From the NCBI GenBank assembly GCA_030280995.1, contig JASXTE010000017.1, positions 17,972,998 through 18,036,997 of the forward strand: a stretch of DNA of 64,000 bases, read 5' to 3'. Of this stretch, positions 1 through 64,000 are shown piece after piece. Origin of the DNA: Hemileia vastatrix (taxonomy: Eukaryota; Basidiomycota; Pucciniomycetes; Pucciniales; Zaghouaniaceae). The notes beneath the pieces are model-generated. The model searched no databases. It saw nothing but the letters and a program-made list of their open reading frames with translations, and had not been told where the DNA came from. The position numbers and the translations under genes were made by a program. Each line of letters begins with the position of its first letter. The first letter of the stretch is position 1.

Positions 1-686
1 CATGAGATTAAAATCTATTTAAGTTGTGATTTGCATAATATTCATGGAAGCTTAAAAAATCCTTACCCAGCTTCTTCTGCAAAAAGGAAAGAGATCAAAG
101 ACAACATTAAGATTTTGTTAGAAATGGGTAATGTTGAAGAAGTAGACACAAAACCTAAGTATTGTGTTATATCACCAGTTTTGATCTCTTATGAAAAAAA
201 TAAGGCAAGATTATGTGGTGATTACAGAGCTCTGAATTCATTCACTGTGGATGATATTTACCCTCTCCCAAGTATAGCTTCTATCCATGCTACCTTACAA
301 AGCGTAAAATATATTTCCTGTCTGGATGGAAACAAGTGATACCACCAGATTGTAAATCATTTAAACAAATTACCAAGGTTTGATATACACTCTGGTACTA
401 AATCTTTTATTCATATGCAACAAATTTGTAAAAAGCATGCAGAAGAATGCATTCAAAAAGCATTTGAATATGAGAAAAAATGGGATAAAGCTCAAAAAGA
501 ATTTGAATTCAAAAGAGGAGATGAAATCCTAATTTCAACACAATATTTTAACTTAAAAGGTAATTTTAAATTAAAAAATCCTTTTTGAGGACCTTTTCTA
601 GTCAATAAAATTGTTGGTAATAATGATGTGAAATTTATATTATATGCCCCATATTATAGGAAACATCCTGTTTTCCCTATCTCATT
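1..686 (+). pseudogene. Ty3/Gypsy copy 0, internally deleted pol remnant
   Basis: Remnant of a chromodomain-type Ty3 polyprotein on the + strand. Positions 31-339 encode the N-terminal part of reverse transcriptase (PYPASSAKRKEIKDN, then RLCGDYRALNSF) and stop at a TGA right after CLDGNK. From about 345 the sequence jumps to the region downstream of integrase (LPRFDIHSGTKSF, KHAEECIQKAFEYEKK, RKHPVFPIS), so the rest of RT, RNase H and most of integrase is deleted. The frame is broken again by a TGA near 585. The copy is cut at 686 by an inverted-repeat element and resumes at 14,327 with the chromodomain. The same domain order is intact in the 5,364-9,041 frame, which I used as the comparison. 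Confidence 0.85.
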
Positions 687-722
687 CACCACACAATATT
701 TGGGGGGGACTTGCTAGCAAGT
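687..722. repeat. Left terminal inverted repeat of the CACTA-like element
   Basis: CACCACACAATATTTGGGGG followed by ACTTGCTAGCAAGT. It pairs with 14,288-14,323. The next 130 bp hold recurring GAACTCAGACTGAACT-type subterminal motifs that reappear in the short relative at 14,545. Confidence 0.75.
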
Positions 723-3700
723 ACTCAACTCAAACTTAGATACAGCACAGATGGAACTCAGACTGAACTTATAATGAACTGATACTTAAATTTACTTTGA
801 ACTCATCTTGAGCTCTTAACTAATAATGGATGAGTCTGTGCTGGAATAATAGTGAAAGTTTAATGAATAATTTATAGAAGTATTGACAAGGGCAGATTAA
901 GAATCTGATCCATTCACAGAATTTTTTTCATAAAACACAATTTAATTTTCATTTTGAATTTCACTTGACCATTAAAAAGACTGAAAATTATACTATATAT
1001 TTAAAAAGCATCACTTTTAACCTCTCTAATGATTTTATTAGTTTTTTTTTTTTGAAAAAATATGTAACAAGATCAGTGGTTCTTTTTATTGATAACTCCT
1101 TTTAACCAAGAATTTGAAGGTTTAATTTTTTAATTTAAACCATATTACCTGATTTTTTTTGTATTTTTATTATTTCTGATTATGTAATATAAATATTTTC
1201 AGTTCAATGGGTTTATTTAAAAAAAATTGAACCATCAAAATTCTTAAGTATTTTATTCTACAACACTGTGAAAAGACTCATAATCAAAAAAATAAAAGAT
1301 AGATATATGTTTTCCTAATTTCTGTTTTTATGAAGTCTTCTCATAGCTTCTTTACAATAAGCACTAATAATTAATAAATAGTTTTATTATAAGTTTAGAA
1401 AGAAGTATAATTCTTATACCAGTGGATTTTAATCAATTCTTTTACATTTTTATAAGCAAGAAGATGATTAAAATTAAAAGAAAATATATTTTTGCTCTTT
1501 TTTGTTCTATTGAATATTTAAATACTAAGAATTTTTGCAATATACATTTATTCAATGTAATACATATATGATATTCTGGAACTTTTCATGATTTTTTTCA
1601 TCAAAATTTCATGTAAATATGATTATTTGGTAGAGTAATCTCATGAGTTGAAATAATAAATCACTACTCAGTAAATTTTTCATATGAAAAACTGAAATTC
1701 AAGCTAGATGTAAAGCTTTAAAGATAATAAAAAAAGTAGTAAAAATTTATTTAAACTTTAATTTTAGTGCTTGATTTTGTTTCAATGATGTATTGTGGGA
1801 TAAATTCAGTGTCAACTTGGGAATAAGCACCATATATTTTGCAAAGTGTTATCATGTTAAAAAATGTGCTTCAGATAAAAATTTTGATTGTATTATTGTT
1901 CAAGAACTGAGTTAAATAGGTAGAAGTGGTACTTCTTCATACTTCCATCAGTTTCAAATTGAAAAACTATTATAAGATATTTATTTTTTAAAAAAGACAC
2001 AATAGGTACTTTAGTTTATGCCCATGTAGCAAAGAAGCTGTAAAGGAAATCATATTTTGATTAAAAATAATATTATTGCATATTTAAAATGAATAGAAAA
2101 AATATTTCAATTCTATGGTGCTGAAAAAAAATTAAGTGAAATTTTTCAGGTTCACTTTTTTAGTCTTTAGAATAAAAGTTTTGATGGGAGTAATTCACAA
2201 CTGAACACTTACACACAATTCTAAAATTAAATATATGGGTTCAGGATCTATCAATGATTTATTGGAATAATGATATTCATTCTGATTGGTAGATCTTATA
2301 TGATATGTCTATTCAATTTCTAAGTGTATGAAAAACAATCCCTTTGATATTTTATTTAAAAAGAAGAATTTTAAAAATCTTCTTGAAATTAACCTTATCA
2401 CAAAGCAATACTGGAATGATTATATTGTTATAAAAATTAATTTAAATAGAATTATTTCAAATATTTATTGCATATTTAAAACAGAAATTAAATATTAAAA
2501 TTAAATTTTTATAGAAATATATATTGATTTAAAAGATATTTACTTATTTTTTTAAAAAAATTGCCAATTTTATCCTGTGAGACTTCCCTTCAACTTACAA
2601 ATATAAGTCTAAAAAATTAATATGATGCTCTGAAAACTCTATATAATTTTTACCTAAAGCAAAACTAATTTTTTGAAGTACTTCAAATCTAAGCAAAAGA
2701 GCTGATACCTTTTTTATATAATATAGTTGTATAAAATTAATTTTAAGTTATTTTCTTAATCTTCCATATAGAAAGAAATAATATCATTTTAATTTATTAT
2801 CAACTTAAAACTATGTTTTATATTATATTTTATCAAAATGATTCTTAATTTGTACCTATTTTCACAACTTCAAAGTATTTAATAAAAACATTTTGATATA
2901 AAAATATTATTATTTTTATATTTAAAAATACTTAATAAAAACTCTGAAAAATTCTAAATTTTTTCATGGCTTTACTTAGCTTGAACCACAATTGGAAACA
3001 TGATTTCATTGAGAGTTAAATCTATGTTCCACCAAAAACATGATAAATATTTTTTTGAAAAAGTATATCGTCATCGCAATGAATAAAACTAGTAAAAGAA
3101 AGGACTCAGAAATTTTTTTCTGTTACTGAATATATTATCATAAATATATTTAAATAGATAAATTATTAAAGTTTCTTCAATTTTCAGTTATTTCAGTCAA
3201 TTATCCAGTTATATATTGTAATCACATAACAGGAAATGAAGCTAAATGGTTATATATGTAGATAGATATTTTCTTCAAAATTTACTTGAATTATTTAATT
3301 TAATTCAAAGATATTTATAATCTAACCAAAATATTTTACTATTTAATTTAAAAATAAATACAATAAACTCATAAAATACATAAGTTCAATTTTTTTAAAT
3401 TTCTTTAAATGTTTTTTTTAGTTTTCAACTTTTTGCTACAATTTTCCTATTATATTATTTATTTATATAATGTAAACTTATCAGAAGCATACTGTCAATT
3501 ATTGGGTAAAAAATCAAAAAAAATATTATTTTGTTACCAATTATTTTATTATAATACTTTCTTAGTGTTAAAGTGCATTTTAATTAAAAAATATTAAATA
3601 AAGATGTATAAACTATAGGTTTAAGATCAAAAATATCAATCATTTGTCATATTGAAAGAGTAGAGCTATAGATTGAGGAAGTGGACTCTGATGTTTTCCC

Positions 3701-4191
3701 AAAGAATATAGTACACTCTCCAATTATTTTGCTACCTAAATTGACAACCTTGAAATCTCTCCACACAAATTTTTCTACCTTGTTGTTTCTGTTAATTCTA
3801 TTACCATCCCCCACCCTTTTATTGCCCTCCTGATACATTTGCTACACCCTCTAAGCTTCAAAATCCAAGTTTAAGTCCTCCTCAATTTTCCCCTCCACTC
3901 TATTTTCACTTTTGACACACCTAAACCCCTTTTGCTACCATCCTGATCCCTCACCACTCTTTTCTTACCTCCCCCTACCCTACCCCACCCCAATTCACCC
4001 ATTCAATTTTCATCCAACCCCAATGGCTTTCTGAATCACCCCCTTTTCTTCCTATAGAGTAAAAGGGGTTAGAAGGGGAGAAGAAGCAGTGATATCAAGA
4101 AATTGGTGGTGGAAAACGGTGAAGAGGGGAATATATAGGGTGTCATGGGGAGAAAAATAAGTGAGGAGGGGTGGAGAAGGGGGAATAAGGG
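723..4191. other. AT-rich interior of the CACTA-like element, no gene recognised
   Basis: Very AT-rich DNA with stops in all frames. The only open stretches are short (3,409-3,597 + and 3,647-3,838 -) and show no domain or motif. Around 3,780-4,190 the composition changes to C-rich and then G-rich tracts, but no product is recognisable. The interior resumes at 13,363 after the nested Ty3 element. Confidence 0.6.
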
Positions 4192-5330
4192 TGTCGGTCA
4201 GTCGTCTAGAAGAGGTAAGAAAAAGAGGAGAAAAAGGAGGAGAGAAGGAGGAGGACAAGGGAAAATAAAGAAATAAACCAAAAAAATATATATTTAATTT
4301 ATTTGAGAGGGAAACAACGGTGAGCAACTTTGAGAGGTGACAAAAACTTAGATTTTATTAACAATAATATTATTAAATGTAAGGGTTCTGCGCAGCAAAC
4401 AATTTTAATTACTATCAGACTTAAAGCAACCTTTGATTTGTTGTATAGAATTTAAATTAGATTTTTATTACTAATAAAAAAAATATAAACGTAATAAATT
4501 GGTTATTTAATTTGTTGAGTGTGTAATAAGTGATGATGCTACAGGGGATTATCCAAGGCCCTTTTATAGGCAATGGGTCCTCTGAAGCGCTACTATCTTT
4601 GTAAATACAATGATTAGAATGGAATAAAACAAATATATCAAAAGAGTAAATGAAACATAACAATATAGAGAAAAACATGAAACAAATAATTAAAACCCCA
4701 ATTAAGAATCCAATTTCCCCGCCATTAATTCCCAAATCAGTAAGTGACAATAGTGAATAACTAAACAAGATTGGAAACATAGGAACTATGAGAAATATAA
4801 TTCCAAACAGATGGTACATTCTGATTAAAGGACATTTTAAGTGAAACAAAAAATAATTTGATGCAACAAAACAAACAATTAATCTCAATTTAGTCCAAAT
4901 TAATTTATTTGTTTTTTCTAAAACAATTAAGGGTCAAAAGAAGCGTCATTAATTATTGTTTAGTATCATATGAGAGGTATTATTTAATATATAAATTTAA
5001 GTAATTAATTTAAATATATTATAAATCAATTTTACACTTGTAATTATAATATATGTTTTTCAATTAATTAAATATAAATTTATAATTATTAAATACATAA
5101 AAATGCGCCATTATTTGTAGAATATATTATATTATGCTCAATTTAATTGTATATAAAAATATATATAACCAATAAATTTAATGTAACACTTGTATATAAT
5201 AAAATTCTTATATAATTTCATTATGCAATAAAATATTAAGTTATATTCATTAAATACAAGTCTTACCCACTCTTTAAGGTTTTATAATTTATATATCATT
5301 TACTGGACTCCTGGAATAGCCTGGCTGACA
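4192..5330 (-). repeat. 3' LTR of Ty3 element 1
   Basis: Runs from TGTCGGTCAG to CCTGGCTGACA as read on the + strand and matches 12,219-13,357 in length and almost completely in sequence. The copies differ by T/G and C/T substitutions in the segment downstream of the shared GGGTTCTGCGCAGC. Confidence 0.93.
4561..4568 (-). promoter_or_regulatory. TATA box in the 3' LTR
   Basis: Minus strand CCTATAAAAGGGCC. The equivalent site is in the 5' LTR at 12,588-12,595 and, with the same flanking bases, in both LTRs of element 2 (27,636-27,643 and 35,437-35,444). Conservation between two diverged elements supports it as the core promoter. Confidence 0.7.
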
Positions 5331-5342
5331 CTCCCTCACTCT
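5331..5342 (-). other. Polypurine tract of Ty3 element 1
   Basis: Minus strand AGAGTGAGGGAG sits directly upstream of the 3' LTR. Equivalent purine tracts adjoin the LTRs of the related copies near 28,151, 20,992 and 15,000. Confidence 0.7.
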
Positions 5343-5363
5343 AAAAAAACAATAAAAAAAATG

Positions 5364-8300
5364 CTAAGATTTTTTCTTTTTGTATTTTTTCAACAGAGCA
5401 GGCAGATTTGAAATTACCTTGCCAGGTATCCATGCATCATGTTCAGATGATTTGTTCTTATATCTCAATAAATATTCAGTACCTCTTTCAGAAGTGATAA
5501 TTCTATCATTGAGAATTTTATCAATTTCTGCTGTTTCTGTGACTTCCTGAGGGTTCTTCTTAGGTCTTCCTCTTCTTTTTGGAAATAAGTCACTGTTGGA
5601 AGCATAAGGTTTAAGTAAAGAAATGGGAAAAACAGGATGTTTCCTATCATATGGAGAATACAATAAAACTTCTACTGCATTATCACCCACCATTCTTTTA
5701 ACAAAAAATGGTCCTACAAAAGGATCTTTTAATTTGTGGTTACCTTGTAAATTGAAATGGACAGTAGAGATCAACACTTCATCACCCTTGTTAAATGTGT
5801 ATTCTTTATGGGATTTATCCCATCTTTTCTTTTCATATTCAAATGCTTTATCAATACAACTCTGAGCATGTTTTCTGCATAGCTGTTGCATTTGCATAAA
5901 AGATTTTACACCAGGGTGTAGTTCCAACTTAGGTAATTTATTATTGAGAATCTGAGCAGGAGTGTTTGGGACATAACCTAACCAAAGCTCAAAAGGCTTT
6001 TTCTCAGTGACAGAATGAACAGTGCTATTATATGCAAATTCAAGACCAGGCAAAAGAGTGACCCAATCATGAGTAAATCTGTCATTGTCTTTATATTCTA
6101 AACCAAAGGCACAATACCTTCTAATCATATCTTCCAGAGTTTGAATCATTCTTTCAGCTAGACCATCAGTCTGAGGATGGTGAGCTGTAGACAATTTTAA
6201 CTCACAGCCACAAATATCCATCAAAGAGGTCCAAAACTCAGAAGTGAATTTTGGATCCCTATCAGAGATAATGGCTTTTGGAAAACCAATAATATTAAAC
6301 ATGTAAGACCACCATAAGAAAGCTAATTCTTTGGTGGATACATCTTTGTGGGTTGGAATAAATTTGCACATTTTTGTGAATCTATCCACTATTACCCAAC
6401 AAGAGTTAAAGCTGTCTTTACCTGCAACAGGAAGACCAGTGACAAAATCCATATTAATGATTTGCCAGGGAGCACTATGTGCTTCAATATGTTGTAATAA
6501 CCCTGCTCTCTTACCTGTTAACCTTTTAGATTTTTGGCAGGAATCACAAGATTCAACATATAATTTTGTGTCTTCAGACATATTAGCCCACCATGCAGTG
6601 TTTTTGATTCTATTCAATGTTTTTTCAAGATCAAAATGACCAGCTAATATGTCATCATGACAAAGTTTGAGGATAGTTTCTTTCATTGAAGGAGGAATAA
6701 CAATTACATTGGTAAGCTTCCTTCTATAATATATATAACCATCTTCAATAGAAAACTTTCCTTTATTTAAAGCATTTTGGTACTTTGCAGGAAGAGTTTT
6801 TATTAATGCTTGAATTGAAGCATTCTTAGGATCATTCAAAATAGTAACTAATTTATTTAAGTCAGAATCATTATCATATGAATCCAGTATTAACTGTAAT
6901 AACTCTTCTTCCATATCAACTATAAATATACCATGTATATGAACAGTGTCATCCTCAGGTACATAAGCAGGATTGGAGTCATTATTTGGCAGAGGCAATC
7001 TGGAGAGCATATCAACATTAGAGTGAACATTTCCAGCTCTGTGGATAATAGTCATCCTTCCTCTGTATTCCTGAACAGCAAGTTGCCACCTGAACATATG
7101 TCTGTTAGGTGTTTTGAGGTTTAAGAGAGATTTCACAGCACTACAGTCAGTTACCAACTCAAATTTTTGGTCATCCAAGTAGTAATGAAGTTTCTCAAGA
7201 GCCCAAACAACTGCTAAGCACTCCAATTGAGTGGCACCATATTTCAATTCACTATTTCTTAAGGTTCTTGAAATATAACAAATTACAACCTCTGAGGATT
7301 TATCATTAATAATTTGCTTTTGGTGAAGGGCAGCACCCAGACCAATAAAGCTAGCATCTGTATAAAGTACAAATGGTTTGTTAAAATCTGGAAGAGCCAA
7401 TATAGGAGCTGTCATTAAGCAACTTTTCAATGTATTAAAAGTTTTCTGACAGTCATTATTGCAGAGAAAAGCAACATCTTTTCTGGTTAGTTTTGTAAGA
7501 GGCAAGGCTATGACCTGATAATTTTTAATATATTGTCTATAATAGCCACACATACCCAAAAAACTTTGGATTTCTCTTACAGAAGTTGGTGCTTTCACAT
7601 TTTGAATGGCAGCAACTTTATTATGGTCTACACAAATTTGTAAGCCTGACACAACATGGCCAAGGACTTTCAAAGATTGAAAACCAAATTTACACTTTTT
7701 TAAAGATAAGGTCATATTGATTTCATCCATTTTTTGGAAAACTCTATTCAAGTGAATCATATGTTCATCAAAAGTTTTAGAAAAAACAATAATATCATCA
7801 ATATAAACCATGAGCCAACCTTCAATAATTTCTTGATGGAAAGTGTTATCCATGACTTTCTGGAAAACTGAAGGAGCATTTTTAGGGCCAAATGGCATCC
7901 TAACATACTTATATATTCCTATATGAGTAGCAATAAGCAAACAATTTTGAGAATTTTTCTCAACTGGAACTTGATGATAACCTTTATTACCATCCAGACA
8001 ACTAATAAATTTTGCACCTTGCAAGGTAGCATGTATTGAATTAATTCTGGGTAAAGGAAAGATATCATCAACAGTATAAGTATTTAAAGCTCTGTAATCT
8101 CCACATAATCTAGCTTTATCTTTTTCATATGAAATCAAGACTGGGGAGATGACACAATATTTGGGGGTGACATCCACTTTCTCAATGATATTCATTTTCA
8201 ATAATGTTTCAATATTATCTTCAATATCTTTTCTTTTTGATGGAGAAGCAGGATATGGTTTTTTCTTAAGGGAAGGAGGAATATCACTCAAATTACAGGA

Positions 8301-9041
8301 TAAGGTAATTTTCATCTCTTCCTGAACAATTCCCAAGACATGAGAACCATGAGCAAAAGCCATAGGGAAAGAGGTAATAGAGGCAACAATAGAATCCTTT
8401 TGTTCATTAGTCAAATGATCACCAAAAGAAGCGGTATTTATTTCATGTAATAAATCATCCATTTCAGTTGTTGTTCTACCTTTACATTGGGTCAGTGAGT
8501 TACAAGATTTCAACAAATGCCCAGAAGGTTTAGGAGGAGAAATTTTGAATTTTCTTTTCCCATTCATTCCTAAGGTAAAGCAATTATTTGCTGGGTCCAG
8601 TTTCACACCAAAAATGGTTAAAATATCATTTCCCATAATAAACCAATTGCTCAAATTATCATTTTTCATGACAACAAACTCACAAATAGCTCTGACAAAA
8701 CCACCATTATATTTGAAGAATACAGAGGTTTTGTATTTGCCAATAGGAAATAAGGTAGAACCATACCCTCTCCATTTTTCAGAAGTTATAGGCAATAATT
8801 TACTCAAATATTCCTTATCCACTGAAGCCAAAGCTTTTTCAGATACTACACTTCCTCCAGCACCAGAATCAAGAACTACATCAACATTTTTACCATTAAT
8901 GATAACAGGTGCCTTTAAAGGGGATATAGGAATAGAATTGTTAGTAATATCTTTAATTATCTCAGCATTTTCTACTGAAGATAAATTCAATACACAATCT
9001 TCAGATATATTATTTAAATAATGGACATCATGTTCCAACAT
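5364..9041 (-). CDS. pol: Pol polyprotein: protease, RT, RNase H, integrase, chromodomain
   Basis: Uninterrupted 1,225-codon frame. Domains in order: aspartic protease with DSG at 58-60; RT about 260-450 with RLCGDYRALN at 311-320 and catalytic YIDD at 413-416; RNase H about 556-680 (YTDAS, then TDCSAVKSLL); integrase zinc finger H795, H802, C832, C835; integrase core D865, D927, E963; chromodomain about 1,175-1,225 (TEYLLRYKNKSSEHDAWIPG). All catalytic residues of the three core enzymes are present. The frame stays open 31 codons upstream of the first ATG to the TAA that ends gag, and gag is in the same frame, so translation is probably as a Gag-Pol fusion. The ATG used here may not be a real start. 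Confidence 0.95.
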   Translation of the reverse strand: MLEHDVHYLNNISEDCVLNLSSVENAEIIKDITNNSIPISPLKAPVIINGKNVDVVLDSGAGGSVVSEKALASVDKEYLSKLLPITSEKWRGYGSTLFPIGKYKTSVFFKYNGGFVRAICEFVVMKNDNLSNWFIMGNDILTIFGVKLDPANNCFTLGMNGKRKFKISPPKPSGHLLKSCNSLTQCKGRTTTEMDDLLHEINTASFGDHLTNEQKDSIVASITSFPMAFAHGSHVLGIVQEEMKITLSCNLSDIPPSLKKKPYPASPSKRKDIEDNIETLLKMNIIEKVDVTPKYCVISPVLISYEKDKARLCGDYRALNTYTVDDIFPLPRINSIHATLQGAKFISCLDGNKGYHQVPVEKNSQNCLLIATHIGIYKYVRMPFGPKNAPSVFQKVMDNTFHQEIIEGWLMVYIDDIIVFSKTFDEHMIHLNRVFQKMDEINMTLSLKKCKFGFQSLKVLGHVVSGLQICVDHNKVAAIQNVKAPTSVREIQSFLGMCGYYRQYIKNYQVIALPLTKLTRKDVAFLCNNDCQKTFNTLKSCLMTAPILALPDFNKPFVLYTDASFIGLGAALHQKQIINDKSSEVVICYISRTLRNSELKYGATQLECLAVVWALEKLHYYLDDQKFELVTDCSAVKSLLNLKTPNRHMFRWQLAVQEYRGRMTIIHRAGNVHSNVDMLSRLPLPNNDSNPAYVPEDDTVHIHGIFIVDMEEELLQLILDSYDNDSDLNKLVTILNDPKNASIQALIKTLPAKYQNALNKGKFSIEDGYIYYRRKLTNVIVIPPSMKETILKLCHDDILAGHFDLEKTLNRIKNTAWWANMSEDTKLYVESCDSCQKSKRLTGKRAGLLQHIEAHSAPWQIINMDFVTGLPVAGKDSFNSCWVIVDRFTKMCKFIPTHKDVSTKELAFLWWSYMFNIIGFPKAIISDRDPKFTSEFWTSLMDICGCELKLSTAHHPQTDGLAERMIQTLEDMIRRYCAFGLEYKDNDRFTHDWVTLLPGLEFAYNSTVHSVTEKKPFELWLGYVPNTPAQILNNKLPKLELHPGVKSFMQMQQLCRKHAQSCIDKAFEYEKKRWDKSHKEYTFNKGDEVLISTVHFNLQGNHKLKDPFVGPFFVKRMVGDNAVEVLLYSPYDRKHPVFPISLLKPYASNSDLFPKRRGRPKKNPQEVTETAEIDKILNDRIITSERGTEYLLRYKNKSSEHDAWIPGKVISNLPALLKKYKKKKS

Positions 9042-9134
9042 TAAAACATCTTTAACAGATTCATTGTCATAGGAGATATTACTTTCACAGTCACTGGAAG
9101 AATTATTGACATCAAGTTCAATTTCATCAGTGTC

Positions 9135-10463
9135 TTAATTTTGTTCAACAAGATGAATTTTCTTGTCACAAACATGACCCTTCTGCCACGGTTTGTTACA
9201 TTTATAACAAGTATTTGTTGCATATTTTTTAGGTGCAACTGGGGCAGAGGGTTTACCAGATTTTTCTGGGAGCTTTATAGAAGGTTTATTCTGATCATTA
9301 TAAGATTTACTAAGGTAATTCTTTGGTTCATATCTATGGTTGAGTAGTACTTCATTACAGATGTTAATGAAAGAAGAATTTTCCCTTACATGCTCAGTTC
9401 TAGCAACAATCAAATCCCTAAGAGAATTTGGTAATTTATACAAGAATTTATCTCTCCAAATATCATAATCCATCTTTGGATCAATTGCTCTAAGGATTTT
9501 AGTTATTTTCATCAGAAAAACAATGGGCTTTTCAACAGAGGAGGATACATATCTAGTATTCTCATACAGTCTCTGCTGAGCTAACCTGAATTTTGAACCA
9601 CCAAACTGATTCTCAATCAAGGATTTCCAATCATTCCATGTATAATGATTGTTATCTAAGAGGACAGATTCATACCACATCAAGGCTACATTGGAAAATA
9701 AAGAAATTAGCTTAGAAACAATTTCCTCATCAGGTAGTTTATAAGATCTCTTTAAGTTATCAATTCTTTGGATAAAGTGTTGCCAATCAGAGGAAGAATC
9801 ACCATCAAAGGTAGGATATTGGTCTAACTTAGGCCAATTTTTCTGACTACTGGGATGGTCCACTTTTTGGTTTGAATTATTCATTAGTAATAATTCCTGA
9901 AGTTTAGCCAGGTGTTCAGAAATTTCATTATTTACAGAAACAGCTGGTGCATGACCATCACAAGATTTTTTGCTAGTAGCAAAAGATTTCACAGACTCAT
10001 TGTCAGTTTGTTTAATGGTTGAAATATGAGGAAGAAAGGATGAACTTTGTTCAGGTTTTTTCCCTTTATTTTTATGCAGCTTATTTGCAGAAATCTCATT
10101 TAATTCATTATTGATGGATAAGGTTGAGAACTTTTCCTGTAGGTCAGACACATAGTTTCTTATTCTTGGAATTTCAGACATCTGGTCATTTACTTTTGCA
10201 AGAGATAGAACATTTCTGTCCTCAGAAGCTGAGTGTTTGGTACTTAGTGCATGGAAATCATTTTTTAGCTTCTTAAACTCATTTTGTAGAGATTTTATTT
10301 CATTCTTGAATGAATAATTTTCCTCAATAAGGGGTTTCAATTCACTCAAGGTCTTATGTAGACTGATATTTCTATCTGAGATAGCTCTATTGTCACTTCT
10401 TATTTGTTTTTGTTGACTAAGAACAATATTCAAGGTTTCTTTGATTTTTAAATAAGCTGTATC
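9135..10463 (-). CDS. gag: Gag C-terminal portion: coiled coil, capsid-like domain, zinc knuckle
   Basis: Open frame in register with both the upstream gag segment and downstream pol. It holds a charged coiled-coil stretch, a retrotransposon Gag domain (DQYPTFDGDSSSDWQHF, then WYESVLLDNNHYTWNDWK) and a zinc knuckle CYKCNKPWQKGHVC, a form common in chromodomain Ty3 Gag. It follows an in-frame TAA at 10,464-10,466 and has no ATG at its 5' end. The matching region of element 2 reads through without a stop, so the segment is probably the continuation of one Gag protein interrupted by a nonsense codon, not a separate gene. It ends at a second in-frame TAA, 31 codons before the first pol ATG. Confidence 0.85.
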   Translation of the reverse strand, partial: DTAYLKIKETLNIVLSQQKQIRSDNRAISDRNISLHKTLSELKPLIEENYSFKNEIKSLQNEFKKLKNDFHALSTKHSASEDRNVLSLAKVNDQMSEIPRIRNYVSDLQEKFSTLSINNELNEISANKLHKNKGKKPEQSSSFLPHISTIKQTDNESVKSFATSKKSCDGHAPAVSVNNEISEHLAKLQELLLMNNSNQKVDHPSSQKNWPKLDQYPTFDGDSSSDWQHFIQRIDNLKRSYKLPDEEIVSKLISLFSNVALMWYESVLLDNNHYTWNDWKSLIENQFGGSKFRLAQQRLYENTRYVSSSVEKPIVFLMKITKILRAIDPKMDYDIWRDKFLYKLPNSLRDLIVARTEHVRENSSFINICNEVLLNHRYEPKNYLSKSYNDQNKPSIKLPEKSGKPSAPVAPKKYATNTCYKCNKPWQKGHVCDKKIHLVEQN

Positions 10464-11531
10464 TTATACAGAAGAACTCACTTTACATTGCAAGTGTAAA
10501 TTATTTAATCTATCATTTTCATGGATTAACACATCTCTCACATGTTTGTCTTTCACAATACTAAAATCAAGGGTATCTTTCAATATTTCCTCAGAAGTTT
10601 TTTCAATTAAGGTATAGATTTCAGGGGGAACAGAATCATTTTTAATTGCAAGAGAAGGATTAATTAAAGATGTAGAAGTTAAATGTAAAGGTTCATCAAA
10701 TGACAATTTGCTAATTACATCAATAGGGCTACTAGTTACAGGAAGCTGTCTTTTAACAGGTTTAACTGTTCTTTCACCATGTTCAATAATATTACCTGCA
10801 GAAGAAGATTTATTAGAAAACATACCCAAGTGACTATCAACCAAATTACTTACCATGGCAGAGGAGGAAACTTCCCCTGGGACTGGGTTTGGGATTGTGC
10901 TTGGGCCTTCTTTCTCCTGCCTTGTTGGTAGGGATGAGGAGGTGGATGGAAATTGGGTGTTCTGGATGAGCCAGGCTGATGATGAGGAGGGTGTTGCACA
11001 TTCTGTTGGTAGTGACTCATTAGATAATCCCATTTCCATTGCTCTACTTCCATAGTATTTGGATTTTGGATGGTTGAGCTGGGTGGCTGTGAAGGTTGAG
11101 CCTGAAATTGAGGCTGATTGGGAGGCAACTGAGGAGGGGCCTGGGCCTGAATCTGGTTCCTGAGTTTTTGGACCTGATCCCACAATGTGTCTACCTTTGC
11201 TTTGTATGTCATATTTTCTGTCTTCAACTCTTTTATATGACTGGATAGGTTGCTGATTTGTTGTGGCAGAGGGAGCTTTTTTATTTTGAAGCCTTTTGGA
11301 AGACCTTCTTGAGGCACTAGAGGCTTTACTTCCTTCTGTGGTACTGGGGGAAGGGGGTTTGGTTTGTTTGCATTTCCTGTCATTTCCACATCCTGCAGTA
11401 TGTGAATTCTTTGTGTTAGCATAAGATTTTTTATGACCAACTTTAGAAGAACTTACAGTGTCAGCATCATAGTCAATTTCTATTTCATCCACTTGCATGT
11501 TATCCATTTTTTCTGCCAAATTGTTGGACAT
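10464..11531 (-). CDS. gag: Gag N-terminal region with intron(s)
   Basis: Exon 1 is 11,531-11,457 (MSNNLAEKMDNMQVDEIEID, 25 codons). A 64-nt intron (11,456-11,393) joins it in phase 0 to exon 2, which from 11,392 uses another frame (DVEMTGNANKPNPLPP, then LPKGFKIKKLPLPQQISNLS) and encodes a coiled coil with a proline/glutamine-rich tail ending near 10,854. Exon 2 is conserved in element 2 (LPKGFKIKKMPLTQQVKNLS). From about 10,795 the conserved protein continues in the exon 1 frame (STSLINPSLAIKNDS) to the TAA at 10,464. The apparent continuous 355-codon frame across 10,860-11,450 is therefore probably partly a shadow. How exon 2 joins the downstream part is unresolved. Confidence 0.7.
   Translation of the reverse strand: MSNNLAEKMDNMQVDEIEIDYDADTVSSSKVGHKKSYANTKNSHTAGCGNDRKCKQTKPPSPSTTEGSKASSASRRSSKRLQNKKAPSATTNQQPIQSYKRVEDRKYDIQSKGRHIVGSGPKTQEPDSGPGPSSVASQSASISGSTFTATQLNHPKSKYYGSRAMEMGLSNESLPTECATPSSSSAWLIQNTQFPSTSSSLPTRQEKEGPSTIPNPVPGEVSSSAMVSNLVDSHLGMFSNKSSSAGNIIEHGERTVKPVKRQLPVTSSPIDVISKLSFDEPLHLTSTSLINPSLAIKNDSVPPEIYTLIEKTSEEILKDTLDFSIVKDKHVRDVLIHENDRLNNLHLQCKVSSSV
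10796..10853 (-). other. Candidate second gag intron, element 1
   Basis: 58 nt, GTAAGT at the 5' end, TTCTAAT as possible branch site and a pyrimidine run CTTCTTCTGCAG at the 3' end. Splice signals are good, but this exact junction does not restore the known downstream frame, so either a different acceptor or a nearby indel applies. Element 2 has GTAAGC at the matching place (donor at 33,605). Confidence 0.4.
11393..11456 (-). other. Spliceosomal intron in gag of element 1
   Basis: 64 nt, from GTAAGTTCTTC to ACTGCAG, with branch-site-like GCTAAC 24 nt before the end. Removal joins exon 1 and exon 2 in phase 0. Element 2 has a 73-nt intron at the same place (34,079-34,151). Confidence 0.75.
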
Positions 11532-12218
11532 ACTAGTGGGAAGATTTATAATTTAATTTTTATTTTATAAAAAAATAATAAAAGTTAGTCAATAATTGCT
11601 CCAAATAAAAATTTTTTAATTAATTAAATTATAGAAAAAATAATTTTCAATATAAAGTAATAATTAAAAAATTAATTTTTTCAAAAAAATGGATTGCAAG
11701 GTTAAATTGGGAATAACAATTAAGTTAATTTCAACCAATTAATTACCAATATAAAATATGGCAATATATTTGGGACCAAGCACAATGTACTTTCAAGTCA
11801 ACCAAAATTAACAATAATTAATAATAATAAAAAATTAAATTAATAATTCAATTTGTATTAATAAAAAATGTCAATTCTTCTAGGACTAAGAGGATTTAAC
11901 ACTCTATAATGGTCAACTAGGAAAAAAAAAATTTTAAAAATTGAACACTTACACTCAGTGAATCAGCAATTAAGCCACAATCACTGTTATTGCAATAAAA
12001 ATATAGTAATATGAGTGAGAGGCGCAAAGGTGAACTTACTATAGTGATCAAAAAATCACTTCAAAATAATATAAAAATTAATATTATATAAACCTAAGAT
12101 GTTGAACCCAAGTTCGAAACACAGTCGCGGCAAAAGTTTTGTTTTTGCTAGGTGGTCCGTGCGTTTTGTCGTTCGTGGCCAGGCTCGATTGTTGTCGTCG
12201 TTTGGAAAGATCCCCAGT
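11532..12218 (-). other. Leader of Ty3 element 1
   Basis: AT-rich untranslated leader between the 5' LTR and gag. Directly after the LTR, the minus strand reads ACTGGGGATCTTTCC; element 2 has the related ACTTGGGGGCCTTTAC at the same place, so this is the candidate primer-binding site. It lacks the usual TGG start, so priming is uncertain. Confidence 0.5.
12111..12132 (+). other. tRNA T-arm-like sequence in the leader
   Basis: Reads AGTTCGAAACACAGTCGCGG then CA, resembling the T loop and 3' acceptor of a tRNA. It lies antisense to the element. Element 2 has an equivalent at 34,988-35,009. No complete tRNA can be folded here. Confidence 0.4.
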
Positions 12219-13357
12219 TGTCGGTCAGTCGTCTAGAAGAGGTAAGAAAAAGAGGAGAAAAAGGAGGAGAGAAGGAGGAGGACAAGGGAAAATAAAGAAA
12301 TAAACCAAAAAAATATATATTTAATTTATTTGAGAGGGAAACAACGGTGAGCAACTTTGAGAGGTGACAAAAACTTAGATTTTATTAACAATAATATTAT
12401 TAAATGTAAGGGTTCTGCGCAGCAAACAATTTTAATTACTATCAGACTTAAAGCAACCTTTGATTTGTTGTATAGAATTTAAATTAGATTTGTATTACTA
12501 ATAAAAAAAATATAAATGTAATAAATTGGTTATTTAATTTGTTGAGTGTGTAATAAGTGATGATGCTACAGGGGATTATCCAAGGCCCTTTTATAGGCAA
12601 TGGGTCCTCTGAAGCGCTACTATCTTTGTAAATACAATGATTAGAATGGAATAAAACAAATATATCAAAAGAGTAAATGAAACATAACAATATAGAGAAA
12701 AACATGAAACAAATAATTAAAACCCCAATTAAGAATCCAATTTCCCCGCCATTAATTCCCAAATCAGTAAGTGACAATAGTGAATAACTAAACAAGATTG
12801 GAAACATAGGAACTATGAGAAATATAATTCCAAACAGATGGTACATTCTGATTAAAGGACATTTTAAGTGAAACAAAAAATAATTTGATGCAACAAAACA
12901 AACAATTAATCTCAATTTAGTCCAAATTAATTTATTTGTTTTTTCTAAAACAATTAAGGGTCAAAAGAAGCGTCATTAATTATTGTTTAGTATCATATGA
13001 GAGGTATTATTTAATATATAAATTTAAGTAATTAATTTAAATATATTATAAATCAATTTTACACTTGTAATTATAATATATGTTTTTCAATTAATTAAAT
13101 ATAAATTTATAATTATTAAATACATAAAAATGCGCCATTATTTGTAGAATATATTATATTATGCTCAATTTAATTGTATATAAAAATATATATAACCAAT
13201 AAATTTAATGTAACACTTGTATATAATAAAATTCTTATATAATTTCATTATGCAATAAAATATTAAGTTATATTCATTAAATACAAGTCTTACCCACTCT
13301 TTAAGGTTTTATAATTTATATATCATTTACTGGACTCCTGGAATAGCCTGGCTGACA
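12219..13357 (-). repeat. 5' LTR of Ty3 element 1
   Basis: 1,139 bp, near identical to 4,192-5,330, ending in GACA followed by the AAGGG duplication. It carries TATAAAAG on the minus strand at 12,588-12,595. Confidence 0.93.
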
Positions 13358-13362
13358 AAGGG

Positions 13363-14323
13363 TTTGGGATGGGACAGTTCTTGGTAGACTTAAATAAAAT
13401 GTAAGAGGGAGAAAATTTTAGATGGGAGAAGAATGAGATTTGAAGTTTGAGGGACAAAAGTACTTGTAAGGAAAATTTTGAAGCAATGTAAGCAAAAAAA
13501 TTATTTAATATATTTTGAGACTTTAAAATCATAATGGCATGAAACATTCCAAAAAAACTCAAAAAAAAATTTCAATATTTATTAACCATAGATTTTATTC
13601 TCATAAAAATTGGATTTTTTTTTCTTTTGATATAATGAAGATCATGATAAGTTATATTTTTAATAGAATTGGGCCCATTTCCTGCTTTAAATTATATAAA
13701 CATGGGATGTAAATCAATATTAAAAATTTTTTCTATTGACTAAATTTAATGTTAAATTTTCTTAAAGAGTGTTTCAACTTCCACAAATGTTTTGAAAATG
13801 GATAAATAAATAATAATATTGATTGATATAATGAGAAAAGGAGTTTATTTCTTGATTTTTTACTGATGAAAATTTAATTAAATATAGAAATTCAATTAAT
13901 ATTTCTAATGAATGATTTCTTAGAATATTGGATGTTTTAACTATATATTCATAGGGTGAATAACCAATAAATTTCTGTGAAATCTCTTATAATTCAAAGT
14001 TTCTGAGAGTTTCATTAGATAAAAAAAGTGAAAAAAATTTACAATTTTTCAAAATCTCTTGAAGCCACAGGGCTAGATTGATAGTGGGGCTCATTTATTT
14101 TTTTATCCCTTCATCAAATCCTCTAATTCAAGTATAAATATTTTTGAGCTATTAATCAACTGTGGTTCAATGAAGGTTCAAACTAGTTTCAAGGTGTTTT
14201 CAAAGTAAATTAACTATTTCTTCATGATTTTTTCATCATTGTGTCAATGTGTGCTCAATTAGATATAAATTAGGGTTCAAGGTTGGGGACTTGCTGGAAA
14301 GTGCGCCCCCATCTTGTGTGGTG
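13363..14323. other. Right part of the CACTA-like element
   Basis: Resumption of the element after the nested Ty3. AT-rich, no gene recognised. The last 35 bp are the right terminal inverted repeat (14,288-14,323), followed by ATT. Confidence 0.65.
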
Positions 14324-14326
14324 ATT

Positions 14327-14850
14327 ATTAAAAATTTACCATGCAAATGATCCTGAATTGTTTCCAAAAATAAGAGGAAAACCTAAAAATTAACTTGAAG
14401 AACATGTGGAAAAAGCAGAGATTGAAAAAGTACTCAAGAAAAGAATCCTTACTAAAGAGAAAGTAACTGAGTATTTATTAAGATATAAGATAAAGCCAAA
14501 TGAATTTGAAAAGTGGATACCTTAAAAAGAAATTTCAAACCTATCACTATGCAATATAGGGAGTGGACTTTCTAGCAAGTCCCCAACCTGAACTCAGACA
14601 GAACTCAGATGGAATTCAAACTGAACTCATACTAAAATCATACTGAACTCTACTTGAAGACCCACCTAAAACTGTTCTTCTGAGTGGTTTTCATCCCTGA
14701 TTTTATGGCTCCTTTGTCAATAGCTCAATATGTGTTCAATCTGTGGTGAATTTGAGTCCAAGGTTGTGGACTTGCTAACAAGTCTGCCCCCCATATTGCG
14801 TGGTGTATCCTCCCTACTTAAAAAATTTAAAGATAAAATTTTTTTGTTCA
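14327..14850 (+). pseudogene. Ty3 copy 0, chromodomain end of pol
   Basis: Continuation of the copy cut at 686. Translation gives the post-integrase linker and chromodomain (VTEYLLRYKIKPNEFEKWIP, then KEISNL) with at least two stops. A 261-bp inverted-repeat element splits it at 14,545-14,805; the frame resumes as SLLKKFK. Both interruptions sit inside what was one coding sequence. Confidence 0.85.
14545..14805. mobile_element. 261-bp CACTA-like MITE
   Basis: Starts CACTATGCAATATAGGGAG; the reverse complement of its right end starts CACCACGCAATATGGGGG, and both continue with a TAGCAAGTCC motif. TAT duplication at 14,542-14,544 and 14,806-14,808. Excision with one TAT restores the Ty3 chromodomain frame. 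Internal GAACTCA-type repeats match the subterminal region of the element at 687, so it is a short relative of the same family. Confidence 0.85.
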
Positions 14851-15008
14851 ACCAGCTGAGGCATTAGAAAACAGTACCCATAATATTTTTTTATGTTTTT
14901 TTCTTTTAATAATCAATCTTCAATGCTACAGCTATTCTGAATACCTGAAAAATAAAAATAAAAAATGTATAACTTATCATTTTTTTATTGTTTTTTTGGG
15001 TGTGAAAG

Positions 15009-15145
15009 TGTCAGCCTGGATATTCCCAGGAATGAGTGAAAATTACTTATAAATTATCCTAAACACATGTGGTATACATGGAAACAATAAATAAAGGTAC
15101 ACAAGTTGTATATATAAGTGAAATTTATAATAAAATACAATATAT
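15009..15145 (+). repeat. Truncated 3' LTR of Ty3 copy 0
   Basis: Begins TGTCAGCCTGG directly after a purine tract (GGGTGTGAAAG), as in elements 1 and 2 read in sense. Homology to the family ends near 15,145, where a different LTR-like repeat begins. Confidence 0.6.
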
Positions 15146-16490
15146 GCCATTATAACACCTTATATACATGCATATATACACCTTTTTTAAGTCTTATGTA
15201 CTTCATATTAAGTTGTAATATGCCAGGGTAGTCTTAATAACCTCAAACATAAGGCTAAATGTTTTTTAAGTAGACTTTAAGCTGTTTTTTTCATTGTTTT
15301 ATGTGAAAATCAAGAAATGCACATTAAATCACTTAGAAGTTGAATATATGTGCTATAAATATAATAATATTAAAATTTTTCCTTGAGGGATCAATTTTTC
15401 TTAATTAGAAATATTTATTTGGCTACTCAGTGCATAAAAGTCAAAATTTTCAAATTTGGTGTTTTTTATGCCAGAAATGGCTTCTGTGTACTGGCCACAT
15501 ACTGCCTGCATTTTTCCCACATGAATAGCTTCATTTTAAGCAAAGTTAGCTTTTTCACACTATAATTACCCCACATTATACAGCCACTAAGGGGAAACAT
15601 GCTAATATAGGTGGCAGGTGCTTATTTAGTGTCCTAATTTAATTATAAGTGCATTGACCTCATTATATGCACTAATTTCATTAACAACCTCAAGATTGGA
15701 GCCATAAAATTACTACAATATTTAAATTTGACTAAATTAGTCAAGGATTTACCCATGAAAGTGCCTTCAAAGGACTGCATTTAGTTACCCCACATCTCAC
15801 ATATTTTTTTGGGTTTCTCAGTGGTTTCTCATTCAATTTTGGTAAATTTTGCATGGGGATTTCACATAGTAATTTGGAATAATTAGCCCTTTCATTTCTA
15901 CTTTTAATCCCCCTTAATATTGTGTAATATTCAGTGCTACTATTTCTTTTTTAGTCTGTGATTTTAAGGTATTACATGCATATACTCTCTTTTTTGCTTA
16001 TTCTTTTATTTTGATGGATTATCCCTATTACTCCAGGATTTTGGCAGGTGATATCATTCTAATATTGTTATTGGTAATCCCTCATTTCGATGACAGTTTT
16101 ATTAGCTAGAATGAGGCGCCATTAGCCATGTATAGGACTTGTAAATCAGGGGGATACATTGGATAATTATTAGGTATAAAAGGAGGGGGGTTTTGGTCTT
16201 TTTTTCTACATTCTTTAATATTAAAATTAAAATATATAACCTATAAAATTACAATAAATATCAATAGTACTTTTAAAGTCTTACAAAAGTATCTGAATTA
16301 TTACATCTATTTTTCTACCAACAATAAGATTGTAAACCATTTATAATTAGTGAGATAAAAATTACTGAGACCCTCTAATTGAGTTAAATTTTAATACTTA
16401 TTGGATTTGTACTACAGTATTCATTTAGGACCAATAAAATCTTCTATAAAACTGAATAAATCAAGCTATTCATGTCTCTTTACTTCAACC
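15146..16490 (+). repeat. LTR-retrotransposon remnant, copy 1 (LTR, leader, gag start)
   Basis: About 1.3 kb that aligns along its length with 42,224-43,565. It has TATAAAAG at 16,175-16,182 and ends in a decayed coding start (LDLYYSIHLGPIKSS) matching LDLDNTIHSGPRKSS in the other copy. It looks like an LTR, leader and gag start of a further retrotransposon family. No pol follows. Confidence 0.6.
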
Positions 16491-16498
16491 CAGCATAA

Positions 16499-16860
16499 CT
16501 GAAATATTCTAGAAATGATCTGGTACTATTTCAAATTGGTTTGGAAAAAATAATAAATAAAAACTAAGTTAGTAGAAACACTTGGAAATGTGCTGCGCAT
16601 GCTGCCAGCACTTTTCTGAGGCTAAAAAAACAATTTTCTCTTACTAAAACACTTGGAAACAGTCTAGAAATGTTCTGGTACTGTTTACAAATTGATTTGG
16701 AAAATAAAAAACAAATAAAAAAAGTTAGTAAAAATTCTTGGAAATTTTCTGGGCATTCTGACAGCACATTTCTTAGGCTTAAAGAAAGAATCTTAACAAA
16801 AACACTCAGAAACAGTCAAGAATTTTTTTGGGACTGTTTCCAAACAATCTGGCAAAAAAA
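16499..16860. repeat. Tandem repeat, unit about 155 bp
   Basis: Units starting near 16,500, 16,657 and 16,808 share GAAACAGTCTAGAAATGTTC, then GATTTGGAAAATAA and GTTAGTA..CTTGGAAAT. Two and a half diverged units, no coding potential. The third ends in an A-rich tract. Confidence 0.65.
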
Positions 16861-18009
16861 CCCCCTGAAAAAGAAAAAAAAGAAAAAAATGCATTAAAAA
16901 GAAAAATTGGGATCAGGTACCACTCACCTTAAGTAAGTGTTGGAAGGTTCTTGAAGAGTAAAATGATGAACATGAGAAGCTGTGAAGAAAAAGAAAAAAA
17001 CATATTTTGATGAAAGGGCAGAAAAAGATGTAAAGAGGAAGAGATTTGGGGGAGTCTGGAAGGAGAATTGCATGATGATTAGCATATGCATCATGAAATT
17101 CATTCAGAAATGTGTTTTGAAATGTGTTCTGAAATGGATGAATATATAACTTTGAGCAGGAGTCTAGGATGAAGTGGGTTTGGGGGAAAAGAGGTCTGAT
17201 GTAAAGTGGATTGTGGGAATGTGTGTATTGGTGGTCTGAATTGTGGTTGGGGTTATGGTGCAAGAATAAGAAGTATTTGATGAGGAATTTGACCAAATTT
17301 TTTACATGTATAACCCCAAGTCTTCCATTTATGATGTTGTCTTGGAATGGCGTTTTGAGACTGAAGTCTTCCAGGCGCATATGGTAATGTTTGACACCTC
17401 TTAATATAATACTTAAATAAATTGAATTATTTGATTTATAATACTTAAATAATTTAGCAATAATTTTAATCAGACCAGTTTTACTATTTTCACTAAAAAC
17501 TGGCTGACAACACTTTTTTGGCTACTGTCACTTCAGGAAAAACTGTGTGACCTTTGCATTTTGTGTGGCAATGTCCTGAACTCAAAATGAGACATGATGT
17601 CTTGCAGTAAACCAAAAAATCTGATCTTGCTTATGCCACACACAAGCTATGCCACCATGTCACACATTTTGCTTGTAAGGGGGAATATTTTACGTCATCT
17701 GGTGTGTGTGTGTGATGAATATACTGCAAGACAGTTGCCTGATTTCATCTATTATATAAATACCTTAAGATATCTACACTTGTTTCAGCCACTATAATTT
17801 AATGCAAGACTAATTTTAACCCAATTGTATCTACAATGATGCAATTTTTGAAAGTATATTTTGAATGAGAAAAAACCTATTCAAAAAAATATGTAAAGAT
17901 TGTCAAGAGTACAACAACTACTGGATATGAAAAACTGTAAGTTTCATTAAACTAATTTATGTAATTTCTAATATTGAAAACAGGTTTTTTATCTATTCTA
18001 CTTCATTTT
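16861..18009. other. Intergenic stretch, nothing recognised
   Basis: The only long open frame (16,913-17,380, minus) is the complement of a G- and A-rich tract and has no family motif, so I do not call it. A (TG)n run lies at 17,700-17,715. CCAGTTTT and AAAACTGG form a short inverted repeat near 17,476-17,505. Confidence 0.5.
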
Positions 18010-18964
18010 ACTATTCACAAAGATTGTTTTAAGCAGCCAGGTTTAAAAGCACAACAAAAGTAAGCTTCTTGCCTACAACAACCTGACTACAGAATTTCAG
18101 CTGAATGCACTGATGAATATATATGAATAGCAGAAAGCACATCACTAGTAACACTTAAAATATTTATCAGTAATATCATCAAGCTGTACAAATGAGAATA
18201 CTTACATGAGCCAAATGTGAGAGTAAAAAATTATTTTGATGGAATACAAAGAATTTGGTTTCCCTGGCTGTTTGGGATCAATCAACAGTATGCACTGGGA
18301 GTGAAAAAACTGCCCAGAAGCATTAGCTGGTCGGTTTCAAGGAGAAAAAGGAACTCCAACTTTGGTAATAGAGGGTTTAGCAAGCAAAGACTTACAATTT
18401 TGGAATTTATTCTTTGGTTCTCCTGTGGCCCTGAATGATATCAACTTCTTCCATTGTAGCCACTTGTTTGAAAAATTACTTGCAGGAACACAAGATGAGG
18501 CTAGGTGCAAAATAAAAAAACATAGGTACACCTGTGAATATTATCTTGCAGACAGAATCTCTCTTTCATGGTCAACACTTTTCAATTCAGTTCTCTACCC
18601 TCAGGATGAAGCCAGCCAGTACTATGCTAAGCAACAAAAAGCAACCTGCAATGATATTGAATGAGCCTTTGGAGTATTAACATCTTGACAGGAAACCCCT
18701 AAGAAGCCATGTCATCTATGGAGGATCAGAAAATTAAAGACTTTAATGATGTGTTGTGTAATTTTGCACAACATGGTTACAGAAGATAAATCTACTTTCA
18801 ATCCTCACCTTTTTCAAGAATACCCTTTGGACCAGAATGAAAAAATAAATTTGACACAATTACTTAAAAACTTTCATGATCCAACTCTTTTCAATTTTTT
18901 AACAGCATATATGAAAAGGAACCAGCAACTACATAATAGAGGGTTTCTGTTATGGAAAATCTGA
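18010..18964 (+). pseudogene. PIF/Harbinger DDE transposase, decayed copy
   Basis: Family sequence can be followed in shifting frames: DEYI and ESTSLVTLKIF, GSINSMHWE (normally GSID, so the first catalytic Asp is Asn), LVIEGLASKDLQFW, FFGSPVALNDIN, YYLADRISLSWST (second Asp kept), then an AFGVL motif preceded by a stop where the catalytic Glu region lies, and CVILHNMVTEDKS near the C-terminus. At least one frameshift near 18,350 and stops at about 18,660-18,690. These motifs are typical of the Harbinger transposases that target TWA sites. It differs in sequence from the transposase at 36,668. Confidence 0.8.
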
Positions 18965-20257
18965 AATTATGTAAGTTTTTAGTTCCAAAACACACTAGCC
19001 CCAACACTAATGGATTTCAAAAGAGAAATAATTCACTTTTTCACTCAAATCCACAGTTTCTGAACCAAAAGTACTGATTTCACAATTACTTTCCATTTAA
19101 CTGATTTTTCAGAATCATCACATTCATACACACAATTCCCCAACACAAAATTTTATAACTCGAAACATTGTACAACATTTAAATTTTTATACCATATAAG
19201 AGTCATGCCTTCCTGGCTCTCAAATTATGATAAATTATGTCAAGCAATTCCTCATAGAATGCTAGTATATAGGTATGATTTAATGGTTAAATTTAGTAGC
19301 CAGACTAATTAAAATTATATAATTTATGATTAAACCTCAGGTAAAGATTTAATATACTTTTATACTCAATCATTAACTGACAATATTTTGATTGTTGTGT
19401 GCTGGTGGTAGAAAATAGACTAATAAAATATGTTTTAGCTAGTATAAAGATAAAATAAATTTATAAAGGCTTTAAAATATATTTTTATATAATAATAAAT
19501 TTAATTAGTTATTTTTTTAATGTGTAGTAATTTAATGATGTCCAATAACCAGCCAAATCCCCCTTTACTTATACCACAATCCACTGGAGTGCACAGACCT
19601 TCCTTCCAGATGATTCTCCTGCTCTCCCTGGAAATTAAAGCACTTTGAGGGCTCATCACCTCCCCATGGATTCCAATTCAAGAATTTTCATCACATAGAC
19701 CTCCAGTTTGGATGCACCATCACAATTAATGATATCATACTAATATACCATAAACAGAGAAAAGTGTGAACCATGAAGGAAACAATCAAAATGGCTCATC
19801 CAAAGAGAATAATATGAATAAAAAACATATAAGGGAAAAAAGTAATTTTCCAAGCTTCCAGTAACATTCAAAAGCCTCCACATTGACCCAGTGACCTTGA
19901 TCCAACCCATAAACTCATGATAATTCATTGAAGGAAGCAGATTAAGTTGTCCAAACTGAATATATGTGTGTGCAGGCATGGAGGATCCATTGAATACTTG
20001 CATATGGACTAAAATAAGAAGTATAGTCATGCATATATTCTATTTAGAGGGATAAACCTGCATATAGTCCTATTTATGTGTAGTATAACTGCATATTTCA
20101 ATGAATATGGAGGGTATACATGCATATGAGCTTATTTATGTGTCAACTTACTTGATATTAGTTAAAATAAGCATATTATGACAAAACAAGCACATTAATA
20201 AGTATAATGGGGCTATGTATAAACTACTTCAACTCATATAAGTCCATATATCAAGGG
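18965..20257. other. Intergenic, with a short tandem repeat
   Basis: AT-rich. Positions 20,022-20,140 hold about four 30-bp units built on (A/C)TGCATAT followed by CTATTTATGTG-like sequence. An open frame at 19,740-20,030 (minus) shows no motif and is not called. Confidence 0.45.
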
Positions 20258-20815
20258 GAGAGATGGTTATGTGGTTAGATAATTTCCTGGATGGCCACTA
20301 GTCAGTTAACTTGATTTTTGTGTCCCAGGTCCGAATCCTTGCCGCCTCACCCCTTTTCAACCACACACCCTCTTTTTCCATGGTTGGCACCCTCGATTTC
20401 ATGCTGGTTTCAATGTCTTGTTCTCTCAATGATATCTCTATTCTCCCTCAGCAACCTACAGTGTATGGAAATGTGCATGAAGGCAGGAGAACCCACCCCA
20501 CTTTGCCATACCCCCATTATCTGGACAATCGTGCTTGGTCATTTGACTTGGGTCTTCTGTGGAATTTCACTCCCCAAAAATTCTTTCTAAACTCCCTGCC
20601 CATCAAACTGTGACCCCTTGAGGATTACCCTCCCCCCTATGGAAACCCCATCAGTGTCCTCAAAGGCACCTAGCTCCCCCTGCTATCCTGTTAATTTCCC
20701 AGAAAACTTACCCACTACATTCATTACTCCTCACATGTATCTAGCCTATTAGCTTAAAATTCCTTCATGCCCCTAGCTGGGTGAGATTGTAAGAAATAAT
20801 AATAAAAAATAAGTC
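20258..20815 (+). repeat. Candidate tRNA-derived SINE
   Basis: Possible A box TGGTTATGTGGTTAGA (20,264-20,279), like the D-arm start of a Leu/Ser tRNA, and B box GGTCCGAATCC (20,328-20,338), about 60 nt apart as in long-variable-arm tRNAs. The body is clearly less AT-rich than its surroundings and ends in an A-rich tail (20,791-20,812). There is no second copy in the window to confirm the boundaries. Open frames inside it (20,311-20,613) are not considered coding. Confidence 0.5.
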
Positions 20816-20991
20816 CGTATATTAGTATAATAAATATATATATAATTATATTAACCATATATGTAAGTATAATAACCATATATATAATTATACTAACATA
20901 TATAAAAGTATAATAACCATATATATAACTCTTAAGCTTATCTTAATATAACCATAAGAATTACTCAGACCTGGGGATACCTAGGCTGACA
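20816..20991 (-). repeat. 3' LTR remnant of Ty3 element 3
   Basis: Ends CTAGGCTGACA on the + strand, next to a purine tract on the minus strand (GGAGTGAGGAAG), as in elements 1 and 2. The interior is a run of ATATATAA-type repeats, and the outer limit is unclear. Confidence 0.5.
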
Positions 20992-21099
20992 CTTCCTCAC
21001 TCCAAGGAAAACAATTAAAAAATATGACAAGAAATTTTCATTTATTCTTTTTTTAAGGAGGAGGTGTATAGAGAAAAATATATATATTTCTTTATCACA

Positions 21100-23056
21100 C
21101 ATACTGTTTTATCAAAAGTATTATCTGGGTCCAAATTTTTTCAACAGGTTTTTAAGATCAGAGATCTCATTTTCAGGAATCCACTGGTAAAACTCACTGG
21201 ATTTATTTTTAAACCTTAGTAGATACTCAACACCATTTTTTTTAGTAAGTTTTCTCTTTTAAAGTATCTTATCAATTTCTAATTTTTCAAATATTTCTCA
21301 GGTTGCTGTTTATGCCTTCCTGATCTTCTTTGAAATAGAGCAGTATCATTAAAATGGTATGACTTTATAAGAGATATAGGGAATACTGGAACTTTTCTAT
21401 CATATGTTGCATATAATTTAAGTTCAACAGCATTGATGCCAACTATTTATTTCTAAAAATGATCCAATGAATAGATCCTCCAAATTAATGTTACCATAAA
21501 ATTGAAATGTAGTGTTGAAATAGAGACTTCATCATCCTCCTAGAACAATTCTTCTTTATAGGCTTTATCCAAACTTTCCTTCTCATACTCAAATGCCTTA
21601 TTAATACATTCTTGAGCATGCATTATGCATAATTTTTGCATTTTAAGAAAAGATTTCTTACCAGGATGGATATCATATCTTGGTAAATTATTGAGAGCTT
21701 TAGCAAGCGTATTAGGTACATATCCCAACCATAACTCAAATGGCTTTTTTCCAGTGACCTAATACACTTTACTATTGTATGAAACTTCCAGACCAAAAAT
21801 AAGAGCCACCCAATCATGTGTAAACTTAAAATTTTCTTTAAAGTCATGACCAAAAGCACAATATCTTCTTATCATATTTTCTAGAGTTTTTATCATTCTC
21901 TCTTCCAACCCATCAGTTTGTGGATGGTGTGCTGTTGAAAGTTTTAATTAACATCCTGACACATCCAGAAGTGATATCCAGAACTCAGAAGTAAATTTTG
22001 GATCCCTTTCAGAAACTATTGCTTTTGGGAAAACAGCTATATTTAATAGTTCTGTCAACCATAAGAAAGCTAAGTCCTTAGCAGACACCTCTCTATGAGT
22101 AGGAGTAAGTTAACACATTCTTTTAAACCTATCCGCAACTACCCAGAAGGAGTTATAACTCTTATTTCCTGCTATTAGAAATGCAGTTACAATATCCATG
22201 TTAACAAATTCCCATGGAGCCTTTAGGCTCTCAATTTTCTGTAATAAAACTGCTCTTTTCCCTGTAAATCTTTTAAAATTTTGGCAAGAATCACATGTTT
22301 TAACATATTTCTTAACATCATCAGAAATTTTACCCAACCAAGCTGTGATTTTTACTCTGTTTAATGTTTTATAATAGTCAAAATGACCTGCCAATATTTC
22401 ATCATGACATATACTTAACATTAACTCCTTATTTTCAGGGGAAATTACAATTACATTACTTACTTTTTTCCTGTAATATGTAAAACCACCCTCATTGGAA
22501 ATTTTTCCTTTCTCCATTGCTTCTCTGTATTTCTGTGGATTTTTTTATTAAAGCACTCATTGAAGCATTAGAAGGATCATTTAATATTGTATTAAGTTTA
22601 CTCAATTAAGGATCTGAAGCATAGTTATCAAGTATTGATTGCATGAATCTATCCTCAATGTCTACAATATAAATGCTCAAGATGTTAATAATCTCTGTTT
22701 CAGGAAGATAAGCAGTATTATCATCATTATTAGGCAGAGGTAATCTAGATAAGAAATATACATTAGAGTGTAAATTTCCTGCTCTATGGGTAATAGTCAC
22801 CCTTCCTCTGTACTCTTGTACAGCTAATTGCCATCTAAAAATGTGCCTTTTAGGAGTTTCCATGTTCAAGAGTGACTTAACTGCACTACAGTCAGTAATC
22901 AACTGACATTTTTGGTCCTAAATGTAATAATTTAGCTTTTCAAGAACCTATATCACTTCTAAAAACTCAAGTTGAATAGAATAATATTTCAATTCACTGT
23001 TTCTTAGAGTTCTTGAAGTAGAACAGATTACTACCACTGAAATTTTTACCTCAATA
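21100..23056 (-). pseudogene. pol: Ty3 element 3 pol, C-terminal two thirds, decayed
   Basis: Read on the minus strand: RNase H end (LITDCSAVKSLLNMETPKRH), integrase zinc-binding region (CHDEILAGHFDYYKTLNRVK, then CDSCQNFKRFTGK), integrase core pieces (SDRDPKF-like region near 21,990 with a stop nearby) and chromodomain (about 21,130-21,260). Open pieces are 22,606-22,902, 22,110-22,517, 21,623-21,859 and 21,540-21,728, separated by stops and shifts. Upstream RT, protease and gag are absent; the copy ends at 23,056, where the Harbinger element begins. Confidence 0.8.
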
Positions 23057-23090
23057 GGGGGTGTCAGTTCTGGAAAATCCGCACTTAACT
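23057..23090. repeat. Left terminal inverted repeat of the Harbinger element
   Basis: GGGGGTGTCAGTTCTGGAAA followed by ATCCGCACTTA. It pairs with 38,195-38,228 with one or two mismatches. Confidence 0.8.
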
Positions 23091-23407
23091 TAAGTGCCAA
23101 TTTCAACCCAAATCAACACTCACAAACCAGCACTTAACTTTTGAAAATAAGTCACTTATTTCACAAATGGGTGTCAGTTCTGAACTCAAATCAGCACCTT
23201 TTTTTCTCACAACCACATGTTGGCCACATCATCACTTCCTTACCCATACAATCCCTGTCACATGTGACACACTGATCTCCATCCCCTCCTCAATTCTCAC
23301 TGATATTTGAAACATTTTATTTTGACATTTTAACTAGGCATGTTTTTTCCCTTGTTTTTTTTCAACCTCTTTCTTAATCTCTTTTCTTGTACCATACCAG
23401 TTTCATA

Positions 23408-24725
23408 ATGCCTCCCCAAAAATACAACACTCAAAAGGCATCTCAAAAAAATTATTCATCACAAAATTCTCCTTGTAATGCTAGCCCCTCACCTGAGAAA
23501 CCAAAGTCTGGACAGCTAAAAAAGGAAGATTATCTTGTCATCATCTACTTCCTCAAAATAAAATCAAATTATGATGCATGTTTTGGATGTGAGAGGTCCA
23601 CCTTCATCAAAGTTAATTTGCTTCTTGTTGATGGCAAATGAAGTAAAGAAAAAAACAAAAGGGAGAAATTACATCACTCCTAAGCAAATGAAGGAGAGGT
23701 TCAAAAGTTCTAAATAAAAATATAAAAAGGCTCATTTTGCTTTCACTTCAACTGGCTTTGGTGTCGATGACAAGGATTTAGAGATTGGGATTACTACTTT
23801 TTCCGAAAAGCTGAATGTCATTTATCCTTACTATGAGGAAATGGATATTCTTTTTGGTTCCCAAGTTGATGTCAACCCTTTTTTTCTACACAATACTACC
23901 AAGGATATACCCTCTGGATCCAAACCTTCCTATAATCCTCCTGAAACACCTTTACTTGAAGGAGATCAATCCCCTGAAGCCTCTCACCATAGTTCAGCCA
24001 AAGATGATCCTGACTTTTAAGAAGAACAATTAGTTCGGAGCAGATCTGAGTCCTCAGAGCCTGATGTATGTTTACTTTCTCTTTTTTCTTAAATTCTTCT
24101 CTAAATTTATCTTTATTTCTTTCTTTTATTATCCCCTCCAACTCCTACTCAAACTCTAATTCCAAAAAAGATTATCAATCCCACAAATGAGAATCATGCT
24201 TTGGAAGATGCTTTAGATGAACTTCCTGAATCCTCTAGCTCAAATTCAAAACTAAAGCGTCGAGCCTTAACATCAATGAGCTTGAACCATATTTTAAAAC
24301 GTGGTAATAATTCATCCAACTCTTTGGCTTCCCTTGATTTTTATTTTGAGAAAAAAGATATAAGTAAGAATAAGTCTCTATATATCTTATTCAATAACTT
24401 ATTTTTTTCATTTCTCTTTTCATAGAAAAATTCTGTATTGCATAAATGCCCTTGACTTTGAGAAGATGAAATTTGATCATATTCTAATGAAATATCAAAG
24501 GGCCTTAGATTTAGAGGAATTTTTTTTTTGCTTCCATCTAACTTTGAAAAGGCCGGATTTGAGGTTCATCTTTGCTCAGAGAAATCAAAAGACTGTGAAT
24601 TTCAAAGAGAAATGGCAAGTCATGAACTTGAAAAGCAAGAAAATTAAAAAAAAGAATTTTTTACAGAATGTATAAAAAATGGCCAGACTTATGAGTACAT
24701 TAAAAAATTATTTGACTTTTTTAAT
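23408..24725 (+). pseudogene. Harbinger Myb/SANT-like DNA-binding protein
   Basis: Exon 1 starts at ATG 23,408 (MPPQKYNTQKASQ) and carries LKKEDYLVIIYFLKIKSNYD, a pattern seen in Myb/SANT-like accessory proteins of Harbinger elements. A frameshift near 23,600-23,640 moves to another frame (TPKQMKERFKSSK, stop, KYKKAHFAFTSTGFGVDD, then YYEEMDILFGSQVDVNPFF). Introns are likely at 24,066-about 24,140 and from GTAAGAATAAG at about 24,357 to TTTTCATAG at about 24,425. The last exon encodes a charged helical tail (KEFFTECIKNGQTYEYIKKL). In the family this protein brings the transposase to DNA and the nucleus. At least one frameshift and two stops mark it as broken. Confidence 0.75.
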
Positions 24726-24829
24726 TGATTAATTGTTATTTCAGGTAATGTGACCTTTTTTCACATTTATAGTCTTTTAAAAAAATTTTTTGTACATTTT
24801 TTGATTATTTTTATGCCTGAATTGTGATT

Positions 24830-25440
24830 GAGTCACGTGCTGAAAAGATGCAGCATCTTTTCCATCATATGACTTTATTTCAACTTCTGTAGTTCAAGTT
24901 GTCAGCTAGACCTCATTAATTTCTTTCAAATTTACTGGTGCAATGCAAAACTTTCAAGTGAGCAGAAAAGACACTGCGTCTTTTCAGCATGTGACCTGTA
25001 TTTTCTCAACACTAAATTCTTTTTTTCTTCTTTTTGATTGCCCATACAAGCTTCTAACTGAAGGTTTATCTGTCTATTCTACCTCTTTAATTTCTTTCAA
25101 AATTACTTGTGCAATGCAAAACTTTCAAGTGAGCAGAAAAGACGCTGTGTCTTTTCAGCATGTGACCTGTTGTTTATTAACACTACTTTCTGTTTTTCTC
25201 CTTTTCAATTGACCATACAAGATGCTAACACAAGTTTTATCTGACTATTCTTGATTATTGAACAAGATTTTGGTGAAATCATTGAAAATGATGCAGTGTG
25301 ATGTCAGTATTACATTTCTTTTACTTAGTTTCACCAAAAATTTTACTTTCCTGTAGTCCATCTGACATTTTGAACCAGAGAAATGGAAATAAAGTCATGC
25401 AACAGAAAAGACGCTGCATCTTTTCAGCACATGACTACAA
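24830..25440. repeat. Four copies of a near-palindrome, two within a 171-bp tandem repeat
   Basis: Core GAAAAGATGCAGCATCTTTTC at 24,840-24,860 and related copies near 24,966, 25,136 and 25,403 (for example GAAAAGACGCTGCATCTTTT), each followed by AGCAYRTGAC. The two middle copies lie in a direct repeat of about 171 bp (starting near 24,918 and 25,089). This falls between the Myb and oxygenase genes. Confidence 0.75.
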
Positions 25441-25744
25441 TCATATTTCAAGCTTAAAAATAATTAAAAAAAAGTAAGAAAAAGAAAAAAAATTTTAAAT
25501 TAAAAAAATACCAAAAAAACTACATTCTTGACCACTGTGGCTCTTGAAGAATCTTGAGGGCGGTATCTGGCCCATAACTAGCAACTTTTTATCCCTCTAA
25601 TTGAGCCATACCACTACCAGGCCTAGGCAAAACTTAATGAATAAAAATAAAGTCATGTAAAGAGAGATCACACAGCATCATTTTTTTCTTTGAGACATAA
25701 AGTTTTCAAGCAAGAATTTTTTTTGCAAGTTGCTTGCAAATGCA

Positions 25745-26125
25745 AGCAACTTGTGCCAAGTAGTTTCCCCAGAAGAAGCAAGTCTTCTGTGGCAACCATG
25801 TAATTTTTTTGCCCCAGAATAAGCAAGTCTGCTGGGGCAACCATGTAATTATTTTGACCCAGCAGAAGTGAGTCTTCTGGGGCAACTATGTAATTTTTTT
25901 GCCCCAGCAGACTTGTCTCTGCTGGGGCAAGCTTAAATGGGGCTAACAAATTTTTTTTCCAAAAGTAAAAAGTTGCCCCAGAAGAAGCAAGTCTTCTGCA
26001 GCCAAAAAAAAAAAATTAAAAAAAAATTCTAAAAAAAATGAAGCCCCAGCAGAAGGGAGTTTGCTAGGACAAAAAAAGCAAAAAAAAAATTGCCTAAAAA
26101 AAACTGCTGGGGAAACAAAAAAAAT
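25745..26125. repeat. Hairpin-forming minisatellite
   Basis: About seven units built on GCCCCAGCAGAAGCAAGTCT followed by TCTGGGGCA, separated by CCATGTAATTTTTTT-type spacers. One unit (25,900-25,927) is a perfect inverted repeat, GCCCCAGCAGA to TCTGCTGGGGC. A minus strand open frame here simply translates the repeat. Confidence 0.7.
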
Positions 26126-26248
26126 TTTAAAAATGGGGCTTTAACAAAATCTGAAGGCATAAAAGGTGGGCCTTTTCCAGGCACTCTGAAGAATCTTTCC
26201 TAAACCCAACTATCACCAAATTGTTTCAAATTCCTTTCCATAATTTTT

Positions 26249-26565
26249 TAAGATACTCTGCATGTTGGTTTAATTAGTTGTAGACCTTATTCTATAATAG
26301 AAATTTGATGACAATTTTATTGTTTTTTTCTTTTCTTTTATTTCATTTTTCTTTTTCTTTTATTTTTATTTTTTTCTTTATTTCAGAATTATATCAAACC
26401 CAACCAGGAAAAATTTGTATTGTTTTTAAATACAAACTTTTCTTGAGATACTGAGCATGTTGGTTTAATTAATTGTAGACCTTATGCCATCATAAAACTT
26501 TGCTGATTTTTTTTTTGGTTTTTTCTTTTCTTTTCTATATAATTGAATTTTTTTTAAATTTCAGA
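26249..26565 (+). repeat. Duplicated segment upstream of the oxygenase gene
   Basis: GATACTCTGCATGTTGGTTT at 26,250 recurs about 194 bp later as GATACTGAGCATGTTGGTTT at 26,444. Both copies run through GTAGACCTTAT and a T-rich tract to TTTCAGAA, which resembles an intron acceptor. Confidence 0.55.
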
Positions 26566-27349
26566 ACTAGATTATCTAAATGGGTAGACAAAGGCACAAT
26601 GGTTGACCAAAAAAAGCTTCTCAAATTCAAATTGCTGGTGAAATTTGGAAGGATTATGTTGGTTCTGACTTTGAAAAGGTTTGGTATAAGGAGTATACAC
26701 TTCTGGATGTATTTGAAACAAATGAGCCAATACCCTCATTATGTCCTAAATCACACAACTCAGGCACCTACCAAATTGCACATGTCTCAGAAAGGCCTTC
26801 AGTTATTCAACCCAAAAATCAAAATATTCATCCTGTTATAGTGAAGTCATTTGAACTAAAGGGATTGGCTGAACTTGGTAAACTGGAGGATGCTAAGATA
26901 TACTGAAGGTACATGAAATATTTAAGACACCAGATCAAGAATAATGGTGCTCATCTGGAAGCAGGGGGAGAGGGGAATATGTTTGCTGCTGGAGAATGGT
27001 TAGGGATTCAACATGTATTTGATATAAGTAAGTTAAAAATTTTAAATTTCCACATTCAAAATCTGAATCATGCTTCAGGTCTATACCAAAATTTGAAAAT
27101 AGATGATGGGGAAGTGAGGGAGACACTTGGATTTATATTTTCATTTCATTCTTATCTATTTAAACTATTAGAAAAGAAGTACTATGAGGAATATTTGAAG
27201 CTTGGAGCTGAAATAGACCTTCCTTGTTATGATGGGGTGGAGGGTTTTGGGGGAAATCTAACATGGACTTCAGATGGATTTTCAAATTCTCCCCATAAGG
27301 ATTTGGACAACAGTGAACTTAGTTTAGGTGTCTTTTTTCCAAAAAATTT
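26566..27349 (+). pseudogene. Tet/JBP-like 2OG-Fe(II) dioxygenase, 5' part
   Basis: The long frame shows ELGKLEDAKIY, a stop, then RYMKYLRHQIKNNGAHLEAG, and a C-terminal block YEEYLKLGAEIDLPCYDG, NLTWTSDGFSNSPHKDLDNS, ELSLGVFF. HKD fits the HxD iron-binding motif, set in a TSDGFxNxPHxDxD context that I know from Tet-like oxygenase domain proteins in rust and other basidiomycete genomes. Such enzymes oxidise 5-methylcytosine or related bases; the substrate here is unknown. Upstream exons run through 26,566-26,880 in another frame. The gene is cut at 27,349 by a Ty3 LTR and continues at 36,166. Frameshifts and a TGA show it is now inactive. Confidence 0.75.
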
Positions 27350-28150
27350 TGTCGAAGGGTCCTGATGGTCTAGAAGGTTCTTACAAAGGTCCAACAGGGT
27401 GAATAGGTGGATTTTTGGGGTTTCAAAGTCAAAGTATGTATAATTTTCCTTTTATTTTATTTACTCAATTTAAAGAGGTAAAAGTTTTTATAATTAGTAT
27501 TATTATTAATGATTAGATTTACGTGGTAGTAAAGACTAAAACAATAAATGATAGTAATTATTATTTTTTGTAATAGTGGTGTAATAAAATAAGTAAGTAA
27601 TGAATGAATGTTCCAAAACAACAAAAAAGGGGGGCCTTTTATAGGCAAATGAGAGACAAAGCACAGACTTAAAATTCTATATACAGGAGTATGAGAGAAG
27701 AAGAAAGAAAATTCCAAAAAGACATTTCAAATATTAAGATTGTTCTAGAAAGAACGCATTCAAAATCTGTATTTACAGAATATGTCAGAAATAAATTGTT
27801 TTATTTAAAATTACAGTAAGTGTCAATTTTAAATAAGTAATTTGAATTTTTTTTATATATTTATTTTTATATCAATATTAAGTATTTATTTCCCTTAACA
27901 TGTCATTGAGCACGGTGTTAGAAATAAAAATAATAAAATTAAAAATAAAATACAAATAAAAATAAAAATAAAAATAAAAATATAAAGGACATTTATTATT
28001 AAATTTAGTTTTTTACTAACTTTAATTTTTTGTAACTAGTTAATTTATTACAAGTAAGTTTAAAGTAAATATATAAAAAATAAAAAGGCTTGACTTCATC
28101 CAGTAAGTAATTAATTATTTTACTGGGTAAGTCTAGCAGCCTGGCTGACA
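27350..28150 (-). repeat. 3' LTR of Ty3 element 2
   Basis: TGTCGAAGGGTCC to CTGGCTGACA on the + strand, TATAAAAG on the minus strand at 27,636-27,643, with a short (AAATA)n run near 27,950-27,985. It aligns with 35,152-36,165 except for the MITE and small indels. Confidence 0.9.
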
Positions 28151-28186
28151 CTCTCTCACTCAAAAAAAAAAACAATAAAAAAAATG

Positions 28187-31100
28187 CTATGATTTTTTCA
28201 TTTTATATTTCTTTAGTAGAGTAGGAAGATTAGATATCTCCTTTCCAGGTATCCAATAATCATATTCAGAAGATTTATTCTTGAATCTCAATAAGTATTC
28301 AGTACCTTTTTCAGCAGTAACTATTCTGTCATTTAGAATCTTATCAATTTCTGCTGTCTCAGTTATTTCATTATGGGTCTTTCTTGGTCTTCCCCTCCTT
28401 TTTGGAAATAAATCACTATTAAATGTATAAGGTTTCAAAAGAGATATTGGAAAAATAGGATGTTTTCTGTGATATGGAGAATACAAAATAACTTCAACTG
28501 CATTATCAACAACCATTTTTCTGACAACAAACAGACCTACAAATGGGTCTTTTACTTTGTTATTACCTTGTAAATTGAAGTGGACTGTAGAAATTAATAC
28601 TTCATCACCCTTTTTAAAATTTTATTCTTTATGGGATTTGTCCCATCTCTTCTTCTCATATTCAAATGATTTTTCAATACATTTTTGAGCATGACTTCAG
28701 CAAAGTTGTTGCATTTGAAAAAAAAAATTTACACCAGGATGTAAATCCAATTTTGGTATTTTATTATTGAGATTTTTGGCAGGAGTTTTTGGAACATATC
28801 CAAGCCAGAGCTCAAAAGGCTTTCTTTGAGTAACAGAATGAACAGTGCTATTATAAGCAAATTCCAACCCAGGAAGTAAGGTAACCCAATCATGAGTGAA
28901 TCTGTTGTTGTCTTTATACTCAAGGCCAAAGGAACAATACCTTCTTATCATGTCATCCAAGGTTTGAATAATTCTTTTAGCTAATCCATCTATTTGGGGG
29001 TGATGTGCAGTAGAAAGTTTCAGATCCCAACCACAAACATCCATATGAGACATCCAGAATTCAGAAGTAAATTTAGGGTCTCTGTCAGAGATTATGGCTT
29101 TAGGAAAACTAGAAGTATTAAACATATGAAACCACCATAAGAAAGCTAATTATTTAGTGGAAACATCCTTGTGAGTAGGGATAAATTTACACATTTTTGT
29201 GAATCTGTCCACAATAACCCAACAAGAGTTATAACTGTCTTTCACAGCAATGGGTGGCCCTGTTACAAAGTCGATGTTTATTATCTGCCATGGTGCATCA
29301 GTAGGTTCAATATGTTGCATTAATCCAGCTCTTTTACCAGTCAATATTTTTGATTTTTGGCAAGAATCACAGGATTCAACATATAGTTTGGTGTCTTCAG
29401 ACATATTAACCCACCAAGCAGTGTTTTTAATTCTGATCATTGTTTTTTCCAGATCAAAATGTCCAGCCAATATGTCATCATGACAAATTTTCAATATTAT
29501 TTCTTTCATAGAAGGAGGAATAAAAATAACATTGCTCAACTTTCTTCTATAATATAGATATCCCTCATCAATTGAAAATTTACCTTTTTCCAAAGCCTTC
29601 TGGTACTTTGGTGGAAGGGTTTTAATTAATGCTTGTATTGAAGCATTTTTTGGAACATTTAATATGGTGCATAACTTTTTTAAGTCAGTGTCCTTATCAT
29701 ATGAATCCAGAATAAGCTATAATAGCTCTTCCTCCACATCAACCACATATATCCCATGAATATGGATAATTTCATCCTCAGGATCATATGCAGGATTTGA
29801 ATAATTATTTGGTAAAGGTAACCTTGATAACATATCCACATTTGATTGAAAATTACCAGCCCTATGAATTATTGTCATTCTTCCTCTGTATTTTTGAACA
29901 GATAACTGCCATCTGAACATATGTCTGTTAGGTGTTTTCAAGTTTGAGAGGGATTTAACTGCACTGCAGTCATTGACAAGTTCAAATCTCTGGTCATCCA
30001 GGTAATAATGTAGCTTCTCTAAAGCCCACACTACTGCTAAACACTCAAGTTGAGTGGCACCATATTTCAATTCACTATTTCTCAAGGTTCTTGAAATATA
30101 ACAAATTAATACTTCTGATACATTATCATTCATAACTTGTTTCTGATGTAGGGCAGCACCAAGACCAATAAAACTTGCATCAGTGTATAAAACAAATGGT
30201 TGATTAAAGTCAGGTAAAGTAAGAATTGGTGCTGACATCAAACAATGTTTCATAGTGTCAAAAGCTCTTTTTCTTTCACTATTCTAGACACAAGCAAAAT
30301 CTTTCCTAGTCAATTGAGTAAGGGGTAATTCTATGACTTGATAATTTTTAATATACTGTCTTTAGTATCCACACATTCCCAAAAAACTCTGGATCTCTCT
30401 AACTGTAGTAGGAGCTTTAACCTGTTTTATGGCTGCCACTTTGTTTTGGTCAATACATATCTGTAACCCTGAGTTAACATAACCAAGTACTTTTAGGAAT
30501 GGAAACCAAATTTGCATTTCTTTAAAGCAAGTGTCATATTTATCTCATCCATCTTATGGAACACTTTATACAGGTGGTTAAGATGGTCCTCAAATGTTTT
30601 AGAGAATATAATGATATCATCAATATAAACCATAAGCCATCCTTCAATTATTTCTTGATGGAATGTGTTATCCATAACTTTTTGAAAAACTAAAGGGGCA
30701 TTTTTAGGCCCAAATTGCATCCTAAAATACTTATAAATACCCATATGAGTAGAAATCATCAGAAAATTCTGAGAATTCTTCTAAAAAGGTACCTGGTGAT
30801 ATCCCTTGTTACCATCCAAACAGCTTATATATTTAGCACCTTGTAGGGTAGCATGTATAGAGCTAATTCTGGGTAAAGGATAGATATCATCAACATTATA
30901 AGTGTTTAATGCTCTACAATCACCACATAACTTGGCTTTATCTTTCTCATAAGAAATTAGGACAGGTGAGATAATACAATATTTAGGTGTTTCAACTACC
31001 TTTTCAATAATATTCATTTTTAAAAGGGTAGAGATATTGTCTTCAATATCTTTCCTCTTTGTGGGAGAAGCAGGATAAGGCTTCTTCTTCAAACTAGGTG

Positions 31101-31870
31101 GTATTTCAGTTAATGGGAAAGATAATGAAAGTTTCATTTCTTCTTTAACCAATCCTAATTCATGTGACCCATGAGCAAAGGCCATAGGAAAATATTTTAT
31201 CGATTTAATGATGGAATCTTTATCCTCACCAGAAATTTGTTCTTCAAAAGAAGCATTGTCAATTTCAGACACAAGGGCAGGCATTTATTTTTTAAATCTT
31301 CTTTTATATTGAACTACAGAATTACATGTGTTCAATTCTGGTGTTAATAATTTTCTGGGGGAGGAAATCTTAAATTTTCTCTTCCCATTCATCCCCATTG
31401 TGAAGCATTGGTTTGAAGGATCTAATTTTATGCCATGCTTGGAAAAATATCATTTCCTACAATAAACCAACTGCTTAAATTATCATTTTTCATGACAACA
31501 AAATCACATATAGCTCTTACAAAATAAGGGTTATATTTGAAAAAAACTGTGGCTTTGTATTTACCAATGGGGGACAAAACAGAGCCATAACCTCTCCAAT
31601 TTTCAGAAATGATAGGCATAAGTTTTGATTTTTAATCTTGGTCCACTGAAGCAAGTGCTTTCTCAGATACTACACTTCCTCCAGCTGCAGAATCCAAAAC
31701 AGCCTCAATGTTGGTTCCATTGATCAAGACTGGTGCCTTGAGAGGGGCAATAACAATTGAGCTATCCTCAAGGTTTTTTATGATCTCAGAATACTCTACT
31801 GTAGATAAATCATTATTTTCAATATTAATAGTATTTAAATAATGAATATCCTCTTCCAGCATCAAAACTT
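28187..31870 (-). pseudogene. pol: Pol of Ty3 element 2, multiple stops
   Basis: Order from 5' (high coordinate): protease near 31,690 with DSA in place of DSG; RT pieces 30,781-31,284 and 30,493-30,759 with YIDD intact; RNase H 29,717-30,253; integrase zinc finger 29,150-29,593; integrase core 28,697-29,125 (SDRDPKFTSEF, HHPQIDGLAKR, where the catalytic Glu region reads AKR instead of AER); chromodomain 28,187-28,516. The pieces are colinear with element 1 and separated by nonsense codons and shifts. The altered protease Gly and integrase Glu alone would disable it. Confidence 0.88.
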
Positions 31871-31959
31871 CCTACTGAGATTCATATGAAATAATGCTGG
31901 CACAATCACTTGAAGTATCATCCAGTGCTATTGTGTCCTCAGCATGTTCCTCAGTTTTC

Positions 31960-34223
31960 TCAACAAGATTGATCTTCTTGTCAAAAACATGGCCTTTCTG
32001 CCAAGGCTTTCTGCACTTGAAGCAAGTGTTTATTGCATACTTTTTATGTGCAACAGGGGAAGAAGGTTTACCAACCTTTTACAGAGTTTTCTGTTGGTAA
32101 TTGGAGGGTTTCTCCAAAGGAGTTCTAGTGATGAATCTTCTGGAATCATACTTGATGTTTAGAAGGATCTCATTACAAGTATTAATGAAAGAAGAAGGTT
32201 CTCTGGAGAACTCATTCCTAGCAACTATCAAGTCTCTCAAAGACATGGGTAATTTATAGAGGATCCTGTCCTTCCATAACTCAAACTTCATATTCAGGTC
32301 CATTGCCCTCAAGATTTTTACAAGTTTCATTAGAAACTCAAAAGGTTTATCAGTAGAAGAGCTATATCTGGTTTCTTCATACTGCCTTTGTTGAGCTATC
32401 CTAAACTTGGAGCCACCAAATTGTTCTTTAATTAATTATTTCCAATCTTCCCATGAGTAGTCATTCTTATCCAAGAGAACAGATTCATACCAAATTAGGG
32501 CCACATTGGTAAATAAAGAATTTAATTTGGACACAATTTCCTCATCTGGGATTTTGTAAGATTTTTTTAGATTATCAATCCTGCAAATGAATTGCTGCCA
32601 ATCAGAGTAAGAGTCACCATCAAATGTTGGATACTGGTCAATTTTTGGCCAATTCTTTTGATTTGAAGTAGTCTCCTTATTACAAGCTTGTTTCTGAGTG
32701 AAAAGGAGCTGTAACTTCTCCAATTGGGCAATAATTTTATTGTTTAATCCTTCTGTGGATGATCCAGGTACATCATCAATTTTTGATGGAAACTCAGTGA
32801 TATCAACAGGCATTTCTGGAACTAATTTCACTTTGGAGGAACTAGGAACAGGTAAAATTGGGATATCCTGCACCATATGTTCTTTCAAAGAAATGTCAGA
32901 AAATTTTTGATCATGAAACAATGAATTTAATTTCTCTTCAATGGTTTTTAATCTGGTTTTCACTCTTGGAAGACTAGATAAACTCTCATTGATAGTTGCA
33001 TAATATAACTGGTTTTTATTTTGAAAAGATGAATAATGGTCACTCAATCTTTTCAAGTTCAACTTATGTCCCTCTAGCTCCTGGCAACAGATGGACACAG
33101 TATCTTGTAACTTAGACAAATCATTTTTGATATTTTTCCATAAAACAACTTTCTTTTCATGAGTTACTTTGTAATTAAATAAATCATCAGAAACTCTCTG
33201 TAATCCACTCCTCAATGATTGGTAACCCTTTTCAGTTAACAAACAATTAAATTTCTGAGTCAATTGCATGTTGTTCATAATATGATTTTTTTTAGTAATA
33301 ATATCCCTCAAATATTCATCATTAATTTTTGCCACATCTAGAGTGTTTCTCAAAAGGGAAACAGAATAACTTTTCAGACTCTCATAAAACTCAGGATCAA
33401 GTGTCTCATCAATAACAGGCATATCAGGATTAATCATTGAAGTAGCAATAAAAACAAAAGGATTAGATACATTAGAATATTGAGCAATATGTCTACTACT
33501 ATCAGCCTCTACTGGTCTCACAGTTTCATCTCCTCTTCCAGAATTACCAGAAGTAACTGAATCAGCAACAAGAATTGGTACTTGAGATTCATTAGAGGGG
33601 CTTACCAAGGCTTGGGCAATGATTGAATGTGTTTGTTTTTTCTCTTTCTTCATCCTTGATAAGGGTGAGGAGGTGTGGGGTTGAACTGATTGGTTCTTGA
33701 CAGACCTGCCAGAGGTACTTGAGGTTGTTGTTGCTGGGACAGATAATCCCACTGGGTGTTCAACCAACCCCACTTCCACTTTGACACTTCCACCTTTTCT
33801 TGTTTCTGGGGAGCCAATTGTGGATGGTCCCTGGGGGGAGGAGGTCTTCTCTTCTCTTGAAGGAAGGACTCTATCTCTCTTACCTTTTCTTCTAGAGAGT
33901 CCGTTTTTGACCTCAGCTTGAGGTTTTCTGTCCTCAATTCCTTGATGTGAGTGGAGAGATTTTTGACTTGCTGAGTTAAGGGCATCTTTTTTATTTTGAA
34001 GCCTTTTGGAAGCTCATCTGGGGGGTTGATAGAAGGCTTTTGGTCCAGAGCAGTTGTCTCCACTAATATTTCCACCTCCTGCATTTCTAAATCATGATTG
34101 GTCCAGTAATTGATTAATTTGAGCCATTTTTGTAGTCAAAGGAGAACTCACAGAAAAAGCTTCATCATAATCAATTAAGTCAAGTTCCTCATCACGGCCA
34201 GCAGAAGCACCTTGATCAGTCAT
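31960..34223 (-). pseudogene. gag: Gag of Ty3 element 2 with conserved intron
   Basis: Exon 1 34,223-34,152 (MTDQGASAGRDEELDLIDYD, 24 codons), a 73-nt intron, then exon 2 from 34,078 in another frame (EVEILVETTALDQ, coiled coil RTENLKLRSKTDSLEEKV), ending at a TGA at 33,650. The protein continues in a third stretch at 33,660-32,436, with long coiled coils and the Gag domain (DQYPTFDGDSYSDWQQF), and pieces at 32,079-32,330. A zinc knuckle follows near 31,980-32,040. Gag passes into pol without a frameshift; the element 1 stop is absent here, but a TAG occurs just before pol, near 31,876. Confidence 0.8.
34079..34151 (-). other. Spliceosomal intron in gag of element 2
   Basis: 73 nt, GTGAGTTCTCC to ATGCAG. 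Phase 0, same position and same flanking amino-acid context as the 64-nt intron of element 1. Confidence 0.7.
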
Positions 34224-35151
34224 AGTTTAAATTAACCTGAACTGAGAGAAAGAAATATTAAGAATTAATTTGTTATTATTTTTGCTTTATTTAAAGAAAA
34301 ATAAGAGAAAAAAATATTCTACTATATAATTAATTATCAGGATTTTGCAATCAAATGGAATAATTTAAAATATAATGTTTTTCAGGACAAAAATAAACTG
34401 AAATAATAATCACAATTTTTATTAATTTAAGATAATTTTATAACCAGGATTAAAATAAATCAACTGAAATAATAAAATTAATTTTTAATTATTAATTTAA
34501 TTACCAGGACTTAATTGTCAACTGAGAATAATTTCAATTACCAGGACTTAATTTCAAATGAAATAATCTAATTATCAGGACTTATTGTCAACTGAAATAA
34601 TTTTTTATATAATCAATTTTAATTAATTTTTAATACTAATTTATTGCCAGGACAATTTTTCAACTGAAACAATAATATATTATTTTAATTTATCAGGACA
34701 AAGGTCAACTGAAATAAAAGAAAATATAATTTAATTAATTTGATTTTTTATAAAACTTCTATGAATATGAACAATATAGTTCTATCTTGGTAAACTAGGA
34801 AAAAAAATATTTTATTTACCAGGCACCTCCCCCTGTAAAATGAGAAAGTTAATGCCACTTACAGAGTGCTGAATAAAAGATATACCTAGACTATGAAAAG
34901 TGCAAAGTGACCCATGAATAGTAATTAATATATTTACCACAAATATATAAGACTATTGCCAATATATGAGCCTAAACTTAGGATTGCGGTTCAATTCCTG
35001 TTTGCAGCAAAAAATTAAGTCACGTGGTTTATGACATTCGTGCTTTTTGTTGTTCACCCGTCCCTACAGGTACCTCAATTTCGATGGTCCCTTGGTCACT
35101 GGCCTCAAGATATTGATGCGCCGTTGATGATTTGTAAAGGCCCCCAAGTTT
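34224..35151 (-). other. Leader of Ty3 element 2
   Basis: AT-rich with recurring CCAGGACTTA/TCAACTGAAATAA motifs (about ten copies, 34,380-34,740). A tRNA T-arm-like stretch GGTTCAATTCC (34,988-34,998) to GCAGCA (35,009) lies on the + strand. Next to the LTR the minus strand reads ACTTGGGGGCCTTTAC, the candidate primer-binding site. Confidence 0.5.
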
Positions 35152-36165
35152 TGAAGGGTCCTGATGGTCTAGAAGGTTCTTACAGAGGTCCAACAGGGTG
35201 AATAGGTGGATTTTTGGGGTTTCAAAGTCAAAGTATGTATAATTTTCCTTTTATTTTATTTACTCAATTTAAAGAGGTAAAAGTTTTTATAATTAGTATT
35301 ATTATTAATGATTAGATTTATGTTGTAGTAAAGAATAAAACAATAAATGATAGTAATAGTTATTTGTTTGTAATAGTGGTGTAATAAAATAAGTAAGTAA
35401 TGAATGAATGTTCCAAAACAACAAAAAAGGGGAGGCCTTTTATAGGCAAATGAGAGAAAAAGCACGGACTTAAAATTCTATATACAGGAGTATGAGAGAA
35501 GAAGAAAGAAAATTCCAAGAAGACATTTCAAATATTAAGATTTTTCTAGAAAGAAAGTGTTCAAAATCTGTATTTACAGAATATGTCAGAAATAAGATGT
35601 TTTATTTAAAATTACAGTAAGTGTCAATTTTAAATAAGTAATTTGAATTTTTTGTATATATTTGTTTTTATTTAAATATTAATATTTATTTAATATTAAG
35701 TATTTATTTCTCTTAGCCTGTCATTAGGGGGTATCAAATTAGAAATTTGTAATTATTTAAAAGGTATTTCACAACACAAAAAGAAAGCCACAAACTTGAA
35801 ATTAATTCTCAGTAAAAAGGTGTTTGGGGGGCACAATATGGCATATTTTAAAAAATAATTATGGTTGATTTGGTGGAAACAAAACGTATTTTGAAATGGA
35901 AGATTTTTAACTTTGATAATACCTATTGAGCATGGTGTTAGAAATAAAAATAATAAAATTAAAATTAAAATACAAATAAAAATATAAAGGACATTTATTA
36001 TTAAATTTAATTATTTACTAACTTTACTTTTTTGTAACTAGTTAATTTATTATAAGTAAGTTTAAAGTAAATATATTAAAATTAATAATATATAAGAAAT
36101 AAAATGCTGTGGCTTCATCCAGTAAATAATTAATTATTTTACTGGGTAAGTCTAGCAGCCTGGCT
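35152..36165 (-). repeat. 5' LTR of Ty3 element 2, interrupted by a MITE
   Basis: Aligns with 27,350-28,150 but contains an extra 199-bp block plus a duplicated ATT at 35,723-35,927. TATAAAAG on the minus strand at 35,437-35,444. The outer end lacks the terminal GACA. Confidence 0.88.
35726..35924. mobile_element. 199-bp MITE in the LTR of element 2
   Basis: Ends AGGGGGTATCAAA and, reverse complemented, AGGTATTATCAAA. ATT is duplicated on both sides. The other LTR of the same element has the uninterrupted site (GTCATTGAGCAC), a direct empty-site comparison. Superfamily not assigned. Confidence 0.8.
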
Positions 36166-36580
36166 TTGAACTTTAGATGGACTTTTTGATTTATGCTCAT
36201 GGGACAGCAATAGGCCAAGGCATAATGGAGGTCATTTTGTATTTCCTGAATTGAAATACATGGTTGTGTTTGAAAAGTGTGATGGAATATGGGTTGTTAT
36301 ATGGCCAGCTAATATGCTATACCATCGAACAACACCTGTCAAAGAGTATGGAAATTTTTCAAGGCTTGGGTCATCCATCCAGATAAGTAAAAAATTAGCC
36401 AATTCTATTAAAAATTTAAGAATGTTAATTCCAAATATACATATGTCGGACTATATTTCTATGAAAGAAAAAGAAAAGTTGGAATTTGTGCATGATAACT
36501 TTCTTTCATCAATTTTGGATGATAATACTATAAACATGGAACAAGTGTATATTATTACCAAAAAGCATGTAAATCATTAG
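36166..36580 (+). pseudogene. Tet/JBP-like 2OG-Fe(II) dioxygenase, 3' part
   Basis: Continuation of the oxygenase split at 27,349. Reads LDGLFDLCSWDSNRPRHNGG, then GHFVFPELKYMVVFEKCDGI, WVVIWPANMLYHRTTP, and a conserved tail RLGSSIQISKKLANSI. The FPE block and the distal His in MLYHRTTP match the second half of the double-stranded beta-helix, which supplies the third iron ligand; a following basic residue usually binds 2-oxoglutarate. It ends 88 nt before the convergent transposase gene. The frame at the junction with the 5' part is off by one, probably from a small indel. Confidence 0.75.
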
Positions 36581-36667
36581 AAATGTATATTTAGTAAATG
36601 ATTTTGATAAATTATAATGTGATTACAAAGTCTAAAGAGAAGAAAAAAGTTTAAGAATAAATCATAG

Positions 36668-37927
36668 CTAATACTCCCATTGTGCTAGTGTGATTGGAAG
36701 AATTTTCGCCCTTTTGCTAGTGGTTTGAGAAGTTGTAGTGTTGGATATAGCTGGAGGTGTTTCAACTTCTTCATCTTCATACAAGTCTACCCATTGATCT
36801 TTTATGTCAGCAAGTAGGATGTGAAGTATTGTGCAACACAGAATCCAGTTGATGACAGCCTTCATTTTGGAAATATTTCTAAGAGGACTTCTTAATTCCC
36901 TTAAAATGGAAAAATGATCTATCAGGATTCCAATAGAATGTTCAATATGGACTCTTGACTTTTCCAGATGATTGTTGAACTTGACATTTTGACTGTCTTC
37001 TGAAGCTGATCCACAAAATGCAGGAAGAACATATTTTCCATTCACATAAGCTGAATCAGCCAGAAGATGATGATCTTCATCAAAAAAAATTTCAGGCTCT
37101 TTTGAGATTTGCATTCTTTGAAAGACATAGGAATCATTAAATGATCCAGGATAGCCAGTGAAGAAAGATATAAATTTTTTGTTTACATCACAAATAAGCT
37201 GAACAGAAATTGAATATCTATAGAGAAGATATAGTTGCTTGTCTTAGTATGAAAAATAATGTAAAGAATTAAAAATAATCTACCTCATTTTATGGTCAAA
37301 GTAATTTTTTCCAGCATGAGCAGGTTTCTGACTTAAAGGAATAGTAGTACCATCAACAAAACCAATACATCCTGGGAAGCCCTCTGCTTGCATAACCTGA
37401 GATGATTCAAGTTGCTCTTCTTTTATTGGCCAGGAGAGAAGTTAAGATTCCAATGAGTTGGTAGCAGTGATGCAACATTTTTTATAAGTGTTAACAGAAC
37501 CATAGCCTAAATCAAAGAAATTTTCAAAACATTTAAAGGCAGCTCCATTACCATTGGAACCCAAACAACATAGTGTGATGTCCAATTGAATTGATGGTTC
37601 ATGTTGTGTCTTTTGAGAATTATTGTGAAAAACTGGGTGATCCTCAATAATATGAAGTAATTTAAGGAAAAATTCCTGAGAAGTCCTGAAAAGCTGTCTA
37701 AAAATGGGTACAGACAGGTTTAGTAGTACTTGGATAGTGTACTTGGTGGTATGAAATACTTGAGGCTTTCTTGGAAGAAGGTAAAATTTCTTGGTCATTT
37801 TAGATAAAAAAAGAAAATCTTCTTCAAGGTCAGAATCAGATTTTCAATCAGATTCCAAGAGCAGAGCAATAGCTATGACAGTCATTTCTTGATGTAGCTT
37901 ATCACAATTTGAGAGTGAGGAAGGCAT
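36668..37927 (-). pseudogene. PIF/Harbinger DDE transposase with intron
   Basis: Start ATG at 37,927 (MPSSLSNCDKLHQEMTVIAI), about 400 codons once the 66-nt intron (37,283-37,218, GTAGAT to CTATAG, phase 2) is removed, the usual family length. Catalytic triad visible: D in GFVDGTTIPLSQKP, D in HLLADSAYVNGKY, E in VHIEHSIGILIDHF. Conserved TGYPGSFNDSYVF lies between. Only two in-frame stops (TGA near 37,844 and TAA at 37,442) break it, so decay is recent or mild. It lies convergent to the oxygenase gene and 300 bp inside the right inverted repeat. Confidence 0.85.
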
Positions 37928-38194
37928 GACTCTTATATGGTAGAAAAATGAAGATGATGCACAATGCTAAGAGATATGAAGTGTTATGCTGCAAAGTGCT
38001 GTGCATGAATGAGAAGTGTTATGCTGCAGAGTGCTGCATATAAATGTGATGATGCTGACAAATCAGTGAGATGTGAGGAATGGTGAAACCAGCAATTTTG
38101 GTTGAGGAAGTGCATATTTGAGTGAAATAAGTGACTTATTTCACTTTTGAAATCCACCAGTTTTGGGGCTAGCATGTTTCAAAAATCTGCACTT

Positions 38195-38228
38195 AGATAA
38201 GTGCAGATTTTCCAGAACTGACACCCCC
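38195..38228. repeat. Right terminal inverted repeat of the Harbinger element
   Basis: TAAGTGCAGATTTTCCAGAA followed by CTGACACCCCC, reverse complement of the left end, flanked by TA. Confidence 0.8.
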
Positions 38229-38447
38229 TATTTTTTGGATTCTTATTCAATGGAATCTACTCATACTTCCTACATAAATCAAATGGTTGTTCTTCAGTGA
38301 TGGCTTATAGGTTATGCTGATAAATTACAATTTGGAAAATATTCTGATAATTTCTGTGAAATAGTTAAAATAAGAAAGTATTAATATGAAATAAAAAAGA
38401 AAGAACTAATATTTTTCTCTTATTTTTTCCACAAGCTTATATAAATT

Positions 38448-38908
38448 TGACAATCTTTTTCAGAATTCTTTTAACCAAACTCACCTTCTCAAACAGATTC
38501 AAAGTGGTGTAACCTATGAGAATCTTTTCAAAAATGTCAAATGTTGCTCAGACAACAAAATTTATGATGAAGGTTCTTTTAAGCAGATTTTATTTCCATG
38601 GAGATCTGAAGAATTCTCAAGACTTGCACAAAATCTTGACCATAAACACATTCAAATCCAAGAAAATTTCTCTTATTTAGAAGAAATACTTAAGAACTTG
38701 GTGTTATATGATAGATTAAATTTGGTATCCTCAGTTGAGACTCACTTTAATTCTTTTCCAGTCTCCAGGGGCTTTACAAGTGACTACTATTCTTTATTAT
38801 ATCTTTGTTCTCTTAATCCTCAACAATTAAGACATCTTAGTTGTCAATCCCCAATAAAAATTTCCTACATACTTGAAAAAATTTCAAATTCTAATGTGAG
38901 TTATTGAT
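38448..38908 (+). CDS. Unidentified open frame, possibly an exon
   Basis: About 150 codons without a stop (KFDNLFQNSFNQTHLLKQIQ to ILEKISNSNVSY), with amino-acid usage that looks coding in an AT-rich setting. No start codon near the 5' end and an AG-rich acceptor-like context, so it may be a 3' exon. I do not recognise the family. It lies just outside the Harbinger element and is convergent with the SNF2 pseudogene. Confidence 0.3.
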
Positions 38909-39059
38909 GAATTCCCTGATCAATGATCTAGACAACTCATATTCTTTTTTCCAATGTTTGTGAAACTTAGCCTTAAAAAATTAGAATCGATAAATTTTTT
39001 TAGCCATGATGCAACTTTATTTGAAGAAAATTCCACCTACATTGATAGATCAATCATTT

Positions 39060-41320
39060 TTCTTTGTATCTTATAAATGCTGAATTCAATAATCCTTCTT
39101 ACAAAATACTTGAGTACATGAACTTCATTTTTTTGGCCTATTCTATACAGACAATCAACTGCTTGCTGTTCAACTTCTGGATTCAAATTAGGCTCCTGTT
39201 TCAATATTTTAAACAAATTCTTCTTTAAACCTTTTTTATTTCAATATAAGACTCTTTGACTTACCATTATATAAACATTTTGCACACATCTCAGGTCTAT
39301 TCCAACTTATGCAGCCTTGATTGTACCACAAAAAACTTGAAATCTTTCATCATTTTTGAATTTGTCCAGATTTTCATCCCTTTTTTTCATGCTCAACTTT
39401 CCTACAAGCTCTGTGTATCTAATTCCATGGTCATCTAAAGCCTTTTTTATACTATTTCAATGGATAGAATATTGAAATGTTGATTAAGCTAAAAATAAGT
39501 TATTGAAAAAATTAATAGAATTGCTTACATTTCCAAAAAGTCTGCATATTCTGAAAATATAGCAGCCTTGGGACAAATTATCCCCCTTTCTCCCCTTTAG
39601 AAATTTTTCTAAATGACTGATTAGATGTATAATCTTTGCTTAATGTTTCCATGTGAAAGGAAATGTTGGAGGTTGATCTGGGTTTTTGTAGACAGGGTGG
39701 TTACAAAATTGCCGTAAAATTGACAGTTCTCAGAGAAACTCAGCTGAGTCCCAAGGGAGGTTGGTATTTTGAGAAGTCCCATAATACTCAGAAAAAAGTT
39801 CTTGAAGCTTAGTAAGTTTTAAGTGTCAAGGATCTGATAATTCTACAGATATTTCTTGCTCAATTTTTTGAGGAAGTGATAAGATTGCTTTTTTAGTCCT
39901 CTGCAGACATATGACATTCATGAGAGTATGCATCAATTTTATTGAGCTAGATCTTCCTCTGTTTAAGACATTCACAAGAAAATTAATCCAAAGCCAGTTT
40001 TTTTTCCATCTTTTGATTCTGAGGAATGATATAAGGCTTTAAAAATCAGTTGTCCAGTTTTGAAGTGGTGTCCCTGTCAAGCATAGTCAATATTCAGCCT
40101 CCAGGTCTTATATATTCTGATTCTTCTGCTACTGGGGATTCTTTATTAAACTTTTAAATTATATTAAAAATTTCATCATATTTTATTATATTATGTTCAA
40201 AAACTTTAGTGATTCAAATGAATGATTACTGAGCCTCATCTAAAACTATTCTGTACCAACTGAGTTTATGAGTTACTGGTGGAATAGGTTGAGGAGTTTT
40301 CTTTGAAGAAGATGGACTTGCTGTTTGATAGGTATTCAAAACAACTATTTGGTTCTGAAGCTCCTCAAAATCAATTTTCTTTGAATCCTTCCAATAAAGA
40401 ACCTTGAAAGGTAGTGCATTATCTTCAAAGTAAATTCTTATTTTATTTACCCAGTTTGATAGTGTTTCAAGTGGGCAAATTATGAGATTTTCTGATTTCC
40501 TATCTTTCTCTTCTCCACCGCCCAAGAGTTGGAATTGTCTGGCTTCACTTTGAGTTGCAGTAAGTAGGACAAAATTTGAGAGAGTGTGTCTCAAGCCCAT
40601 ATCATCAGCTAGAGTTGAACAAATTCCTGCAGAGGATAACTCTTCTTCAGGAAATTTTTCATAATAATTATTAGAGCCTTCTCTCAGACAGCTGTTGTCC
40701 GCATGCCTCCACAGGTTTTCTAACTTTTATGATAAGTTATTTTCATTTTATATCATTAAATTGATAGCTTGAACCTGATGGGTTTTCAGAGTTGTTTTGA
40801 TACCACATATAGATAGATTTTCCATTTGATTATCCCTTGTCCAAGAAATTTCAGAAGTTATGTGAATACAAGATTGAGGAATATTGAAGAAGAAAGTTGG
40901 ATTGTAGTGTGGAATGGGTGTCAAATCAATTTGAGCATTTAGAAATACTTCTTTAGCCTGACTAATAAAATCAGTCAAACAAAAAATGAGGCCACAAACT
41001 CTATACTGCCTGTTTAAAAGTAGAACCAAGTAAGAGAAAAAATAATAAGGTATTTGGGGATTTAAAGCCCTTTCCTCAGTTAAAATTTGAGATACAGATC
41101 TGATTTCTGCAAGTAGTTGTCCAATTTGGCAGCTCTGTGTGTTAGAAAGATCACCAATATGTTTTGCTTCTCCTTCTTTGAATAATCCAAAAACATGAAC
41201 TAAAAATCTTCCTCATTGAATAATAACTGGAGTGGATGCTTCATCAAATACTGATCTTTCTCTTGGAAAAATAGGTTTAAAATTTAAAGAGAATTGTCCA
41301 ATGCATCTTAAATTTGACAT
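39060..41320 (-). pseudogene. SNF2-family helicase-like ATPase (Rad16/Rad5 type), decayed
   Basis: Starts MSNLRCIGQFSLNFKPIFPR at 41,320. ATPase motifs follow: DDMGLRHTLSN where GLGKT is expected (Walker A lost), LIICPLETLSNWVNKI, VVLNTYQT, WYRIVLDEAQ (DEAH changed to DEAQ and then a stop), LCLTGTPLQN near 40,080. The C-terminal helicase domain is at 39,530-39,060: HGIRYTELVGKLSMKKRDEN, RFQVFCGTIKAA, VGIDLRCVQNVYIM, VEQQAVDCLYRIGQKNEVHV. Introns appear near 39,525 and from about 39,265 to 39,210. Many stops and shifts. In working form such proteins remodel chromatin or act in DNA repair; this copy cannot. Confidence 0.8.
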
Positions 41321-42223
41321 TTTAATAAAGTGAATTTTATGGTGATGGTGGTAGTTTATAGAGAGAGAATGAGAGCAAAGTTCTGAAAGAGAATAAATTA
41401 GATAATATATATAATATTTGATGAATATTCACAAGTGAATTTTTCATCTATGTTAGTAATTAATGTTGACTCACATTTTAATAATACCTAAATACAGATA
41501 GGTAACTGAAAAAAGCACATTATTTTAGAGCCTAAGTTGTGTGCCAATATATTAAAAACAGTTTTGTCAATAGTGTAAGTGTAAAAAAATACTTTACTCT
41601 TTTTTCCCCTTATAAAATATATATATATATTTTCTCCTACACTAAATTTTTTCAATGTTGTCTTATATTTTTTTATTCCAAGGAAAAATGAAAAATTTCT
41701 ATTAATAAGGGATCAATATCAACTTTTGTCTAGAAAATTTAAAGTTATGTGCAAATATTTTTACAGACTTATATTTTTATTAATAAAATTTTTAAAAAGG
41801 ACTTAAATAGTATGCTTTTTTATATATTTTCAGAAAAAAAAATGATAATTGAAATAATATTCCAGACCTAATATACTATGTGTCATTTAAGATATTTCTA
41901 CTAATATCAAACCTGACCTCCCAACATTCAATGTATCTAGATATAAAATTGAATATTATGGTATGTTAGGTGTTTTGGCTCAACCATTGCTTAAATTTGG
42001 TCCAACTGATGCTCAACTTGAATCAGAAGCTCTGCTCAAGAAGGGATAAATTGAGGCTCAATTTAGGGCCAACTTTTTTTCAAACTTTTTGCATCTAATT
42101 AAAAAAAGTTTCCTAACACTTTCACAACATTTACCCAATGTTTTACCAACCTGTTCCTGAAAGTTTCAAAGTGAGGTAACTGCTATAAGTTCACCCGCTG
42201 ATTTCCTATGGTGAATATATGCC
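41321..42223. other. AT-rich intergenic stretch
   Basis: A (TA)n run at about 41,617-41,632 and a patch of GCTCAA-type repeats at 41,975-42,065. No coding or RNA feature recognised. Confidence 0.5.
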
Positions 42224-43715
42224 TTTAGAATACCTTACATACATGCATATATCCACCTTTCAATAGTTTTACATACTTAATATTAGATTGGAATACATTA
42301 GGATAAACTTTTGAGCCTTAGACATAAGGTTACATCATTGTTAAGTGGTTTTAAAGCTATTATTTTTGTAATTATAGTGAAATAATGGATAAATGCACTT
42401 TAAATTGCTTAAAAGTTGGGTGTATGTGCTATAAATTTAATAATATTAAAATTGCGCTATGACAGATCAATTTGCCTTATTTAGTGTAATTTATTTGGCT
42501 ATATAAATTTCTAAAAATAACACTTTTAAAAATTGATTTTTTTTTCTAGAAATGGTTTATGTGTACTGGACCTATGCTGCCTGCATTTATCCAACATGCA
42601 TAGCTTCATTAATTAGAAAGTTAGTAATTTCATACTAAAATTACCATACTCTGTATGCTCCATATGTATAAACAACTAAAATAGGCAAGAGGCACTTATT
42701 CTGTGTCCTAATATTATTCTTAGTGCATTGAATGCATTATATGCACTAATTTCATTATTAACCTCAAGATTGGCACCCTTATTTCACAACCACACTTAAA
42801 ATTTCCTTTTTAGTCAAGAATCAACCTATGCAAGCACCTACCAAGAGTCTTCATTCAGTCACCCCACATTTCACATCTTCTTTTGGGTCTCTCAATGGTT
42901 TCTCAGGCTATATTGATATTTTTAAATGGGGATTTTATGTATAAAATTGTTATAATTAATTTCTTAATTTTAACTATTGATATTACTTAATTAGAAATTA
43001 CTTTTAGGTCCTTTCTTTCTTTCTTTAGTATTTACTTTAAGAATTTCACACATATACTCTCCTTTTGGATTATTACTTTATTTTGATGGATTAACACAGG
43101 TTACTCTTGTATTTTGGCATGTCATATGATTCTTCTTTTTTCTTGGATGGTCCTTAGGTTGATGGGCATGTGTGATTGCTAGATTGGATTTTCATTTGCT
43201 GTGTAAAGGATTGGTAATTAAAGGGGGGAAATTTAGGGATTTATGGGTATATATGGAGGAGGTTTTTGGCTTTTATTCTACATTCTTTATCATTACATTT
43301 TAAACATATAACCATACAATTACAATAAATATTCATTAGTACTTTTTAAGTCTTTGGAATAGTGTTTTAATCAATTTCTCTTTTTTTCTACCAACTGTAA
43401 GCTGTATACCATGTATATAAAGTTTGATTAAATTACTGAGACCATTATATTGAATTATATTTTAATACTTGATTGGATTTGGACAACACTATTCATAGTG
43501 GACCAAGAAAATCTTCTAGACAACTGAATAATCAAGCTATTCATTTCTCTGTACTTGAACTCAGCCTGACAGTGAGCAAGGGGGATGCTAACATCAGTTT
43601 TAAAGAAAAATTAAGAGCTCAAACTGGGTCACTCTGTAAATCAGACCCAGAAGTGTACCCTGTGACCAAAAACATGAACTTGATGTCTAGTTCAGGAATT
43701 CTTCCCCTTTTTTAG
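42224..43715 (+). repeat. LTR-retrotransposon remnant, copy 2 (LTR, leader, gag start)
   Basis: Aligns with 15,146-16,490. TATATA-like box near 43,244. A coding start at 43,473 (MDLDNTIHSGPRKSSRQLNN) continues open for 80 codons to 43,715, better preserved than copy 1. No gag domain or pol follows; the Copia element begins at 43,785. Confidence 0.6.
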
Positions 43716-43784
43716 TTACTTTTATACATTCTTTCAATTTCTTAATTATTCCTTAACTACTATTGCTTATAAGGATTTTATATA

Positions 43785-44277
43785 TGTAAAGGAATGCATT
43801 TGTTCTTTGGTATAAAGCCAATGAACAAGTTAGTAGTGCACAACTTATTCAAATAGATGAGCCAGTTATACCTAATGATAATGATAGGAATAATTAAAGT
43901 TGAGTACAGTAGACTGCAATAAGGATGAGAAAGAATACACACCTGTAAATAGGACGGACTCGCTTGAGGAAGAAAGCAAAGGGAGACTGCGCTTTTTAAC
44001 TCAGAGAGTCTGATCATTTACAGGGGTAAAAATAGAAGTGTAGTTACATAATGTAGGACGCAGGGATACTAAAAATGAGGTGATCATGACTAAAGTATTA
44101 GTTCATATATTCTAGAGTAAGAGTGCATTAGGCAATTAATATGTGATAATATAGTAATTCAGGAGGCAACAAAAATGCAGTCGTATGTAATCTAGAGGGA
44201 AAGAAAAAAAAGGAAAAAAAAGAAACTGTAACACATTGGGAAAAGAAAATAGTGAAAACAAGATGACTATTCTGACA
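43785..44277 (-). repeat. 3' LTR of the Copia element
   Basis: 493 bp, TGTAAAGGAATGC to CTGACA on the + strand; matches the right LTR apart from the extra block in that copy. Confidence 0.9.
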
Positions 44278-44488
44278 CCCTCCCTGCTTGGGGTATTTCT
44301 GAAGAAAGACCACAAGCATTGCAGAAAGTAATCAGAGATTGATTAGGGACAGATTTAGTCAGCCCATCTGCTAACATGTCGGTGGTAGGAGTATAGGGAA
44401 TATATAGATTACCCGCCAGTACTTGTTCACAGAGCCAATAATGTTGAACCTCAATATGTTTAGTGCAAGCTTGGAATATAGGGTTTTT

Positions 44489-46990
44489 TTAAAGGGCAAT
44501 TTCTCCCTGATTGTATCCAAAGATTGTTAGTGGTAGAGGAATGGGTATTGATAGAGAGGTGAATAGAGTCTTGAGCCAGATTCCTTCTTGACTAGAAGAA
44601 GTACAGGAGCGGTATTCAGCTTCTGAAGCAGACAGAGCAACAGTGTGTTGCTTCTTGGATTGCCATGAGATTGCCCAGTTATTGAAGATAAAGACATAAC
44701 CTGAGGTTGATCGTCGGGTTTTGGGACATCCTGCCCAGTCTGCATCAGCAAAGCTTGTTGGATGAGACCAAGAATGGTGACCTATTGGAGTGCATGGGGA
44801 GTTTTCAGAAAAAGTAAGACTCATATCTATAGTTCCAGCCAGATAACAAAGAGTGTGTTTGAATGAGATCCAATGATTTATACCAGGTTCTTCTAGATGT
44901 TGGGATAATTGACTTTCAGAGAAAGCGAGATCAGGTCAGGAACATTTTACTAAGTAATTAAGAGAACAAATTGCGCTTAAATAGTTTTCATTTAATTTAA
45001 TGAAATCTTTTTTCTCTTGGTAATTGGCTGTTGTAATTTGATAATGCGGAAGCATAGGAGTTTTAACTGATTTACAGTCAGACATGTTGTAGTTTTTAAG
45101 TAAATTCAGGATATAAGTAGGCTGTGACAAACTTATTGATTTGTTGGAAATATCTCTTGTGTTCTTTATTCCCAAGAAACAGTTGAGGTTTCCCAAAAAC
45201 TCCATATTGTATTTTTTTTCAATTGCATTTTTGAAGTGAGTGAGGTCTTTACCAAAAACTGCTAGATCGTCAATGTGAAGATACACAAAGTTTGGGTTAT
45301 TGGAGTCAAGGGAGAGAAAAAGACATGGGTCTGCTTCTGATACAACTAACCCTACTGAAGCAAAGAAGGATTTAATTTCTTGAGACCAGCATCGAGGAGA
45401 TTGTTTGAGTCCATAGATGGATTTTTTAGGTTGGAGAATGGGATTGGCTACCTTTGGATCAACACTTACTCCTGCTGGGATTCGCATGTATACTTCTTCA
45501 GATAGGGAACCATGAAGAAATGTGCCTTTGGCATCCATATGCTCCATTTGATAGTTGTGTTCCGCGCAAAGGGCTAATAAGACTTGAAAAGTGGTCAGAC
45601 AACCAGTGGGAGCATAGGTGTCAAAGTAATCAACACCCAGTTTTTGGGAGAAACCTTGAGCACATAGGCATGCTTTGAATTTTGCAATACTTCCATCAAG
45701 ATTTTCTTTTACGGTAAAAACCCAAGTGGAACCAATGGGGTTAATGTTGGGTGTTCTTTCACAAATTTCCCAGACACCATGAGTTTTCATATTGTTGAGC
45801 TCAGCTTCAATGGTATCACTCGAGGAAGAACTGTTTTCACCATTGATTGCCGCAGTATAGTGAGGAGGAATGGTAAAATCACTTTCTAAAGGGAGAGTTG
45901 AGGAGAAAAGAGATTGGTTTGGAGGGCAGCAAGTACAAGAATAGTTTATAGTATTTCGTGGATCAATGTTTGATGAGATTTCCCTAGGTGTAGGGATGGA
46001 TTCAGGAATATAGGGGAATCATTCTGACACTGGAATTCTGTGAGGAAGTTCTGGTTCAGATGTTGGAGTGTTGTTGGGATCTTGAGAATCCATAGGACTG
46101 GTAGGTGGAGTATTGTATGGTAAGGAAGCATTTTGATCAGGAGATAAGGGTGGAATTGATTGTTCTGAAAAAATTTCTTGAATTTAGGGATATGGCAGGG
46201 ATTCAGGTAAATGAGATTTTTTAAGGAAATGATAGGGAAACTGATCTTCATTAAAAACCACATCATGAGAATAAGAGACAACCTGATTATTGGGATTTAG
46301 AAGCCAGTAGGAGCTTAATATTTCATCAAAACCAATAAGAACAAGATGTTGGGAAGCAGAGTCAAATTTATTCTTACTTTTTTGTTTTGGGATTAGAGAA
46401 TAGGTGCTACATCCAAAAGTGCAAAGGTGATTTAGCTTAGGTGAGATGCCATATAATTTCTCATCAGGTGTCAGAATATTTTGGGTAGAAGTAGGTGTCC
46501 AATTATAGAGATACTGCTGTGGTAACAGATTCAGACCAGAGTTCAGGTGAGCAGTTTTCTTGAAAGAGCAAAGCTTTTGCTTTTTCAGTTGTAGTCCAAT
46601 TTCCCCGTTCAGAAACAGGATTTTGCTGTGGGGTGTATGGAGAGGTAACATGCATTTAAATTCCTTCTTCCAATAACAATTCTTTGAATTCACAGTTTAC
46701 AAATTCTCCTCCTCCATCATTTATAATATGGCAAATTTTATAGTTTAGAGACAATTCAATAGATTTTTTAAATTGCATGAAGGTTTTGAATGTATCATCT
46801 TTATGTTTTAATATATATACAAAACAATAAGATGTATAATAATCTGTGAGTTGGTAATAGTAGAGGTTTCCTCCAATAGAAGGAGGATAAATTTTTCAAC
46901 TTAAATCAGCATGGATGTATTCAAGAGAACGCGAGGCTTTGGTTAGCGAGCTGGGAAAAGGAGGATGATGATGTTTTGACTCTATGCAAC
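44489..46990 (-). pseudogene. Copia integrase, RT and RNase H
   Basis: Minus strand, 46,990 downward: integrase core with DGGGEFVNCEF near 46,700 and its C-terminal part at 46,184-46,693 (TPDEKLYGISPKLNHLCTFG); a linker at 45,946-46,281; RT 44,936-45,790 with MDAKGTFLHGSL, PKKSIYGLKQSPRCW and HIDD in place of the family YVDD; RNase H 44,489-44,824 with SFADADWAGCPKTRRSTSGY and ALSASEAEYRS. Stops separate the blocks (for example at 44,933 and near 46,020). The N-terminal half of integrase is interrupted by the Ty3 insertion at 46,996. Confidence 0.88.
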
Positions 46991-46996
46991 ACTCGC

Positions 46997-48087
46997 TGTG
47001 GTCTTCCAACATTGGCAGGGGCCTTTGTTGTGTGATTTGGTGCTGTTTGTGCATGTCTTAATTGACATCTGTTGAGGAATTGGGTATTTTTCTGGTTTTA
47101 TTCTGTGGATATTGGGTCTGCGGGTATGTAGGTACTACCATTGGATAGCCCTGGTTTTTCTCTATATTTCATGTCTTTTAGACATTTTTTCATATTCTAA
47201 GTTTTAAGGGGTCATTTCCTCATTTTTTTATTTAAAAAGATAGCTGTTTAATTTTGTTTTTCATGTTTTACAGGCTAACCTTAAGTCTTAGGGTTAAGTA
47301 CTTAGTACCATTGGATGGGGCTAATTTAGCTCTATATTTCATGTCTCAATGTTGTTATAGTGAAATTCAGTGTTTTAAAGGTTTTAGTAGTTGTAGCTAA
47401 TTTTTCTAAGTAGATTAGGTGTTTTTATTAGTTTTCTGGCTTCAGGGAGGCCAGGCCGCTTTAGGCAGCACCTCGGACGTCGGGCAGCCCGCCTGCCTCT
47501 GTTTTAGAAGGTTGGGGAGCGCTTCTGGAGGGTTTTTATTCAATTTGGCTAGTACAGGTGCCAAATTTGTTGCTGTGCATGGATCTTAGATGGGTGGTAT
47601 GTGTGTACATACTAAAAAGACAGTTTGGGGAAACTTTAATTATCATAAAACCATCTGGTGATTAGATATTGTTTCTCACTCAGTTTTCACTGTTTTTGGG
47701 CCACAATTGGCTTTGTTTGTTGCAAGGTTAGTTCTTCATTTAACTCAACTTTGGAAACTGTTTTCTCTGGTGTAGTCTTGCAAGCTATATCAAGTATTAT
47801 TGCTGTCTCTGGTGTGGATTTGCAGCCTACATCAAGTATCTTTGCTTTCTCTGGTGTGGACATTGGTCTACATTTAAGTTCTTTGGTCTGGTAGTCTGTC
47901 TGTGGACTACTTTCTTGGCTCATCAAGCAGGCAAGTGTGTTGAAAAAAGGGCTTTATAAAACAGGAACCAACTTACTTTAGCAAGTAAATCTCACTCTAT
48001 TTTTCTAAATGGACAGGGGATTTTCTCTCTGGTTTTCTCCAACTCCCTTGTTCAAGGCCTATAGCTAGTACTATAGGATTTTCTACA
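46997..48087 (+). repeat. 5' LTR of Ty3 element 4
   Basis: Begins TGTGGTCTTCCAACATTGG and ends GGATTTTCTACA. It contains two or three diverged copies of a TCTGGTGTGGA..GCCTACATCAAGT repeat (about 47,760-47,870), also present in the right LTR. Confidence 0.9.
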
Positions 48088-48091
48088 TTTC

Positions 48092-48108
48092 TGGCGCCCA
48101 AAGTGGGG
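48092..48108 (+). other. Primer-binding site of element 4
   Basis: TGGCGCCCAAAGTGGGG, four bases after the 5' LTR, starting with the usual TGG. The tRNA was not identified. Confidence 0.75.
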
Positions 48109-48179
48109 TAGAAATTGCTAGTTATTTGGAGTCTCTGTTTTCTTTGGTTGGCTCTTTTTGGTGTTTTGGACTGGAAGAA

Positions 48180-49647
48180 TGGATTCTGGTTCTGCTATTC
48201 CTGTGGTTACTGTCAGTGGGGGGATGGTCCTCCTGCTGTGATGGTTAGGGAGTGTGTTAGGATTAAAACTTGGGATGGTACCAAGTTTAATGGGGAAGAT
48301 GTGAATTGGTTTCTGGAGAAGTATGAAACTGCTGCTGGTGTGGATGGTGCTTCTTACCTGGACATGGTGAAGCAGATTACTTTCTTAATTTGTGATAGGG
48401 CAGTGGAGAAGGAGGTTGTGGCCATGCCTGGCTACAAGAAGTGGGATTGGAAATTGTTGTGTAGGGAGATGGTGGATAGATGGGGTGTCAGGTTCACTAT
48501 GGTGGATCTTAACAAGGTTGTCAGTGAATGGAAATCTTATGGTGGTGTTGGTAACTTGCATAGTTACAGGAAGTTCCTGCTACAGTTTGATCCTGTGGTG
48601 GAATATTTGGTGGAAGTGGAGGAGCTGGCACATGAAAATGCTGCCAAGGATGTTTTTTGGTCTTCCCTGGCTAGAGATGTCAGGATGGATGTGTTGAAGG
48701 AGCTTTCAAGGAAGGAATTGATGAAGACTCTTTCTAATGGGGACCAGAAGTTTCCTGCCTTGGATAAGGTGAAGGAGGCTGTTGAGGCCCATTTAAAGTT
48801 ATTGGCTGTGGGCACCTATCAGGAGGGGTGTGCCAAGTATGTCAGCAAAGTCAGTGAGGCTTTGGCTGAAGAGGAGGTTAGAGTGAAGGAGGAGAAGAAT
48901 ATGGTGCAGGTTCCCAAACAGGAGAGGGACCCAGTGGTGGAGCAGTTGGCTGATCTCACAAAGCAGCTGCATATTTTTGTTCAGGAGGCTAAGAAGGTCA
49001 ATAAGGCACCTTCTCAGCCTAGAGATTTTGATAGGAGGGCTGTTAGGAGTGATCCTTGGGTCTGCTCTTATTGCAGCAGGAAGGGGCACAGGTCCAATGA
49101 TTTTTGGGCATTGAAAAGGGATGTGTCTGAAGGAAAGATGGAATTTGATGGAAGGGTCTTTAAGTTCACTGATGGATCATTTGTGAAGCCCAGTGAGGGG
49201 CAGGCTCCTGTTGATTTGGTCAGGAGAAAGAGTGGTCTCAATCAAAGGAGGCCAAGGTTTGAGGAGATTCCTGATCAGGGGAAGTCTTCTGGTAAGGAGG
49301 ATGAGGATGTCAAGGGAAAGGGGAAGGAGGTTAATAAGGTCTCTTTTTCTACTTCCTTTGGTCGTTTGGAGTTGTATTCTTGTGGTGGGAAGTCAAGTGG
49401 GGAATGCTTGGCTGGTGTTTATGTTGTGGAAGCAGGAAAGGTGGGAAGGCCTAAGAGCAGTTCTCAAACCCAACCAAAGCCAAAGGCTTCAAAGGTGGAT
49501 CCTAAGCTGAGTGCAGCTAGGAAGAAGTACAGCAAAGAGGAGCTGTACAAGATGCAGAAGGGTATAGCTGATATGGGCCCCCCAAGTTTTGGTGAATTGC
49601 ACATGAATGGTGATCCAATGCCAATGGAGGTTGATTCTGACTCTTAG
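48180..49647 (+). CDS. gag: Gag of element 4
   Basis: The likely start is ATG 48,180 (MDSGSAIPVVTVSGG), one base out of frame with the main body, which a length change in the run of six G near 48,220 would explain; the main frame is open from 48,115 and its first internal ATG is 48,242. The body holds a Gag domain (WDGTKFNGEDVNWFLEKYE, then LHSYRKFLLQFDPVVEYLVE) and a zinc knuckle CSYCSRKGHRSND where the last Cys is Phe. Ends at TAG 49,645-49,647. Protease follows in the same frame 12 nt later, so Gag and Pol were probably one frame. Confidence 0.8.
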
Positions 49648-49659
49648 GAGGATGTCCCT

Positions 49660-50412
49660 TTGGCTTCATTGCAAAAGCCTGCTGGAGTTAGAGGTTCTGG
49701 TGAGGGATCTGGTTTGGTTCCTGTTGATGGTAAATCTGTTGGTAGTGCTGGTCCTGAAGAAGCTTCGAGGACCAAAGTGGTGAAGCCAAGGGCTCACTTT
49801 GAAAGGCCAGTAGTTTCTGGTCAAGTTAATGTTATGGACTCTGTCCTGGAAAGGATGAATCAGGGTCAGGTTTCCCTATCTTATGGGGAATTGTATGCTA
49901 TCAGTCTAGGGTTGGCTGATAGGCAAAAAAAGTTGTTGACCAGGAGAAGGGTTTCTTCTGGTGAGGTAGAATACATTTGTGATTCTGCTGAAAAGTTTGG
50001 TGAGGGGTTGGAAACTCATTTTTCTGCTCCTCTGGGATATGTCAATGTCACTCTGAATGGCAGGGAGGCAAGGGCATTGGTGGATTCAGGTTCTAAGATA
50101 AACCTGATTTCTTTGTTTGAGGCAACTCATATGGGCCTCCCCATAAAAACTGGTATTGGTGGGAATTTGAGAGGGATCAGTGGCCATGTCACTGAATTGG
50201 TTGGAACTTCAGAGTTTGTGAAGTTAGATGTTGGTCGAGCCTCAGGGAAGGTTCATTTTTACATTGCTAAAGGTAATGTAAAAGCAGTTTTAGGCGGGCC
50301 ATTCTTGATGGATTTTCAGGCAAGAATCAGTTATCAATTTGATTTGGGAATCAGCTTGGAGTTGACTGGTGAAGATGAAAGGAGACTTCACATGAGGTTA
50401 TCATCCCCTTGA
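49660..50412 (+). CDS. Retropepsin domain of element 4
   Basis: In frame with gag after a TAG. The aspartic protease core lies near residues 125-220: GYVNVTLNGREARALVDSGS with catalytic DSG, then AVLGGPFLMDF with the late LGG-type loop. Ends at TGA 50,410. Cleaves the polyprotein in the virus-like particle. The stretch to RT (50,413-51,275) is frameshifted and partly duplicated. Confidence 0.8.
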   Translation: MASLQKPAGVRGSGEGSGLVPVDGKSVGSAGPEEASRTKVVKPRAHFERPVVSGQVNVMDSVLERMNQGQVSLSYGELYAISLGLADRQKKLLTRRRVSSGEVEYICDSAEKFGEGLETHFSAPLGYVNVTLNGREARALVDSGSKINLISLFEATHMGLPIKTGIGGNLRGISGHVTELVGTSEFVKLDVGRASGKVHFYIAKGNVKAVLGGPFLMDFQARISYQFDLGISLELTGEDERRLHMRLSSP

Positions 50413-50808
50413 GAGGATGGTTGGGAGACCAGGCCTGGTTTATTTTCAATGTGCCAGTGCATGGATTGTTGCAGGAGAAGGAAAGAAGCTTGTGCCACCT
50501 CTTGTTTTCTGGAGTGTGGCTCAGGCTCTATTGAGAGTCTGTCTTTTTTAGAGTAATGAGGGCTGATCACCCTAGTGCTACAACCTCTCCCCAAGATGAG
50601 GAAATCCCAGGTTGTAGTAGGTCAGCTCCCTTGGAGATATATCATGTGGATTTTCAAATTTCTTTTTTTAATGTTTCTCTTCTCTGCAAGTATTCTTCAA
50701 GTTTTTTATCAAGTCTCTGTTCTCTCTCAAGATTCTCAATTATTTTTAATTCAAGATTAAGAAAGAAGATTGGTTATATATCTTTATTGAAAGATATGCA
50801 GAAAATTT

Positions 50809-51366
50809 TTGGAGTGGTGAGATTGGGGTCTAAAAGTAAGTCCTCCCAATTTTGCCCGCTAGGGTTTCTTCTACACCTTTCAAAAACATTACCTTGGCCA
50901 CACATGTGAGCATTGGGGTAACCCCAGGTTATTTTTGTAGGACAGAAGAAAACTCAAGAAAAGAAGATAAAAATTTTAAGATAATTCAAGAAAATCAAGA
51001 AAAAAAATCTGAAGATAATGAAGAAAGAAGATCATCAAGATCAATTTTTGGGCCTCCAGCATGAGGTTAAACTGCAGAAAATTATAAAGAAAGAAGATCA
51101 TCAAGATCAATTTTTGGGCCTCCAGCATAAGGATAAACTGCACAATTTTAAAAGAGTTGATTCTGAAGATGAATCAAGATTTGATGATTTGGAAGACGGA
51201 AGTGAAGATGAAGATTTGGTATAGCGGAAAAGTTCTGGAGTGGTGAGATTGGGGTCTAAAAGTTAGTCCTCCCAATTGTGCACCGCTAGGGTTTCTTCAA
51301 CACCTTTCAAAAACATTACCTTGGCCACACATGTGAGCAATGGGGAAACCCTTGGTTTTTATTCCA
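50809..51366 (+). repeat. Duplications between protease and RT of element 4
   Basis: A block of about 130 bp (GGAGTGGTGAGATTGGGGTC to the region after CATTACCTTGGCCACACATG) occurs at 50,809-50,940 and 51,232-51,365. Between them is a 66-bp tandem duplication encoding KKEDHQDQFLGLQH twice (51,018-51,150). Confidence 0.8.
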
Positions 51367-53246
51367 GGTCTGGTGGTGAAGATTTCCTAAAGATCCCTCA
51401 AGTTGAAGGTGGAGCGGCAAAGTATAAGAAGGTAGTGCAGAAGATTAGGCCTGTGGGTTTGAATCCACCCTTGAAGAGACCTCCTTTGTCAAGAGATCTG
51501 TACTGTACTCCTTTGGTGAAGAATCCTACAGAATTTTTAGAGACGGCTAGGGTGACTGTGGAAAGGTTAAAAGTTGTTAATTTTGGTCCTTATGGGTGGT
51601 TGTCAGAAGAAGAAAAGAAGTTGTTGTTGCACGTTATTGTGCTAAGGGAAAAAGCTGTGGCTTTTGTTGAAGAGGAAAGGGGTGTGTTGAAGCACTCTTA
51701 TAAGGAACCTTACTTGATTCCTGTGGTTTGTCATGAACCTTGGCAAATAAAACCTATTCCTATTCCAGCTGCTATCAGAGAGGATTTTGTTGAGATTTTT
51801 AGGGAAAGAGTCAGGACTGGGTTATACAAACAATTGACATCCAGTTACTCAAGTCCGGTTTTCTGTGTAAAGAAGCAGAATGGAAAGTTGAGGGTGGTTC
51901 ATGATCTTAGAGCCTTGAATAGAGTCACTATCAAGGATGCTGGTATGCCACCAAGTGCAGAGGATTTTGTTGAAGCTTTTTCTGGAAGGGTGTGTTATGG
52001 TTTGGGTGATATTATGGGTGGTTATGATGAGAGGGAACTTCATATGGATTCAAGGCCTCTCAAAACTTTTGAGACTCCTTTGGGAAGATTTAAACTCACT
52101 AGGTAGCCTCAAGGAGCAACTAATTCAGTGGCGGTATATCAAGCACAGATGGCTTGGATTTTGCAGGATGAGGTTCCTACTCATGTTGGTATTTTTATTG
52201 ATGATGGTGGAATTAAAGGACCATTCACTGATTATAATAATGAGGTGTTAGCGGAGAACCCTGGCATAAGGAGATTTGTTTGGTAATATGCAATAACTCT
52301 AGAGAGAGTGTTGTCTAGGATTAAAGAGGCTGGTTTGACAATTTCAGGGTCAAAATTCTGTTTTTGTGTTCCTGCTTTGGAAATTCTGGGTCATGTAGTA
52401 TGTAAAGAGGGAAGGATTATGGCAAAGAAGAAGATTTATAAAATCCAGTCATGGCCGAGGCCTAAAAATACTACTGAAGTCAGGGGATTTTTGGGTGTAT
52501 GTGTATATTTCAGGATTTTTATTAAGGATTTTTCTTTGTTGGCTTCACCTTTAAGGAGGTTGACCAGGAAAGATGCAGATTGGGAATGGACTGAAGAGTG
52601 TGAAGAGGCTTTTCAGAAGTTAAAAAGGGTTGTTGGTGAAGATATTAGTCTTCATAAGTTGGATTATGGCGTTGGTGCTGGAAAAATTTATCTGGCAGTG
52701 GACTCAAGCTATATTGCTGCTGGTGCTGTTTTGTCTCAGGAGGATAAGACTGGGAGGGTCAGGCCAGTAAGATATGAGTCTGTGGTGTTTAATGATGTGG
52801 AATCTAGGTATTCTCAACATAAATTGGAATTGTGTGGTGTAGCAAAAATTTTAAAGAAGCTACAGACTGTTTTGTGGGGGCAGCTTTTTGAGCTGCAGGT
52901 GGATGCAAAATCTTTAGCTCAGATGATCAATACACATAGTCTTCCACATGCTCCAATGACTATGTGGGTGGTGTTTATTCAACATTTTTCTTTTGACCTG
53001 GTGCACAAGCCAGGTAAAACTTTTACAATGCCAGATGGATTGTCAAGAAGACCCCCCACAGATGAAGATTCTAAGGCTGAAGAGTTTGATGAAGATGTTC
53101 CAGTGGTTAGGGCCAGCACTGAGGGTGCTGAAGATTTTTCTGACCTCCCCCAAGAGGCTAAACTGGCTGGATCTGATCTTGATTCTGGTGATCAGGATTT
53201 TTTGTTGATGAAGATGGAGTTGTTGTTTGGGACAGCTCAAAATTGA
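51276..53246 (+). pseudogene. pol: RT and RNase H of element 4
   Basis: RT core: VKKQNGKLRVVHDLRALNRV, GYDERELHMDSRPL, a TAG at 52,104 before PQGATNSVAVYQ, FIDDGG as catalytic box, a TAA near 52,284, LEILGHVVCKEGRI. RNase H: IYLAVDSSYIAAGAVLSQED and SQHKLELCGVAKILK. Then a tail rich in Asp/Glu. A one-base shift at about 53,225-53,243 moves to the integrase frame. Three interruptions in about 650 codons mean this copy is inactive, though the domains are well preserved. Confidence 0.85.
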
Positions 53247-54706
53247 AAAAGGGTGTTTTTGTTAGTGAACTGGATTCTCACAAGGTTCAGTGGAAAGAGA
53301 AGGACATGCTAAAATTTAAATATTGGTGTCCTGGTTGGGCTGGTCAATTGGCTCATGTTCACACTGGTGATTTTGATGACAGAGTTGTACCCTTGGATGT
53401 TGTTTTGTTGTATTTTGAAGATGAGACCTGGGGTCAGTCTGGGTTTTATTTTATTTTGGTGGAATATCTGTTGACCTTTGAGAGGCCAGATAGTTGTGAT
53501 GATGATACTTGGTTGGCAATTAAGAATAAGAGTCCTGGATTTTATGTGTCAGGAAGAAGGTTGATGAGGATAAGGCATCCTAATCCTCAAGTTGTGGTAA
53601 CTCAGAAGAAGGGTCAAGAAGTTGTGTTGAAGTCTTTGCATGAAGACTTTGGTCATAGAGGCTTTGGGGAGACTTATAGAAGAGTAGCTGAAAAATTTTG
53701 GTGGCCAGGTATGAAGTTGGCTGTGCAGGGTTGGGTTCAATCTTGTGAAGAATGTCAAAGAAGAAGTCACTTGAAACCTAAAGAGTTCAGTCGTGCTACT
53801 GGTGAAACAACTGTTTTTGGAAGAGTCAGTCTGGATGCTGTCCATATTAAAGAGGGCAGGTATAAATACTGAATTGTTGCCAGGTATGATTTGTTGGGTT
53901 GGGCTGAGGCAGTGCCTCTGGTTAATTTGTCTGCCAAGAATGTGGCAGAGGTTTTGAAGAAGGAGTGGATTTATAGGTATGGGTTTATGAAGTTGGTGAC
54001 TGTTGATGGTGGGCCAGAGTTTGGTGCCAAATTTAAAGAAGCTGTGGCTAGTGTTGGTTCTAAAGATAGAGTGGCTACACCTTATTATCCTGAAGCTGAA
54101 GGCATGGTTGAAAGAGGCCATCAAGTTATCAAGAATGCTTTGGTAAAGATGTGTGGGGATAGTGCTGAAAAGTGGAGGCATTATTTATCCTTGGTGTTAT
54201 TTGCTGATAGGGTCACTGTGAAGAGGACAACTGGCTATTCTCCTTATGAGTTAATGTTTGGTCAGAAAGCTGTTTTACCAGTGGACTTGGAAGCTGTCTC
54301 TTATCTTGGAATTGATTGGGATGATGTGCACTCAACGGAAGAATTGCTCTGTGCCAGGATGCAACTGTTGGAATGTAGAGAGAAATGTCAAGAGAAGGCA
54401 TACTCTAGAATGATGAAGATTAAGAATCAATCAGTCAGGTACTGGGACAAGAAGTTGGCTCATAGACTCAGGAATCCCTTGAAACCTGGTTGTTTGGTTT
54501 TGGTGTATAATAGAAGTTTGGAGAGTCAGTGGGGAAAAATGTTTGCTGACAGATGGAATGGACCTTACAGAGTCAGATCTCAGGCGTCTGGAGGTTCTTA
54601 TGTTTTGGAAGAGTTGTATGGTGCAGGCTTGAAAAAGATAGTGGCTGCAGACCAGGTGAAGAGGTTCTATCCCAGAGGCACTAGGCATGAAGAATATTGT
54701 CTCTGA
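53243..54706 (+). pseudogene. pol: Integrase of element 4
   Basis: Zinc-binding H2C2 region in HEDFGHRGFGETYRRVAEKF and CEECQRRS (53,640-53,765); catalytic D in LDAVHIKEG, TGA at 53,870 where Trp is expected, D in VTVDGGPEFGAKF, E in PEAEGMVERGHQV; C-terminal region ends RVRSQASGGSYVLEEL and a basic tail at 54,706. No chromodomain seen, unlike elements 1-3. Apart from the single stop the core is complete. Confidence 0.85.
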
Positions 54707-54739
54707 AATGAGGATAAACTATAGAACATTCCTTGAATT

Positions 54740-55250
54740 TTAGATTTTTGGTGTTGCAGAGCAACTTTTGTGTTGGAAACTTTTTGTTAGAAGGCACCCA
54801 TGGGTGGGGCTTCTAGATTTGATCTTGGAAATTGTAGGGGTAACTGATGGGCTGGCTGCTCTATCAACAGTTACCCCAGATTGTCTGTTTCCAACCATTT
54901 CTCTTAATTTGGTTGAACCCTAGTATTGGTTTCTTTTCACAGGTTCTAGTCCTCTATGACTTTAAACTGGAAATTCCTCTGGTTTTCATGTGCTGGTCTC
55001 TTCACTCTTATTGGTTTTGGTTTTTTTTGTGTTGGATGTTGTGTTTTTGTTAGAAGGTACCCAGGGGGGGCTTCTAGATTTTATTTTTGCAAGTGTGGGG
55101 TTAACTGAAGAGCTGGCTGCTCTGTAGAACAGTTACCCCAGAATGTCTGTCTCAAGTCTTTTGTTTGTTCCAGTTGAATTCTAGTTCTGTTGTTTATTAT
55201 TCAGGTTTCAAGTCCACTATGACTTTAAAGTGGTTTGGGACTGGCTTCTT
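54740..55250 (+). repeat. Two copies of a hairpin repeat downstream of integrase
   Basis: Each unit carries TTAGAAGGYACCCA and GGGGCTTCTAGATTT, then an inverted repeat and ATGACTTTAAA. Hairpins: 54,837-54,877 (GGGGTAACTG with CAGTTACCCC) and 55,097-55,139 (GGGGTTAACTG with CAGTTACCCC). A third unit lies at 57,835-58,010. Confidence 0.75.
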
Positions 55251-55499
55251 TATCTTTGGTTCTTTTGGATTGGCGGTGGATCACTGGTGGTCTCCCATCA
55301 TTTTTACTTATTGGAGGGAGCCCACCCAGTGATCATTTCTATGGACCGGACTTTCTCTTATTGGACCATCTATGGAGCTGGACTGTCTTTGATTTTGTAG
55401 TTATGTTTTTGCTAGATAGTAGTTTCAGATTATTTTCTTTTTTCTCTTTTTTTGTTTTAATTTTTTATGGGGGTTGTTAAAATTATAAAATCAAAAAAA

Positions 55500-55870
55500 T
55501 AGGGTGTTAGCACATCAGAGTCACCTGGATGTGGGCAAGCATTGGTGGGGAGAGGCTCATCAATTGGCTGGGCAATGCTATTTTATCATTTAGTTTATTT
55601 TATTTTTTATTTTCATTAATTTCATTTTTTATTTTTTTTATTCTCATTATTACCCTTAATTTATGTTTCTTATTTCAAATTTTTTAAATTTTTTAAGGTG
55701 TATCCACATCAAGGTGCACTTGGATGTGGGCAAGGTATCAGGGGATCAGCTCATCAATTGGCTGGGGGATACCATTTGTATTATTTTGTATCTTTTATTT
55801 TATTTCATTTATTTTTATTTTATTTTATTTATCAATTTTTAATTTTAGTATATTAGTAGATTAAAAATAT
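55500..55870 (+). repeat. Tandem duplication, about 190-bp unit
   Basis: ACCTGGATGTGGGCAAGC...CTCATCAATTGGCTGGG occurs at 55,523-55,580 and again at 55,708-55,770, each followed by a T-rich tract of TTTATTTTATTT. An (AT)n run closes the region at about 55,868-55,883. Confidence 0.65.
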
Positions 55871-55977
55871 ATATATATATATATTAGAATTCATAGTTAT
55901 TAATTGTTTTTTTATTATTTATTTATTATTATGTTTCTAATCTTTTTTTCAGGAGCTCATTGTCTGGATGATGAAGA

Positions 55978-57503
55978 TTATGGAGGCTGGTCCAGATTAT
56001 GATGTCGTTTTTTTTTGTTGGGGTTGTGGGAAGCACTGTGTTCTTTGAAGTGCATCCTGCTGGAGAGATTATATGGATTATAATGGGCAGGAATGGGTTT
56101 GGATGGAAGTTCAGAAGAGGAAGAAGAAGAGGCAGGAATGTATTGTTGGAAGGTGTGCTTAATGATCCTAGACATCTTCCAGTGGTCGTCCAATAGTTGT
56201 TTCCTCAAGGTTTTCTCAAAGTCATTTAATGGTCCATGGAAGGCAAAGGCTTTTAGCATGTTTGAACACATGGTGCTGAGGTGTTGTTTCATGTCTCCAT
56301 AATCCAGGGTCAAAGAAGTTTCTAGAGGTTATCCAACTCCAATAGTAGATTCAGGAGGAGGGGTGCCAACTAGACAAGAAGAATTGGATCAGTAATTATT
56401 TTTGTTGAAGAAATTGAATGAATTAATGTGGTACTTACAGATTGGAAGCTCATCAAATTTGTAAGCAGCCAGAATTTGGACTTCTGAAGATTTTGGAATG
56501 GTCATAGTAGGTGGATCAATTAGGGAAAGATATGGATTCTCTTGGTCTTCCTTCGAAAGGTTTTGAGAAGGTGAACTAGGAGACTGATTTGCCTGGGGCC
56601 TAGTTGGAGCAGCAGGTCTGTTGTTGCTGTTGTTAATATCTCTGCTGGATTCAGTTGGATGAGGTGCTGGTGATGGAGTACCAGGGTTGTTATAAGATGG
56701 AGCAGGAGAGGGTGATTTTGAAGTAGATTTATCTCTTCTGGATGGAGCTTTTGAGGGAATGGAACTTTCAGAAGAATAGTTGGCTGACAGAGGAGAGGTG
56801 TAGTTTTGTTGTCTTAACTGGGGACAAAGTTGTTGCTTTGGTGCAGTGTTGGGTGCTCTGGTTTCTTCCTGGGGTCCTCTGGCAGGTTTCCTAGAATTTT
56901 GGGAAATTTTGGAGTTTTTGGACCTTGGAAGGGTTGGCTGCATTGCTCTGGGAGCAGTGGGAGGTAATTGCATGGAGTTGTTTTCATTGATTGGTGGAAT
57001 TTGGCTGTTTTCTGGTTGTTTTTGGAGGTTTTGAGCCTGATTTTCACTGTCTAGTGAGGCGGGCAGGCTGCCTGGAGGCGGTCTAGAAGCCTAGGAGCTG
57101 ATTTTGAAGCTGTTGGAGCTAATTTAGCAGAGATAAAAGCTGTTTCTTGGGAAGCTAAGGCTGGTCTTTTGGGAAGAGTTCTGGAAGCTGAGTTCCTGGA
57201 TCTTCAGAATGGTGCTGAGGATAAAGAGGAAGAGGATGGACCAAGCTCTGGGGATATGGTAGGGGATCTGGAGAGGTATTTATGAGAAGGTGAAGGAGGA
57301 GGAATAGGGTAGTTGGCATCTCTGTCACATTTCTTCTTTTTGGAGTAGCAAGAATCACAAGCCCTGTTGTAGAATTTGGCTTCAGGAGTTGGAAGAGTGA
57401 ATGTGCAAGGTCTGCACATGTGGATGAACTGTTTGCAGGCATAGTCTTTGGGAGCAGTGAAGTAAGGAAGAGTAGAGGGGTCAACATCACGGGATCCAGC
57501 CAT
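55978..57503 (-). CDS. Antisense gene A of element 4: cysteine-cluster protein, spliced
   Basis: Exon candidates on the minus strand: 57,503-about 57,204 (MAGSRDVDPSTLPYFTAPKD, then CKQFIHMCRPC and ACDSCYSKKKKCDRD); about 57,050-56,440 in another frame (Pro/Ser/Gln-rich, ending KSSEVQILAAYKFDELPI); and 56,350-55,978 (LNDFEKTLRKQLLDDHWKMS, then a Ser-rich end). The last two are joined by a convincing intron: GTAAGTACC, branch-like ACTGATC, TTGTCTAG. The first junction is not resolved. ACDSCYSKKKKCDR resembles half of a fungal Zn2Cys6 cluster. Function unknown; a regulator or a nucleic-acid-binding protein is possible. Confidence 0.55.
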
Positions 57504-57654
57504 GATCTGTGGTGAGAAAAGATGATGGAAAGAGATAAGAAGGAGATTTTTGTCAGTGATGGGTAGATGATAAAGTGAAGGTGGAAGTTCAGCAGTTTGG
57601 CTGTAGGTGTGTTCTGTATGAAATTGGCTGGGTATATTTTATGCAAAACTCTGA

Positions 57655-58090
57655 AGTTCTCCAAGACTTTAAACTGGCTGGTTTCAAGATTAGTCCATCA
57701 AGACTCTAAACTGAAAAATCTATGGTTTCAAGATTAGTCCCCCAAGACTTTAAACTGAGGATTGTTTGATGGTGTAGTCCCCCAAGACTATAAACTGAGG
57801 AATGATTTTGTTGTAGGAATAGTTTGAAAGATTGGAAGAGGGTATCCACAGGGGGAGCCTCTGAATTTAGCAAAGGCAAGTTTGGGGGTAATTGATGAGC
57901 TGGCAGCTCTATTCACAATTACCCCAGAATGTTAGTTTTTCTCTGTGTCTTAATGTGGTTGATCTCTGGTTCTGGGTTTATGATTTAGGTTTTTGAGTCT
58001 CCCAAGACTTTAAACTGAGGGTTTTTGAGTCCCCCAAGACTATAAAATGAGGATGGTCCCCCAAGACTCAAAACTGAGGGTTGTTTGTGG
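57655..58090 (+). repeat. Array of AAGACTTTAAACTGAGG motifs with a third hairpin unit
   Basis: About seven copies of AGTCCCCCAAGACTTTAAAC or close variants at 57,658-57,800 and 57,990-58,085, flanking a hairpin unit in which GGGGTAATTG (57,885-57,894) pairs with CAATTACCCC (57,916-57,925). Lies upstream of antisense gene A and downstream of gene B. Confidence 0.75.
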
Positions 58091-58137
58091 CTACATCCTA
58101 TAGAGGGTGTGGTCAATTTTTCTTTTCTGAATCAAAC

Positions 58138-58779
58138 TCAAGTACTAGTGGAATTACAGTGGGAATCAAGAGATGAAATGAAGTGTTCAGAATTAGCCTT
58201 GAACTGGTGAATGAGGTGTCTTCTGTTCTCAATGTCCTGTGGATCTCTAGCAGGAGTGGATTGGAAGTAGTTTAGCAGAAGGTGTTTCTGTTGAGATGTG
58301 TGTTGTTGGAACTTGGCCTTAATTGGGGGCAAGTGGTTTGTTGTTGGTGGTTCAATGGATCCTACATTGTTATCATCACTGTCAGAAGATGGAAGAACTG
58401 AGCAGTCATCAGTTTTATAAAGTGGAAAGAAGAAATGGAAGTTTTTACCATCAGATGGACCAGGGATGGTGGAACTTGTTGTTTTAGTGGTTTTGGAACT
58501 CTTCTGGGAGGGGTGTAGCTTTTTGGTTAATCTGGGAATAAAGATGGATGGCCTAGATCTTTTTGTTCTGGTAGAAGATGGACCATGTTGAGGTGGAGGT
58601 GAAGCTGTTGCAGAAGATAATAGACCAGGTCTGTAGAAGGACTTCTTTCTAGATTGGCAGACATCGCAGGACATTCTGTATGGATGGACAGGAGGTGTGA
58701 TGGTGCAGATTATATTATTGTCAATGCAGTATTGGCAAGTACCCATTTCAGAGGCAGGTTTGGGAAGAAGGTTGAACAT
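58138..58779 (-). CDS. Antisense gene B of element 4: cysteine-cluster protein
   Basis: 213 codons from ATG 58,779, chosen because it begins just before the first cysteine motif and outside the LTR (an upstream ATG at 58,899 lies within it). N-terminal GTCQYCIDNNIIC and MSCDVCQSRKKSF, where a further Cys appears replaced by Phe; then a Ser/Thr/Pro/Lys-rich linker, an acidic patch SSDSDDN, and a helical C-terminus (RDPQDIENRRHLIHQFKANS). The layout matches antisense gene A, so the two are probably paralogues. The 3' LTR starts 49 bp upstream, so a promoter would have to lie in the LTR, antisense. Confidence 0.6.
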   Translation of the reverse strand: MFNLLPKPASEMGTCQYCIDNNIICTITPPVHPYRMSCDVCQSRKKSFYRPGLLSSATASPPPQHGPSSTRTKRSRPSIFIPRLTKKLHPSQKSSKTTKTTSSTIPGPSDGKNFHFFFPLYKTDDCSVLPSSDSDDNNVGSIEPPTTNHLPPIKAKFQQHTSQQKHLLLNYFQSTPARDPQDIENRRHLIHQFKANSEHFISSLDSHCNSTST

Positions 58780-58817
58780 GGTGGTTTGATGAAGAAAGAA
58801 TGTGAACATTCTTAATT

Positions 58818-58827
58818 GGAGGGAGGA
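58818..58827 (+). other. Polypurine tract of element 4
   Basis: GGAGGGAGGA immediately before TGTGG of the 3' LTR. Confidence 0.7.
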
Positions 58828-59920
58828 TGTGGTCTTCCAACATTGGAAGGGGCCTTTGTTGTGTGATTTGGCGCTGTTTATGCATGTCTTAATTGACATC
58901 TGTTGAGGAATTGGGTATTTTTCTGGTTTTATTCCGTGGATATTGGGTCTGCGGGTATGTGGGTACTACCATTGGATAGCCCCGGCTTTTCTCTATATTT
59001 CGTGTCTTGTAGACATTTTTTCATATTCTAAGTTTTAAGGGGTCATTTCCTCATTTTTTTATTTAAAAAGATAGCTGCTTAATTTTGTTTTTCATGTTTT
59101 ACGGGATAACCTAAAGTCTTAGGGTTAAGTACTTAGTACCATTGGATGGGGCTAATTTAGCTTTATATTTCATGTCTCAATGTTGTTATAGTGAAATTCA
59201 GTGTTTTAAAGGTTTTAGTAGTGGTAGCTAATTTTTCTAAGTAGATTAGGTGTTTTTATTGGTTCTCTGGCTTCAGGGAGATCTGCCCACTTCAGGCGGC
59301 GCCTCCGACGTCGGGCAGCCCACCCGCCTCTGTTTTAAAAGGTTGGGGAGCACTTCTGGAGGGTTTTTATTCAATTTGGCGGGTACAGGCGCCAAATTTG
59401 TTGGTGTGCATGGGCTCTTAGATAGTGGTCGGTGTGTACATAGTGAATAAGACAGTTTGGGGCAACTTTAATTATCATACAACCATCTGGAGGTGATATC
59501 CTTGTTCTTCACTCAGTTTTCACTGTTTTTTGTAAACAATCGGCTGTGTTTGTTGCAAGGTTAGTTCTTCATTTAACTCAACTTTGGCAACTGTTTTCTC
59601 TGGTGTAGTCTTGCAAGCTATATCAAGTATTATTGCTTTCTCTGGTGTGGATTTTCAGCCTACATCAAGTATCTTTGCTTTCTCTGGTGTGGACATTGGT
59701 CTACATTTCAGTTCTTTGGTCTGGTATTCTGTCTGTGGACTACTTTCTTGGCTCATCAAGCAGTCAAGTGTGTTGAAAAAGGGGCTTTAGCAAACAGGAA
59801 CCAACTTACTCTAGCAAGTAAATCTCACTCTATTTTTCTAAAGGGACAGGGGATTTTCTCTCTGGTTTTCTCCAACTCCCTTGGTCAAGGCCTATAGCTA
59901 GTACTATAGGATTGTCTACA
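58828..59920 (+). repeat. 3' LTR of Ty3 element 4
   Basis: About 1,093 bp, pairs with 46,997-48,087; starts TGTGGTCTTCC, ends GGATTGTCTACA. Differences from the 5' copy are scattered substitutions. Confidence 0.9.
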
Positions 59921-61246
59921 TCACAAAAAAAGTTGTTTTTCATAGGAAAAGAGGTAGTTTTAGAGAGATGTTTCATTACATGTTGTCCAGGATGGACTAA
60001 TCTGTTGTGCCAAAGGGTGAATTGATCAGTGGAGGATAAGAGGACAAATGAATAAGGGGACTTACTGAAGGAAGTCTGAATAACAAGAAGATTTTCACTA
60101 ATAGACCCGTGAATGAGAGGTTTTTGATTGCTGGAGAGGGTGAATTTTGAGTCTCAACGAACAAGGGACAGATAATTGTAATTTGAGTGTAGAGTGGTGA
60201 GACTGATAAGGTTGAGTTTTAAGGTTGGAACAAAAAGACAGTTTTTTAAGTTAAATTCTTGATTATCAACAAGGAGTTTAATATCACCATATCCTTCACT
60301 GCAGATTGTGGAATGATCACCAAAAGAAATACGTGAACTATGATTAATGAAATTAATCAAGAGAGATTTGTTGCAGATCATGTGTTTTGTGGCGTCACTG
60401 TCTAGAACAAATTTGTATAGGTAGTTATGAGAAACCGCAGAGAGGCATTGGGCAGAGGTGGTTTCATGATTAGACAAGTCAACGGCAAAGTTGGTTTTGG
60501 AATTTGATTTGAATTGCTCTTTTCGTAAGTGGGGATGAAGTTGGAAGCATTCACTTTTGCAGTGTTTAGTTTTTGGGATTATGTTTGACACCAGAGCAAA
60601 TTTCATAGGATCGTCGGTCAGTTGTTTGAAGGGCACTTGATTGTTGTGAGGTAACAGGTTCTTTTTGAAGTAGATGATTATTAAGGGCAGAAATAAGTTT
60701 TGCGACTGTTAAAGATTCACCTCAAGCACTTGCGGTTTCTTTCTGAGCATCCCTAAAAGTATTAAATTCAGAAGGTAACTTAAAGAGAAAATAGGATGCC
60801 AATAGATTTTGTTTGAGGTCTACTCCGACAGCTCCTAATTCAAATTCTAGGCTTTTAATTAGTTCCATTTATTTAGTGATGTCTCCAGGGTAGGTAAGGT
60901 GAGTGAATTTCTGGAAAACACACATTTGATTGCTTTCACTAGAAGAGCGGTAGTGATCCTCAATAAATTTCCAGAGATGGTGAGGTTTTAGTATATTCTG
61001 GGAGTCAACAAAGCACTGCATGTGGTACGGATCAAGGAATTGCTGTATGAAACCTGAAGCTTTCTGAGTACGAATTTTAAAGGCAGTCGCTTCTTCTCCA
61101 GTGTCAGCCTTAGCATCGGTTAAAACCAGGTCGTAGAGATTGTGCTGCAGGAAGAATGCCTTCATCTTCAAAGCCCAAAATGGGTAGTTCTCCTTAGTTA
61201 GGAGTGGAATGCCATGAGTGGCAGTAGAGACCTCCGACGTTTGCAT
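59921..61246 (-). pseudogene. gag: Copia gag, protease and GAG-pre-integrase region
   Basis: Start near 61,246 (MQTSEVSTATHGIPLLTKEN), a Copia Gag N-terminus (PFWALKMKAFFLQHNLYDLV), then a stop near 60,868. Protease at 60,154-60,636 with FVLDSDATKHM, where the active-site DSGAT has Asp in place of Gly. GAG-pre-integrase sequence follows (LKLNLISLTTLHSNYNYLSL). The next domain, integrase, is displaced to below 46,996 by the nested Ty3. The lost protease Gly and the stops make it inactive. Confidence 0.82.
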
Positions 61247-61340
61247 TTGAGCAATGAGATTGAGTTCGTAAATTGCAGAGTAGAGAAGATAGGCTATTAA
61301 TACTAAAAGGGAAAGGTGGATAACCCCCGGTCTCATAATC

Positions 61341-61973
61341 TGTAAAGGAATGCTTTTGTTCTTTGTTATAAAGCCAATCAACAAGTTAGTAGTGTGCAAC
61401 TTATTCAAATAGATGAGCCAGTTATACCTGTAAATAGGACGGACGCGCTTGAGTAAATTTCAATAAGTAAATAAAAGTAAATACATTAAGAAAAAGGACC
61501 TTTGGTATAAAGCCAATGAACAAGTTAGTAGTGCGCGACTTATTCAAATAGATGAGCCAGTTATACCTAATGATCATGATAGGAATAATTAAAGTTGAGT
61601 ACAGTAGACTACAATAAGGATGAGAAAGAATACACACCTGTAAATAGGACGGACTCGCTTGAGGAAAAAAGCAAAGGGAGACTGCGCTTTTTAACTCAGA
61701 GAGTCCGATCATTTACAGGGGTAACAATAGGAGTGTAGTTACATAATGTAGGACGCAGGGATACTACAACTGAGGTGAGCATGACTAAAGTATTAGTTCA
61801 TATATTCTAGAGTAAGAGTGCATTAGGTAATTAATACGTGATAATATAGTAATTCAGGAGGCGACAAGAATGCAGACGTATGTAATCTAGAAGGAAAGAA
61901 AAAAAAGGAAAAAAAAAGAAACTGTAACACATAGGGAAAAGAAAATAGTGAAAACGAGATGACTATTCTGACA
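61341..61973 (-). repeat. 5' LTR of the Copia element, with internal duplication
   Basis: 633 bp against 493 bp for the left LTR. The first 114 bp (61,341-61,454) recur, slightly diverged, from 61,500 after a 45-bp AT-rich spacer. Ends CTGACA followed by ATATA. Confidence 0.85.
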
Positions 61974-62747
61974 ATATAAACTAGCTTGTGTTTAGATTTG
62001 ATTCACTAGAAAATCAACTTTGATAATATTATCTATAACTTTTCTATTTTCTAAAAAGTATTAAAATAGTTAAGTAAACCCTTACATCAAGGCGAAATAG
62101 GTGTGTGGCATTTATGTTGACGTTCCAAGAATTGGTGGCGTTCATAATTGCATGTTGCCTTCAGTTTGGCGTTCACAGGTTTTTATGCATAAAAGTATTA
62201 TTATTGCAGTGACACTCCCACTGGGAACGTCAGTCAAATTTTGGTAGTGCCACCTACCCTTTCTCTTGACCATTTCTAAGCCATTTCTGCTTGAATTTTA
62301 CTTGAAATTATATAATAGTTTGTGATAAACAGGTACGGTGTTAAAATGAATATCAACTGGTTGTAAATAAATCAAGGCTTGACACTACGTGCATACCCAC
62401 AGCTTTGCACGTAGTGTGATGATATAGAAGTGAGACCCAAGCATAGCCCAATCGAGGCTAGTTCTACGATGAATATGCCTAATTGTCAGATGGAACACAA
62501 GGCAAAAAATTTGTACTTTGGAGCAGCCAATAACTAATTATATTTTATTGTGTTATAATAAAGCTAATAAGTTTTATAGAATCATGTTTTGTAAAGTTTC
62601 AGAGGCATGTAAGTCGGATTATTCTGAGTTTTGCTGTTGATTATACAACACACAGTGAACTCACAGACATTGAAGGATTCACTAACTTGTTTTTTAATCA
62701 ATCCCTTTTCCAAAACATTTTCTTCAACTAAGTTTCTCACATCACCA
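61974..62747. other. Flank of the Copia element; two inverted repeats
   Basis: Candidate MITE at 62,105-62,253: GTGGCATTTATGTTGACGTT pairs loosely with the reverse complement of the right arm, GTGGCACTACC...TGACGTTCCC, with GGCGTTC repeated between. At 62,382-62,417 a perfect 11-bp inverted repeat, ACACTACGTGC and GCACGTAGTGT, has a 14-nt loop. No gene. Confidence 0.45.
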
Positions 62748-63110
62748 CTAAATGGTTTGCATCTTTTTCATTTTTCGGCAAGGTATTGGAGGTTTTTTGA
62801 GTCGACTTTGATTCAAGTTCTCTAACCCGCAAGATTCAAGTTTTATTGGTCTTAACTCTGTACACTTATCTTGAATAGCTTTTGATAGTTGATGAATTTC
62901 TTCTTCAATGCCGTCAGTTTCTTGAGAAATTAGTTGAGCAGAATCCAAAGCAACATCATGAAGGATTCAAGAGTTATCCATAGCAAACCAAGTAAATATA
63001 ATTTTTTTAGTGGCAGAATTGAATGGTGGCTTGTCTAAAAATATTTTAAGAAGCTCAAATAATTCTTGACCTTTTGATTGATGGCGTGATCTGACAATGT
63101 TGGATATGAT
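62748..63110 (-). pseudogene. Unidentified coding-like stretch
   Basis: Minus strand frame VRSRHQSKGQELFELLKIFL, then DKPPFNSATKKIIFTWFAMD, a TGA, and a further open piece (SAQLISQETDGIEEEIHQLS) ending at 62,748. It looks coding, but there is no recognised domain. The single TGA and the lack of a clear start suggest a gene remnant or exons I cannot place. Confidence 0.35.
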
Positions 63111-63571
63111 GACATATTCATTACATTTTATCAAAATTCAGAAGACCAGCCAACAAGCTAACAAGGGTCGCTGGTCTGCATTCAGTTTAACCCCGGACTT
63201 GTTTATTGCAAACTGTAATAATTATATTTTTCTTTTTAAAACAGACTTGACATATAATACCTAGCTAATCTAATCGCTTTATATATCTAATTATATCTTC
63301 GATCTTGGTATTCATTCCTGACTATCACACTTTACTAACCAGACAAAAACCCTTACAAAAATTTCCACAACATTTTTTTGTAGCTTTCTAGACAATATTT
63401 TTTAGTTGAAAAAAATGAATCCAGGTGAAAAGGTTTTTACTACTTTTTATAAACGATTTTATATTGAGTTTTAAAACCAAAAAAAGTGTAACACACAGTC
63501 TCCAGGAACTCCATCTAAATATTTTTTTTCTGCTTTAAACCTTTTGGTTTGATCACTACTAAGCTGTCGAG

Positions 63572-64000
63572 TTACTGGAGAAATGAATCGATTTGGAAAA
63601 TATGGAACACGCTGATTAAATTCTTTTTATAAACCTCTTTCTCGAGGTTTTTCCTGGTGAGTTTAAGTAGATTAATTCGTGGGAAAGGAGAAAAAAGACC
63701 CAGGGGAAAGAGAACGAATACGCATTTATAAGCTATTGATTTTGCACAACTCGCTATAAAATCACCAAAATCTTTTACCATCTGTATTGTGACTGCCGTA
63801 TTATCGGAACCGCTTTGAAAAGACTCATCACCAAAACAATGGGTTGGTGAAATACTTCCATGCGATAATTTCGTTTTAGCGATTTGTGAAGTAATTTTGG
63901 TACCGCCAAAATTCATCAGCTCCTCTTGTTTTTTGTGAGAGTCCTCCAAGTTTTTGCAGGCAGGGGCCTCATGAGAATGAATTTGTACAGTTTGGTTCAA
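63572..64000 (-). CDS. Partial open frame at the window end, possible host gene
   Basis: 142 codons, open to the window edge, so the true start may lie outside. Begins MNQTVQIHSHEAPACKNLED and ends IFQIDSFLQ. Base composition is more balanced than the surroundings, and residue use looks coding up to about codon 118 (LTRKNLEKE), after which it resembles intron or 3' sequence. No family recognised and no transposon motif, which makes it one of the few candidates for host coding DNA here. Confidence 0.4.
   Translation of the reverse strand: MNQTVQIHSHEAPACKNLEDSHKKQEELMNFGGTKITSQIAKTKLSHGSISPTHCFGDESFQSGSDNTAVTIQMVKDFGDFIASCAKSIAYKCVFVLFPLGLFSPFPRINLLKLTRKNLEKEVYKKNLISVFHIFQIDSFLQ

What the first reader, a model, noticed from the sequence alone, without database searches (positions are those of the whole stretch)
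23057..38228. A PIF/Harbinger transposon that carries a Tet/JBP-like 2OG-Fe(II) dioxygenase gene
Between one pair of inverted repeats (GGGGGTGTCAGTTCTGGAAA) lie a Myb/SANT-like gene, a gene with PHKDLD (HxD) and MLYHRTTP (distal His) in the Tet-like oxygenase layout, and a DDE transposase gene with an intron. From the literature I recall basidiomycete TET/JBP expansions being linked to KDZ transposons; I do not know of a Harbinger element with this cargo. A base-modifying enzyme mobilised with a transposase and its DNA-binding partner could protect or mark element copies. Seen: termini, motifs and order. Known: Harbinger two-gene structure and Tet-like motifs. Inferred: that the oxygenase is cargo and not a pre-existing target gene.
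Basis: partly seen in the sequence, partly recalled or inferred. Interest (0 to 1): 0.88.

Follow-up and report, generated by a model that had tools for sequence, protein, structure and literature searches.

The report
Jumping gene carrying Tet-like DNA oxidiser
This is one old, broken copy, in what is likely a rust-fungus genome, of a jumping-gene family that carries a Tet-like oxygenase gene predicted to strip silencing marks from DNA; that kind of element was described in print in 2025, but here its ends occur thousands of times and the oxygenase appears to have been swapped for an unrelated one within the same family.

Summary
Perfect 20-nt inverted repeats at 23057 and 38228 enclose a Myb-like gene, a Tet-like 2OG oxygenase gene (PF20515, both pieces) split by a Ty3 element, and a DDE_Tnp_4 transposase gene. 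The window's own genome (747.6 Mb) holds 12,148 matches to the repeat against 18 for the reversed control. In 28 of the 29 best-matching other loci fetched with this oxygenase, the same transposase lies convergent beside it. So the oxygenase is cargo, not a target gene.

As a kind it is not new. Kojima 2025 (PMC12730594) describes TET-carrying Harbinger elements with TA target sites ("PHISTA") in rusts; 36 of 39 distinct ends here are flanked by TA.

Not seen in the parts of that paper I read: sister copies with the same ends, transposase (85% identical) and Myb-like gene carry a different Tet-like gene (24% identical), reversed, in the same slot. Its tag occurs 4,379 times against 160 for the window's type. 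Against a protective role: young copies without the oxygenase exist, and oxygenase-bearing copies examined are not richer in CpG. This copy is dead: stops in its genes, plus the Ty3 insert.

The parts
23057..38228 (.). Whole element between terminal inverted repeats, with a TA dinucleotide outside each end
   Evidence: in fetched loci of the own genome 36 of 39 distinct ends are flanked by TA
23057..23094 (+). Left terminal inverted repeat (first 20 nt exact); a 13-nt piece recurs inside at 23170
38191..38228 (-). Right terminal inverted repeat
23408..24425 (+). Gene 1, diverged Myb/SANT-like DNA-binding protein (weak match); broken here by a frame change and stops; 3' end uncertain
   Evidence: in six frames of other copies PF13837 is the best match at E 0.003-0.7, below cut-off
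26580..27349 (+). 5' part of the type-1 Tet-like 2OG-Fe(II) oxygenase gene, with HxD at 27288-27311; two in-frame stops (26604, 26904)
   Evidence: relatives in 29 other loci
27350..36169 (-). Ty3-type LTR retrotransposon inserted in the oxygenase gene; LTRs about 27354-28146 and 35153-36165, 95.7% identical over 788 aligned bases, coding frames broken
   Evidence: exact ends inferred from the ends of the related element at 4192-13357
36170..36580 (+). 3' part of the type-1 oxygenase gene, with distal His (MLYHRTTP) and the Arg region NFSRLGSS
   Evidence: weak match to CMD1, a 5-methylcytosine-modifying enzyme, E 0.015
36671..37927 (-). DDE transposase gene (PIF/Harbinger type) with an intron-like gap near 37217-37285; D at 37343-37360, D at 37046-37066, E at 36923-36955; frame interrupted by stops at 37442 and 37844
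18939..19248 (+). End of a second, related element (71% identical to the right end, including the transposase start), outside the finding

Best explanation
The interval is a broken copy of an abundant TA-target PIF/Harbinger-type DNA transposon that carries a Tet-like oxygenase gene as cargo between its Myb-like gene and its transposase gene, and the oxygenase likely helps the family by oxidising 5-methylcytosine that would silence its genes. Shown here: the termini, gene order, other copies, the number of repeats, and an oxygenase slot filled by two very different Tet-like genes. Inferred: the transposase, likely with the Myb-like partner, cuts at the TIRs and inserts at TA; the oxygenase would act in trans on family copies while they are young. 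The likely history is that an older type-1 lineage (this copy) went quiet, and a relative with a replaced, reversed type-2 oxygenase then spread to high copy number. This copy later took a Ty3 insertion and decayed.
For: TIRs and TA flanks (36 of 39 distinct ends). PF20515 and PF13359. Own-genome repeat count 6,072 + 6,076 against 11 + 7 in the reversed control. 150 scored matches to the type-1 oxygenase, the window's own included, the cap out of 4,025 first-look candidates; in 28 of the 29 next-best loci (L022-L050) the transposase lies convergent beside it. Two of four longer type-1 regions are complete from TIR to TIR, 6.1 and 6.6 kb, with all three genes and no Ty3. Type-2 oxygenase in L011, L015 and L018, PF20515 E 1.5e-30 and 2.9e-30 in two full-length frames; 9 of 9 further type-2 loci examined match the L015 element over 90-100% of their length. 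Arms of type-1 and type-2 elements align (74-76% and 84-86%) but the middle does not; transposase 85%, gene 1 66%, oxygenase 24% identical. Tag counts 4,379 (type 2), 160 (type 1), 2,996 (transposase), 0 in each reversed control. Of the 150 scored type-2 hits 118 have no stop, of the 150 type-1 hits 42 (my hand counts). Kojima 2025 reports the same kind.
Against: No biochemical or methylation data. Young copies without an oxygenase exist: L012, and L065, 99% identical to L012 over 2.2 kb. CpG observed/expected is 0.06-0.18 in five type-1 stretches (two of them partial or with flank), 0.21-0.24 in three type-2 copies and 0.37 in the oxygenase-less L012, so bearing the gene does not go with CpG retention in this small set; age is a confounder. 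In the window the element (0.09) does not differ from the two Ty3 elements pooled (p 0.68) and is slightly lower than the rest of the window (p 0.04). The window copy's target site is not rebuilt: the left flank is Ty3 pol up to the TIR, and no continuation was found on the right. The type-2 tag also hits short derivatives with a truncated oxygenase relic (L013, L014, L016, L017), so 4,379 overstates complete genes. One of 29 type-1 loci (L024) lacks the transposase.
Confidence: 0.72

Rival explanations
1. The oxygenase is a passenger: it was captured with other DNA, is mobilised with the element, and does nothing for it.
For: Young copies lacking it (L012, L065), short derivatives with only a truncated relic, type-1 pairwise dN/dS median 0.67 over 34 pieces and 0.78 over the 17 open ones, and no CpG difference.
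Against: Type-2 genes are stop-free in 118 of the 150 scored hits (hand count) with lower dN/dS (median 0.39 among 12 open pieces; one locus counted twice). Two very different Tet-like genes in one slot, and the same gene class in seven transposon lineages of rusts (Kojima 2025), are hard to explain by chance capture.
Confidence: 0.2
2. The oxygenase makes a modified base (such as a hydroxymethyl or glyceryl base) that marks or shields element DNA, instead of demethylating it.
For: The only plausible solved relative of the type-1 3' piece is CMD1, which makes glyceryl-methylcytosine (weak, E 0.015). Kojima 2025 leaves this open for the PU type.
Against: No partner enzyme for further modification was recognised in the element; no substrate data.
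Confidence: 0.1
3. The oxygenase was a pre-existing gene at the target site, and the TIR element only inserted beside or around it.
For: The window copy's right flank does not continue the Ty3 of its left flank, so local rearrangement is possible.
Against: The same gene sits at the same place between the same partners in other copies across the genome.
Confidence: 0.02

Closest known systems
TET+ PHISTA / Harbinger elements of rust fungi (Kojima 2025, PMC12730594)
   Same: DDE transposase of Harbinger type, TA target sites, Tet/JBP-like oxygenase, a third protein; the paper lists them in five Puccinia species and Austropuccinia psidii.
   Different: The paper says no third protein has a Myb/SANT domain; here the third protein's best Pfam match is Myb_DNA-bind_4, though below cut-off. 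In the parts I read I did not see an in-family exchange of oxygenase with reversed orientation, or copy numbers in the thousands. The supplement (families, sequences) was not open to me, so whether this very family is listed is unknown.
Nuwa / canonical PIF/Harbinger
   Same: DDE_Tnp_4 transposase plus (probably) a Myb-like second gene.
   Different: 2-bp TA target sites instead of 3 bp; carries an oxygenase.
KDZ elements with TET/JBP (Kyakuja, Dileera, Zisupton) of basidiomycetes
   Same: Transposon-borne Tet/JBP oxygenase.
   Different: Different transposase group and 7-8 bp target sites (from Kojima 2025); no comparison was run here.

Membership tests
TET+ PHISTA (Kojima 2025) | 2-bp TA target site duplication | tested here: met
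   36 of 39 distinct TIR ends in fetched loci are flanked by TA (TG 2, TT 1); TA frequency in the window 0.081. For the window copy alone the joined site is not rebuilt.
TET+ PHISTA (Kojima 2025) | Harbinger-type DDE transposase | tested here: met
   PF13359 E 6e-21; relatives include a Puccinia striiformis protein, 56% identity over 54% of the query
TET+ PHISTA (Kojima 2025) | Tet/JBP-like oxygenase with HxD and distal His | tested here: met
TET+ PHISTA (Kojima 2025) | third protein without a Myb/SANT domain | tested here: inconclusive
   PF13837 is the best match in 6 of 6 gene-1 frames of other copies scanned, E 0.003-0.7, all below cut-off; no match for the window's own pieces
TET+ PHISTA (Kojima 2025) | transposase groups with the PHISTA clade in a tree; oxygenase of PU type | not tested
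canonical PIF/Harbinger (Nuwa etc.) | 3-bp target site duplication | tested here: not met
   left and right flanks of the window copy agree on TA only; ends elsewhere share TA
TET/JBP 5mC dioxygenase | oxidation of 5-methylcytosine | not testable with these tools
   sequence only

The most novel reading that the evidence does not exclude
Cargo turnover as an anti-silencing arms race: in one Harbinger family two very different Tet-like oxygenases have occupied the same slot in turn, in opposite orientation, and the replacement was followed by a burst to thousands of copies, as if a fresh oxygenase let the family escape host methylation again.
Probability: 0.3. Interest if true: 0.75.

Novelty: new member of a known kind. 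Interest (0 to 1): 0.45.

Why it matters
It gives an independent, whole-genome check of a class of transposon published in late 2025, and shows that such a family can have thousands of copies in one genome. The exchange of the oxygenase while transposase and Myb-like gene stay the same offers a natural experiment: type-1, type-2 and oxygenase-less copies in one genome, on which methylation could be compared to ask whether the enzyme helps its own element.

Tried and rejected
Rejected: the target-gene reading; canonical 3-bp Harbinger. First thought that the organism was Austropuccinia psidii from GC 33.6% against 33.8% in PMC8063080 (passages); the assembly here is 747.6 Mb against 1.02 Gb there, so the species stays open and rust is inferred. 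First thought that short 3.7-kb copies keep an intact oxygenase for their own benefit; it is a truncated relic.

Led nowhere: protein search with the oxygenase 5' piece (33 candidates, none at E <= 0.001; only proteins of 0.55-1.75 times its length were candidates) and with the gene-1 piece (1 candidate, none); solved-structure searches with the oxygenase 5' piece, transposase, full type-2 oxygenase and gene 1 (nothing credible); AlphaFold on two single pieces, mean pLDDT 56 and 36, not used; TIR in viral contigs, 0; family PF20515 over the own genome (not completed).

Papers: PMC12730594 outline, parts 1-5 of 7, figure legends and passages; PMC8063080, PMC12210899, PMC12774611 passages only. 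Papers in the search answers were otherwise seen as listings only. What Iyer et al. 2014 says is known to me through Kojima's text and recall; it is not held.
Full report
Observation. The two copies of GGGGGTGTCAGTTCTGGAAA at 23057 and 38228 are exact and inverted, with none in 100 shuffles, and the arms are 95% complementary over 38 nt. TA flanks both ends. Between them lie gene 1 (23408-24425, +), an oxygenase gene (26580-27349 and 36170-36580, +) and a transposase gene (36671-37927, -). Pfam places both oxygenase pieces, scanned apart, in PF20515 Tet-like 2OG-Fe(II) oxygenase (E 8.8e-8 and 2.9e-8, successive parts of the profile) and the transposase in DDE_Tnp_4 (E 6e-21). HxD, distal His and the three acidic transposase positions are present (the catalytic roles are recalled from the families). 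The 3' piece has a weak match to CMD1, a 5-methylcytosine-modifying enzyme (E 0.015).

State of this copy. It is dead. The oxygenase has two in-frame stops and a Ty3-type retrotransposon inside the catalytic core; the transposase frame has two stops; gene 1 changes frame and has a stop. The Ty3's LTRs are 95.7% identical over 788 aligned bases. The left flank is an older Ty3 pol fragment that runs up to the TIR, but its continuation was not found on the right, so a later deletion or rearrangement at the right flank is likely.

Other copies. In the genome that holds the window (747.6 Mb, 791 contigs, unnamed) the repeat with up to 3 mismatches occurs 6,072 + 6,076 times against 11 + 7 for the reversed pattern. 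Of 39 distinct repeat ends in fetched loci, 36 are flanked by TA, 2 by TG, 1 by TT. The window's oxygenase (type 1, 3' piece) has 150 scored matches, itself included; that is the cap, out of 4,025 first-look candidates. In 28 of the 29 next-best loci, fetched as L022-L050 (the exception is L024), the same transposase lies on the opposite strand beside it, convergent as in the window. Of four longer type-1 regions, two (L051, L053) are complete from TIR to TIR, 6.1 and 6.6 kb, with gene 1, oxygenase and transposase in the window's order and no Ty3; L054 shows all three genes and one TIR, L052 all three genes and no recognisable TIR in the range fetched. Hence the oxygenase is cargo.

A second oxygenase in the same slot. 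Three complete copies found through the TIR (L011, L015, L018) carry no type-1 oxygenase but another Tet-like gene in the opposite orientation; two full-length open frames, in L063 and L064, match PF20515 at E 1.5e-30 and 2.9e-30. Type-1 and type-2 elements align over the first 1.7 kb (74-76%) and the last 1.5 kb (84-86%) but not in the middle; the transposases are 85% identical, gene 1 66%, the oxygenases 24%. If the oxygenases had descended with the transposase they should be about as similar, so the middle module was replaced (inference; which came first is also inferred, from decay and divergence). Nine of nine further type-2 loci examined lie in the same element. A type-2 tag occurs 4,379 times, a type-1 tag 160 times, a transposase tag 2,996 times, each with 0 in the reversed control. 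The type-2 count includes short derivatives with a truncated relic (L013, L014, L016, L017). Of 21 exact type-2 tags on contig C2, 13 have an exact transposase tag upstream on the same strand within 4.5 kb; 88 exact transposase tags lie on that contig, so many transposase-bearing copies have no exact type-2 tag. Two such copies were fetched: L066 has a partial type-2 gene, L065 none. L012 and L065 show that some young copies lack the oxygenase altogether.

Does the oxygenase protect its element? CpG observed/expected is 0.09 in the window copy against 0.07 and 0.13 in two Ty3 elements of the window (no difference, p 0.68 against both pooled; slightly lower than the rest of the window, p 0.04). 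Across fetched copies it is 0.06-0.18 for five type-1 stretches (window copy included; two partial), 0.21-0.24 for three type-2 copies, 0.37 for oxygenase-less L012 and 0.21-0.35 for four short copies. This follows age better than gene content. In Austropuccinia psidii, younger transposon families keep more CpG and are more methylated (PMC12774611, passages), so CpG loss is expected with age. The result does not exclude a trans-acting enzyme that helps only while copies are young.

Gene 1. Kojima states that none of the third proteins has a Myb/SANT domain. The window's broken pieces match nothing, but in the six frames from other copies that were scanned the best Pfam match is Myb_DNA-bind_4 each time (E 0.0032, 0.0039, 0.007, 0.013, 0.041, 0.7; cut-off 27 bits, best 18.3). 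These are related sequences, not independent tests. I read it as a probable diverged Myb/SANT protein, unproven.

Comparison with the known. Kojima 2025 (PMC12730594; parts 1-5 of 7 and legends read) describes fifteen TET+ Harbinger families with TA target sites in six rust species, names the lineage PHISTA, and proposes escape from methylation-based silencing. The present element meets the tested features of that kind, apart from the open Myb/SANT question. A full-text search for the word PHISTA with Harbinger or Pucciniales found the word in this paper only, of 8 listed. Two points were not seen in the parts read: exchange of the oxygenase in one TIR family with reversed orientation, and copy numbers in the thousands. 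The paper does report PHISTA families in two oxygenase clusters (P2 and P6) and movement of oxygenase genes between superfamilies, so the exchange is a close-up of a known tendency.

Host. The one named relative of the transposase is from Puccinia striiformis, GC of the window is 33.6% and CpG is strongly depleted. A rust fungus is inferred; the species is not known.

Selection. Pairwise dN/dS has medians of 0.39 among 12 open type-2 pieces, 0.67 among 34 type-1 pieces and 0.78 among the 17 open type-1 pieces; some loci overlap and are counted twice, and pairs are not independent, so this is only a hint that type 2 has been under more constraint. Of the 150 scored hits each, 118 type-2 and 42 type-1 pieces have no stop (hand counts; the scored hits are the best of many candidates, so not a random sample).

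Noticed in passing
18305-18937 and 18939-19248: A Plant_tran (PF04827) transposase gene is cut at 18938 by the end of a second, 71%-identical PHISTA-like element, which itself stops matching near 19248; a Ty3 whose pol (21154-23056) ends at the finding's left TIR follows. It looks like a nested stack whose right halves are missing.
   Followed up: partly
4192-13357: Ty3-type element with LTRs 99.8% identical and a long open pol frame (5364-9134, minus), apparently young; AAGGG stands at both ends.
   Followed up: partly
25768-26072: Repeated 28-45-nt units with inverted symmetry (CCCAGCAGAAG...CTGGGGCAA) inside the element between gene 1 and the oxygenase; possible regulatory or hairpin DNA.
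   Followed up: no
L013, L014, L016, L017: Short derivatives of about 3.7 kb, 95-97% identical, with the 5' transposase part and a truncated oxygenase relic, seemingly non-autonomous copies (L016 is cut by the range fetched).
   Followed up: partly
L065: A 3.7-kb copy, 99% identical to L012 over 2.2 kb, keeps the transposase but has lost the oxygenase and most of gene 1.
   Followed up: no
40226-40723: SNF2-related domain (PF00176, E 2.7e-14) on the minus strand just right of the element, possibly part of a host gene.
   Followed up: no
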